The position numbers were made by a program, and so were the translations under genes. Source: Antitrichia curtipendula (taxonomy: Eukaryota > Streptophyta > Bryopsida > Hypnales > Leucodontaceae). From it: a stretch of DNA of 64,000 nt. Below the pieces are notes generated by a model, which saw nothing but the letters and a program-made list of their open reading frames with translations, had not been told where the DNA came from and searched no databases. The number at the start of each line of letters is the position of its first letter. The first letter of the stretch is position 1. The stretch spans positions 9,935,001 through 9,999,000 of the forward strand of contig OX579636.1 in the NCBI GenBank assembly GCA_951230915.1, read 5' to 3'. Below are positions 1 through 64,000 of this stretch, one piece after another.

Positions 1-691
1 TGAACAAAATAAAGGTGAAACTTATCGATCAAAATCCTCATAACTTTCACATCATTATTTGAAATTGAATGGGTCAAATGTTTTTGTTTAGCTATCTATT
101 TAATCGATTGAATCAAATAAATTAATCTCTTTTTAGAATATATTTTTAGATGCCTAGTTTGACATTGAAATTTGAAACAATAATTATAACTTTTGCAATA
201 TTTAATGGAATGACATGAAATGGATCTTTACATATAGATTAGGATGATTTGTAGATTACCATCCATCCAAAATATTTAACACAAAAACTTCAAATTACTA
301 AGTCAATAGAGCTTGTCCAAGTTCTCAAAAAATCCAAAGTAGGTACTTCAGTCTTTTAAAAATTAAGTACACAATCACAACCTACTCTCATGATTTCATC
401 CATTTGGATGTTCATGTGTCAATCTTCAAATATTTTTATCCAAAATTTTGAAGCAATCTTGAGTTTAAAATCCAAATCAAACAAACTAAAGCAAATACAA
501 GATGTTTTTTTGCAATAGGAATGGTATTGAAAATGTTGCAATGATTACACCACTATTGTAAATATAAATACACAATACTTATAGATAATATTTAATTTAA
601 AAAAAAAATTAGAAACATACAAACTTTTTTATTTTTCAATATTTTGAAGGAAATTCTTGATTTTTAAAGATTAATTAGATTCCATACCATG
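1..691. other. AT-rich stretch, no gene seen
   Basis: No reading frame of note and no recognisable element. The sequence is AT-rich with short A and T runs, typical of the unannotated spacer in this window. Confidence 0.5.
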
Positions 692-693
692 TA

Positions 694-1258
694 CTCCCTT
701 CGTCCCAAAATGATCTTCCTGTTAGACAAAATGTTCCGGATTAAGACTAAAAATAACATTTTTAAAGCTTGTTTTGCACTACATTTGGAGTTTGGTGTAC
801 TATTGCCCTTGAAACTTTGAGTTTTGAAGCCCTTTTTAAAGTGTAGTTTTGGATTATTGAAAAGTGAATTTTTTTGGGTATTTTCAAGGAGCACCAGTGG
901 TTATTTAATTATTGAGTGTGAAGTCATCATTTTGTGGATAGTTAGTATAAGTCAAAGACCATATGTGGACCTATATTTTGCCTCCCAAAACATTCATCTC
1001 CTTCAATTAGATAATATTCAAAGAGATTAAAAAAATAAAAACAAAAAGTGTTGATTAACCCCTTCAACCATTTTATTTGTCTTTTGATTATTGATTGCAT
1101 AGATGAAGGGAGAACTATCGCTTGGAATTGTTTTGTTAGTCCTAGAGAACAACCAAAAGTTAAATTTGACCAATTTGTAGCTCACAAAGTACAACATGAA
1201 GATCATTTTGGGACAAAAAATGAAGGCCAACAGGAAGAACATTTTGGGACGGAGGGAG
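694..1258. mobile_element. Stowaway-like MITE (Tc1/mariner type)
   Basis: The left end reads CTCCCTTCGTCCCAAAATGA and the right end, reverse complemented, reads CTCCCTCCGTCCCAAAATGT. The similarity continues inward for about 35 bp. Both ends abut TA (692-693 and 1259-1260), the target duplication of Tc1/mariner transposons, and CTCCCTCCGTCCC is close to the known Stowaway end. At 565 bp it is longer than most Stowaway elements. The short reading frames inside do not resemble a transposase, so it is nonautonomous. A second internal copy of the CATTTTGGGAC motif lies near 1204. Confidence 0.85.
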
Positions 1259-1260
1259 TA

Positions 1261-2454
1261 TCTCTTTAAGAATGCAAATTATGTGTTAAAAAGTAGGCAA
1301 CATATAACATTAGATTGATAATTCTATAATGTACATCTTTTATTAGGATGTCATTTAAACATCAAAACCTTATCATGCTCAAATACAATATTATAGACAT
1401 AGACTTTATGACCATTCTTACCTTGTGAGACATGTAGAAGATGCAATGATGATCCAAATTGGAAGTCATATGTGTTAGTGGATCCAAGATCACTATGAAT
1501 ACAAACTTTTGTCACTTCTAAGAACCACAATTCATACTCATTCCTATTTTACAAAAAAGCATGTTGCCTCTAGAATTAGTTTTCCTAGACCTTTAAAGAT
1601 TACATCAGAAGTATATAAATACATAGCCAACTTCCATTTCAAACTAGAGATACCAACTTGATATAATTGGCATGAATTAACCCTCGAAGGACATACCCCC
1701 CCGTGATCAAGGTAGCCACCAAAATACTCTGATTATTGAACCAATACGAGCATTCTTTGTTTCTACATTTAACAATGCAATCATCAGACCTTTTAGGTCG
1801 GCAATGTCCTTCCAAGGTCAAGGGTCAAGGGCCTATTTCCCTAATGCATTAACTAGAGACAATGGGGACAACGTAATGGGCCCTAATGGCATAAGGAATG
1901 GCCGTGGATTGACAACATAAAGATTGCAATTGCTTAAAATCTGAAACAATGGGTCAATCACAGTGTTCATCAAAAAATGCGATTATCCATTGCCGAGATG
2001 AAAACACTGAGTCATTCGTCAGACACGATTTGTCTTGAGCTTCTTAACGTCCAAAGTAACAGCCCAAGCCCCAATTCTGTGTCTCCGAGTGAGCTTTTGA
2101 TTAATAGAAGCCGATAACTACAGCACTCGGTTAGATGAACAGCCTGTACCATGCCTCTCAATTTCGCTTCTGAACGACATCATTGAGTAAACTCACCAGG
2201 CAGAGAGTAACAAGGGATACGAGATGATGCTTCGCCAAAGAAGTAATGAGATCCGCTCATTCTTGCTTCTGAAACTCTATCCTTTCTGAAAAAAAGTGAG
2301 TCAATCAGTTCACACAACCGTAAATACAAACTTGAAGCTGAATGACTGAAAATAAAGCATGAATATCACGAAACTAGATTGGTGTCATGAGAAAAATTAC
2401 ATAGTACAATGTGCCGCAGAAAGCCAGAATTTAGCACCTACAAAACGTACTCAA
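1261..2454. other. Spacer downstream of the Harbinger-derived gene
   Basis: No supported gene. The part nearest 2455 probably holds the 3' untranslated region and terminator of the minus-strand gene that ends there. A short inverted motif (GAAGGACAT near 1686, ATGTCCTTCC near 1806) is present but too weak to call an element. Confidence 0.4.
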
Positions 2455-5400
2455 TCACGTATGGCCTTCAAAATACAAGTGATTGGCAAGAGCGTCCCTT
2501 AAATAGCTTCCTATAGGGTCAATTGACATAACGCTCTGTTGCCTGCATTCAATAAAGTAAGTCATCAGTGCTCCTACCCTAACTAATAAAATATAATACT
2601 CATTAATAATATTCAATTTGTTTGGAAGCCCACAGTAACTTCATACTTCTATCATTAGAAAATGAAGGTACAACTTCTTCCAATTGGTGCATTTTGTTAC
2701 CCTTTTTGGACTTATACCTATCTTTGCTTCCAAAATGCTTTATTTCAACTTCTATAGATGGGCTATTTAGGTACTGAGGGATTGTTAGGCATTTCATATA
2801 TTTTCAGATTTTGACTACAAATAAAGGCCCAATGATATGAGCTGCAGGAACCCGAAGGGTCTGTCATCACCTTTCAGCTTAGTAAGAGACAAGTTAATAC
2901 GACGGGAAGCAGATGGTAAACGAATTGTCTGAGCTATGCTATCCAGAGAAATACTCGCAACCAAAAAGGAAGGGATAAAAACGCTGGGACTCAATGCAGA
3001 TAGATCCAACGTAGAACTATAAAGCAGCTTCGGAGCCGGCGGAGCAAGGTAAGAGGTATACCTGTAATTCTCATCGTGATGACCAAACAGAGCAATTCCA
3101 TCTTGAAGGTCGTCACCCTTATCAATCATGATGTTGTGCAACAAGCAACAGCAAAGGATCAAGTGTGGAAGCTTCTTCAAGTCTGGCCGCCACATGGTGT
3201 GGTGCAATATCCGCCATGCTCCTTTCAGCCTTGCGAAGGCAACTTCCACCACCATACGAGTGCACATGTGCTTGTAGTTGAAGTTATCCTGGATGTTTTG
3301 TACCCCACCCACATCAAGTGGGTAGGGAGAGATAAGCCACGGCCGAAGGGGGTACCCCTCGTCTCCAATGACATACTCTCGCAAGGGAAACCCCTACAGG
3401 AATTCAAAATATTAAATAAAAGACTCCGGAGCATAGAGAGTCAGAATGCTTACAGGCGGAAAAGAGAAAATGCATAGAATTCGACAGACACAGAGTAAGA
3501 GATTACAAGCTTTGCAACCATACGAAACTTACAAGTAGGATCCTAATAAAGTTATCCTTGAACTCAGTCAAAGTAGGGATGTCGACCTTGCTTCAATAAA
3601 GAGAAAGGGTTGATTTAATGAATATTGACGTGAATAGGTGCTGGCAAGCCTTTTTTGGTAATTTACTCACGAATCTGAAAGTGTCGGGCTTTAAGGATAA
3701 CTCAAACGAATTGTAAATTTCATAACACTAGTAACTAGTTCAAGCAAGGTCCCTTTGTCTCTTACAAAAGTTAAAAGACCTTGCTAGTGAGGTATTTGGT
3801 GACTAATCTAATTAAAGTCTTCTCAAGGATCAGGGAGGGATACTTAATCCTTCCGTGAGGTGTCACAGAAGGCACGAGGGAGGAAACCTCTGGGTTACAC
3901 AATGTCACTAAGCATTCCATGACCTCACATCTAGCTATCAAGAGGGGGACCATACAAGAGAGAGCTATGGATGCGTACAACCAAGGCTTTTTTTTTCATT
4001 TTTTAAGAAGTGCCAAAGTGGCAATATAAAATGTTATAGTGGTGCTCCAAATTTCCAAATTTCAACATTCATCCACATATTGGATAGAAAATATCACATT
4101 AGCACATATTACATGTCTATAATTACGTTTTCATCTACAATCTGGCGATTTCATCCAAGTTTTTTGGCATTTTTTTGGCATTTCTAGCCAGCTTATTATT
4201 TTTTAAGTGCAATCTGGCACCAGAAAGCCAAAAAAAAAAGCCCTGCGTACAATTCCACATTCATAAGGTGAAAATATTAGCATCTAAGTTGCTTATAAGC
4301 AAAATTATTTGACTGAAATGAGGGCGAGATACGTACATGTAGTAACTGAACAGGACCATTGAGAATTTCACCATTTTCACACCGCCTGTACAATCCCGAG
4401 CTGCGAAGAGCCCCGGAATCAGTCACGGAACCTGGCAAACCGGTAAACACATCCCGAATGCGCCCATCACTGTCCACAACAGCTTGCACCACCATACTGT
4501 AGTTGTGTTCCCGGTCAAACCAATCTGCTGTTGAATCTCCAACCTGCAGAATATATCAATAAAATCATTTCACACAATTTTGAAGAGATGACTTGTACAC
4601 GGCTCTCAGTAAAATTAGACTGTTTCAGGAATATTTAGACGTCATAAAGACAATCTTCCTATGAACATTGTGATCGTGTGGAGGACTACCTATATAACCC
4701 AGGCCGTCCTGTGGGGAGGCCTCTGTTTCATAATTAAGATCAGAGGTAGACCTCCCATGAATCATGGAAAAGATTCTCATTTGTTGTCTAAACAATATAA
4801 TTAAAATGGAAACTCTGTTCTCAGTAACAAAATGAACATGTCCAAAAGTGCATCACCCATACCTGGAGCATTGTGCTATTCACAATGGCAGGATGGCAGC
4901 AAAAAATCAACATGTCAAAACAGCATCTGCCACACCTGAAGCAGTGTGCTAATCACAACATGTCAAGATGGCAGCAAACTGCTGAACAAATCCGTATGCA
5001 CATCTTAAATTTACAAAAGCACTTCACCATTTCAAATACGTGCAAGTAGCCATTGCCAAAAATGATCTAATAAGTGAGGACAACGAAGACCTGGAGCTCC
5101 ATAACAATGTGCGTGACATCCACTGCCCCACAGCAATTCGGCAAGCCGTGCAGTTTCCGAAAGCCTTCCTTGACATGCTCCATTTCTTCCCCGCGAGGCC
5201 AATGCATGTGATGCATCGCCCGCTTCTCCATGGACTTGATGAATTTCCAAGTGGTTTTGCAAACCGTGGAAGTCCCGACCCCGAACAGCTCCCCGATGGT
5301 GGTATGCGCATATCCCGACGCGAGGCGCCGCAACGCCATGGCCACCTGCTTCTCCACGGAGATGAAGCGCCCCTCGATGCTCATGAAATTCGCGGGCGTC

Positions 5401-5774
5401 GCCGACTCCAGATCCGACTTCACCAAGGAGCAGATGTAGTCGAAGGTCGACTTGGAAACCCTAAAATTCGTCACCCAGCGCTCCGGGTCGGGATCTTCCG
5501 AAGCCCGGAACTCGTCCCACCAAGTGTTCGCTCTCGATTGGGAGATGTACTCTCCGATGCGCGCAATCGCCTCGTCGTCCGCCATGGACGCGATCAACGC
5601 CGGCATGTAGGAATCGTCGTCTTCTTCGTACTTGCGTTTGCTCAACCGCGTTTGAGGCGCGGCGTCGCCTCCCGCACTCCCCGTCAAGTTCGCCGCCCCG
5701 GAAATGAACTGCAGTGCCACGTTCACGGCCGCGGCGGAGGCCGCGAGCGCTCCAAACACCACCTGTTTCTCCAT
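2455..5774 (-). CDS. PIF/Harbinger transposase-derived nuclease (ALP1/HARBI1-like), four exons, intact
   Basis: Exons read on the minus strand are 5774-5091, 4543-4337, 3393-3062 and 2542-2455. Each junction has GT-AG and keeps frame (phases 0, 0, 2), giving about 436 residues ending in TGA. Residues 60-80 are acidic after a basic KRK motif. Residues about 125-180 look like the helix-turn-helix of the family (ASGYAHTTIGELFGVGTSTV). The DDE nuclease fold follows: D219 in GAVDVTHI, D270 in GSVTDSGAL, E347 in RMVVEVAFARLKG. The C-terminus carries the family motif LRDALANHL. Length and domain order match plant ALP1-like proteins, which derive from PIF/Harbinger transposases; some act in chromatin regulation and others are still transposases. 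With all three acidic residues kept, catalysis is possible. I saw no terminal inverted repeats around it, so a domesticated host gene and a transposon gene both remain open. The start is the ATG at 5774 in a locally GC-rich region. The exon 4 boundary rests on the motif match and the splice signals. Confidence 0.9.
3982..4245. mobile_element. hAT-type MITE in intron 2 of the Harbinger-derived gene
   Basis: The element begins CAAGGCTTTTTTTTT and its other end, reverse complemented, begins CAGGGCTTTTTTTTTT. It is flanked by an 8-bp duplication, CGTACAAC at 3974-3981 and CGTACAAT at 4246-4253 (7 of 8 match). An 8-bp duplication with ends starting CA-RGG is the hAT signature. It is 264 bp long with no reading frame, so nonautonomous. 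The gene's splice sites are not affected. Confidence 0.8.
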
Positions 5775-5799
5775 CGTTGCCCTCCACGAGGAGAACCCT

Positions 5800-6425
5800 A
5801 AAATTCAAACAAATGTCCAATGTCCAGCCATCATTGGAAAATCCTTCGGGAGATTCCTGCCAAGGTGTCAAGTTTATGGTAATCGTAGAACTTCAAGCTC
5901 TACCAAAACCTCTAAAAACCTGCAAAACCCCTTCCAAGACAGCAAAACTCACTCTGGAAACGGACAGAGTCGCAGATAGTTTCTTACTACAGTCTCCGTT
6001 GGTTAATTACAGACTTGGTGCCGACTTGAATACAGGTGCCGACTACAATTAACCAACGCGAATACAAGTCGAGTGCTTATTCAAGGAAGATTTGCAAACT
6101 CGAGATACAACTACAAACTCCATGCTCAAAAACTTGCAAACCCTAAAATCCAAGTTCAAGCTTCTCCGCCCATCATTGGAAACTCCACAGGGAGCTCCCT
6201 GCCACTGATTTGTCAGTTCTGTGACAGGCACTGAACCAACTTCGATCTCTAACTGAAACCTCAGACTCGCTCCAAAAAGATGGCGAGGGAACACAGTGAG
6301 CTGCAGGCAGTTCCTCACTAAAATCTTCTTTGAGGAATATTGCTACAATTCAACAGCGCGAATGTGATGCGAGTGCATTTCCAAGGAGCGTTTTGCAACT
6401 TGGAAATTGGGCAAGAGGGCTGTTG
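5800..6425. repeat. Two ~0.3-kb diverged direct repeats upstream of the Harbinger-derived gene
   Basis: The block around 5800-5865 (CCATCATTGGAAA, then GGGAG-TCCCTGCCA) recurs at about 6132-6205. The block around 6042-6110 (ACAATT--CAACGCGAATAC, then CAAGGAAGATTTGCAAAC) recurs at about 6347-6405. The spacing is about 305-330 bp, so a local duplication has copied part of the upstream, likely 5' UTR or promoter, region. No TATA box could be assigned with confidence. Confidence 0.55.
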
Positions 6426-6429
6426 CCAG

Positions 6430-6965
6430 TGTTGCTTCAATCAGGCCTACCAGTAAGATACTTTTTTTTTCAGGCGGGGCAGGGGTACTTTTGTTTTGCA
6501 CGAACAGGGGCAGACCGGCCAAGGAGGAGTGACCCCTGCATTTTACCCCTGCAGAAAACACTGGAATTTTTTAATTTGCTGCATATGATAAACTTTTCAA
6601 ATTCAGATTTGCAATCAGAGGCCCCAAGTTAGATAGGGACATGAAGAAATACTAAATTTAAGTGGCACAAAATAGGGGGCAATTTTTACATTTATCCTTC
6701 GATAGAACAATACATGGGTCAATCCTCTCTAGCCAGGGCAGATCCCATTGCATTAACCCTAAAACACTTGAGCAATTGCCGATAGATGGTAAAATAGTGT
6801 CATAACTTAGTCAAAATAGATGATTTTGGGGGAGTGTTTTCTTGAGTGTGTGTGCAACTCTTGGTGGTGGAGAGCCCCTAATTGAGGAACCACTAGAAGA
6901 AGATGTCAAATCCACAGATCATACAAGATGCCTTTCTAGTGTATTTGGCAAGATGCCTTTCTAGT
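6430..6965. other. Spacer, no gene seen
   Basis: The only structure seen is a GC-rich patch at about 6470-6555 with facing GCAGGGGTA and TACCCCTGC motifs. No supported gene or bounded element. Confidence 0.4.
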
Positions 6966-6969
6966 GATA

Positions 6970-7220
6970 CAATGAATCATATTTTTTTACTGACATGGAA
7001 TTTGACTTTTGTGAGTTATATTTTCTGTTGATGTGAAAAATTACCTTGTGAGTCATATTTTTGAATGATGTCGAATATGACTCTTGTGATTCATATTCTC
7101 TACTAATGTGGATAATGACTCTCGTAAATCATATTTTCTATTAATGTGGAATATGATCCTTGTGAGTCATATTTTTTGTTGATGTAAAATATGACTCATG
7201 TAAGTCATATGACTCAACCA
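6970..7220. repeat. 38-bp tandem repeat, about six copies
   Basis: A motif of the form GTGAGTCATATTTT recurs at 7010, 7048, 7086, 7124, 7162 and 7200, exactly every 38 bp, with degenerate copies of the intervening TGATGTGGAATATGACTCTT. Each unit contains GACTC and GAGTC in opposing orientation, so units can form small hairpins. No coding function is apparent. Confidence 0.85.
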
Positions 7221-7830
7221 AGTGATATTCTAGATAAGTGAAAGTCATATTTCTTAGATTTGTGTGTGTAGTTTCTAATTGAAATGACTGAGGTCTATAG
7301 TATCTTTCGTCATAAACTACAGTCACATTTTTTATACATTCTAAATGGACATGACACATAGTAGTTATACATGAAACATGGTTTTGCAACTAATTAAAAG
7401 ATTCCATCTAATTATAAACAAGTAAGTATGTTTTTGAAATGCACAAGAAACAGTCATATTTGAAGAGAGAAAATGCAAAATAGAATGTGACACTAATGTT
7501 GTAAAATATATCACAATGACACTCTATTAATGTATATTCCAATGCACTTATAAGATTTATATTTTTTACAAAAATGTGAAGATTATGCCTCTTTGGTATT
7601 GCAAGCAGCCTCCAATAACTTCATTCCAATTTCGAGTACCTACATGTACAATCAAAGAGGTTAATTTTTAGTGAATGGACAATATAGCTAAACCTTTAAA
7701 GATTAAGGCAATGCAAAATATGTAGCACAAGTTTAAGATAAGAAAAAGTCATAACCACCATATCTCTAAAAATTGCAAATAAATAAGAAGAATAAATATC
7801 AATGGTGATAGAGGGAATAAAAAGCAAAAG
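7220..7830. other. AT-rich spacer, no gene seen
   Basis: No reading frame with recognisable content. Confidence 0.4.
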
Positions 7831-8460
7831 GTGACAAGTAGGAAGAGGTAACAACAAGCACGAGTTAAGTTGCAACAAAATGCAACAAATAACAAGAAAA
7901 AACAAGAAAAAAATGCAATAAGAAGCAATAAGAACAATAAGTTAAGATGCAATAAGAAGAAATTAAAGAATCAACAAGATGAAACAAAAAAGAAGAAGGA
8001 AGAACTAAGAGTTAATAGGAGCAATGTTGCTAATATGTGAGCATGGAGTGGCGAGTGGTGAGTGGGGATTAGTGAGCGGTGAGCGGTGAGCATAGATTTT
8101 AGACAGAATAATGAAAAATTTAATGAAATTGGAAAGAAAGTATGAATAAAAATAGACAAAAATTTGGATGAAAATACCTAAAAAATGGATGAAGGGGGAT
8201 GAAAATATAGATTAAAGTAGATTAAGAACTAGATGAAAATTTTGGATGGAAAAAAGAATGAAAGAGGATGAAAAAATGGATGAAAAAACTCAAAAATAGA
8301 TGAAAGTAGATGAAAATATTGATGAAAATAGATAATCAATAGAATAAAATATTTGGATGAAAAAAATAGAAGAAGATGAAAGTATATGAAAAAATGGATG
8401 AAAACATTTGTAAAATAGATGAAAGTAGATGAATAAAAAATGAAAAAGGATGAGAGTTCC
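7830..8460. repeat. Low-complexity block: AACAAGAA-rich then GATGAAAA-rich
   Basis: About 150 bp rich in CAACAAGAA/GCAATAAG, a short GC-richer piece with repeated GTGAGCGGTGAGC near 8040-8095, and then about 290 bp of imperfect GGATGAAAA/TAGATGAAA repeats. Frames on the opposite strand read as Phe/Ser/Leu-rich artefacts of the repeat. A related block lies at 11950-12440, largely in inverted orientation. Confidence 0.7.
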
Positions 8461-8725
8461 ATATCTCAAACATCCCAAAACAATCTCTTAGGGCCCAGAG
8501 AGATTTCTAGATATGACAATATATGGAAAAAAATAAAAAATAAGATTTGGATTTTTTTTTTGAAAAAAAGTTTTGAGAGTTCCATATCTTGAACACCCTG
8601 AACGAGACTCTTGCAACTGAGAAAGGTTTCTAGGGGTGACAACGTATGCAAAAGGAAAAAATTGAAAAAAAAAAAAAAAAAATTTGGAATTTTTTTTTTG
8701 AGAATTCTGTGCTTCAAACACCCTA
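8450..8725. repeat. ~120-bp degenerate tandem repeat, two to three copies
   Basis: A unit starting GAGAGTTCCATATCT, continuing through a TCT-AGAGA-TTTCTAG motif and ending in an A-rich run, occurs at about 8452 and 8575. A third partial copy starts near 8700. Confidence 0.6.
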
Positions 8726-8807
8726 GTTTTCAAACCATGATAATAGGTTTGAAATCCAAAAAACACACTAAATACCTCACAACTTGAAACTTTAAGGCTC
8801 TCAGGCT

Positions 8808-9093
8808 CCTACATTACAAAGTTTACAACCTATGATTTGTCAACAATTATCGTGTGGTTATTGTTGTTTCATGGGTTCGTATGTTAATTTAATAGTTATC
8901 CCATCATTATGACGCATTACTGCACAATTTAGTGCATCATTACGATGCATCATTAGTTGCACAATGCACTAAATTGTACAGTAATGCGTCGTAATGATGC
9001 GATAACTATTAAATTAACATACGAACCCATGAAACAACAATAACCACACGATAATTGTTGACAAATCGTAGGTTGTAAACTTTGTAATGTAGG
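8808..9093. repeat. 286-bp long foldback (near-perfect inverted repeat)
   Basis: The left arm begins CCTACATTACAAAGTTTACA at 8808 and the right arm ends with its reverse complement at 9093. The arms are about 130 bp with only a handful of mismatches and meet at a centre of about 25 bp near 8940-8965. The transcript would be one long hairpin. No target duplication or known terminal motif was identified, so it may be a foldback MITE or a hairpin small-RNA source. Confidence 0.9.
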
Positions 9094-9229
9094 TTCATCC
9101 ACTCATGCTCCAAGGCTCACAAAATAGCACTTACGCAATTGTGCAAGCATAGAATGCGAGTGAATTTTTGCTAAGATTAATCCCAAAGAGGCAACAGTTG
9201 AATTAATTAATTTTTTTTCATTGAAAAAG

Positions 9230-9800
9230 GAGAAGTTCTTTGAATGGACCAAGATATTGGGTTATTTATGCTTAGGTTGGGACCCTTTAGAGGCCTCTCG
9301 GCACCGAGAAGGGTTTCCAAGGGAGGACCTCATGGAACTTTTAAAAATTTCTCCAAGTCCTCTTGTTTTATTTTCCAATTTAAAAAAAAATAAGTTGTTC
9401 TGATTGTAGACATTGGCCATAGCAATTCCATGGAGGAGGACCCTCCATCGGACCTTTCGGTACCGAGAGTGGTTTCCAAGGGAGGACATTATGGAACTTC
9501 TTACACTTTCTTCAAGTCCTCTTGTTTTATTTTTCAATTTTTTTTCAATTTTTTTTTTAAAGTAAGTTGTTCTAATTGTAGACTTGGGCCGCGATAATTG
9601 CATGGGGGAGGATCCTCCATGGGGCCTCTTGGCACAGAGAGGGGTTTCCAAGGGAGGACCTTATAGAACTTTTTAAACTTTCTTAAACTTGTTTTGTTTT
9701 CTAATTTTTGTTAGGCAACTTGTTTTGATTTCGGACTTTGGTTGCAACAATTGCATGGGCCTCTCAACATTGAGAGGGGTCCTAAAGGTGGCTTATTGAG
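9230..9800. repeat. ~135-172-bp tandem repeat, about four copies
   Basis: The core GGCCTCT-GGCACCGAGA-GGGTTTCC is found near 9291, 9449, 9622 and, shortened, 9758. Each core is followed by AAGGGAGGAC-T-ATGGAAC, a T-rich stretch and TAAGTTGTTCTGATTGTAGAC. Copies are diverged by substitutions and length changes in the T-runs. Confidence 0.75.
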
Positions 9801-11905
9801 CCTTGATACAAAATTTATTTTCATTTTGTCTAGTTCAATAGTGTGGGGGGAAGGGATGGCATTGAGTTAAATTTTTTTTTAATCCCTAAACCTTCAAGAA
9901 TAACTTGTTGCTTCTGTCATGGTAGGTATAGTTGCAAGACCATAGTCTTAAGGATCCTCGTGGTGCCAAGAGAAACCCCTCCAACCTTAGCTTATGAGTT
10001 TATTTATTTCTTTTTTAGGTTAAAATTTTTTCCACAAGAGGTATTTGTGAGATGACACAAAACCGGGTTTAGTAGGCAAGTTGGTAGGAGGAGAAGATTG
10101 TACCGCAAGGCGGCTATGAGCACCAAGAATTTTCTCTCTTAGATCTCCTTGTGCAATTTTTGTTTTTTTATTATTAATTTTTAATGAACCAATTTTTATT
10201 TACAAATGGCAGGTCATGTCAAATGGATCAAATTTTTTAAGCTTAGCTTCACATAAGTTAAATTCATACTATAATATTCAGGGCTTGAAATTTGTGTTTT
10301 TATATTTGTAAAATTCTCTAAAGTTTTCTTTTTATGTATGGTGGTATTTCAAGTATGATTTATATGCCAAAAAATTCATTTAGAAGGCAGATTTACTACT
10401 GTTTCTTATAACTTGGTTGGATCTAATTTGTTGTTTTGTTATTTGTGTAGGCAAGCTTAGAAATTGAGGAATTCCAAATATTTTTCATTTTTTGCAAATC
10501 TAGGATTTTTTCCAAGCCCTTCAAAATTGTTTCAACTACTCATCTATGCAGAGGCTCTTTATATGGATTTGCCATCCTAGATCGTAAGCCAAATTATAGT
10601 ACCTTTTTAGTAGATCCTCACATTTTGCAATTCATAGATGACTATGTTATAGAGTCTAATGGTAAGACATGAGATATTGAGGACAACTTGACTTTAGCAC
10701 ACTCAATCTAAAGTTTTCCTGCAGAAAAAAATTTGCATGATATAAATATCATATTTGAAGTTTTTTGTTGCATTTGTGTTAGATGTCATTGCATTTGACA
10801 CAATTTGTAGTCTTGACATCAGATTTTCTTTTTACTAGAGATTTTTGGATCACTAAAAACACCACTTGAGTTATTGCAAGGAACACCATTCAATTTTTCT
10901 AGTGTTCTGGCAAAAATTGCATTTCTAATATCCAATACTACAAGTACTAGGAGTACTATAAAGGACATGTTTACAATCAAATTAGACAATTTCAATAGAA
11001 ATTTCTAACTCATCATATTTATTCTTCAAAATCTATAGAAGATGACAAGAGAGTCACTTTCATTGTGACAGAAAATAGAATCCATGTTTCTTGCAACAAC
11101 CTACTTTTGTGATAATCATCATGTATTTTTTTCAGTTGTATGATATATTCATCAATTACCACCTTTGAACTCCTAAACTCCCTACCCTCTTGATCACAAT
11201 GTCACCATGGTGTGATGTTGTGGTATAAAGGGCACAAAAATAGAAAAAGGAACACGTCCATTGTGAGATTGTGATCAATTGGACATGGAGTTCAATGGTA
11301 ATTATTGAATAAATATGCCATTTGGTGGAGAAAATACATGTTGATTATCAAAAAGATGGTGAGATTGTACTAGATAATAACTTTTAATTTAGTTATTAAT
11401 GATAATCCAAGTGTTTACGATTTTTTAGGGCTCAAAATAGAGCCTTAAACCAGAGTATAGGTTTTGATGTTAAATTTAGGGTGAACCAACACTATGACAA
11501 CTTCCTAGCCTGCCAATGATTGAGCTTCATTGGATTTCTACTATCCAAATAGGATTCTTTGTCATTACGCACAATGCATTAGTCATTGGCATTGGTATTA
11601 ATTCATGGACTTAAGAATTTTTGTCCACTCTTCCTATACCAAGCACTTGTAAGATAATTATGCACTTCTTGTCTGCATTTTTATTCTATTTTTATATCTA
11701 TGATTGTGAAGCTTCTTGTGCAATTATTATATCTAGTTCATGTGCCTTAGTAGTTGCTGTGAACTTTTCTACTTTAGGGATGAAACCATTCCAGGTTTCA
11801 CGGCTATAGGTCCCTTGTGGATATTTGAATTTGATATTTGTAATTTGTAGGGCATTCAATTGTAATCCATGATTTAGATACACGTTTTACACTTGTGCTT
11901 ATAGG
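9800..11905. other. AT-rich spacer, no gene seen
   Basis: No supported gene. A piece near 9940-9985 (AAGGATCCTCGTGGTGCCAAG) resembles the core of the preceding tandem repeat, so the array may extend in degraded form. The remainder shows no pattern I can name. Confidence 0.4.
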
Positions 11906-11954
11906 CATTTGATTTATATTTTCCACAAATCCCAAACCGTGTATTTTTCATCCT

Positions 11955-12440
11955 ATCTTCTTCCATTTTTTCAAATAGCGTCATCCACTTTTTTCATCCA
12001 ACATCATCCATTTTTTTTCATCCACTATCATCCATTTTTTTCATCCACTATCATCCATTTTTCCATCCAACATCATCCACATTTTTATCCAGCATCATCC
12101 ATTTTTTAAATCTAACATTCATCCAGATTCATCCTTTTTTTTTTCCTTTTTTTTTCCAAACAATGCTCTCCGTTCACCATTTTCCACTCCCTGCTCGTCG
12201 CTCGCCACTCCACGCTCATGTGACAACATTTTCCGTAATAGGAGGAAACTAGAAGCAACAATTTAAAAAGCAACAAGAGGCAAGAAATAATAAACAACAA
12301 GAAACAAGAAGTAAGAAGAAAAAAGAAGAAATAATTAAAAGGTAACAAGAAACAAGAATTAAGAGGTAACATAAAATAAGAGCTAAATGGCAACATAAAA
12401 TAAGAGCTAAAAGGCAACAAAAAGCAAAACCTAGAAAACA
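11955..12440. repeat. Low-complexity block: CATCCATTTTT repeats then AACAAGAA-rich
   Basis: About 150 bp of a ~23-bp degenerate repeat of the form TCATCCACTATCATCCATTT, then a short GC-richer piece with CTCGCCACTCCACGCTCATG near 12195-12220, then a CAACAAGAA-rich stretch. The first two parts are the reverse complement of the block at 8040-8460; the third is in the same orientation. Confidence 0.65.
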
Positions 12441-13462
12441 ACAAGAAACAAAGAAGAGACTAAGACATAAACACCCTTGAAACAGGGCTTCACTCTTTTC
12501 AAAACTCAACTTATAGCTTAACTGAGACTAACAGTATTTTCCATAAGCTAGCTATGGAAAATCAAATCACATCCAAGGGATTTGTAACAATAATACAAAT
12601 CTAACTTGGATCTATATGTCCAAGGACTATTCAAAAGTGCAATCTCTCATCCCTATTTATTCATAAAATTCAAGCATAGTAAAAAGAGGTCCAAATAGAT
12701 CTCCATGTGCTTGAAAATAAGTTGTTGCATGAATTCCAAATTGGAAAAGTTGGATTTGAAGGCTCAGCCTCACTTGTACTTGTCCCAAACACAAAACAAA
12801 CCAATGTAAGGTGAGTGAGGATGCATCAGGTGTTTACAGCTGAAGCCAATTACTATCTATGTCACAAATCCAGCAAATCAAAAAAAGGAATATAATCACA
12901 ACATAACACCCAAGGCAACACAAAGCAACACAATCTTAAACAAATTTCATATAGCCAATGACCTTTGCCATCCTCCTTCACTAGGGAAGCCCAAGAGTTG
13001 CACAAAACTTGTATCCTTGAAACTCAAAGCACAATAAACCGCCACAGTCACAAATAAAGAGGAGTGACATAGGAAAATGGCAGGCTAATATGAGCTCTAA
13101 TTGTGGGAGGGAAAACCACCTTAGTAGGTAGTGAAGCAATAAGTGAGACATAATTGTCCACTATATGATTTTGAATTTTGGCGCCACCCATAGTGGGTGG
13201 GTGGGTGATCATAGGTGTCATACCTTGCCTTGCTTCAAATTAATTTGCAGACCTACCTTGATGTAACTACCAATTTGTGAAAATTGGGACATACAATCAT
13301 GTCATGCATTAAAGCAAAATCCCCATGGTAAATGTACCAAAGTAAGATTGGACCATAGAAATTATACTTGGCTTTTTTAGGTTGGATAAGCCATCACTAA
13401 AAGATTTATAGTGAGGTTTTGGTCTAAACATGTGAATCCATCAATTGGACCATAGCTACAAC

Positions 13463-13520
<58 letters not shown>
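13463..13520. repeat. (TA)n microsatellite
   Basis: About 29 uninterrupted TA dinucleotides, located between units 1 and 2 of the 1.25-kb array. Confidence 0.95.
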
Positions 13521-13523
<3 letters not shown>

Positions 13524-16230
13524 CTAATACATGTGGTTTTGGGGAAAATTCATTTAATTAAAATTGTGAAAGAAGGGAGATGTGTATTTTTTCAAATGCA
13601 TTGGAATGATTTTATTCATACCAAAACAAAGTTTTAGGCAACTTCACGTGACACTATATTGTGTATTTAAATAAGGAAAATAAATCCTTTATTTGGAAAA
13701 AAAACAAAACTCCTATATGATTGCCGAAGAAGAAGAGGAAGAAGAAGAAGAAAGGACTAAGACTGAACATCCCTAAACAGGGCCATATCTTGTCACCACC
13801 TAACTTGTAACCAAACTGGTATCTAGACAAATCTTTTCACAAGTTGACATAAGATATGCCTTGTCAAATCACAGGTTGTACATGAGCTTTAATATAGGGT
13901 AATAGTTGTCAATTTCATATAAAAGTGTCAAAGTAGAGTGTTGTTCTAGAGCTACAAGTATATCTCAAGAAATCACTCTGTTCTCCAAAAATATGCCAAA
14001 TACATGTATCCATAACAAACACAAAAATATGACAAGATGTCCAATGCTTTGAAAAAGTGTCTTCTTCCTTGAAATCCAAAAATGGGAGTCCAAGATCTGA
14101 AGGCTGAGCCTCACCTGTACCCGTCCCAAACACAAAAACAAGCCAATGTAGTGTGAGTGAGGATGCATCAGGTGTCTATAGCTGCAGCCAATTGCTATCT
14201 ATGTCACAGATCTGTAAAACCAAAAAGGAGACAAAAAAAAAATACAACGGCAAGCAAATTCATGTAAAGCAATTCCTCAACATTGTACAAGTAGCCCAAT
14301 GACCTTTGCCATTCCCGTGAGGTACAAACGCTTGAAGCTCAAGAGTTGCACCCAAAAACACCACAAGAAAACTCCACAACACCAAAACTCAACCGTCGCA
14401 GTAAGAGGAGAAACAATGGAGCACAGAAGCCATTATATTCTTACTATTTTGAATTTGGGAGGGAAAAACTCATAGCCATGGTCATAATGTGGTGGTTACA
14501 CCAATCATCATGCCATAGTAGTTATTAGCCACCTAAGTTATCACCAATAGAGGGTGGGTGGTACGTTCCACTAGAAAGGCTATGGAGACCCCAAGTACTT
14601 GTAATTTAGGCCACATCATATTTTTAGTGTGGTGAAGGTACTGGAATTAGAATACCTATAGCACATTTAAATAAAGATAGGTAAGTTTAAACCTTATGCT
14701 TATTGTAGATATGGAATTGAAGCCATACAAGCATTGTGCTACAAAAATGCTATGAGGATTTTAAAGAATTTTTTGTATGTGAGTGCATAAATTTAGAAAA
14801 TTTGGGAAATAAATATAAGGCAAAATAAATTAAATTAAATTACATAAGGCCACCTCAAGGAGAGAATTTGGTTTTGTTATACCAAAGCCATGTAAATAAA
14901 TTAAAAATTAAAAAGGCTTTATATGATATTAGCACTAATGGATATATTTGAATATTTTCAAATAAAAGAACATGAATTGTTCTATGGCTAAAGAAGAAGA
15001 AGAAGAAGGTACAAGACTGAAACACCCCAGAACTGGGCTCCATCTTTTCACAACTTGTCTTAAGGCTAAATATATGCCATAGCCATACAATAGACTATTT
15101 TAAATCAAATCTTAACTCACATCAGGCTGTACAAAATGGTGTAAAAATATTTTCCTACAACAATAGTTCTTCCTATGTAGGAAAGAAGAGTCAAATCACA
15201 ATAAAATCACTTCTTTCTAAGTAGAAAGAAGAGTCACAAATCATAGTAAAATTATCCATAATAGTAAGCACAAAAAATGTAGGAAAGAGTTGTCCATGTG
15301 CTTGAAAAACTTGTCTCAAGAAATCCACAAATTTGGGAAATCAGGATCCGAAGGCTCAGCCTCACCTGTACCCGTCCCAAACACAAAACAAGCCAATGTT
15401 ACGTGAGTGAGGATGCATCAGGTGTTTAAAGCTAAAAGCCAATTGCTATCTATGTCACAGATCCTAAAATAACAAATATTGGTGAGAAAACATGGGTCAA
15501 AAGATCACATCAGTGAGTAAAACAAGTGCAGTGAGTGAAAACCAACACAAAACACACTAAAACTCCACACGACCTTTGCCATTCCTGTAGACACACAACT
15601 TGTTGGAAGATCAAGAGCCACTCCAAACTCCACAAAGTCTCACAGAAGGTAAACCGTCACTCCACAAACTCCTTACAAAGCCAAACAAAGAGAATGGTGT
15701 GTGGTGACACACAACAAGTAAGTTGTTTACAAACTTGGAGGGAAAACCAGAGGGATGCATGAACAAGGTCATTTGGGAAATCAATGCCCACTTCTGGTAG
15801 TGAAATAGACTAATAAATGCCAACCCATAGTGGGTGGGTGGGTGGTTTTTTCCACTTATTAGACTTATTTTAAATAACTCCATGGAGGTCCATTGTCAGT
15901 GACAAATGGCCTGGGAGATATTATATGTAAGACATGACCTATTAGTAAGCTCAAAGTATTAAGGGGACTTGTAAGCTCCTTAAAAATAATTTAAGCAAAT
16001 AAATAAATAATAACAAATTAAATTAAATTAATTTTATTTATTTAAATTTGTTAGAGGCCTTTTAGGAAAATTAAATAAATCTTATAAGGAGTATGTGCAT
16101 TGGAGGAATTTGACCAATTGTGAATTGGAATGTAACCAATTTGGTTTAAATTAACCAATAACAATTTGAAGGCAAAATTCTATGTGGCTTTCAAACAAAC
16201 ATTAATAAATGTAAATTGTTTTAAAGCCAA

Positions 16231-16319
16231 AGAAGAAGAAGAAGAAGAAGAAGAAGAAGAAGAAGAAGAAGAAGAAGAAGAAGAAGAAGAAGAAGAAGAA
16301 GAAGAAGAAGAAGAAGAAA
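16231..16319 (+). repeat. (GAA)n microsatellite, ~29 units
   Basis: An uninterrupted AGA/GAA tract of about 89 bp. It corresponds to the short GAA tracts that open the other units of the array (near 13728 and 14995) and is much longer. The polyglutamate frame across it is an artefact of the repeat. Confidence 0.95.
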
Positions 16320-16324
16320 TAGTC

Positions 16325-17764
16325 AAACGTTACATTTTGAGAGGGCAATTGTTAGAAAACGGAGGCTAGAATTTTTAAATCCTAATTAGTGGCGGCCAGG
16401 GTTTCAAAATCTTAGTCATGAACATGACTTGCTTTAGTCATGTGACTTGCCTTAGTCATGCATATGACTTTCTCTTATCATATGACTTTGATTATCACAA
16501 CCCTCATCCTAAGGCATGCCTATGCCACCTTGGTGAGTAAGAGGGACATTGGAGGTGAATTCCAAGCCTTACAATAGATGAGGTGTGAGGAATTAGAAGT
16601 TTTGAGCAATTAGAGTGGTGTAGTGCTCTAATTAGGACGAATTAGATGGCATGCCACACATGCTTGGAAAGTTTGTGAGAAAATGCGTCTATGGTTCTAA
16701 AGAACTCAAGGATCCAAATTGGAAGTCAAAAACTATGGCTCCTCAAAGTTGGAAGTGTCCTGGTTGCTTCACGAGGTATCAGGACGTAGAAGCCAAGATT
16801 TAGGAGGATTTCTTTGAGCCAAATAGTACATGATGCATATCATTGGAAAGCTAAAGAAACAAGATTTTTATAATGATAAGGTTCAGTAAAAGAAGTGCTA
16901 TGAGCTAAAAGTTATAGACATCCAAAGAGGGTGGAGTCCTGGAGAACTACTCTCTCAAGGGACTCAAATCTTTGGAGGGCCATAACTTCCTCACTATTTG
17001 TTGCATTGGAAAAAGTGAATAGTCCACGACTATCTATAAAAAGTGCAGATTTTGAAAATAGGCTTGCACTATGGATTTGGAGTCTAATGCAAAAATTTAT
17101 GCCGGTGGAAAGATCAAGATTCTTTGGGGCTTGATTTTGAGGAAACAACTTGAGAATAGGTAGTCTTCCAAGATGGGGAGTGTCTTGAATGTTGGTAGAG
17201 ACCTTTAGGAAAGAGGGGTGCTGAATCCCACAAAGAGTTTTATGAGGAGGGGCGGTCTCCCTCTACCTCCGAAATGGTACCATAGTGAGCCTTGGTGGCC
17301 ATAAGTGGTGAGATTGGTGTTGGGACCTCACTGCTGCTTTTGTGTTACCGTGGAATGCTTATGCACTCTTTGATACCGGTTGGGTGGTGTTTTGCTCCAC
17401 ACTAGCCCATGGTGTGAGTCTTGATTGGCGAGTTACAATTAATAAGTTTCAAAATGAGATTGGGTGGGCCTAGAGGGGAGTTGGGTTCCAATCAAGGGCG
17501 ATCAACACCACCAGTGGGATGTAGTGCCGCTATCAAGTGCTTGGACAATAATGGAAGTTCCATCTTATGTCATCAAATGACATGCCTAGTGTTTTGTGGG
17601 AGTTAAATGTTGGAAGTGAAGTGTTGGGAGGCATAGAGAAATAATGAACCTTGTGACTAGAGTTGGAACTGAACATTGTGGATGTGTGGCATGTGCAGTG
17701 TTAAGAGATTGTGACCTTTGGTGTCACTAGGAGCTAAGTTCTATAAGAAGCACTTTGGATGAGC
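16325..17764. other. Spacer, no gene seen
   Basis: No supported gene. A degenerate repeat of TTAGTCATG-ATGACTTGC type lies at 16410-16490. The stretch 16900-17640 is somewhat less AT-rich but its short frames have no recognisable motif. Confidence 0.4.
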
Positions 17765-17768
17765 TTAA

Positions 17769-18692
17769 CCCCTAAAGGTCCAATATCTGTTTTTGGCAAT
17801 ATAGGAATTTTGGGTAGGTAGCTGTGACTAGATATTTGCATATTTGGTCTAAAATTTTAATAGAAGGTGGGGACAAGGAATACATTTTATATGCACTAAA
17901 TTTCATGACATTTGGAAATATGAGTAAAAAGTTATGGCCTAATATGTTACTTTTTCTCCGACCGGGCAGGCCAGGCAGATTTTTAAAAATCACTTTTTTT
18001 ATACACAAAAATTTGAAATTGATTTTCTAAAATTATATATACATGGAAAGCTTTGAATCAATCCATTTTGATCAATGAGTCAAAAGTTATGAGGAGTTTT
18101 AGTTTGTGGGCAGTTATGGATTTTCTACTCTAAAATAAATTTTGAAACCCTTTATGTTATTCAATTTTCAATATTTTTTTAATAAAATAAAATAATAGAA
18201 TGTAGATTTTTTAATATAACATTTCAGCCATTGGAATTGGCATTTTTCAATTCCATAACCAAATTCTTAACAATTTTGTATTTTGAATCATTCTCTACTT
18301 CTTTCTGCTTACTATTTTTTTCTATAAATGTTGTACAATTCCAAACGATTTGAAATTTTTTAAGCATGTAGCCAACTTGTCTATCAAAAAAAATACAAAA
18401 AAGCAGCACCATTTTGTATATTTTTTCATAGAAAAGTGAGCTTGTGAAGTGCAGCTGCCCTGTTTTTCGCAAGGCCAAAAAAATCATTTCAATGAATTTG
18501 AATGCTTATATCTTGCAATCCTTGCGGTGGAAATGTCTGAGATTTTTATCACATGTTTTCAAGTCATCATACTACAAGATCTTATGGTTACATGTTTCAA
18601 AAAAAAAGTTTTTCTCAAAAATTTGGTACTTGTGCTAGAAATGGCAATTTTGGAATGTTTTGGGTGAAAATTGAGTCAAAGAACTTAAGGGG
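17769..18692 (+). mobile_element. piggyBac-like MITE, subfamily A, copy 1
   Basis: 924 bp, flanked by TTAA at 17765-17768 and 18693-18696. The left end is CCCCTAAAGGTCCAA and the right end, reverse complemented, is CCCCTTAAGTTC. The interior matches the other subfamily A copies, including a GTGAAGTGCAGCTGCCCTG segment near 18445. No transposase is encoded; the short frames inside are fortuitous. Confidence 0.88.
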
Positions 18693-18696
18693 TTAA

Positions 18697-21600
18697 GGTG
18701 GTAAGTGTCACTGAAGGGCGTGACATTGACATAGTCATGCAATTGACCAAATATGACTATACTAAACAACTAGGCTATTTTAACATCCAGATTTGATTCA
18801 AAGTGGATACATGTTGACACTACAACTCCACTAATTACCTGAAAGGAAGCTGCAAAGCCTTAAGAACCTATAGTTATGGCCAAAATAAGACATCCAAGTA
18901 GATACCATGCATCTATCAAAGTATCTATGTCCATGCACAAAGTGTGCAGGAGAAAAAATATTTAATAGACGCACTATTTAAAAGCATCTTTGAAGCAAAA
19001 AAGAGATTATGCTTTCATAGTTTATATCCTTGTAAGAACATCCAAAGAACCTTCTTTTAATTGCAATACAAGCATGTACGTGCCCACAATGAGCTTCAAT
19101 CTCCATATGAATAGTTTTGTGACTTTAATAGGGCCTATAAAGACCCTCTATAAATGTAGCTTGTATGACATTGTTGAAAATCTTCTTAAAAACGAAGCAA
19201 ACTTCAATATATGACATATGTGGGCGTTTTATCTATATTCTTGAGAAAAAGCATGCACAACCATGTTCTTTGTTGGTGGGCTTCAAATCCTAGGTTGGAT
19301 ATTTAAGTGTTGTTCAATTGGCATTTTAAGCAATGAATAAAAAATTTCTAATGATAAACTGTAAATGGTTTGCATTTTAACTAAAATTGACACAAACTGC
19401 AAAAGTTAGAAGTTTTAAGAGGCTTTAGATGATTTCGGCCAATCTAGGCCAAAACTCTAAATCTCCAAATCTAAATTGAGAAATTCAAATTTTTTGTTAG
19501 TTTAAGACTTTAAGTTGTAGAACGTTGTATGCATATTCTAAAATAATGAAATCTTAATAATAGAATATATTTAGCAAAAATAATGGATGGATGAAGTTTT
19601 GTCTCTACTTCATCTTTCAAGACTTCATCCAACATTTCTTCTCTAGAGCTTGTAACTCTAAATTCAATTTTTCTTTCAAGATTGGATTATAAATGTCATC
19701 TAAATTTTAAGGTTCTTTTAAGACTTGAATTGGATGAATTTTGATATTTTGTATCCAAAACTAACGCTCTTGACTACCCAATTTCATTGCATGCTATTTT
19801 CTTTAATTTTCATCTAAAGTGTGATATGTTTCTGGAAACCTCTCAAAATTACCTAAATAATCTTAATTTTATAGTTGGATTTTGTTAAATTCTTAAAGAC
19901 CTGGCTTAAATTTCTAATTTCTAACATAACTATGGTTTCTACGAGAAAAAAAATAACAAAGTGCCAAATTTAAGGATATGATTTGGAATTCGTTTCTACC
20001 ACGTCTCCATTCTCCAACATGCATATTGTATTCATATCATAAGGTTAGCTTTGATCTATTTTTGTTGCATTTTTCGTGTCTTTGGATAAAATTTAAATAA
20101 CAACTTTTACAACAAGATATATAAATTGTATTTATGATCTACTAGATAGTTCAACCTATTTCTTTCTACTTTCCTTTCTTGAATTTTTTCAAATTTTTTT
20201 CTAAATTTTTTTTCCTTTATTTTTAGAAATATTTTAGAACTGCAATCTTTGACTTCTATTACTACCAATTAATTTCTAATTATTCTAGGAATCAAATGAT
20301 TGTAATGACATAAGCCTCATAAGTACTAACTAAGAATATACTTTAAGACTTTCAAACTTCATTTGGTCAAGTATGCGTATTACAATCAATAATCTTTATT
20401 TAATACATAGTCAAATCCTTATAAAGGGGTCAGATTAGTCTTCTAACTATGCCCAAAGCTTTGAGTTGTAAGTTGGAATGTATACTTTCACTTCAAATAC
20501 TTAGGCTCTCAATACAAATAGCACTCCTCACTTACTCTTGTTCCATGACTAGTTGGCCACTTGGATATGAATTTTTTCTCACATTCCTTCTTCTCCTCCT
20601 AGGATTAAATTCTTTCTAAGCTTCAAGTTGTTTTAAAAAAAATCCATGACCTTCAATCTACATCTTTAGTTTAAATACATTAGATTTCACTTTATATCAA
20701 CCAATCTAATTATTTCTTAATTTGTATTAGCCATCACATTCAATTAGCATAATCAATCAACCTCATGGCAAACTCCTATAGTAGATCAAGGCAAGCCTGA
20801 TTTCCAACCTGGGTTCTCAAGCTTGGCCCCGCTCTAGTGCTATGGTTCATCCATAGACTTTTATTCCTCTTAAATTTTAACTAAATCTTCAGAAAAAAAT
20901 TAATTGTCTTTTATTGTTAATTGCTTCATTTTTCTCTACTTTCTTTCTAAATCCTATGAAAATTTTAAATATATTAATTAAAATATAAACATGTGCCATC
21001 CTAAATTATTGGATAGCAATTTTGTAATAGATACATCATACAATAAAAAAATTTATTTGTTTTTAATAGGCATTAAACAAAGTCATGCCTTAACCTCAAA
21101 GAATGATCCTTAGGGCCAAAATACAAGAGCCCCATCTTAAATTGCTCACCTTTTCCTTGGGCTCCCTCAAAAGAAAAGGAAATGATAACTACCAAAGGAA
21201 TGTGACTACAAAATATGACTAGGCGCTTTCCAAACATGTTTCCCGCCCAAATTTTCCAAGGATTGCCTCAAAAGAAAAAGCTAATGTCACTACCATGGAG
21301 ATACAATTGTAAAATATGACTCAAGCAAAAATATGACTGGCAATATGACTTAGTATTCCTTAAACATGTTCCCTACTGTTCCTTACAAAGTATTTTAATG
21401 TTTCCAATAGGCGTATAGTATACAACCATGAAGTACAATAGTAAAAAATGATTGGCAGTCATATTTTGCAATCATATTTCTCTCTACGGTGTTGGCCTCC
21501 AAGAATATGACTACAAGCAGTTGCCAATCATCTCAAGTCATATTTTTGCAATCATGAGATATTCATTTTTGTGTAATCAAAACTACTAAAAATACAACCA

Positions 21601-21822
21601 AATCATTTTTTTACTACATTTTGCCAAATTCATCCAAGTGAGGGTGTGATATTTCTTATCACAATAAATTATGAAATAAGAATAAAAAAATATTGTTAGA
21701 AATAGTAAAAAAGGGTGTCTCTATCTTACAGACAATTGTTACATGAGTGACACGGTTCGAGACTTGGAGGGCAAAAAATTGAGCTTGACAAAAACTATCC
21801 AATGCCAGTCAAGGGGGTCAAG
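18697..21822. other. AT-rich spacer, no gene seen
   Basis: Over 3 kb without a supported gene. The frames are short and not protein-like. CATATGACT/AATATGACT motifs recur at 21190-21560, similar to the motif in the 38-bp tandem repeat. Confidence 0.45.
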
Positions 21823-21826
21823 TTAA

Positions 21827-22750
21827 CCCCTAAAGGTTTTTGACTATGTTTTCACCAAAACTGCTCTAAAACTGTCATTTCTAGTACAAGTACCAAATTC
21901 TTGAAAAAAACATTTTTGTACACATGTAACCGTAGGATCTTTTAGTGCACTGGTTTGAGAAGATGTGGAAAAAATTTCAGAATTTTCCACCATGTAGATT
22001 GCAAGATAATAGCGTTTGAATTGACAAAAATGCTTTTTCTGTCCCTGCGAAAAACCGGGCAGCTGCACTTTACAAGGTCACATTTATATGAAGAAATGTC
22101 CAAAGTGGTGGTAACTCTTTGGATTCATTCTTCAAAACAAGTTGCATACATGCTTGAACAATTTCAAATTATTTGGAATTGTACATCATATAGGAAAAAA
22201 ATAGTAAGTAGAAAGAAGTAGAAAATGATTCAAAACACTAAATTGTTAAGATATTAATTATGGAATTATAAAATGCCAATCCCAACGGTTGTAATGTTGT
22301 AATAAACAACATACATCCTATGGTTTTATTTTTTTTGAAAAATATTTTAAAATGAGTTAAATAAAGAACTCCAAAGTTTATTTTAGAGTAGCGAATCTAT
22401 AACTACCCGCAAACTAGAACACCTCATAATTTTCATCTCATAAATCTAAATGGAATGATTCAAAGCTTTCCATGTATATGTAAATCTTGAGGGCCAATTT
22501 CAAATTTTTATTTTTTTTAAAAGTGATTTTTCAGATTTTTTTTGAACTGCCCGTTGAACGTTGAAAATGACATATCATCCAATAACTTTTTAACCATATA
22601 TTCAAAAGTTCTAATAATTGTTGGGCCTTGAAGCTACTCCTCGGGCACATGTTGTGTGAAAATTTAAAAGAAAAAAAAGAAAATTTCCGTTCGTAGTGAG
22701 CTGCCCAAAATCGCTATGTTGCCAAAAAACGCAGTTTGGTCCTTTAGGGG
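21827..22750 (-). mobile_element. piggyBac-like MITE, subfamily A, copy 2
   Basis: 924 bp, the same length as copy 1 and in inverted orientation. It is flanked by TTAA at 21823-21826 and 22751-22754. The ends are CCCCTAAAGGTTTT and, reverse complemented, CCCCTAAAGGACCAA. The interior carries the conserved CCGGGCAGCTGCACTT segment near 22055. Confidence 0.9.
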
Positions 22751-22754
22751 TTAA

Positions 22755-24229
22755 TCCACTTGATTGCATTCTTTTGCTTAGTGCAAACGAGCTCAAAGCA
22801 ACCCAATCTTTATCAAATCTAGACTTTTGGAACTTTGTTCTAGAAATAATTTAGTGTTCAATTGATTTGGATGAATGTAGTGAGACAAACTTATTACACT
22901 TGTTTATGTCCAAATAAACAATGAAGCTTTGTTTCTATTATTAAATTGCCTAATATTTTGTTGGATCTTGTAAGAAGACAAAACAATATTTAAGATTCTT
23001 TTCATATGCATTAATTGGATGCCCAATGAAAAAATTATGAATTTTTAAAGTATTAAAAAAAGATGTTTTCAAAAGCAATTGTAGGCTCTAATAAAAAGAG
23101 GCAGTACATTGTAGGGAATAATTTGTAGGGTTCTATTTTAGAAAAGGGTCACTATTATGTGCACTTACCTTATTGCAACTTAATGTAACTTGGACTAGAT
23201 TCTCTTTGCTATTAATTGAACACTCTCAACTCCTGTAAATTACAAATCACTGATAGAATATTTCATATGCATTACCAAAATGTGTTTGTAGCAAAATCAT
23301 TGCGTAATGTAGGTTGCACTCATAATCAAGAGGGTGTTCGTAGTATCATCCCCAAACTAAGAACAATCATTCAATTTTTCAGTAAGGTAGGAGGTGCAGA
23401 AACCACCCATTTAAGAGCATATTGGCTTAGAATCTCTTCTATGTGGATCAAAGCATTTCTAACAAATTTTTCAGGGAAAGAAGAGAGGAAGACACATCCA
23501 TTACAATTTGATTCATAATTTTTGGACTTAAATTGAATTAGATATGATTTTCTAAAGCTCGCAATAGTAAGGTACCATAAATTGAAGTCCATAGGTACTT
23601 CCATTAAATGTCAAAGAGTTGTTCAACAATGGTGCAAATGAAGTTAAAAAATGAACGCATGCAAACCTTAAACTTGAACAATATGATGCATGTAATTTCT
23701 TAGGATGGCACAAAGTGTCCCACCACATAACTCCACATTATTTACACTAAAATTGTGTATACTTCTAAATCAAATTTAGTCCCAAACCATTTATAAAATT
23801 GTGTACCAAAATCTCCAATTGGCACTAATTCTCCACTATATAGTTTTTAATTCTTGTAGTAACAATTTATGGTACAAAAGTGGGAGCAGTTCTTGAAGCA
23901 TGGGTAGAATATAACTTAGACAGGCTACCTTAGTGGTTTCAAAAGGCAAGACCATCCTTGTTTATGATTGACCTAGGAAAGTAATGTCGTTCCTCCTCAG
24001 GCTTCATCCTCCTTGCAGTCAGACATTCTTTTCTTGAATCCCCTCATTTTTAGATATAAAAATATTGGACCCAGATTTAGTTAGTGTCAACATTTCCTAT
24101 CTAATAACAAAATAAAGGTAGATAATGTGATTATGCAATTGCTTTAAAATAGAAAGGATTTTAAAAATAATAATAATTTTTTCAAAATTTTGTTGCATGT
24201 TTTACAAAAAATGCAGTGTACATGCGATG
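22755..24229. other. AT-rich spacer, no gene seen
   Basis: No supported gene. The overlapping frames around 23216-23604 on both strands have no recognisable motifs. Confidence 0.4.
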
Positions 24230-24284
24230 TAAGAATGCCCGAAATTTTTTGCAAACACTGAAAAATCATTTGGTCCTTTAGGGA
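24230..24284 (-). mobile_element. Terminal fragment of a subfamily A piggyBac-like MITE
   Basis: The sequence ends TTTGGTCCTTTAGGGA next to TTAA at 24285-24288. This matches the GGCAA-bearing end of subfamily A elements. The similarity fades beyond about 55 bp, so the rest of the element is missing or decayed. Confidence 0.5.
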
Positions 24285-24646
24285 TTAATTTTTCAAATTA
24301 TATTTTTGACTTTTCAATATATTATTTAGATATTTTTAAGTGTTTTTTCTTGAGCATGGATTCAATTTCAATCAATTGTTAGAAGATTTCTAAGATTCAT
24401 ATTCTTTAATAAAATCAGATGCATTACACAATAATATCATTACCACATATATAGCGTATACTTATATCACCCCAATGTTCATGGATTCAATCCTAATTCA
24501 TAACGTAGTCACAAATATGGGGTTGGTGAGACAATTTTAATAGTTCAGGTTTATATTAATAATACTATGAGCAAGGAGATTTAGGATAAAAAGAACAAGA
24601 AAATGTGTAAATGTGAAATTTCTATTGGATAGCAAATTGGGTACTA

Positions 24647-25088
24647 AGGTAAACCAGCCCATTGTGGTCAGAATTTTGAGTCTGCCCTCATGCCATTGCT
24701 GAAAATTTTCAATTTTTTTCTCATTGAAAGATAAGTGTGAGAAATAGTGAGAGCAATTGAAAATTTATTTTTCAAACAAAGTGTGAATTAATTATGTATT
24801 TTTGAAGTGATCTTCCCAACATGGTCTACAGGCTGTCCCATAATCAACAAAAAGTGTATCCAATATGCTCATCTTAATCACCTAAAGTGGTCACAATAAT
24901 TTATAATGTGGAATGCCAAGAAAAGTCACTTCCTACAATGATTTACAGTGAAAAAATTGGGTGTTCCTAATGAGGTCACTAATCACTCCATAGGTGTTAG
25001 GTTAGATATTAATTGTGGTCTGAAACACCATCATGGGGTCAAAGGATGTCCACTATGGGTCATCTGACCGTAATGGGCTAGTTTACCT
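24647..25088. mobile_element. 442-bp inverted-repeat MITE flanked by TA
   Basis: The left end is AGGTAAACCAGCCCATTGTG and the right end, reverse complemented, is AGGTAAACTAGCCCATTACG; about 23 of 27 terminal bases match. Both sides abut TA (24645-24646 and 25089-25090). A TA duplication suggests a Tc1/mariner type, but since the ends are preceded by TA-like sequence the class is uncertain. The interior has repeated references to GGTCA and AAGTGG-type motifs and no reading frame. Confidence 0.75.
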
Positions 25089-25090
25089 TA

Positions 25091-27545
25091 TACCTTGCTT
25101 GCATTGAAAAAATTGTTTTTGGACACTATAAGTAATCTATTGATATTGAAATTCATGATTATAGGTGTAAATAAAATCATCCGAAAGCTCTTATGTTTAG
25201 TTCATATACATCTACAACAAACATCTGCAAAGATTGGCTTTTAATAAGGTTGCAATTAGATGGAGTTATTTCATTTAGCAATATGAGACCAAGTTTTTTT
25301 TAATGCTTAGTAATTAAAACTTGAGTTCACTAAGGATTTAGAAAGACTTCTATTGGACAATTGGCCTTGTAGAAAAGAAAAAAAGTAGAGGTCTGTTGTC
25401 CCATCCATTGTCAAGGCTTTTATTGAAGTTCCGCTTTTATGTACAACTAGAAAGTTTTACCATTAATTTTTTTATTTAAATTTAAAATATAGCTATTGGA
25501 TTGTACTGCAATGGAACTACATGGTAGTGGTTTTATAAAATTGTACATGGTATATTGTTGTATTTCAATCACAATTTTGGATTAGAAGAGGCTTTCATAT
25601 CTTTTTTTACAAAAGTAGGCTCTAAACCTCAATTTAGGAATCAATGTAATTGCATGCAATCATGCTTTGATGTCATTCCTTTAAAAATAAAAGTTGGAAA
25701 ATAATTCCAATGAAATTTAGAAACAAGAAAAATAGAAGGTAACATTCCATAAATTGTAGAAATTTTTTAATACTAACCCCTAATATATTGTAGTGATTTT
25801 CGGCAAAAAAATCCTTTAAAATACTCTCTCTCTCTCTCAAAGCAAGGCTAATATATTCACAAGTTCTTATTTTTCAATGAATCCAAATGTTGGATCTTGT
25901 ACTTGACTTGTTCAAGTATATCTTCATAAAGTTTTAGGGTGGAACTTTTCAAAAGTTGGGAATTGAATATGAATTGCATCATCAAAAACCTATTCGAGAT
26001 TTTGAGCCTCCAATCAGTAGTTATAGACAAAATTCAGAGAGGGTTTGAAAATGTAAAAGAAAAAGGTCCCTTCCAACCCCTTTCTCAAATTTCCTCATAA
26101 CTTTTGATTGGTGGTTCAAAAGCTCAAAAAGATTTTTGGTAATGAAATTTAACTTGATTTACTAACTTCTTTTAGTTCAAAGTTTAAGAAAAAAGAAGTT
26201 ATTCTACTATGCCTAAATGAGGTCTAAAATTCTACTTCAAATACAATTCCTACTTTTGACTTAATTATGAGCGGTTGAACCCCTACTCATTCAAATTAAT
26301 ATATCCCACATGGGTTGTTTTACCTCCTATCATCCATATGAATAGCTTGTCTTCTCCATTAGAAATATAAAATGAAATTGGATTATGTATCAATGTGAGG
26401 TTCTAACTCAAATCAATATGATGAACTAAGAGTTATATCTTCATTAATGTAAACAATAGTAACATATTGTAGGTTCTGTAGAGTAGCATCTTTGCTACAG
26501 TCATGATTGTTGAGCATGGAAAAGAGAATGACATATGAGGGGGAGTCCATTCAATCATATTTGTCATAGAAAATAATATTTTATTGAAGTTAGAATTCTA
26601 CTGAGATTAAGTTTCTTGTCCGGAAGATTGAGACTAGTCAAGATTCTTGACTTACGAAGAAATCCCCTTATAAAAAATGTTGTCCATGTCATTTTTTCAT
26701 CCATGCTTGAAGTTCTCCGCCGGACAAGTCTTGGTCATAGTCTAAATCCAATCTAATGAAGAACAAAATTTGCTCCAATCATATTGCTCCATTTCCCTAT
26801 AATTCTTGAATGGTGCACTTCTCCACTGTAGTCTTTACACCATGCTTGTGTCATCCAATGTTTGATTGAGTGACCCCATGATACGCATTTTGGATCCGAA
26901 TTGGAGGATTTTGTGAGGAATTTAGTCTAAGAGATTACCATAACCTTCTAAAATATATATTAGGAGGATTTTGGGATTTTTAGAACACACATTTGGGTGA
27001 ATTAAGGGTGCCCTTTTTTACATTTAATTAAAAAATTATCCAAAAATCATTGTAAGTTGGAGTCTAATGCTTGAAAGGCATCTAAATTTAGAGACCCATA
27101 TACTCACCACCAGCCAACTCTAGGAATTATTTTGCCTTTATAGGTTCCAGACTAGATCATACCAAGGCAGTGCAAGACTTTGAAGCCAATGTTTTCCACT
27201 TTCAATGCTATTGTATTGTGTTTTTGCAGAGAACGAAAAAATTTATTGCCATTCTTTCTTGATTTTAATAGGAGTCCACCATAGAATCTCATTCAAAAGA
27301 CTTGCAAAGTTAACTAGTGAGATCATATGCACAAAATGTCAATATCATCATATTGACGAAAATCCACTACTTTCACACTTTTTTAAAGGCACAATTTGAA
27401 ATGTAAATTTGTCCTACTATACTTGTCTTACTTTGAAAAACCTAAACCCCTAAGTACCTAAATTTTTTCAAGTGTGTTTTCCTATGAAAAAAGAGCATGG
27501 GCTTGTAATAAAGCAATTTTTATTCTTTTCCAAAATCTCACCTTA
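25091..27545. other. AT-rich spacer, no gene seen
   Basis: No supported gene or bounded element. A short CT run is at 25826-25838. Confidence 0.4.
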
Positions 27546-27549
27546 TTAA

Positions 27550-28479
27550 CCCCTAAAGGACCAAGTTGCGTTTTTTGGCAATATAGAAATTTAGGGCAGG
27601 TACGTGTAACTAGAGAGTTCTATATTTTTGGCCCAAATTTTAAAAGAAGGTGGGGATAAGGAATATCTTTCATGTGCACTAAAATTCAAGACATTTGGAA
27701 ATATGGTCAAAAGTTATGGCCTATTATGTAGTTTGTTTTCCAACTCGGATAGTCTAGACAAATAAATAAAAATCACTTTTTGTATAAACAAAAATTTGAA
27801 ATTGATTTTCTAGAGTTATATATACATGGAAAGCTTTGAATCATTCCGTTTTGATCAATGAGTCAAAATTAATGAGGAGTTTTAATTTGTGGGTAGTTAT
27901 GGATTCTCTACTCTTAAAATAAACTTTGAAGTCTTATATTTTACTCAATTTTCAATATTTTTTGAAAAAAACAAAATCATAAGATGTAGATTTTTTATTA
28001 CAACATTGAAACCATTGAAATTGAAATTTTAATTCCATAACTAAACTTTTAACAATTTAGTATTTTGAAATATTCTCTCCTTTTTTCTACATACTCTTTT
28101 TTTCCTATATGTTGTACAATTCCAAATGATCTCAAAATTTTCAAGCATGTAGCCAATTTGCCTTGAAACCAAAGAATTGCCACAGTTCTGGAATTATTTT
28201 TCTTACAAATGTAACCTTGTGAAGTGCAGTTGCTCTGTTTTTCATAGGGCTAAAAACGATGCCAAAAAAAAGAATTTTGTCACTTCAAATGCTAATATCT
28301 TGCAATATTTTGGGTGGAAATTTCTGAAATTTTTTCCACATCTTCTCAAACTAGTGTACTACAAGATCCTATAGTTACAAGTGTCCAAACATGTTGTTTT
28401 TTCTAAAATTTGATACTTGTATTAGTAATGGCAGTTTTTGAGCAGTTTTGGTGATAACATAGTCAAGGAACTTTAGGGG
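27550..28479 (+). mobile_element. piggyBac-like MITE, subfamily A, copy 3
   Basis: 930 bp, flanked by TTAA at 27546-27549 and 28480-28483. The ends are CCCCTAAAGGACCAAG and, reverse complemented, CCCCTAAAGTTCC. The interior matches copies 1 and 2 along its length. Confidence 0.9.
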
Positions 28480-28483
28480 TTAA

Positions 28484-29650
28484 TAGATGTTTAAAGAGCT
28501 TGCTTAATAGTGTGTATACTAGTTTTAAATTTGAAATAACATGAGAGTTGTAAAAATATAACAAGAGAAATATATATATCCTATTTTTAGTATATTGTCC
28601 CTCCTTACAATGTTTGAAAAATTTGCATATAAGAGTTTTTTGGAATTGGAGGTGACAAGTGTTTTTGGGATTGAAGGTGACAAGAGTTTTTTGGGATTGG
28701 AGGTGACAAGATCAAATACTTGTGTCAATACACTAAAATGCACTTCCAAAAAACTTAAATTCAAATGAAGGACTATCAAACTCATTACACAATCCACCTT
28801 GCAATTGTTAAAATGCACTTTCTTTTGATAAATAAAAATTGCAAATAACTCCAAATCAACACTTGCATGTTTAAATTTTCAATGGTGAAAATCATGAAAA
28901 CAGTGTATTCTTCCATTGGGACCATTTTCAATATAAATGGATAAGTATAATTTTTTAGATTTCAAATCAAGTGAAATTGGCAAGCTTTACTCTTTCATTC
29001 ATGGTACATATATGCCTTTGAGGACCTCTCAAAAATAAAAATAAATTATTTTTTTGCAGTGAAAAATAAAAACTTCCAATAGCTAACTTTCAATACTAAG
29101 CGTATAAAGTTTTAGAACAGTCACAAGAATAGAACTACCCACAAACAAATAAGCTGAAATTTTGGATCGACCATATATGGTTGCTAAGGTAGTTAGGGAT
29201 TAAATAGATGTATGTCAAAATTTTGGATGTGCCAATTAAACAAATTCGACATAATAAATAGATTTTCAAGGCCTTAGAATGATACCTGTCTAAAGTTTTT
29301 GGCAAGCAACAACGATGGGTATCCTTCCATTATAGATCGCAAGCCTTTACAGCGGGAAGTTTACAGGCAAACTTGTTGCAACAAAATTCTAGTTCTTCAT
29401 CAATTGATTGTTTCAATCAAGCTTGTTGGCTTTGATTCCCTCGGAGAATCAAGAAAGCTATTATGTTTGCAATGTTCTTTGCATTGATGGTTTTTTTAAT
29501 TTATCCAATTTGGAAGTTGAGTGAAAGAAAAGAAGATCCTCTCCCTACTCCAAGACATTTCCAAGATACACATTGAATGTTGAAGGTTGCATATACATGT
29601 GGTTTTATTGTTCAAATACAATATTAAATACATTGCCATACTAGACATTT
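28484..29650. other. AT-rich spacer, no gene seen
   Basis: No supported gene. A degenerate tandem motif of the form GTTTTTTGGGATTGGAGGTGACAAG occurs three times at 28635-28712. The last part, up to 29650, should contain the 3' end of the minus-strand membrane-protein transcript. Confidence 0.4.
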
Positions 29651-30940
29651 CTAGCCTATGAAAGGGATCAATTGGGAAACATTGAGAAGCTCAGCTCGGA
29701 CATTAAAGTGTTCAGACTTCCAATAAACTATTGTTACTACAAAGGCCCAAGTATAAGCAACTATCAATAATAGTATACCAAACACCCATGCTTTATAATT
29801 GTTTGTAACAATACCAATTATTGATAAGATAGATGCAACTACAAAAATAATCAAAGGAAATACTACAAGGGGGCTCGAAACTTTGGAAAGAGTAACAATG
29901 AAGTAAACAACTATTCCACCTAAGCACATCCATACCACACCTAGCACAAAAAACGACCATTGTTCCATCCACTGATCTCCTGACATATGTCGTTCTTTCA
30001 CAAGAACCATTTTTTCAAGCAACTTTTCCTCTCGCCTTATGTTTATATAGATTACTAATGGTCGATGACAAGGATTAAAAAAACTAAAAACACTAACCTC
30101 CATCAACAAAATAAAATTCAAGATCAATCCAACCACTTCAAGCGGCGCCACCGGCAAGTCTTTCCCCACTCAAAAAAGAACTGCATAAATGTATCCAAGT
30201 GCTTGGATTGCAAGAGCAATCATAGCAAACCCGGAATTGCCACGCAAGAATTTCAACTCGTCATAGTTTGGCATTACCTCCGCCAACATCAATGCTGTCT
30301 TCCCTGCGAATGAGAGTTCCTTGCGTTCATAAAGAACATTTTGAGCAACTTCTCCAATGACCATGGCCTCCGACTCATCCTCCACAGATTCGTCATCCCA
30401 CCATAGCCACTGTTCTGTAAGCAAAGGTGATTCTTCCTCTATGTACACAACAATCTGACAGCAAAAAAGAATTCGTCCTTGGGACTTTGAGAATGGAGAC
30501 ACCCATGACCAGAGCATCTTCAGATGACCATACCAGCGACGGATTGCGAGAGGTTGATAAAAATTCCCGCATAATTTGTTGTATCTCCAAATCAAAACTG
30601 CACTTTGAAGTGACTCAAGAATGAATATCCAAAGGCCAACCACTGGTGCAAATGCAGCCAGAAACAGAATTAAAACCTTGCCTCCTCTATCCCCCTCACC
30701 ATGTTTCTCAGTGCCCCAAACTGCCACAGTGCAGGCAAGCAGAGTGACAAGAAAGCCCCAAATGACGTCTGATAAAGGCCGCAGGCATCCAGAGTCTTCC
30801 CCAGGAGCAGGAGCAGCAGCGGCGATGGGCTCCGTGGCCGGTGCAGCACCCACGACCACGCCCAGCCACGCACCCAGACTCACCGTCGCCATCACCACCC
30901 TCGCAACGTGATGGGGCACTCCAAACATCCTGTCGGCCAT
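29651..30940 (-). CDS. Multi-pass membrane protein, reading frame broken by an in-frame TGA
   Basis: The frame opens at ATG 30940 and runs 256 codons to TGA at 30172-30170. It then continues in the same frame for 172 more codons to TAG at 29653-29651. Hydrophobic segments lie at residues about 12-34, 57-77, 88-109 and 236-256 before the TGA. Four more lie after it (about residues 267-288, 327-349, 357-378 and 384-407). The highly charged stretch at 168-195 is probably a loop. The membrane-rich sequence on both sides, and the run KDLPVAPLEVVG right after the stop, argue that this was one protein. The context TTTTTTGAGTGGGG offers no plausible GT-AG intron to remove the stop. CGA-to-TGA is a common decay route, so it may be a recent pseudogene, or the protein may end at residue 256. 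I do not recognise the family and assign no function. Confidence 0.65.
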
Positions 30941-31586
30941 GATGGCCCGAGCTCCGAACGCAAACCCCGTCGTCCCAAATCAATGAAGATCACCAAGCAA
31001 GACACCCGCAGATCGGTGACGTCCGCTGATCAGGACTTCAGCAGATACGGAGGTGGCGGATGAGGAGAGAGACCGGTAGCTAACGAATCTTAATTAAGCT
31101 TCAGACGAGGTCACGGTCCGAGAACTCCAAACGACCAACATCAATCAGGCACAAGTAGCTGCGACAACAGAAACAAAACTCTGGAACCACCCGACCAACA
31201 AGCTAAGAAGTTGCTAATGTTCTGCACTCAGAAGAACTTGAGAGTACCCGTCCATTTCTAGTGCCAACTTGAAGGGAACTAGATTGGTGGCGGTGAACCA
31301 CAGGATCCGTATATGGGAATAGTAGAGCAGGAGAAATATGGTAAATATGGTAAATTGGTAAGCCGTCGAGTCCCACCGTCCCATGTGCCAAAGCGAGATG
31401 CTTTCATTTAATACTGAATGTGCTGATTGTGCTCCAGTGAGTTTAGTCGGTAAGAGCGGATAGACCGGACTAATTGATTACTCCGTATCAAAGTCAAGGA
31501 CTGCCGATAACCTAGTCGCCTAACATTAGAGTTCTGTCGGAGGTGGAAATTGAAGTCAATTCCATCAGTTTATTCAATGCAATAAC
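30941..31586. other. Upstream region of the membrane-protein gene
   Basis: Presumed 5' UTR and promoter side of the minus-strand gene ending at 30940. It is GC-richer than the spacer, and no unambiguous TATA box or other site was identified. Confidence 0.35.
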
Positions 31587-32029
31587 TAAGAGCATCCCCA
31601 CCCGTCTGGCAAATTGGATGACTAGTCCATCGTGGCTGGCAAAACTGCCCCACCCGCCTGGCAAACCGGATGGCTGGTTAAGCGGCCGGGCCTCCCAGGC
31701 GCCTCCGGCTTGCAAATGGGGGTCGTTTTGCCAGCCACGCCCCGGCCTGCAAAATCACAAACGACAAACTCATCGCAACACACTGCGGTTCTTCGCGCCA
31801 ATCGCGAGGCACCTCCTTTCATCTGATTTTTTACTGCGGCTCACTCAATTTCACCTGCGCACATCCTTTTACCACCTCCGTCCCTCTTGCCGGCAAGACA
31901 AGGTCTTCGAAGCTCCCACGGTTAGTTTGCAAACTAGGTCAGTTTGTTAATTTGGTCAGTTAAGGTTAATTAGGTGCATTTGTTTTGAACTGACTAACCA
32001 ATTAAAATTCTTGAATATGGTTATCGAAC

Positions 32030-32338
32030 AAATTGCATTTGGCCACAACGGAGAGAACACCAAGCACAGACAAAACTCAACAGTCGAATGACTTCCGAAT
32101 GCGCCGCTTTGAAAACCTGAATGGAAGCCCAATGAAACGGGTGAGAAATTGACTCTTCTAATTCCAACAGGTTTTTGCACTCCCATTGATTAAATATCTC
32201 ATCATGATACTTCTCACAAGCAAGCATTGTTCCAAGTCTTCCAAATGATCTGATGAACTTGAAATCCAGGGACAACATGAATCCACTAGTTGAATCTACA
32301 ACCAGAATTTTAGAACGCCCTACTGTTGGGGTCTCCAC
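32030..32338 (-). pseudogene. Fragment resembling the C-terminal part of the gene at 57519-58424
   Basis: The minus-strand frame contains FKAAHSEVIRLLSFVC, which matches FSKAAHSKVVRVLCCVSC of the gene at 57519-58424. At DNA level about 90 bp, roughly 32045-32135, aligns closely (for example CGAATGCGCCGC followed by AATGGAAGCC in both). The upstream residues (DFKFIRSFGRLGTMLACEKY) are less clearly related, so this may come from a paralogue of that gene. There is no proper start or full domain. It lies just inside the left end of the Harbinger element, so capture by the element is plausible. This is inference from the DNA match and position. Confidence 0.7.
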
Positions 32339-32790
32339 AATCCGTTGGCCCCTGTTTGTTTCTGAGCTTGCAGATTTCTTTATAGTTACTGTATACCTTC
32401 ATTTGCATAGATTGGCACTCTATTTGTAGCTGGCCCAGCTTCTTAATCAATGATGGCAGTAAAGTCGACATATTTCACCACATTGCTTTCGAAGTCAAAA
32501 CTGTCTAGTAATGCGGTCACCTTACAGAAATGCACCTACTTAAGCTTAACTGACCTCCGAATCAGATGTACACCATTGTAAAGTCGGGTCATATTTCTAG
32601 CAAGTTAAATAACTTGATGCTTGCTGAGTACTGGAGTGATCGAGCTTAACTGACCTCAAACTATTAAGCTCACTCACTTCAAACTATCTGAATACGCTAC
32701 TTCGGACGTCATACTTCCAACGCCATAAGCTGACAATTGTTGTTGCCATGGATTGGCCTTATTCTCAGACTGTGCCACTAGCATTTGGAA

Positions 32791-33487
32791 GACTATGTTT
32801 TCACCAAAACCGCTCTAAATTTTTTATTTCTAATACAAGTACCAAATATTATAAAACAAACATTTTTGGAATAATGTAACCATAGGATCTTTTATTAAAC
32901 TAGTTTGAGAGGTTGTATAAAAAATTTCAAAAAATTTCACCGCGTGGATTGCAAGATAATAGCATTTGAGTTGACAAAGATCTTTTTTTGGTCCCCGCGA
33001 AAATCTGGGCAGCTGCACTTCACAAGGTCACATTGGTATGAAAAAATGTCCAAAACGGTGGTTACTCTTTGGATTATTCTTCAAAGCAAGTTGTCTATAT
33101 GCTTGAAAATTTTCGGATCATTAGGAATTGTAAATCATATAGGAGAAATTAGTAAGTAGAAAGAGGTAGAGAATGATTCAAAACACTAAATTATTAAGAA
33201 TTTTAATATGGAATAGAAAAATGCCAATCCCAACCATTTTAATGTTGTAATAAACAATCTTCACACAATATATATATATATATTTTTTTTCAAAAATATT
33301 GAGAATTGATTTAAATAAAGGACTTCAAAGTTTATTTTAGAGTATAAACTCCATAACTACCCTCAAACTAAAACTCCTCATAACTTTCATCTTATTGATC
33401 AAAATTGAATGGTTCAAAGCTTCCCACATATATAGAAATGTAAAGAACCAATTTCAAATTTTTATTTTAAAAAAGAATGATTTTTGA
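32791..33487 (-). mobile_element. piggyBac-like MITE, subfamily A, copy 4, truncated at both ends
   Basis: It begins inside the element (GACTATGTTTTCACCAAAAC), lacking the CCCCTAAAGG terminus, and runs parallel to copy 2 as far as the T/A-rich segment near 33470. There it fuses with the Harbinger transposase sequence. About 230 bp of one end are missing. A (TA)n tract and T-run are inside at 33269-33290. Confidence 0.8.
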
Positions 33488-34250
33488 ATATGTTTGCATG
33501 GCGTCCAGTACATCCATGGAAGCCTTAAAATTGTTTGTGAAAGCAATCCAAGCAGTTTATGAGAGCACATACCTAAGACAACCAACCAAAGAAGATATTG
33601 AAAAACAACTACGAATTAACGAGGCACGAGGTTGGCCTGGTACGTTTGCGTCATTGGATTGCATGCACTACGAGTGGAAGAACTGTCCTATTGCATGGAA
33701 GGGTGCATTTCAAGGTAAAGATGGCAACAACTTTATAATATTGGAAGCAATTGCAGATAAGAGTTTGTGGATATGGCATGCCTATTTTGGATTACCTGGA
33801 TCCAATAATGACCTTAATGTTTTACATTGGAGTCCATTGGTTTCAAACTTTTTGAGGGGAGAATCTCAAGGTATGAGTTTCGAAGTGAATGGTCATCAGT
33901 ATCCACAATATTATCTCCTAATAGATGGAATCTATCCCAAGTGGAATATATTTGTCCACACCATCCACAACCCCTAAGGAGAAAAACAACAACATTTTGC
34001 AAAGATGCAAAAAGCTACCCGCAAAGATGTGGAGCGTTGTTTTGGAGTTCTACAAGCAAGATGGGCTATAGTTCAGAATTCAAGTCGACAATGGGATTTA
34101 GGTACCATAAATGATATTTTAATGGCATGTGTCATCATGCATAATATAATAATTGAAGATGAAAGAGACCAAGACTTAGAGCCACTTAATCCATCTGTTG
34201 ACATGCCACCATTAAGACGTGGATTAATGTTTGAAGATTTTTTACATTGA
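33477..34250 (+). pseudogene. Harbinger transposase (plant transposon protein family), 5'-truncated, nonsense mutation
   Basis: The frame covers the nuclease half of the family, from about FEYVCMASSTSMEALKLF to the end. D61 in SLDCMH, D112 in GSNNDLN and E186 in RKDVERCFGVLQARW match the DDE residues (numbers count from 33477). A TAA at 33975-33977 follows HTIHNP in an otherwise continuous frame; a CAA codon (Gln) is usual at such a place in relatives, so a single C-to-T change explains it. The N-terminal helix-turn-helix part is missing, replaced by the truncated MITE just upstream. The frame ends at TGA 34248-34250. It differs clearly from the ALP1-like gene at 2455-5774, so the window holds two separate Harbinger lineages. 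Confidence 0.9.
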
Positions 34251-34575
34251 AGTGAAACAATGCACGATGAAAATAAGCACTATACACTTAGAAATGACCT
34301 CATTGAACATTTGTGGGCATTAAAAGGAAGTTCTTAGGACTTGAGATACATGTTAATGTCATAATAGTGTTAAGGCAAAGTTGCATTGCAATCATCTCAT
34401 TAATTTTAGTTATGCAAATATGATGACATTGTTATAAAAAAAACCATATATGAACTATACTTTTATTTTCCATGGCATTTGTAAACATCAGTGAATACAC
34501 TCATTCAAAACTTGATGAAGACTTAATTTTTTGTTAATCTTGATTTTTTCACGTTGTCAAAAAATGTTCCTTTAA

Positions 34576-35521
34576 CCCCTAAACGCCCAAACCGCGTTTT
34601 CACCGCAACATAGCAATTTTGGGCAGATCACTACGAATGGAGGGTTTGTTTTTTTTCTTTGAAGTTTTCACAAAACATTTTTTGGAGGAGTAGCTTTAAG
34701 GCCCAACAATTTTCATAGCTTTTGACCTTGAAATAAAAAAGTTATGGTATGATATGTTGTTTTCATTGCTTAATGGCCAGTCTGGGCAAAAAAGAACTTC
34801 TTGAAAAATCACCGTTTTTTTTAAATTAAAAATTGAAATTGGTTCTCTAGATCTGTATAGACATGGAAAGCTTTTAACCATTCCATTTGGATTAATGAGA
34901 CGAAAGTTATGGGAGTTTTAGTTTGTAGGTAGTTTGTGAATAGTTATGGATTTTTTACTCTGAAATAAACTTTGAAGTCCTTTATTTAACTCAATTTTCA
35001 ATATTTTTGAATTTTTTTGCAAGAAATGGGTGTAGATTGTTTATCACAACATTCCAAGCATTGGGATTGGAATGTTTCAATTCCATAAATAATTTATTAA
35101 CATTTTGGTGTTTTGAATCATTTTATACTTCTTTTTGCTTACTATTTTTTTCCTATATCATCTAAAACTCCAAATGATCTGAAATTCTTCAAGCATGTAG
35201 CCAACTTGACTTGCAGAATGAGTCCAAAGAGTAACCAACATTTTGAATATTTTTTTAATATAAGTATGACCTTCTAAAGTGCAGCTGCCTGTTTTTTTGT
35301 TGGGTCAAAAGAAGGATTTTTGTCATTACAAACACTAATATCTTGCAATCTAAAAGGTAGATAATTCTGAAATTTGTTCTACATCTTTTCAGACCATTTG
35401 ACTACAAAATCCTATGGCTACATGTGTCCAAAAATGATTTATTTCAAAAATTTGGGTCTTGTACTAGAAATGGCAGTTTTAGAGCGTTTTCGGTGAACAA
35501 AAAGTCACATACATTTAGGGA
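34576..35521 (+). mobile_element. piggyBac-like MITE, subfamily A, copy 5, nested in the Harbinger element
   Basis: 946 bp. The left end is CCCCTAAACGCCCAAACCGC after TTAA at 34572-34575. The right end is degraded: ATTTAGGGA followed by TGAA (35522-35525) where TTAA is expected. The interior aligns with the other A copies. The left terminus is intermediate between the MITE ends and the end of the transposase-bearing element at 49988. Confidence 0.85.
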
Positions 35522-36150
35522 TGAACCCTTAAAGGACACTACCACCAAATAATGTTGATCTTCATGACTTCATTATTCAATGTTGAAACAAAGAATGCAC
35601 CTATTGACCCAATATTTGAAGCATTTTGGTGACTAACTTAGTTGCGAGGGGCCGCGTCCTTTTCACATCTCACATCTTATGCACTATAATGTATGACTAC
35701 TTTGAAAATGACCCTCACTTGCTCAAAATGTTTAGGTTTATTACTTGACAATTTTTAAATTATCATAACCTTTGGACTTTTCCAAGTGCATGACTATATT
35801 CATATTCTGTTATTCTAGAATTTCAAAAGCTTCAATACTTCCAAAAATCAAATAATTAAATAATCACATCACTTCAAAACCTTGGTAGCAAATTCATTAA
35901 GTAACTCAGTTACATATTGCATTCTTAATACAAAACATTTGTACAGAAATTTCACCCCCCGCATCTGTTTTTTACCTGTTCGGTGGTCGTTTTGCCAGCC
36001 AGCCTTCAGACGGGTGGGTCTCCTCCCCCAGCCCGGCTTGCAAACTGGATGGCCGGGCATTATGCCAGCCACGACCCGGCCTGCATTTTGCAAGCCGGGT
36101 GGGGATGCTCTAAGAGACGTTATGTACCCCAAACGAGTAATTCACGCGAC

Positions 36151-37050
36151 CTGACCCCACCTCATCCCGACTGCCAGGACAAAGGCTGGCCAAGCTACTG
36201 TTCACCGCTTCACAGCGCTCCGCTCATACCCGCTCGACCTCTGGCACACACGGCAATCTAAAGTAACTCGGAAGCTTACAAGATGTTGTCGTCTTATCTA
36301 CGAGACTGATCTTTTCGTGTGAAGTCGTCTTGCAGCCGGGTCTTCCTGTCAATGTTGAACACATTTTGTGCGCTCCAACTCGGCTCCTCAGACTGTGAGG
36401 TCTGCTTCAGGAGGGGGAAGGAGCGAGAGTGAAACCGCGTTTCGCCATGGACCGTGAAGATGGAAGTTCGAGCCCCCACTTGCAACCGGCACGCACCTTC
36501 TCCCAGGTTAGTGACATCAGCCCTCGCTGTGGATTTCTTTGAAACTTTTGAATCTGAACTCACATTAGAGAAAAAAAATGAGGTATCAAGAGGGTTGTCA
36601 GAAATTGATCAAATCAATTTATCAATAAAAAATAAGCAACTTGACAAATTTAGGCGCAGTGCATTGTCAGCTTGTATGAATTTCACGATGGATGTCAAGA
36701 CTCAAAAATGAGGGTGTAACAAAGATATGTTTAATAATCAACAGCATTAGATAACACAACAATTAATTGACAAATGAAACAAACAAAGCCAAATGAAGTA
36801 GCTTTTGCAACTAATTTCAAAAAAATATTAGAAAGACTAATGATTTTGAACTAACTTCACAAGCCACTTAATTTAGTGCAATTGACGTGGAGAAGGAGAG
36901 CTATTTATACAAGTGGGTTAGTAGTAGATAAAACAATCCATGTAGGATATGAGCAGAGTGCCCCGAGGCAGGTATGAGCAGAGTGCCGCTGAGGACAGCT
37001 TGGTGGTAAGCCTTTGTGCGGGCAGCGACGAAGCCGGGATGAGGTGAGGC
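36151..37050. mobile_element. Possible ~0.9-kb element with ~95-bp imperfect inverted repeats
   Basis: The arm at 36151-36245 (CACCTCATCCCGACTGCC, ACAAAGGCT, CGCTCATACCCGCTCG) is the imperfect reverse complement of 36950-37050 (CGGGATGAGGTGAGG, AGCCTTTGT, GGTATGAGCAGAGTGCC). The arms are GC-rich and the interior is AT-rich. It starts 38 bp after the Harbinger duplication. A clear target duplication was not found. Confidence 0.5.
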
Positions 37051-37059
37051 CCAAAATCC

Positions 37060-37526
37060 TAAACTAGACTAGTATAAGAACGCATGGAAAAAATTTCAAA
37101 AACTTTGACAATGTAGATTGCAAGATATTTGCATTTAAAGTAAGGAAAACAAGTTTGTTTTTTCAAGAAGATGCTTAGATTGCCCAAAAAACAAGATTGT
37201 CCATAACTTTCTCATCATTAGTCCAAATAGAATGATTAAATGCTTCAAATGTAGACAAAAATGTAATATTTGAGAAAAAATCTATTAATTATAAAAATTC
37301 AATTTTTTGTGATTTTTTCTAGGCTGTCCCGCAAGCTTCTTTTTGGACTTAGGGTGGCATAACTTTTGCTACCAAGCAACGATTGAAATAAAAATTATAT
37401 TCGCATAAAGCTAATCTAATTTCCTATCTTCAAAAAAAATTTCAAAAAATCATGTCAAAAATTGAAATCATATAAGCCTACCCAAAATCCCAAGAGTCCC
37501 TTGTAGGGTCTTTGGGACTTTAGGGA
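37060..37526 (+). mobile_element. piggyBac-like MITE, subfamily B, 5'-truncated
   Basis: The right end, reverse complemented, reads CCCTAAAGTCCCAAAGA and is followed by TTAA at 37527-37530. The last base before TTAA is A instead of G. The interior (ACTAGACTAGTATAAGAACG, TTGCCCAAAAAACAAGATTG) matches the subfamily B copies at 54196 and 60251. The left terminus is absent. Confidence 0.75.
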
Positions 37527-37530
37527 TTAA

Positions 37531-40500
37531 TATACCTTTCCTTATATTTTGTTCTCAATCTAAGCCGCTAATAATAGTAATAATTTAACAAATTAACAAT
37601 CACTTTCCATATTCAAGGATGAACAAAGATAATACTTGTTGATCATCACAGATTCTTGGAGGCTTGAAAGGAGAAAGTTGAAACTTTGTTTTACCTATGT
37701 TGAGAAGGCTAAATTTAGAGCTCTATTAAATTCTTTTTCCTCAAGGAAAAAATCCTAAATGATTTTTTTACCAAATGATAAAATTTAGAAATCTAGAATA
37801 TGGTGTTTGGAATGAAGACCTTGAATTAGATGTGAAAGATTACAAAATAAAAATGAACAACCACAAATAGAGGCAAACTTTTCACTTTTTACTTCAAGCT
37901 TGAAAAAAAAATTCGAACCCTCTCTTAATGGAAGCCAAATGTAATATCTCTTGAAAAAATGTAGAAAAACAATACTTTCTATGAGACTACAACTGATGAA
38001 GTTAAAAAATTTTGAATTCAAATTTGGACCACAACTCCCAAATTTGCTCAACTATAGGACAAACTATAATGCAATTAACAATTGTAAAACTAGAGTAGGA
38101 ATTTAATTAGAGAAGGTTTTTAATTGAAAAGTTTTCCTTTGGATTGGTGTGAACCATTAAGAGGCCATAAAACGGCAAAATTAAATAGGGCTCTACTAAT
38201 TTCTACACTACTAATGATGTCCTATGGTAGGATTTGGAACTCTTTTTGGAATTCCAGTGACCTTGACAATGGAAATTTTTACATGGATATTAGAGCCTGG
38301 AAAGCATTAGATTTCTATTGGAAATATATTTTTTTATTTATACTCTTTGGCTATTCTTTTGTAGTTCTATCTAAATCTAGAATATTTTTTGAAATATTGA
38401 TTAGCAATTTCAGAAAATGAATTTGGAATCATGGAATGTCAAAAAATTTCAAATTTTAGAATGACACAATAACATGTACCATGATGTTTGATATTGTAAT
38501 ATAAACCTATGGAGAAATTCATGAGCATGTATTGCATTTGATATGAATTGTTTCACTTTTAATCTAGAAATTGAAGATAATTTTAATTTCATTAAGATGG
38601 TGATATTATTATAGATGGCATGAAAACAATTCAGAACAGTTGTTTTAAATCTATAATTGTCCTAGATGGTTTAGAATGCTCGTTCTGAAATCTATACCTG
38701 TCCTAGATGGTGAAAATGGCACACCGTCAAAGTGACACTTGGGATACCGCCATTTTAATGAAATTGCCCATATTACCAAAAATAAATACAAAAAATCACT
38801 TTGATAGCTATTTATAAAACAAAGTTTAAAAAATATATATAGTCTCAACTTTTGAGAGTTAAAAGTCTCTAAACTTTACTTGCCATGGAAGTTGACAATA
38901 GTAAATTCACTATGCTAGACTTTAGAGGTGTATGTTGACCAATAGCCTATATTGAACTCCATATTTGTGAACAAAAGAATCACAAAGATGTAGACCCTAT
39001 AGTTGTAAAAATGATACTATTTACTTTTATATTTTTTCAAATTCAAATTCAAATTCAAATTTTTATGGACTTTGATTCAAAAATAATTAAATCCCAAAAG
39101 GTTCCTATTGATTTCCACTAAATTTTTTGGAACTTCCTCAATTAGAAAGACACAAATTCTTCAATAGATCCAACCCCATATTTGTAAATGAGACCTTTTC
39201 AACTTTCATTTTTTTCCTTTTTAAATTCCAAATTCTTATGGCCTTTGTTTTGAAGATTAATTGAATCTCAAAGGTTTCTATTGGTCCTCAAAAAACTTTT
39301 GCATTCCCTCATTTGAAAAAATAATTTTTTTTGGACTTTGATTTCAATCGTGTGACTTCAAAATTCCATTATATTTGTTGTCATTTTAAAGTTCCAATGT
39401 TTTCATCTTGATTTTGTTCTACCATTTTTGGCATGGCTTCATTCCACCATTTTCTCAATTGTGACTTCAAAAAAACTCCACCATCACAAAGTGGATCCTT
39501 TATTTGTCAATAGAAATCCCCTTTAGATCACTTCAAAAATTGGCTAAACCAATCTAAAGGTTGTGAGTAGAATTTTATAGCAATTTGAACTTTGATTTTT
39601 TAACAATGGAATGCTAATTTTCTAATTTTAGAATCAATGACATAGTAAAACATCTGCACACAATTAGTTCTTCACCATATTATTTACTTGAGGAGAAATT
39701 TTCAAATTTTTTGAGCATCGATTGCATTTGATATGAGTTGTTTTATATTTTCATTAAAAATTTATGGTAAATTTTGATTTTTAACAAAAATTTCCAAAGT
39801 GTTTACAACTTATAGAGACATGTAACCACATTTGTAACCAAATAAATACAAAAATTCACATTTATACGTACTCGTAAATGAAGTTTCAAAAAGTGTTAAT
39901 AGGCTTGTCTTTTGAAGATTATAAGTGAGTAGACTTCATTTGACATAGAGGACTTGGTAGTTATGAATTCTTTTTGGTGAACTTTCAAGGAGTATGTTGG
40001 CCAATAGTCAATGTTTGATCCTATATTTATAAATACACAAACCTCAAACCTTTTCAATGTGGACTTGTGAAATTTCAAATTAGAAATACCTCCTTGAGGT
40101 GGGTCTTACACAATGTACCGAGAAAGATGCAAACATCTGTTTTCTTCCCTTCCTTTCTCTGGAGAAATCGAGAGTCATTGATCTCTCTCAAGAAAAAAAT
40201 TCCCCCCTTCTCTGATGTTATTGATCTTCAAAAAAACATCCACCATTGATTGGAAACAACCTTGGCCACCGAATACATATATCTATATAGACTGCAAATA
40301 TGGATACGGAATACATGATACATATATAAACTTCAGATATGTATATGTAATATAGGATACCATTACGGATATGGAGATGTCCAAATGAAATAACTCATAT
40401 TGAATGGTGGCAACACTACCTACCAAAAATACAATAGGGAGAAGGCTAACTGAGTGGGTGGCAGGTGATCAAGTGGGTGGGTCACTGGGTGACAGTTTGT

Positions 40501-43033
40501 ACCCCTTTTGGAAAAACTAACAACAAATGGGATGTTGCCACATGAACCCCCTTTGAAAATCCACATCATTTTGGTTGGAAATTAGCATTTCTTCACAATG
40601 TACTCAAAAGATGCATTACTATAATTCCAAGACCAAGAAGCTCTAAATTAGAAGAAATTTCTGCCTCCAAATGTAGGAAAATAGTAGGTTCCACATTGTT
40701 GGACCTTGTTGGAGACCAAGGTCTTCTTATTTGATAACTTATGCTCATTTGTCATTGACTTTTTGATTTCAGCCAATTAAAAATTTTCCAAAAAAATTGC
40801 CTCTTACCTTTGAACTAGGTGTAAATAGAGCTTTGTATATTCTACAGTGTTATTTGAATTAAACCATATTCAACAATTTTGAAGAATTATATGAAGCTTC
40901 CCAATAAACTATTTAGGATAAATATAAGAATGTGTCCTCTATTGCATGGTGTGTATCTCAACCACACGTAAAACCAATTTGGATTGTGTGATTCCAAACA
41001 TAAATTCAATTTGTTTGAATTTGTTTAGGAATTGGTAGTAAATTAGCAGTTCTATTGTTTTCTCCCTAAAGATATTTGTTTCACATCCGAGGGCCTGGAA
41101 AATACTACCAACCTATTATGGCACCGGCTAGTTTCATTATGGATAGTTTCCATTAAATTTGAAGAGACTTTAACCCCAAAGTGACATGGGATATTTTTCT
41201 TTTAGAATCAGTTGTACAAGTGTTCAATTTTGAATTTTTCTATGTTCAAATCTATTGCTTTCCAAGTATATTTAATTGTAGAAAGAAAAACTACATTACT
41301 ACATAGATCACCTAATTTTTTTGAATCGTTGATTATCTTATTTAGTCTTTTTTTTTACATGGAAAAATGTTTTAACCTGTAAAGAAAATAGGAGGTTCAA
41401 ATGAGGTTCTTTTCTCTTTGACAACCTAGTATGTCAATAATTCTATGATTTTCTAAAGTAAAGATGTTAGTTTATGTGGCAAGCTAGATTTTGTTAGTAA
41501 CTATGTTATAACTATGATGTACTCGATGTACTTCAGGCAAGTAGGCCAGACACTAGAATACAAAGATCATTTCTTTTAGGAATTTGGCAAAATAAATGCA
41601 ATAGGAACCGTTGAGATTTGAGCAAACAAAAGTGTCATATATGGATCCATACACTTCATGGAAGTTTGTGAAAAAAATTCAAGCAATTGCACATTTGCAC
41701 CGTCCAGATCTTTGGCAAGGTAAGATCAAACAACAGTCAACCATATAACAGTTGCTTCTTCATTTCTCTACCAAACTAAAACTAGATTTGTAAAGTGGCA
41801 TAGAAATCACATTACTTTCTCAAATTTATTGTATTTGGTGTCATTGGATAGGTCTTGCAGAATCTTCCTAAACCTTTTTGTTGCATTTATCCATCCAAGT
41901 TTTGTAAATGACTTCAAATTGGGGTTGAAAAACGTCAAGGACACTTTCTATCCTCAATGACGTTTTGAGCTTAAATACCTATGAAAGAATGTTTGAGAGG
42001 GATTGTTAGAAACATTTGTACTATTTTATGTTACAAATGATTTGATTGTTGCCTATAACTTTTGTGAAGGCTTCAAAAGACACGAGATTCTTTTATATTA
42101 TTTAATGACTATTATACAACTTTTTGCTAATTTTATTAATTTTTAAAAGAATTTATTACCTAAAAACAGTCTCCAATTGTATCACAGTTGTCAATTTGGA
42201 GGTAATACTTTTTTTTATCTCCCAAAATAAATTTCGGCTAAAATTTTAAAAGGGATGGTCATCTAATAGATTAGCAATGATTTTACAAAAGAATTCTACA
42301 AATAATTAATTCTACATTTTATGGAATCCATCCAACTAAGCTTTTTTATGAATGCATTTTGAAACATAATTTTTTTGTAGTTTCTTTAAGTTTTTACAAA
42401 TTGGATTTTTCAAATATATTTTTAACTATTATAATACTATTTTTTATAAATAGAAATATTACAATACCTATTTTATTGAGATTTTTGACTTTTTTTTAGT
42501 TCTCATAATTATAGAATTATTCTATACTTTATCTTTTTTGGATATAATCTTCTTAAATATCTTTATATTAGCTATATTTTATTATTTTTAAGTTATTTTT
42601 ATTTTATTTTAAAATATTCAATAAAAATCACATAAATTGTGAAAGTGCAAAAAAAAGAAGGGGGTTTCTTACAATTGCGTTCTCCCAAAAGATGGGATAG
42701 CTTACTTCTTCCTTGGCTCATACAAATGATGATTTCTTTTCGTGAGCCTATATTCTTGGGTCTTTGACAATGTCTTTAGGACCCCTACCTAATGTCATAT
42801 AATGCTAAGTTATACTCCTATTGAATCTTTGATAAAAATGAGCTTATTATATAATTATTTTTCTTATTGAATCTTTGCATATTTTTGTTTATATCTTTGA
42901 ATTGATATATTAATTACTTTAACCAATCAAATTAGCTAAACTTTAGAGGTCTATACAACGTATTGTTGTATCTTGCTTCACAATCCTTCTTTTAAAGTCC
43001 TTTTTGGCCCCCGCTAAATACATGCCAATGCTT
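37531..43033. other. AT-rich spacer of 5.5 kb, no gene seen
   Basis: No supported gene. Low-complexity TATCCATATAC-type motifs lie at 40260-40370. Reading frames such as 37785-38051 and 38124-38420 are short, AT-rich and without recognisable domains. Confidence 0.45.
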
Positions 43034-44083
43034 TTAACCCCTGAGCACCCGGCCCGTGGAGACTGAATAGGGGCTGCAGACAAGCATTTTCCAGTAAAAA
43101 TGCCACCCGAGGCTGAAAATCGAGATCCACAGAAGTCCACCGTTGAATCAAGGAGTAGAGACTGACACGGAGCTGTAAAAAAAAATTCAAATGTTTTCAC
43201 CGTGCAATGCAAAAGCTTATAACAGTCAACCAGAAGGAGAATTTGATCAATCACGCAAAGTTCGGTGGGGTCATATGCTTCCAGGAATCATTGCATGACA
43301 TAAAATTGCAATCAAGCCATGAATTTCAAGGAGGGTAACTTCTGACACATGAGCTGGGGCCCTACCAAATTTGAGCTTTTTTAGACCATGCCAGGACCCT
43401 CGAAAGTTGCATTGAATGTGAGTGCTGGACATGGGGGAGGAACACGGACCGGGAGTAGTGTACGAGGCTAACTGACACGCTGGCAAGTCCATGCACTGCA
43501 GTGGGTAGGACACTGCCACCTGCGCTCTCCCGTGCCCATCCAACCGCTGATGTCAGCTGAAGACTCTTCCGACCTTGGGAGTGCAGAGGCCCGGTATCAA
43601 AGAAGTAGCAGGGTAACATAATGAGTCCAAAAGCAACGCCTGCCTGAAACGACAGCATCAAATTCATGCCATTCTCAATGTCGCCAAACATAATAAGGTG
43701 CACATTCCAAGTGTGATGGAAAGACAATAGTTGTAACCCTGAATGGCATTCAACCCTAGTCGATTTCCAAAGTCCCGACTTCCCAATACACTGCCTTCAA
43801 TGACCCAGACAATAAATTGAAAGCAAATTACAATTCTGAACACTTCCAGGTACAACAAAAAAAAATGGACAATAGAATTGCCAAACTCTTCATAATCTCC
43901 TACACATGAAATCAAGGACGACAGACATTGAAGACCTCCAAGCTTGTAGCTAAAAAGAAACGTCATTCTCTGGAGCTCATACCCAACCCTCTTCGCTGCC
44001 TTGAATTCACTACATGATCTCACACCCTATGAAGCTCAAAATCACCCTCCGTTTGTAGCCAATCCACCTACTACAAACATATG

Positions 44084-46395
44084 TCAATGACAAGGAGGAC
44101 GAGTGACTCGTAGTGCAAAAAAATTCTGAGTGTGCACTTTCACAAAGCACTTGTCTACACACATGTGTGCACCAGCACATGTTGTGCATCGATATCGGGT
44201 CCTTTGTTTGCAAACTATGCACCTACGCCAAAGGTTAGGGCGGATGCTACTATAGTGCAAGGCCCTTGGGTGGCGAAGGCAATCCACCTTGCATGTCGAT
44301 GGTAGATCCAACCAAGGACCTATCAAGCTCTCATGTGGTAAGAGAGCCTCTTCCGATACACCTTTTCACCGCGACTGAGTCGGTCATGCTTCAATAACAC
44401 CCAAGAATTCTGCAACCAACAATCAACGGTGAAGAAAAAGTGCTTGTGCCACCACTTGTGTGAATGGAATTGCACACTATAATCGGTCCGCATCTGATCC
44501 ACAACATAAACACTACGCATGTGGGTCTGGTACTCCACTTGTTGTGGTGTAGATGCAATGGCCTCTCGAACACCCTGCATCCAACGCATTGAGCGTGCTC
44601 CCTCGGCTACTGGATCTGCAGAGGGGGAAAGAATGTATACCGGCTTCAAGTCATACCAATATGTAGCGGCCATGCGTCGTTCGGCATGCATTCGCCACAT
44701 CAAGGTGCCACGGGGGTGTTCACCTTTCTTGTGTCCCAAAAGCGAGGTTGGTAGTCCAACGCGATTCTCCCTCACAGTGCAGGTCGCCCATATTCCACGC
44801 CGCCACAAATCCTCAAATAACATAGGCGATGAGAAGAAGTTGTCGCACACAATAGTATGCCTAATGCCGTCCATGCTGACGGTGAGTTCACGCACAACTC
44901 GTTTGCCTTTATGTGGTTCTGGCACTCCTAACGCTCCTACATAAGGTAAAAGGTTGTATATGTATCATTACAAAAAATTTCAGCCCTGGAAAAGGCCGCT
45001 AACAGCTCATTTTCGGCACCCCTGTGGTGCAATTACAGAAAAAATAAAAAATTGTTTTTTTATTTTTTTAATATTTTTTTATAAAAAATAATAAGAAAAA
45101 ATAATAAGAAAAAAATAAAAAAATAAGAAAAAAATTAAAAATTAAAAAAAAAATTTTAAAAAATTTTAAAAAATTTTAAAAATTTTAAAAAAATTTTAAA
45201 AATTAAAAAATCTGACAGAACGCTGACGTGGTCGAAATTCGACCACGTCAGCGATTTCAGTTCAGTCCCACATTTCTCTCTACTTGCACCGGGGGGGTGC
45301 AGAACTCACGACCTTTTCCAGGGCTGATATTTTTTGTAATGCATGATGGATTGCAAACAACAGCCCAAAACTTGAAGCCATACTTTGTTGGCTTCAACGG
45401 CATGTATTGTCGAAACCCTGAATAGTGGCCTCAATACGCCACCATAATTTCATCACTAGCAATGAACTCCTTAGGGTTGTACAATGCGCGACTCCTCGTG
45501 ACAAAGTCAGAATAATCCACCTGACTTTTGCAAGTTTATCATACTGTAGTGACGCCCTGTCAATGTCTAAAGTCTCGTTATTCACGAGATGTAGGCATCG
45601 TAGTAAAGACTCAAAGCGATTTCGTGTGAAGATACAAGGAATCAAGGAACACCGGAGATATTCCTGTCGCTTCCAATAGTCGCGTATAGTGGGCATCAAC
45701 TTGATGCCCATGAGAATGGTTACACCTATAAATGCCCGGAGTTCCAAACGACAGGTTGGAACCCAGTGAGGGCCACCATTAGTGTGCTTCGAGCCTCCCG
45801 TACCTTGCTGCGATGCGTACAAATTGGTTTGGGCAACAATCTCTTGTACTACCCGCTCATCACAAAACAAATCGAAAAAGTACAAGGCTGGACGTCTAAT
45901 ACGAGGGACTCTGGCTTTTGGACTTGGATGGGGTCCACGAAATGATTCCCTGTCGCCCAAAAGTGTGGTTTCCGAGCTCTGCCAAAACGTATCTTGATAG
46001 CGAGCCCGGAAATCCAAATCATCAAGATTACCCTCACCCTCATAATAACCGATCTCGTGACGAAGATCGACGTTGCCACCTCCCGATCCCATCTCAAAAT
46101 CAGAGTATTCAATGGATGAGATATCACCTGCAAAGTCCCGCTAGTCACCCCTCCACTCAGAATCTGGCTCTGACGTGTCTTTGGTGGCACTACTTGATAC
46201 TACCGAAGCTCCAGGGCCGCAAGGTCCGCCACAGATGTCCTTTGCTGGCAAGGCAACAAATCCACAAGCTCCTCATCCAATTGTTGGGTTGGGAACTCAG
46301 GGATGTCATCATCATTAGAGTTGTCTGCTGGGCATGCGGAGGGACCTGCCACGTTTGCACCTTGTGTAGGTTCACCACCGTCAGGTACACAACAA
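44084..46395 (-). pseudogene. piggyBac transposase, broken by frameshifts, a stop and an inserted MITE
   Basis: Pieces of one protein appear in order on the minus strand. An acidic N-terminal part lies near 46390-46090 with several frame changes. The segment at 46092-45530 contains FFDLFCDERVVQEIVAQTN and LMGIKLMPTIRDYW, typical of the piggyBac dimerisation/insertion region. The first catalytic Asp lies in IASDEIMVAY, followed by an in-frame TGA at 45433-45431 and YMPLKPTKYGFKFWAV. After a 370-bp insertion the protein resumes as YIYNLLPYVG, then IVCDNFFSSPMLFEDL (second Asp), TCTVRENRVGLP and VVDQMRTDYS...KWWHKHFFF (third Asp). After another frameshift near 44326 comes the C-terminal cysteine-rich domain with C-x2-C-x7-C-x2-C-x5-C-x3-C-x4-H (44221-44132). 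Another frameshift lies near 45525. The family assignment is firm; the gene is dead. Confidence 0.92.
44969..45338. mobile_element. Mutator-like MITE inserted in the piggyBac transposase
   Basis: 370 bp with ends TACAAAAAATTTCAGCCCTG and, reverse complemented, TACAAAAAATATCAGCCCTG; the match extends to about 27 bp. The flanks are ATGTATCAT (44960-44968) and ATGCATGAT (45339-45347), a 9-bp duplication with two mismatches, as made by Mutator-like elements. It interrupts the transposase between CNPS and YIYNLL. The interior has a long A/T-homopolymer stretch (45040-45210) and a perfect GC-containing palindrome CGCTGACGTGGTCGAA plus its complement at about 45221-45253. Confidence 0.85.
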
Positions 46396-46430
46396 TCTAG
46401 AATGTGGACCTTCCTTCATGGCCAAATTTG

Positions 46431-46668
46431 TTAAAATGAGAGAAAATGGTCATTTTGAGACTTCAACAGTTCAACCCTAAAACCGTTTTAGTGATTTTAT
46501 CCTTGAGTCGAAGATAAAATGCGAATGCAACCTTTGGGCAATCAAAGGTTTTTATATATATTAACATATGAAAGTCTCAAATTACCGAATAGTCTCAAAA
46601 TTAAATAGTTATAACGATTTATCTTTGAGTCAAAGATAAAATTGAGACTACACTTTGTCTCATTTTAA
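46431..46668. mobile_element. Possible 238-bp MITE with TTAAAATGAGA ends
   Basis: The left end TTAAAATGAGAGAAAATG and the right end, reverse complemented TTAAAATGAGACAAAGTG, match at 16 of 18 positions. A second inverted motif (TTTGAGACTT, AAGTCTCAAAT) lies inside. Target duplication not clear. It sits immediately upstream of the transposase relic's N-terminal region. Confidence 0.5.
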
Positions 46669-46669
46669 A

Positions 46670-48300
46670 TAATATGGCCTTCTTCCACCAATACTTCCTC
46701 TGAATAGGACAAAGTAAAATTGCACACCTTTCTCTTGCCAACGTTGTTGGGGTTCCCCTACAAATTCTTAGAGCCCTCCCCACTAGACTGGATCATATCC
46801 CAAAACTGGAAGTGAAATAGAAACTGTAGTTGGCAACCCGCTCATGTTGCTATGTAATAAGGGCTACTCGAAGCGGGGCAAGAATTCGCCGGAGTCATTG
46901 CTACCACCTTCCGTTTCCTAGTCGCCATGGTCAAGCCACTCCTGCACGCGCGTGGATGCCGCAAAGGCTGGCGCCAGTCCATGGACCACATTCAGAAGCC
47001 AGTGTCCATCAGCACCACATGCAATGCTACCTCCATTCTTGCAATAACGTTGTGAGAATCATGAATTCAGTCATCGATGGAATATGTTTTGGTGAAGTAA
47101 GAGTCCATAAAGAGGCATCAACCCTACGACTTCTCAACTGCAAGAACTAAGCTTATTCATATGTTGTGCAGCATTGCTTCAGGTCGTGGCTCAACAGTCG
47201 GCTCTTGAAGAGCTTACTAGTAGTAAGCATATTGTGCCAAAATATCCAGTGAATGTTCCATTGTGATCAGACTCGTAAATGACTTTAGAGGCTCATGAAG
47301 TTTAATTTTCCTTAGTGAAATCCTCATGAAGTTATGCTTGCCTTAGTGAAATCCTTGTATCCCATACCGTATGGGAACGGCACTTCATTTTCATTATCTA
47401 ACATGGTCTTTGTGTCATGAAGAACTTAGTAAATTTGTCTAAGGAAATACTATAGATATTGACGATGAGCGTGCGTGATCTAAAACCTGCAGTTACTGCT
47501 GGCAACGGATTCACTTCAGCAGAATCAATTGCCAACAAGAATTGGGAAGCAACGAAGGCCACTTCACTGTACATCATACATCGTAACGTGAATCGGCAAG
47601 TCTAAGCTTGTTTATGATGTCTTTAGCGGCCTATGGTTCCAAAATATTCCACCATACAATTGGGAATTCCAATTGATCCTAGCGCTAAATACATATAACC
47701 TTCATACTTCATGAATACGCAAACAGCAGACTTGCTTCAAATGGACTGAAATAAAACCACGACATTGACAGAAGTGGGAGACACTACGAGTGCCCTCAAG
47801 AAGAAATTCGGGAAGCAATGCAGTGGAATGGAGGTCGAATTTGCATTGACAGTAGAGAATTTGAGTGCAATTTGTAAACGGAGAGAACAACATTGTATTT
47901 GATTTCAAAAGACAGACGGTTACAAAATTGGTGCCGTGAGGTGCACCCTTGTGGATCTACTGGAAGAGGCAGCTTACTCCCATTTCACTCCTACTTTCTC
48001 CAATTCTACAACATAAGACCTAAGCGTTCATGCATTCTTCCAAATCCCCAGCAGTCCGAAATAGCCCTCCCCCCAAACGTCAGGTTGGACCACCGCACAT
48101 GTCGTGTTTGAATCACTAAGTTCTTCAAAGCCTGTTGTACCTACCTGTAATAAACATCCCAAATGCAACATGGCACGAAAATTGAAAGTGAACTGAATGC
48201 ACTCATCGTTCGTCATTGATGCGTCGTTGTTAACGATGGTGTCCTAACGCCAAATTTAGAGAAAATTGCAACCTATCATGCACATCAGGCTGTGTAAAGG
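46670..48300. other. Interior of the piggyBac element, unassigned
   Basis: Moderate GC, short frames on both strands, nothing recognisable. It could be remnants of introns, captured sequence or later insertions. Confidence 0.35.
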
Positions 48301-48303
48301 TGC

Positions 48304-48909
48304 TTGTGGGAGATTGCCTTGCACATTGGCGTTCAGATCTCAAGCAATGCGGTGAACGAATTGCGGGCTCAATGGGCGGTGGGACCCAATTTGGAGGTGG
48401 TTTGCTGCACAGTGGAGGGGAATGTCCTATCCCTTCCGATGAAGTTGTCTCTGCTAGCCCCTCCAACAAAGAAGCCCCGATCTGCTGCGCCTCCCATGCA
48501 AGACCCCGCCCCGCCTGGTTCCGCGCGGATGCCGCTGACAACCGCCCAAGTCCCGACCGTGCGCTTCTCCTCCGTCGAACGCTCTGACCTGCTGCACACG
48601 TCGACCCGGTGGTCGTCCTCGCCCGCGGCCCGAGCCCCTCCCGCTCCCCTCTCCTCCGTTGACATCGAGGACCTGCTGCGGACGTTGACCTCGCAGTCGT
48701 CCTTGACCGCAGTCCAAGCCCGAACCGCTCTCCTCTCCTTCGTCGGAATCAGGAACCCCGCCCCTTCCATGCCCACCTCTGCCTATTCGCCCTCCCCTCC
48801 TTTCACCCCTGGCCTAAACCTCTGCCGCTATCCCTCACCGATTCGAAAATATGATCACGGGGAAGTGTTGAACCCGCCTGCGAGCGCTCTCCCGTGTCGA
48901 AGTCTCTAG
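48304..48909 (+). other. GC-rich block with a long Pro/Ser/Ala-rich frame
   Basis: The frame on the plus strand encodes about 200 residues rich in Pro, Ser and Ala. It contains two similar segments: RFSSVERSDLLHTSTRWSSS and PLSSVDIEDLLRTLTSQSSL, with a third near ALLSFVGIRNP. The internal repeat has a DNA period of about 90 bp. The minus strand is also open for 135 codons, so the coding strand is not certain. Base composition is far more GC-rich than the surroundings. I do not recognise it; it could be captured host sequence. Confidence 0.3.
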
Positions 48910-49397
48910 CACCGGGCTGTGGTCCGCATTGGATAAGGGGTCTTTCGTGTGGTTCTCCCTCCATGCTCTTTAGTTCCAATCGTTCTCCCTCGTGCAGGAT
49001 TGTTGGTTCCTTCTTGTACATCAAAATTCGGCCACCATTTGTTGCGGATGAACTTGTTCACCAAAGGTGCCAATCCGTCAGGATGACCTTCAGGAATCCT
49101 ATCATGCACACCAAGGATCCGAAAGCAATGCCTGCGGAACAAATAACGCCACGAGTTTCCCTTTGGATTTTCAGACCAGTAGTGATTCTCGTTGGGATCA
49201 ACGAGACCCAAGAGGAATTCCTCATCAAAGCATTTCTTGAGCTTGACCACCTGATCATTGCTAGCGTTGTGGCGTGTCTTCCCCAAGCATTCTAACAATA
49301 GTTGCATCTCCAACAATTCTCCATGTGGAACTCTCGGTGATGAACCAGTGGGGGCAACTGCGGCACAACCATCCTTGGGTTCCACAATGTTGTCCAT
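48906..49397 (-). CDS. Unrecognised 163-residue frame inside the piggyBac element
   Basis: The frame opens at ATG 49397 and closes at 48906. The middle part (KLKKCFDEEFLLGLVDPNENHYWSE, NSWRYLFRRHCFRILGVHD, NKFIRNKWWPNFDV) looks protein-like, with a mix of charged and aromatic residues. The last ~40 residues are basic and low in complexity. No known domain recognised. It lies on the same strand as the transposase and could be a second gene of the element or a captured fragment. Confidence 0.35.
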   Translation of the reverse strand: MDNIVEPKDGCAAVAPTGSSPRVPHGELLEMQLLLECLGKTRHNASNDQVVKLKKCFDEEFLLGLVDPNENHYWSENPKGNSWRYLFRRHCFRILGVHDRIPEGHPDGLAPLVNKFIRNKWWPNFDVQEGTNNPARGRTIGTKEHGGRTTRKTPYPMRTTARC

Positions 49398-49992
49398 GTT
49401 TGATTCTCACGAATTCACCTTGCACGTCGTTCCTAAACTGCCAATCGCAGTCTTCGTGAAGTGGAGCAGTCCCTGGAGGTGGAGCAGAATTCCCTTGCTG
49501 GTGTACCTCTCCGCGCCTCCACTCTCAAAAATGGAGCGATTTCCTCCATCGACACAATTAGAAGAATGAAAAAATTGTACAAACAACCCACACCCCGTCC
49601 AGAAGAACTGGACTTGCACTCAAACCCTGAACACACCCTCGTCCCCACACGCTCAGATTGTTGAAGAGTGCCACCTCAGGAGTGAAGTTTGTGGGAACCC
49701 AAACCCTCAGATATGGCTCGAAAATGACCCAATTGTTTGCCACCGGACACCTCCGGTTATTCCGGTCACTTTTTCCACTGAATTCAACCCAAAATGCAGC
49801 TTTTGTGCCGCGATTGGCTGAAACATGTGTTCGACTACTTCATCTCCGGGTTCCCCCACTGAGCTTCACTCATAACCCCACTCCACGACTGCCTGGTACC
49901 ATTTACTGTGCTGTACCAGCCCATCTGCCAAATTTAAATTCATTTTCAATTTTGAACGACAAGATCCCGTCGTTGGGGCGCTCAAGGGTTAA

Positions 49993-52900
49993 GGATTGCA
50001 TCTGTATTCTTTTCTAACTCCATTTCATTTTTTAGAATAACAATTATGTACAACTGCATACAAACTAGTTAGTTCCTTGCCCAAGTTGGAATATTAGTCC
50101 CACTTTTTTAAGTTTGAGACCAAACAAGGCATCTAGGTTCAAGGCACCTCAGCCGTTGCCAAAATGTATGTTGTCTTTAGTTTCTTGCCATTGTATTTCG
50201 TCCACCTCAAGTGCCTGGAAAATGCCTTTAATCCCATCAAGAGCATGCCTTTCAAATTAAGTTAAAAAAAAATATGCCCAATCATACACCATAACTTTTT
50301 ATATACTACACTTTCAATCACCAAAATTTTCAATCAGTAAGAGTAAATTCTAAATTTTTTGTATTCTTGAAAAAATTTCATAAGTAATTTCTGAATTCTC
50401 TCAATGTGCTTTACTCATAACCACTTTGAAAGTTGAAACTGCCATTTATGCACAGAGAGCAATAAAAAAATTAAACTAAATTTATTTCATTCTAAAATGT
50501 AGGGTATTTTTTCTATACATAGATGAATATAAAAATATCTAGAAGAAATTTCAAAAAGAAATCAAGGCCACATTGATTGCAAGACTTTAGCATTTCAAGC
50601 AAAAAGATACAAATATTTGCACCTTGCTATAGTAGGTTGTGAGACTTTGAATATTCTTAATCCTGTATAGAACTATAGTATTTTAATGTCTAAAACTACT
50701 TCAAAATTTCCAATGGAAGGCTAAAATCTTTATGAATAATTTATTCTTTACCAAATTCAACTACATGATCCTTACTTAACTTGTCAAATTCAACCTCTCA
50801 AAAACTTAGAGTGAAAATCTCCACCAATAGAAAGTTCAATGTGCCTAAACTTCAAAAGATATTTTTTTTTCAAGGTGAAGTTTTGTCTTTCAACATTTAA
50901 AGAAACCAACAAATGTCCCATAACTTGTGTGTTTTGGTCAATATATTGGATAATGGTTGGAAAATCCGTAAGAAAAAATTCAACCCAAAAATTTACATAT
51001 TCATCTTATATATTCTTATAAAGTAGAAGGTAATATTAGATCAGAAAAAAACTAAGCTACTAACAAGATTGAGAATTATCAATCCAAATGGTGAGAATGT
51101 TTTGAGAGAAAATATTTATTCTACATTTTATTTCTATAAAAAATATTTATAATTACATTGATTTTTAAAGATTTCCATTTGATTTAATTGCTTACATCAA
51201 GTTTTTTTAATTAGAAAATTACTTTTGAGGTCAAATGTTTATGCATCCTTTGAACTATAGAGTATTTGGAAAGATAGAAATCTATCATGTACTAGTGTAA
51301 AAGAACCAATGCATGAATCAACAAATATTTAAATAAATGAAAAGAAAACAACTTTGTGTACATAAGACATGTTTGAGTTCATCTTATTGTTCCAAATCTG
51401 AATGTTTGCTCTTTAACAAGGTTGTGGTGTCCCTCAAAGTTTCAAATTCAATACCTTAGGAATTAATTGATGAACTAATGATCTGAAACGAATGTTCAAT
51501 TAGGTGCATGAGCACAATGCAAAACCATGCTATCAATGTTTTATAGTTCTTGTGTCCAACTATTATATAAATGATTAACTTCCACAAAAAATGTGCCCCT
51601 CAAAATTATAACAATAATTTACTCAAATCTCAATACTCCAAGCAATATCATTGTTTCTAACCCATTGTGAATTTGTGGTCAAAAAACTTTAAAAATAGTA
51701 GATGGCAATGCTAAATTATTTGAAACGTGGAATTAGAATGTATAAGCCATGTTTATTAAAGAACATGCCTGTTCTTTAACTCACATGAGATAGTGAGGAA
51801 CAGATTCATTTGAATAAAAATAAATTTTTCATTTTTCATATCCCTTCTAACCCTTTAAAAAAAATTTCAATTTTAAAATTTAAAATTTTTCATTACCCCT
51901 CCCCAGCTCCCCCCCCCCTTATAATTTCAGAAATGAACATACTTGACAAACAATATGGGACAAACCTGTATCCAGTATTTGTACCAGTATCTATATCCCG
52001 TATATGTATTCATATTAGTATTTTTATCCAATATTGTACTCATATCCATATCCCATTTTATATTCATTACGTATTCGTATACAATATGATATCCATATCT
52101 AGTATTAATTTTCATATTTGTATCCGTATTCATATTTGGACGGCTCAGATTAAATCTCACAAGATCAATGGCTTGTGATTTTTTGAGAAATCAACGGCGA
52201 TTTTGAAGGTAAGCATTTCAAAATAAACAAAAATCAACGACGCATGATTTTTCTCATTTCGGGGGGGGGGTCACAAATCATCATGCCCTATCTACACAAG
52301 AGATAGTTAGCAACATAATCCAAAATTTTGTACACATTCCACAATTTTACAATTACAAATCCATTTCAAAAAGACTAAATGCAATTTTCCTAATATTTCA
52401 ATATTAGGATGAAATGATTTGAAAAAAATGATTTGAAATATTGAATTTCAAATTAATATAATCATAGGGATTGAGGGTAGAAATTGTAAAATTCATCTCT
52501 AGTCAAGCAATTTTTGCTTCTTTTGAGGTGATAATGTAAAACTATATATAAGCCTAATAGTAGGGTAGTTAGGGAATAATTTTTGTATACGTGGTATGTA
52601 GCCATTGGACAAAAATAATTTCCAATTTCCTACATTGAAACACTCAATCTCCAAATTTATAAGTCCACAAGGAATTCCTTAAAGAACTTGATTGATGTTT
52701 TGTTTTAAAATTGCATCAACTTTTAGTTGTGCACCCAGGCAAGCATTCCACTTGTTGAGAATTTTGCACAGTGGAAATTAAATAGTTTGATGGTATTTAT
52801 GTCAATTCGGATACTTGTGTTGTGATCCTGGAACTTTTGCATGTGACGCCTTCAGTCTGCATATGTTGTTGTCAATTTCACATTCATAGATAGGAAGATT

Positions 52901-54191
52901 AATTGAAGCAACTCTACTATTAACTTTTCAATTGATTGTCATTAACTAACTTATCTCCAAGAATATCTTTCAAACATTGGTAGTATAAGTGATAATTTGG
53001 TATAATTATACAAATTACAAAGTCTAGATATCCAAACAAGAAGCATCATGTCAAGATAACCATCAAATGACTTTGCATCTATGTCAAGGTAACCGCAATT
53101 TGCCAAGTTTTTGATAGAGAATACCAAAATCAGCTTCAGTTATTATACACAAATTGTAATTTCACATTGCCATACATTGCCGCACTTGATCTAAACAATT
53201 ATGGTTGTTAATTGAGCATATGGAGCATCTGTACTAATGACTTTTATAAGTCAAATTGCACGGCACCAAGGGGTATTGTTTTCTTTTCAAATTACATTGT
53301 TGTTGATTTATAAGACGGGGATTATTTTTTTCTTTTTAAATTGTACGACTATTGATATTTAGGGGGGAAGGTTTTCAAGGTGGGGCTACTTGTCTCCTTT
53401 CAAAAGATAGTCTATAGAGATGTATTTTATAACTCAAGATCTTTTATCCTTTAATGTCCAAAGTCTTTTATGAGCTTCTAGAAAATTGTTGTAAGTTGAA
53501 TTAAAAGCCAACATTTTGATCAATTATATTAATTATTTTTTTAGTTGTAACCATATAAATTCAAACTAGACATGTTACATATCACATAGAAAAACAAATA
53601 CAACGATATCACTTATGGATTGAAAGATTGTAATGTTTGATAATGAGGGTGTTAAAACTGCAAAAGTGATTAGAAGTCTTTCAATCTTCTTTTCACATTT
53701 CAAATCTAAAAATTTGGTCAACAAAAAAGTATAATGATAAAGGACCTAACAATTATAATACCAATCAATTTAAGACTTTTTAAACTCTACTTTACAATTT
53801 TTTTAAATGAATTTCTAATGTGATTTTTTCCTCCAAGATTTGGTGAATTTGAGGCTCATTTGTAAGAGCCTTCATCACTACGGAAAGTCAAGATTGCAAT
53901 GGACACCCTTGTACAAAATCTTAAACAGAAAAATCATAATCAATCATTTTCAAAATCGGATTTTAGATGCTAAAACTAGACTTCAAAAAAAATTTGTCAA
54001 AAATTTAAACTATTAAAAATAGCAACTTGATTAGGTTTTATTTAACTTCAATAAATTGTCGTGGCATTTCGGAATTAGCTTTAATCTATGCATCAATACC
54101 AAATTCCAATGACAACCTTCATATTGACAAATACAAGGTACATTAGGTGTGAAGAGTCACTAACATATGACTTGGCCATGGAGTCATGAGG
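49993..54191. other. AT-rich spacer of 4.2 kb, no gene seen
   Basis: No supported gene. 51950-52135 is a degenerate repeat of TATCCATATCC/TATTCATATT type; similar text occurs at 40260-40370 and 59850-59930. A run of ten G is at 52260-52270. Confidence 0.45.
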
Positions 54192-54195
54192 TTAA

Positions 54196-55121
54196 CCCCT
54201 AAAGTCCCAAGGCCATTTTTCCATCAAAAACCACTCAAAACTGCCATTTCTAGAGCAAAGAGCAAAAAAACAAATTTAATGTTTATTTTGCATATTTAAC
54301 CGTAGGATCTTGTACTAGACTAGTGTAAGAATGTGTGGAAAAAATTTCAGAAATTTTGACCATGTACATTGCAAGATATTTGCATTTAAAGTGAAGGAAT
54401 CTAGTTTTTTTGTACCTTGCTCAACTACATTTTTTGGCTTTGAACCTTTTTAACTTAAAAAATTTTCTTTAATGATTTGAAATTCTAATTTTTTATAATG
54501 AAGAATTGAGTTGAGAATCTAGGAAAAAAAAAATTTAAGAAGAAACACTTAGTTTTCACTCATTAAAAAATTGTTAAGTAGAAGTAGGTTCAAGATTGAA
54601 GGAAAAATTAATTCATTAATAGCTCTAAGATAGAATTGAAATATACTAATCTCAACGGTGAGATTGTTCTAGCAAGAAATCTTGACGTTGTGAAACCTTT
54701 TTTTTTTTTTACATTGTTAAAATTGAGTTAAAAAATGAGTCCTACAAGTTATTTTTTCAAAAAGATGCTCTAACTGCCCGAAATATAGGATTGACCGTAA
54801 CTTTTGCATAACAAATCCAAATGGAATGAATCAAAGCTTCCCATGTAAATAAAAATAAAATCTATATGAAACAAAATTTTAAAATTTTTAATTTAAAGTT
54901 TTTCTGAGGAATTTTTTCTGCCCGCCGAACTAAAATTTGGGGTTTTTGTGCCATAACTTTTGCTCCCAGGCACCGATTGAAATAAAAGTTACATTTTCGG
55001 AAAGCTAATGTAATTCTCTATCTCCACAAAAAATTTCAGAGAATCACAAAAAATATTAAGACCATAGGAACCTGCCCAAAATCCATTTTGTCCCCCGAGG
55101 GGACAGTTGGGACTTTAGGGG
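54196..55121 (+). mobile_element. piggyBac-like MITE, subfamily B, copy 1 (full length)
   Basis: 926 bp with a perfect 15-bp terminal inverted repeat CCCCTAAAGTCCCAA, flanked by TTAA at 54192-54195 and 55122-55125. Just inside the right end lies a palindrome GTCCCCCGAGGGGAC (about 55090-55104). The general plan (short ends, conserved CTGCCCG motifs, sequences such as AGGATCTTGTACTAGACTAG) resembles subfamily A, so the two are related. Confidence 0.92.
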
Positions 55122-55445
55122 TTAAACAACTAAAATGATGAAATGAAGCTACAACTTGACTATGGAATCATGAGGCCAAAAGACAAAAATGATGAAACAA
55201 AATCATAACATGACGTAGAGATGGGATTAAATAATGCAGTTGCGTAGCTCAAGCTATGAAACGAGTCTTGAGAAGTGCAACAATGACTATTGCTTCAAAT
55301 AATTTGTAAGTTAGTCCCTTCACCCAAAATTGTATTATTTTTATATTATTAAAATAAATAAGTAAAAACAAATCTGACATTTGAAAATTGAAGAGCTATT
55401 TTTAGGATATAAATTTATTTTTTGTATATTTTATTGTATTTTATT

Positions 55446-55533
55446 GCCATCTACGCTTTTATGATTAGCCTGACTAAAACATTCTTATCATTGATAAGAA
55501 TGTTTTAGTCAGGCTAATAAAAGTGTAGATGGC
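55446..55533. repeat. 88-bp near-perfect palindrome
   Basis: The arms of about 43 bp (GCCATCTACGCTTTTAT, AGCCTGACTAAAACATTCTT, ATCA) meet with essentially no loop. The two arms differ by one substitution and a small indel. No obvious target duplication. Confidence 0.9.
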
Positions 55534-55723
55534 ATTCAAACACAACATCCAACACATTTATAAATTTGTTTTTTGTATTGAAATTGTGTCCATAAACAAA
55601 TTGTAATTCAAGTAAAGATCAAGTGCAAAATTCAAATTGGGTATAATAATAGAAATATGATTTGACAGTTATTATAATCATATATTAGCTTTCAAACTAG
55701 ATTCTCTTTAATTTTTATCTTAA

Positions 55724-56304
55724 CCCCTAAAGCCCTGCTTGTCCCCTCGGGGGACAATTTGGGTCCGGGTAGGTTCCTATTGTCTCAATTTGAAGTGAAT
55801 TTTTTTGAGATTTTTTGAGGTTGTGTAGCTTTGCAAGAGCTTTGTGGATATATAATTTTTGTTTCACTCGGATGCCAGATGAAAAAGTTATGGCACAATG
55901 AGCAAGAAATGGAGATTGGCGGGCAGTCCAAAAAAAATTACAAAATGTCAAAATAGTTTTTTTTGAATTTTTCCCCTAAAATATTATGTTTTTACCTATA
56001 CGTGAAGCTTTGATTCATTCTATTTGGACAAGGGATGAGAAAGTTATGGACAATCTTAGTTTTTCGGGCAATTTGAGCATCTTCTTGAAAAAAAACTTCT
56101 TGTTCAACTTTGAATGCTAATATCTTCCAATCCGTACGGTCAAATTTGATGAAATTTTTACTACATGATCTCAGACAAGTTAAATACAAGATCCTACGGT
56201 TAAATTCCCAAAAAATACAAAAAAATTGGTTTCTTTAAGTGAATTCAACAGAAGTGGTAGTTTTGAGTGTTTTTTGGCAGAAAACACCCTCGGGGCTTTA
56301 GGGG
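55724..56304 (-). mobile_element. piggyBac-like MITE, subfamily B, internally shortened copy
   Basis: 581 bp, flanked by TTAA at 55720-55723 and 56305-56308. The ends are CCCCTAAAGCCCTGC and, reverse complemented, CCCCTAAAGCCCCGAG. The subterminal palindrome GTCCCCTCGGGGGAC lies at about 55740-55755, matching the same site in the 54196 copy. Its length points to an internal deletion relative to that copy. Confidence 0.9.
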
Positions 56305-56308
56305 TTAA

Positions 56309-57498
56309 TAACAGAGGTGTTGATAATGTAGAGATTGAAATTCTTATAAATAGTAGAGTTTGATTGTCTAAACCCAATTCCATTTTCAAACATAAAGAAG
56401 TTGTTAATATCAATCTATAGAACTTTGCAGAGTTCCTTATCATTGACCAATATCAAAACATTGGAAGGTTCAGTGCATTAATTGCACAAGTCGTTTGGTG
56501 TTGCAATTAAATATCCCTTGAGAATGGAAGAACAAAATTAAATATGGTGAAATATAGGAATTATGAGTTATTTTGAGCCAAAGAGGGCATTGAGATTTCA
56601 AGTTGGATACAACGTTGTGATGCTTTTGAAAGTTTGAGAAAAATCCATCCACCTACCTCATTGTAGAATGAAAACTCTTCTCCTTGATACTTAAGGAAGT
56701 TTGAATTCAAGCTTTCAAGAATTGCCATGCTACTACAGATACCTTAAATTTGTTTGTTTGTTTGTTTTGTTTGTCATATTGAAATCTCATGGTTTGTGTG
56801 TCCCCCGGTCACGTTCTTAGTATTGTCAAAAAACTCTTTACAAGGAGGGGTGCTCAGGCTTTGTTTTGTGACATTTGGACCTACAATGTGAAAGTTATCG
56901 AGTTTCATGAATTACAAAAATTAGAAAATTATTTTTACTTCTATTTTGGTTGTGGCAACCGCACAGGCATACCAGTACGTACTAACTTACACATTCATAA
57001 TCAGGTTGAGAAGCAAGAGGTCGAAGGCAAATTTGCCACAATGGTTTCTTCACATTATCTCTGGTATCATGTCAATGCTGCAAACTACACACGAATCAAT
57101 TAAAATCTCTACTACAAGATGTCGTTATCCTTGTGCGACGTACAAGTGGGACTAGATGCTTGCAACAACCGAGATTTGACAAAAATTATCAATGGTTTAC
57201 AACTTCGTTCCAACATATTCGATCATTTCGTTTAATGTACAGGTTCTATCAATGACATGGATTTCTACAATCCCTATACCTATGTCCCAAAGCTCTAAAA
57301 ACTAGAACTGGCATCGGGCGGAGGCATCAGCAAAGCTACTGAAACTGCACCAATTCACTGAAATTCAGCATTATAACAGATACGAGGTCGTGCTAAAAAG
57401 GAGCTGTTGAGTCAACGTGCAATACACCTACATTCCTCCTCGAGGATTCTGAGTGTCTTCATTGAGATCAATTTCGAAAAGAGTTGATCTTCTGTGGC
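56309..57498. other. Spacer, no supported gene
   Basis: A 104-residue plus-strand frame at 56789-57103 has moderately protein-like text (including VEGKFATMVSSHYLWYH) but no family I recognise and an overlapping alternative frame. I leave it uncalled. Confidence 0.35.
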
Positions 57499-57526
57499 CT
57501 GATTAATTAATTAATTAATTAATCAG
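57499..57526. repeat. 28-bp palindrome around a TTAA run
   Basis: CTGATTAATTAATTAA and its reverse complement meet at the end of the minus-strand gene; the stop codon region lies inside it. It could act in transcript end formation, but this is only a possibility. Confidence 0.7.
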
Positions 57527-58424
57527 CAGTCACGTATTCCCGTTTGAGCCTATGCACCACCGCATTATAAATTCTGCCGTGATTTCTGGCATAAAACACC
57601 GCCCCACTGGCTGCCATCCCGTACGCACACACCAGTCGATTCTTCATGCGCTTCCTTGCGAGTGCCCACGACGGCCAGAACACCAGACACAGACACGACA
57701 CACAACACAGCACTCGGACGACTTTCGAATGCGCCGCCTTGGAAAACTGATTGGAAGCCAACGCCACCACTTTGTAGTCTTGCATCGGAAAAGTTATGGT
57801 CACCCTGGATCGATACCCCGCCGAACGCACGATCTCCTCAAGCGACTTCGTGAGCTCCTCGAAGTCCCACTCCACAAATTTGATGAGACGAAACTCCTTG
57901 AATGCGTTCGTGCTGCCGGCGTACTCCTCCAGCGTCTCCCTCACTGTGGGCACGGATGCGTCTCTTCTGGCTGTGCGAGAAGGGTTGGTGAAGATCTGGG
58001 ACCACTGCGGGTTCACGTACCTGGACACGTCCAGTTCGATGGAGAAATCGGTGACGGTGTGGGAGCTGGTGGTGTTTCCGGTCGTGCTGGTTGTCGTGTG
58101 GGTGCCGACAATGCGAACGGCCATGAGGGGAGACTGGAGGTGGGACGTGAGGAAGCGCCAAAGCTCCTCGGGATTGTGGTCGAGGAGGGGGTCGTGGCTG
58201 TAGATCCCCTTGGTCTTGGAAATCTTTTCGGCACGGGAAGTGGGGGCGGCAGAGGGGCGCCTCGGAGGGACGAAAACGCGCGTGTCGGGGATGAGGCTCA
58301 TGTCGTAAAGGGATGCAGTGTCGCTGGAGGAAGGGGGTTCTGGGTCGGCATAGGGTTTTGGGGTGCCTGCAGACGGAACGGGGGTCTGCAACACGGGTCC
58401 TTTCATGGTTGCAGGGGCTTCCAT
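57519..58424 (-). CDS. Unrecognised plant protein, 301 residues, C-terminal hydrophobic segments
   Basis: ATG at 58424 opens a single-exon frame closing with TAA at 57519. The frame is open upstream of this ATG but contains no earlier ATG. Residues 1-70 are Pro/Ser-rich and likely disordered (TPVPSAGTPKPYADPEPPSS, DTRVFVPPRRPSAAP). Residues 74-220 look like a folded domain: YSHDPLLDHNPEELWRFL, a Thr/Ser-rich loop at 108-123, then SIELDVSRYVNPQW and FRLIKFVEWDFEELTKSL. Residues about 236-256 are hydrophobic and Cys-rich, and a weaker hydrophobic stretch is at 264-280, so C-terminal membrane anchoring is likely. GC content and codon use are those of a real gene in this genome. I do not recognise the family. 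A related fragment lies in the Harbinger element at 32030-32338. Confidence 0.8.
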   Translation of the reverse strand: MEAPATMKGPVLQTPVPSAGTPKPYADPEPPSSSDTASLYDMSLIPDTRVFVPPRRPSAAPTSRAEKISKTKGIYSHDPLLDHNPEELWRFLTSHLQSPLMAVRIVGTHTTTSTTGNTTSSHTVTDFSIELDVSRYVNPQWSQIFTNPSRTARRDASVPTVRETLEEYAGSTNAFKEFRLIKFVEWDFEELTKSLEEIVRSAGYRSRVTITFPMQDYKVVALASNQFSKAAHSKVVRVLCCVSCLCLVFWPSWALARKRMKNRLVCAYGMAASGAVFYARNHGRIYNAVVHRLKREYVTAD

Positions 58425-60048
58425 GATGCGCTCAAGGCACAAATTAATCACACTCCTGAGCAACTAACTCAATTCGAGGTGCAAGGATCGATCGGTGTCG
58501 ATGGGGTATGCCCCCGCAATTCTGAGCTGATACGTGAAAGCAATTCAAGCAGCTCACCACTGAGCAAGAGCAGGTGTAGAACACCGCCAAGAATAGTCGA
58601 CTCCTGCGTTTGATCCAACCTGATGAACGACAATTACCAGTTACTAAATACGCACTTGAATTGTGCAAACCACGCCAGTCTCGAAACTTGTTCCTTCAGA
58701 GATTCGGCGTTAGCTAGGAGGGTGTTAAAGGATAGACAGGCACAGACAGGGTTTGAATAGTACTAGCAACAAGAAACGATCACTTAAGTAACGACTTGGA
58801 GATTTCCAAGAGACGGAGAGAGCGCGAGAAAGAGCAGTGATCAATCAGGTCCAGCAGGAGGATTAACTTGGCACGCACGACAAGTAGTCTCCCGTTCCGT
58901 GTGAGCCTTTGAATTGATGGGCTGCGTCGTGACTGAATCTGCAGACACTGATGAGTGTCGGGAACCTCGCTCCTTCTGACACTCTGCCAAACGCGCCTGA
59001 CGATGGGTGGATTTTTTGGTCGTGACGCTTTTGCCGACTGGTGTATGCACGTTTTTGGGTTATTCAACTATGGTAGCAACAAGCGTGACTTGGGGTCCAA
59101 GGCGAAGCAGCGTTTTGTTTTGCACTCTCTGAGCCGTGCTGTGAAGGACTGTTTCAAAAAAAAACTGGAACTCCGAAGAGATATTCGATAGGAGTAAGTA
59201 ATCTTTTCATTACATTGGAGATAATTTTTAATGAAGGGATTGAGGAGAATGTCCATTTGCATTGGTGTTGGTCCCACATGCATAACATTGTTTACCATTG
59301 AAGCAAGGCGGCCCCCCTTATAGTGAACAAAATTGTCTTATATGGTTCCTCATTCAATCCCAATCTTTGAATTAAGCCATAAGTCCCTCACAAATTTCTA
59401 GTGAAGTATAATACATTTTTTTACATGGGGAAGATCATTCCCTAGTTATATAATGTTTTGTGCTTCTTTGATTGCATAATGGCAGTGCCGCTTTTAAACT
59501 TATCTTGAATTTGCAGCTCTAAAATATTTTCCCTGTGATGTTTTATAATGAATAGAATGTTTGTCAAACAATGTTTTGTAGTTGAATTCAAGGCAAATCT
59601 GTTGTGGAAAGCTTTGTAGATTGAACCATCATAGAATCATTGAAGTGATGTAGATTCAAATCTTCAAGCAAATTGATCACGGACTTACAGAATATGAATA
59701 AGTATAAGAAATACAAAAGTTTCAAGTGTTGTCTTGTTTCAACTTACGTTTACACTATATTATGCACTCACCTAATAAGTGAGTGAATTAAAATAATACT
59801 TTCATTATTCACTTATCTATATATTTTTTAAACATGCTAAATTATAATTGATACGGGATTAACAACCATATCCCATATCCTATATCTCGCATATGTATCC
59901 ATATGTTGTATCATGTCAATATTCTATATATCACATTCATGCTATGCTTATCAAATGTTTATGCATTGCACATATTGTACTTGTGTAAAATTTGGTTTTG
60001 ATTTTAGGGGATGAGTGGACAAATCAAGTGTTTTATTTTTTTAATTTT
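58425..60048. other. Upstream region of the 57519-58424 gene and spacer
   Basis: 58425-59180 is GC-richer and probably holds the 5' UTR and promoter of the minus-strand gene. The frames here (for example 58955-59191 on the plus strand) have no recognisable motif. From 59200 on the sequence is AT-rich spacer, with a TATCCATATG-type low-complexity patch at 59850-59930. Confidence 0.4.
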
Positions 60049-60051
60049 ATA

Positions 60052-60243
60052 CACTAGAAGAAACCTGGGTTTTTTTTGACGCATTATTTTGGACGTCCAC
60101 TTTTTTTATGTTACAACTGATGTTACAACTAACATCTAAATGCTATTTTGATGTCAAAACTAGCATCTTAATGTTATATTTGATGTCTAAAAAAGTGGAC
60201 ATCTAAAAAAATGTGTCAAGAAAAACACAAGTTTCTTCTAGTG
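60052..60243. mobile_element. CACTA-type MITE (EnSpm/CMC)
   Basis: 192 bp. The left end is CACTAGAAGAAACCTG and the right end, reverse complemented, is CACTAGAAGAAACTTG; similarity continues inward for about 55 bp through TTTTTTTTGACGCAT and GTCCACTTTTTT. The flanks are a 3-bp duplication ATA (60049-60051 and 60244-60246). CACTA ends with a 3-bp duplication define this superfamily. The centre has a short repeated AACTAACATCTAAATG-type motif. No coding capacity. Confidence 0.92.
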
Positions 60244-60250
60244 ATATTTG

Positions 60251-60821
60251 ACTTTAAAGTCCCAAGGCCATTTTTCTATCAAAAAAAACTCAAAATTGTC
60301 ATTTCTACTGCATTCACCCAAGAAATCAGAAAAAACAAACTTTCTTTAGAATCTAAACATAGGATCTTGTACTTCACTTGTTTGAAATCATGTGGTAAAA
60401 ATTTCATCAAATTTAACCGTACGGATTGGAAGATATTAGCATTTAGAGTTAGACAAAAAGTTTTTTTTCAAGAACATCCTTAGATTGCTCAAAAAACAAG
60501 ATTGTCCATAGCTTTCTCATCACTAGTCCAAATAGAATGATTCAAATTTTTACACGTAGACAAAAATATAATGTGTTAGCAGAAAAATAAATTTAATTAT
60601 GAATTTTTGTTATTTTTTTGAAATGCTTGCCGACCTCTATTTTTGGCTTTCTGTGGAATAGCTTTTGCTTCTAGGCACTAATTGAAATAAAAAACATATT
60701 TCCAAGAAGCTTATGTGTTTTTCTAGCTTTACACAAAGTTTTAGTAAATTATGATGAATATTGAGACTATATGAGCCTACCCAAAGTCGCATTTTGACTA
60801 GGGCCAATGAGACTTTAGGGG
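60251..60821 (+). mobile_element. piggyBac-like MITE, subfamily B, left end degraded
   Basis: The left end begins AAAGTCCCAAGGCCATTTTT after a damaged CCCCT, right beside the CACTA element. The right end, reverse complemented, is CCCCTAAAGTCTCATTGG and abuts TTAA at 60822-60825. The interior matches the 54196 and 55724 copies (TAGGATCTTGTACTTCACTT, TTGAAATCATGTGGTAAAAATTT). Confidence 0.85.
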
Positions 60822-60825
60822 TTAA

Positions 60826-62957
60826 AAAATTTGGATTTACAACTAGCGATAAGCAAGAGAAATATTAACACTCACAACCCTTTTAGCTTACTAAGGGTCA
60901 ACATCTTGATTCAGAAGCTAAGCTTATGTGGACCGACAAATATCGATAGTTTTTTTAATAACTCCACAATTATTAATTTCATTGCAGGTGTTGTCAACTA
61001 CTTCTTGTTGCAATGTTGTTACGGACCATTGTAGGACTTGTCTGCAAAAATAACTTAACCCCTAATGCAGGTAAGAACCACAAATGTGGTCCACTGTTTT
61101 TGTATTCTTTCATTGCAAGGGTGAATATAAGAAGATCTTTCATAATTCTCCTCTTATTAAAAAATTATGCAAATTTCATAACATGCTTTCCTATTGTCTT
61201 GTAAGAATACAAAGAAAATTAGCCCCATACGACCCCCTATGTTACAATGGATGGTGGCTTGTGAGTGCTAACAATGGAATTCTTATTTACATTTGTATTT
61301 ACATATCTGGAATGGCTGGTAGCTTGTGAGTGTTGACTATGGAATTTGGTGACCTTTTGATCATTTCCTAACAATGGAATTGTACAATAATGCAGGCACT
61401 TACAAAAAAGTACAGAATTGGTGATAATGGATTGTGGTCATGTATGTGCCACAATCTTTTTGGTCCAGCTTCAAGCATTAAGAAAAATTTATCATTTTCA
61501 ATAATATTTTGTTATAGATTGCCATAAATTAATTTGTATCTATTCAAAGAACAAAAGTTGAATGCTCAATTTGCCATAATTGGTACATTTCAAATGTACT
61601 TTACGTGTCCATAGTGGTGACAAAGTGGCATAAATAGTTTTTTTTATACATGTAATAGCATTGCAAGTTTTAAAGATATACAAGAATGTACAAATACAGA
61701 CTTCTCCTGCTCTATCGATCCAGTTGCAATAAGCCCTAATTGGAAACTGATTGGCTACAAGAACATTTCCATATTCAAATTCACTTTATTTCCATTTAGG
61801 AGAAACTCGAAAAAACACTCATGCAAATGATATGTCAAACGTAATGGCTTTATTGAACTTGCAAGGGGAATATAGATGAAAAGCTTGTGTTTGAAGTAGT
61901 CAATTAAATGAAGACTTATAATTTTGTTTTAACACGTACCAAATCAACTTCCCATTGTACGTGTTTGTGCTTTGCAATGGAAGCACATAGAGTGGTTGCT
62001 TCTCACCAAAATCATAGGCCGAGTATGACTTAGACCTAGAAAATGTGTTTATTGCCAAATTTGTCTAATTGGCATGTCAAGAATTGTGACATACATTTAC
62101 ACGAAGCTCTAAGAATTGGGACTTGTATGGATTTACATCTCAAGTTGCACCTCCTATGGAATGCCGAAGTAGTGGAATTTTGCTAATTTGATGAAATTTG
62201 ATGTTTTGTGCACATGATCGGTACTGGTTGACCTTGCATATCTTCTGGGTCAGATACTCAGATTCTTTAGTGGGCTGTGGGTAGTCACAAAGGGATAGCA
62301 TTAAGTTAGGTTCTTTTCGTCCTCCTCAAAACCTCCTAGCGTTGAGAGTGCCATATTGGCTTCAAAGTCTTGCATTGGTATCACCATTCAAGGACCTCAG
62401 TATGCACTTGTTGATAAACTATGCTTCAATTTGAGTCCGGATTTGAGCTACAGGATCGATGTCTGCAGTCAGCCTGTTCACTTTTAGCTCATCCTCTCAG
62501 TCTTGCTTTCTCCTGATGTCTTCCATTTTCTCCTTCTCATACTCCATAAAATCCAGTTAGGCAACTACAACGAAGTTTGCCGCGAGTGTCGTGCGTCCAC
62601 TTCTTCTAACAAATACTGAAATCGAGTGCTGAAAATTAGGGATTCTAACTGCTCAGATGGGGGTATTCGTTCCCCAATTGAAACCTCAGAGCTCTAAAAC
62701 CTAGGACCAGTACAGACCCGAGGTTTCAAATGAATGTCTCCAGTTCAGCCTTGAGTGCAACTTTTATGAAATCAATTTTGAAACCAGTCGTGAGCCTTTC
62801 CCGGATGTACCAAGTGTTTGAAACCTCAGATCTGTTTGAAAATACGTGAAGGAAGTGAATACGATTGCTAATCAATAGACATGCACAGGCCAGAACACAA
62901 GAGCTTCTGTTGAACAACGACCACAACCCTGATTTATGCAGTCAATTTATCAAAGAA
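60826..62957. other. Spacer, no supported gene
   Basis: No recognisable frame. TTAACCCCTAATGCAGG at 61055 resembles a MITE terminus, but no partner end was found. The last few hundred bases before 62958 likely hold the 3' UTR of the 6-phosphogluconolactonase gene. Confidence 0.4.
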
Positions 62958-63799
62958 TTACAACTTTGCTGCTGCAGGTTTGTCAGTAAACCAGATCAGC
63001 TTCCCATTCAGGGGGCGTGCGCTCTGCGACGGAAGTTCACCCAGCGGCAGCTCCTCGCCGAAAACCTTGGCCAGCATGTCGGCCTTCCCAGCCCCATTCG
63101 CAACGAAGGTCACATTGGCTGCAGCTTGCACCACTGGCATTGTGAAGGTGATCCTTCCCGGAGGTGGCTTTGGAGAGTCGGAGATCGGAGCGATCCACTT
63201 GTCTTTGACCAGGACAAGCGGATGGTGAGGGAAAAGGGAACAGCAGTGGCCGTCGGGTCCCATCCCAAGAAGCAACAGATCGAACCGTGGGTAACCATGT
63301 GCTGTCGGAACCACCCCGGTCTTGGTCAAGTGCTGGATGCGCATCTCGTAATCCTCTGCAGCAGCTTCGGTCGACAACGTGTCGTTGATGGCGTACACTT
63401 GCCCCGAGGGAATCGGTACCTGCAGCGTCAACATTCGTTCTCTTCATCATTAATCACAATAGTCATACATTATCACACCAGAAGAGTCAATGCACGAGGA
63501 ATTCCGGAAACTCGCGATAAGGTGATGCGCTGAAGAAACCAATCGAACATTCAGGTCTTTTCCATTTCCATTTCAAAACACCAGAGAGCAACGCAACGTC
63601 TTTCACAAAACAGGGTATTGTTTCGAAAAATATAGTCTGTCTAAGAAGGAAACGGAAAGGCACCTTTGACAAAAGTCCGTCCCAAGCAAGCTTGTAGTTG
63701 CTATCAGGATGGTCCTTCTTCACCACGCGCTCATCTGCCCACAAAACATGCCACCTCGCCCAGTCTACAGACTCCAGGTATGGCGATTCACACAATTTC
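62958..63799 (-). CDS. 6-phosphogluconolactonase, last two exons (partial at window edge)
   Basis: The enzyme hydrolyses 6-phosphogluconolactone to 6-phosphogluconate, the second step of the oxidative pentose phosphate pathway. Two exons are visible: 63799-63664 (1 base plus 45 codons) and 63419-62958 (153 codons plus TAA), with GT-AG borders and matching phase. The first holds WARWHVLWADERVVKKDHPDSNYKLAWDGLLSK. The second starts VPIPSGQVYAINDTLS and contains the signature FDLLLLGMGPDGHCCSLFP and SPKPPPGRITFTMPV; both agree closely with plant 6PGL proteins. Relatives have about 250-330 residues, so 50-130 N-terminal residues lie upstream beyond 64000. No transit peptide can be judged. In the signature, the usual Thr-Ala after DGH is Cys-Cys here; the catalytic His is kept. 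The protein ends PAAAKL, whose last three residues (AKL) resemble a weak peroxisomal PTS1 signal; targeting there is only a possibility. Confidence 0.95.
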
Positions 63800-64000
63800 C
63801 TGAAAAGACGAATACATATAAGCTCCAAATCAGCAGTGTGACCATAATCAAAAGGCGCAAACAAGAAGCCAATACAATGTATGAAAGGATAGATTCCACC
63901 AGCTGTCCGACATCGATAGAAGTTCGTCTTCCACACATTGCCTCCCCAAAATCAAAGCACCCGTATCGATAAAAAATTCCATGTCAGGTAGGGACATCTC
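63800..64000. other. Intron of the 6-phosphogluconolactonase gene
   Basis: Intron sequence upstream of the acceptor at 63801-63800 (minus-strand TTTTCAG). The preceding exon was not found inside the window. Confidence 0.6.

Follow-up and report, generated by a model that had tools for sequence, protein, structure and literature searches.

The window analysed here is a 64,000-nucleotide stretch of contig C4 (C4:9935001-9999000) in a host assembly of 400,189,583 bases and 303 contigs. Between positions 43038 and 49988 it carries broken transposase frames, a second open reading frame (ORF1) and two nested inserts, enclosed by inverted ends that begin with CCC and abut TTAA (Table 1). The two terminal repeats, CCCCTGAGCACCC and CCCTTGAGCGCCC, agree at 11 of 13 bases. 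A TTAA/CCC pair spanning the transposase with at least 11 of 13 matching bases arose in none of 200 second-order Markov simulations of the window, with the left end taken within 40000-44084 and the right end within 46928-51000. The DDE_Tnp_1_7 profile (PF13843) matches two minus-strand ORF pieces, and both pieces align with the solved piggyBat and piggyBac transposases (PDB sequence matches). A first-pass annotation of the sequence had described a piggyBac relic at this locus with CCC inverted termini against TTAA, and the profile matches and the termini on both sides bear this out. Very likely the locus is a piggyBac cut-and-paste transposon, old and no longer active, within a moss nuclear genome whose piggyBac population is large and diverse.

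Table 1. Features of the piggyBac copy, in order of position, and the intact MITEs of the window
Feature	Position	Strand	Evidence or remark
TTAA target-site duplication, left	43034..43037	.	Same TTAA breakpoint in relatives
13-bp terminal inverted repeat CCCCTGAGCACCC	43038..43050	+	Element 3′ end in transposase orientation
C-terminal Cys/His-rich motif	44129..44227	-	CxxC...CxxC...C...C....H; the L022 frame closes on almost identical residues
Transposase, second DDE piece	44323..44964	-	PF13843 E 2.2e-23; alignment to piggyBac/piggyBat chains
Nested MITE-like insert, ~0.4 kb (approximate boundaries)	44965..45362	.	Sequence: long inverted ends CAAAAAATWTCAGCCCTGGAAAAGG; absent from relative P0015, which is continuous here
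Transposase, shifted frame, with SDEIMVAY and PLKPTKYG	45363..45487	-	X011 residues 453-533
Transposase, first DDE piece	45394..46140	-	PF13843 E 4.3e-25
Acidic N-terminal part of transposase	46200..46415	-	X011 residues 140-191, 38% identity; EFPTQ.LDEE common to P0015
Second nested insert, ~245 bp (approximate boundaries)	46428..46672	.	Sequence: ATGGCC flanking both sides
Upstream conserved N-terminal domain of ORF2, with stops	46678..47049	-	X011 residues 17-141, 48% identity, E 2e-26
ORF1, second conserved protein or module	48906..49406	-	HYW..NP.GNSWRYLFRR...GVHDRIPEGHP
13-bp terminal inverted repeat CCCTTGAGCGCCC, read inward	49976..49988	-	
TTAA target-site duplication, right	49989..49992	.	
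MITEs with both ends intact (5)	17769-18692; 21827-22750; 27550-28479; 54196-55121; 55724-56304		

Aligned to the 786-codon transposase frame of a complete relative (X011), the window copy spans residues 17-779, split over three frames, from ~47049 down to 44147. The coding region extends farther upstream than the first-pass annotation had placed it, to ~47049, and its N-terminal domain has the pattern LP...LG...WGG...GEPQQRWQE.GV.FYFV.F.GSIGGR. The first DDE piece is 70-72% identical to the relatives P0014 and P0015 across P0001 residues 84-216. The motifs CDNFF (44847-44833), KWWH (44457-44446) and PLKPTKYG (45400-45377), together with the cysteine-rich tail, had all been named from the letters alone; each could be placed in the window, PLKPTKYG in another frame. 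The Cys/His pattern has no other match in the six frames of the window, and PF13842 scores E 0.4 on the C-terminal tail, under its cut-off. The first catalytic Asp lies in SDEIMVAY (45457-45434, shifted frame) and the second in CDNFF; the third position is a Tyr (44517-44491), which by hand count on the alignment falls opposite piggyBac-chain residue 447. The loss of the third Asp is taken as decay of this one copy, in which two Asp remain. Because of its frameshifts, stops, two nested inserts and Tyr at the third catalytic Asp the copy is dead and cannot encode a working transposase.

The finding is larger than the first-pass annotation described. A profile search of the host assembly gave 906 first-look candidates and at least 116 scored transposase matches, all above the cut-off (best E 5.1e-80), on C1-C10 and C218; the fragmented window copy is not among the 116 matches listed. 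By hand count, 72 of the 116 have no internal stop in the match, and the longest open transposase frames reach 1,261 amino acids. The same transposase family was found in 0 of 14 control genomes. The 30 best loci form seven clusters at 60% and 12 at 80% core amino-acid identity, with several core pairs at 98.5-99.7% DNA identity. The patterns of the catalytic D-D-D motif are present in 27, 29 and 29 of these 30 cores, and the misses at the first Asp site (L008, L020 and L027) all fall in a single cluster, L020 reading IDEMM. Among the plus-strand loci compared, L011 is nearest to the window copy (72.6% and 78.7% for the two pieces); it shares one cluster with L022, L025, L026 and L029, and window-like CCCCTGAGCGCCC ends occur in L011, L022 and L026 (one end seen in each of the latter two).

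The delineated relatives are bounded by TTAA and CCC inverted repeats, in most of them identical at 13/13 positions. The DDD transposase that they encode is extended far at its N-terminus and carries a Cys/His motif at its C-terminus. Four of the copies are 5.1-5.7 kb long, and a fifth, enlarged by a nested insert, reaches 7.4 kb. X011 (L031 plus L011, on C1) is a complete 5,681-bp member of the window copy's family with CCCCTGAGCGCCC ends; its last residues diverge from the finger that ends L022, so that a late frame break seems to be present in X011 too. The inverted ends match at 13/13 in X011, X004 and X007, and at 11/13 in Y009, whose left end lacks breakpoint confirmation. L004 and L007 are bounded on both sides by TTAA and CCCCTCAACGCCCC; the former is 7,373 bp long with a 2.1-kb insert and the 8-bp near-duplicate GACMACGC, the latter 5,251 bp without the insert. 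The similarity between L001 and L009 stops at ...AAGGG TTAA, and the flanks differ beyond. L021 and L023 are complete 5,310-bp copies on C1 and C3 with unrelated flanks and 13/13 ends, and they differ by 9 mismatches and no gap across 5,318 aligned positions. Their similarity begins exactly at TTAA CCCCTCAAAGCCC and stops at GGGCTTTGAGGGG TTAA, a pattern that reads as the trace of cut-and-paste movement with TTAA duplication; this element probably moved recently.

The second ORF, a part of the element, is an addition to the earlier account. A tblastn search with ORF1 recovered nine relatives from four clusters (E 4e-42 to 3e-3), and ORF1 lies upstream inside the element in copies from four of the seven clusters, the window's own among them. 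In four of the seven clusters ORF1 is overlapped by the ORF that follows, which is read in the +1 frame; in seven sequences the ORF2 ATG stands in the +1 frame no more than ~5 codons past the ORF1 module. In the Y014/Y005 pair the third-position phase of substitutions shifts from the ORF1 frame to the ORF2 frame. ORF1 is predicted to form a helical domain and gave no significant PDB match.

Nine MITE copies of two subfamilies, ~0.5-0.95 kb long and with CCCCTAAAG ends in TTAA, are also found in the window. The five intact MITEs carry TTAA-CCCC at 10 of 10 ends, and the remaining four copies are truncated or degenerate at one or both ends. The string TTAACCCCTAAA is present 11 times, where simulation gives a mean of 0.005. 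Identities reach only 72-81% in the first subfamily and 65-71% in the second, and the MITEs of the window are therefore old. More copies adjoin the transposase loci L039, L042 and L044.

A moss, though not Ceratodon, is the most likely host: an ORF at 57519-58463 (minus strand) has 12 homologues (best 76% identical), of which the two that bear organism names are Ceratodon purpureus proteins at 49% and 51% identity, and another at 62958-63443 (minus strand) encodes a 6-phosphogluconolactonase-type domain (PF01182, E 4e-41). Plant genes had been claimed on both sides of the element; the claim is supported on the right, where these two ORFs lie, and on the left no host gene was identified. Contamination or misassembly, with an element from an animal or fungus ending up in a plant contig, would fit the GC content of the element (0.46, against 0.30-0.35 in the flanks) and its CpG ratio (0.74, against 0.42 and 0.37), and piggyBac is typical of, and best known from, animals. 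This reading is nevertheless highly improbable and strongly disfavoured, since the relatives are spread across C1-C10, eight of which are 25-56 Mb each, and C218, the window copy has inserts nested inside it and, to its left and right, copies of one TTAA MITE subfamily, and MITE copies stand beside other piggyBac loci; the spread of relatives and the shared MITE subfamily thus uphold the earlier judgement that contamination is unlikely. A domesticated piggyBac-derived gene in place of a transposon could explain why coding homology is still recognisable across residues 17-779 of the relative's 786, but the odds of such a gene are next to negligible given the broken frames, lost catalytic Asp and nested inserts of this copy, its element ends and target-site duplication, and its many relatives, one pair of them apparently mobile. 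The locus holds an inactivated transposon copy, and the nuclear genome around it is most likely that of a land plant.

Two further alternatives concern parts of this picture. ORF1 might be a captured host gene fragment or a chance ORF outside the transposon machinery: no Pfam domain above the cut-off was found in it, it was not found in some piggyBac families of the host assembly, and the single-sequence fold of the window ORF1 is poor (pLDDT 44). We consider this quite unlikely, because elements of four clusters have ORF1 in the same position and, outside the window's own cluster, the transposases of these elements have ~40-55% of residues in common with that of the window copy, substitutions favour the third position of the ORF1 frame in both pairs analysed, and the prediction from nine sequences gives a confident helical fold for residues ~22-125. 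The CCCCTAAAG/TTAA MITEs, for their part, could belong to Kolobok, another TTAA superfamily, rather than to piggyBac, as there is no autonomous element with CCCCTAAAGKYCC ends among the delineated elements of the loci fetched. Against this, Kolobok termini are given as 5′-RR...YY-3′ in the available passages of PMC9587614, and the MITE ends begin with CCCC, as piggyBac elements here do; the window element, the MITEs and L021/L023 all start with CCC and depart from the Kolobok rule. A Kolobok origin of the MITEs is thus unlikely.

In the mechanism that we propose for the piggyBac elements, ORF2 would excise the element and insert it at TTAA as the transposase of animal piggyBac does. Excision in this superfamily is seamless and proceeds through a hairpin intermediate. 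ORF1 may be a helical protein with an accessory role, or else an N-terminal portion that splicing or frameshifting joins to the transposase, and could help in end recognition or regulation. Some of the families were probably mobile recently. As a broader and tentative reading, plausible but short of probable, mosses may have a piggyBac branch of their own, made up of transposons that encode two proteins: a helical accessory protein upstream and, from an overlapping +1 frame, a transposase with a long tail. This branch would have radiated into many families, would still be mobile, and would be the source of thousands of TTAA MITEs and a major force shaping some moss genomes.

PiggyBac is a standard tool of animal genetics. 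A land-plant genome in which many families keep open frames and two copies are 99.8% identical would offer a natural host for studying the tolerance and silencing of a TTAA transposon by plants. ORF1 is a new component and raises the question of whether plant-borne piggyBac needs a helper, as two-protein transposons elsewhere may. The vertical or transferred origin of moss piggyBac also becomes testable, given the many families available for a tree.

The superfamily itself is known, and its presence in plants has been asserted: available passages of PMC8086355 and PMC10813416 speak of piggyBac-like elements in plants, PMC4438587 tables piggyBac for all groups studied, land plants included, and PMC10004981 lists PiggyBac among angiosperm MITE superfamilies. 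Repeat tables give piggyBac counts of 1,230 in the fern Ceratopteris (PMC6890710), 2,296 in the grass Festuca (PMC12625059), 60 in Stellaria (PMC13180808) and 1 in the grass Stipa (PMC8319324), as far as the accessible parts of these papers go. The first-pass remark that land-plant examples are seldom described is therefore fair for mosses and does not hold for plants at large. In the portions of text available, piggyBac is not named in a Physcomitrium transposon paper (PMC7466625) or in the Pohlia genome paper (PMC9247546), and no description of moss piggyBac was found in the open-licence literature. Within that literature, as far as searched, the moss elements, the evidence for recent movement and the second ORF are not in print.

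In the accessible parts of plant papers piggyBac appears as a name or a count; unlike those repeat-table entries, which give a superfamily label and numbers, the present elements come as complete units with ends, ORFs and near-identical copies. They resemble the piggyBac superfamily (Trichoplusia ni piggyBac, 6x67; piggyBat, 9c0f) in the PF13843 core, the DDD residues of the relatives, the TTAA duplication, the ~13-bp CCC inverted ends and, in residue spacing, the C-terminal Cys/His motif, and differ from 6x67 and 9c0f in their long N-terminal extension, the upstream second ORF of several clusters and the plant host. Two-protein TTAA transposons are described, in the passages available of PMC9587614, for Kolobok Kol0 and for a few piggyBac families with a KolX-like protein. 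The moss elements are like these Kol0/KolX-type transposons in their TTAA target and in the second protein that some of them carry, and unlike Kolobok, as characterised there, in having termini that begin with CCC rather than RR. ORF1 has an NHYWP/WRYLFRR motif and a predicted helical fold, in which it may differ from KolX.

Two MITE subfamilies, short non-autonomous elements with TTAA/CCCCTAAAG ends, are represented in the window by nine copies that together make up ~11% of its length; boundaries of the four damaged copies are only approximate.

MITE copies in the window
Position	State
17769-18692	both ends intact
21827-22750	both ends intact
27550-28479	both ends intact
32771-33486	damaged, bounds approximate
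34576-35526	damaged, bounds approximate
37051-37527	damaged, bounds approximate
54196-55121	both ends intact
55724-56304	both ends intact
60251-60821	damaged, bounds approximate

A truncated MITE copy lies next to a transposase ORF (33471-33977) that matches Plant_tran (PF04827, E 9e-53). A minus-strand relic of Harbinger type (2815-5804) matches DDE_Tnp_4 within 2815-3393 (E 1.6e-15) and, weakly, HTH profiles within 5067-5804. Two minus-strand ORFs (30170-30979 and 29651-30169) contain hydrophobic stretches, and a Pfam search of both returned no family above the cut-off. A near-perfect inverted repeat occupies 8808-9093, with 130-bp arms (97% complementary) and a spacer of 26 bases. The insert nested in the piggyBac relic (44965-45362) contains a near-palindrome of 33 bp and possibly has a TA duplication.

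Among piggyBac loci elsewhere in the assembly, L004 (with L032) carries an internal insert of 2.1 kb, flanked by GACMACGC, that is absent from L007, its 98% identical sister. In L008, L020 and L027, the transposase is followed downstream by a MITE-like end; L020 and L027 share 98.5% identity across >6.6 kb, in compared sequence that does not extend to the element ends.
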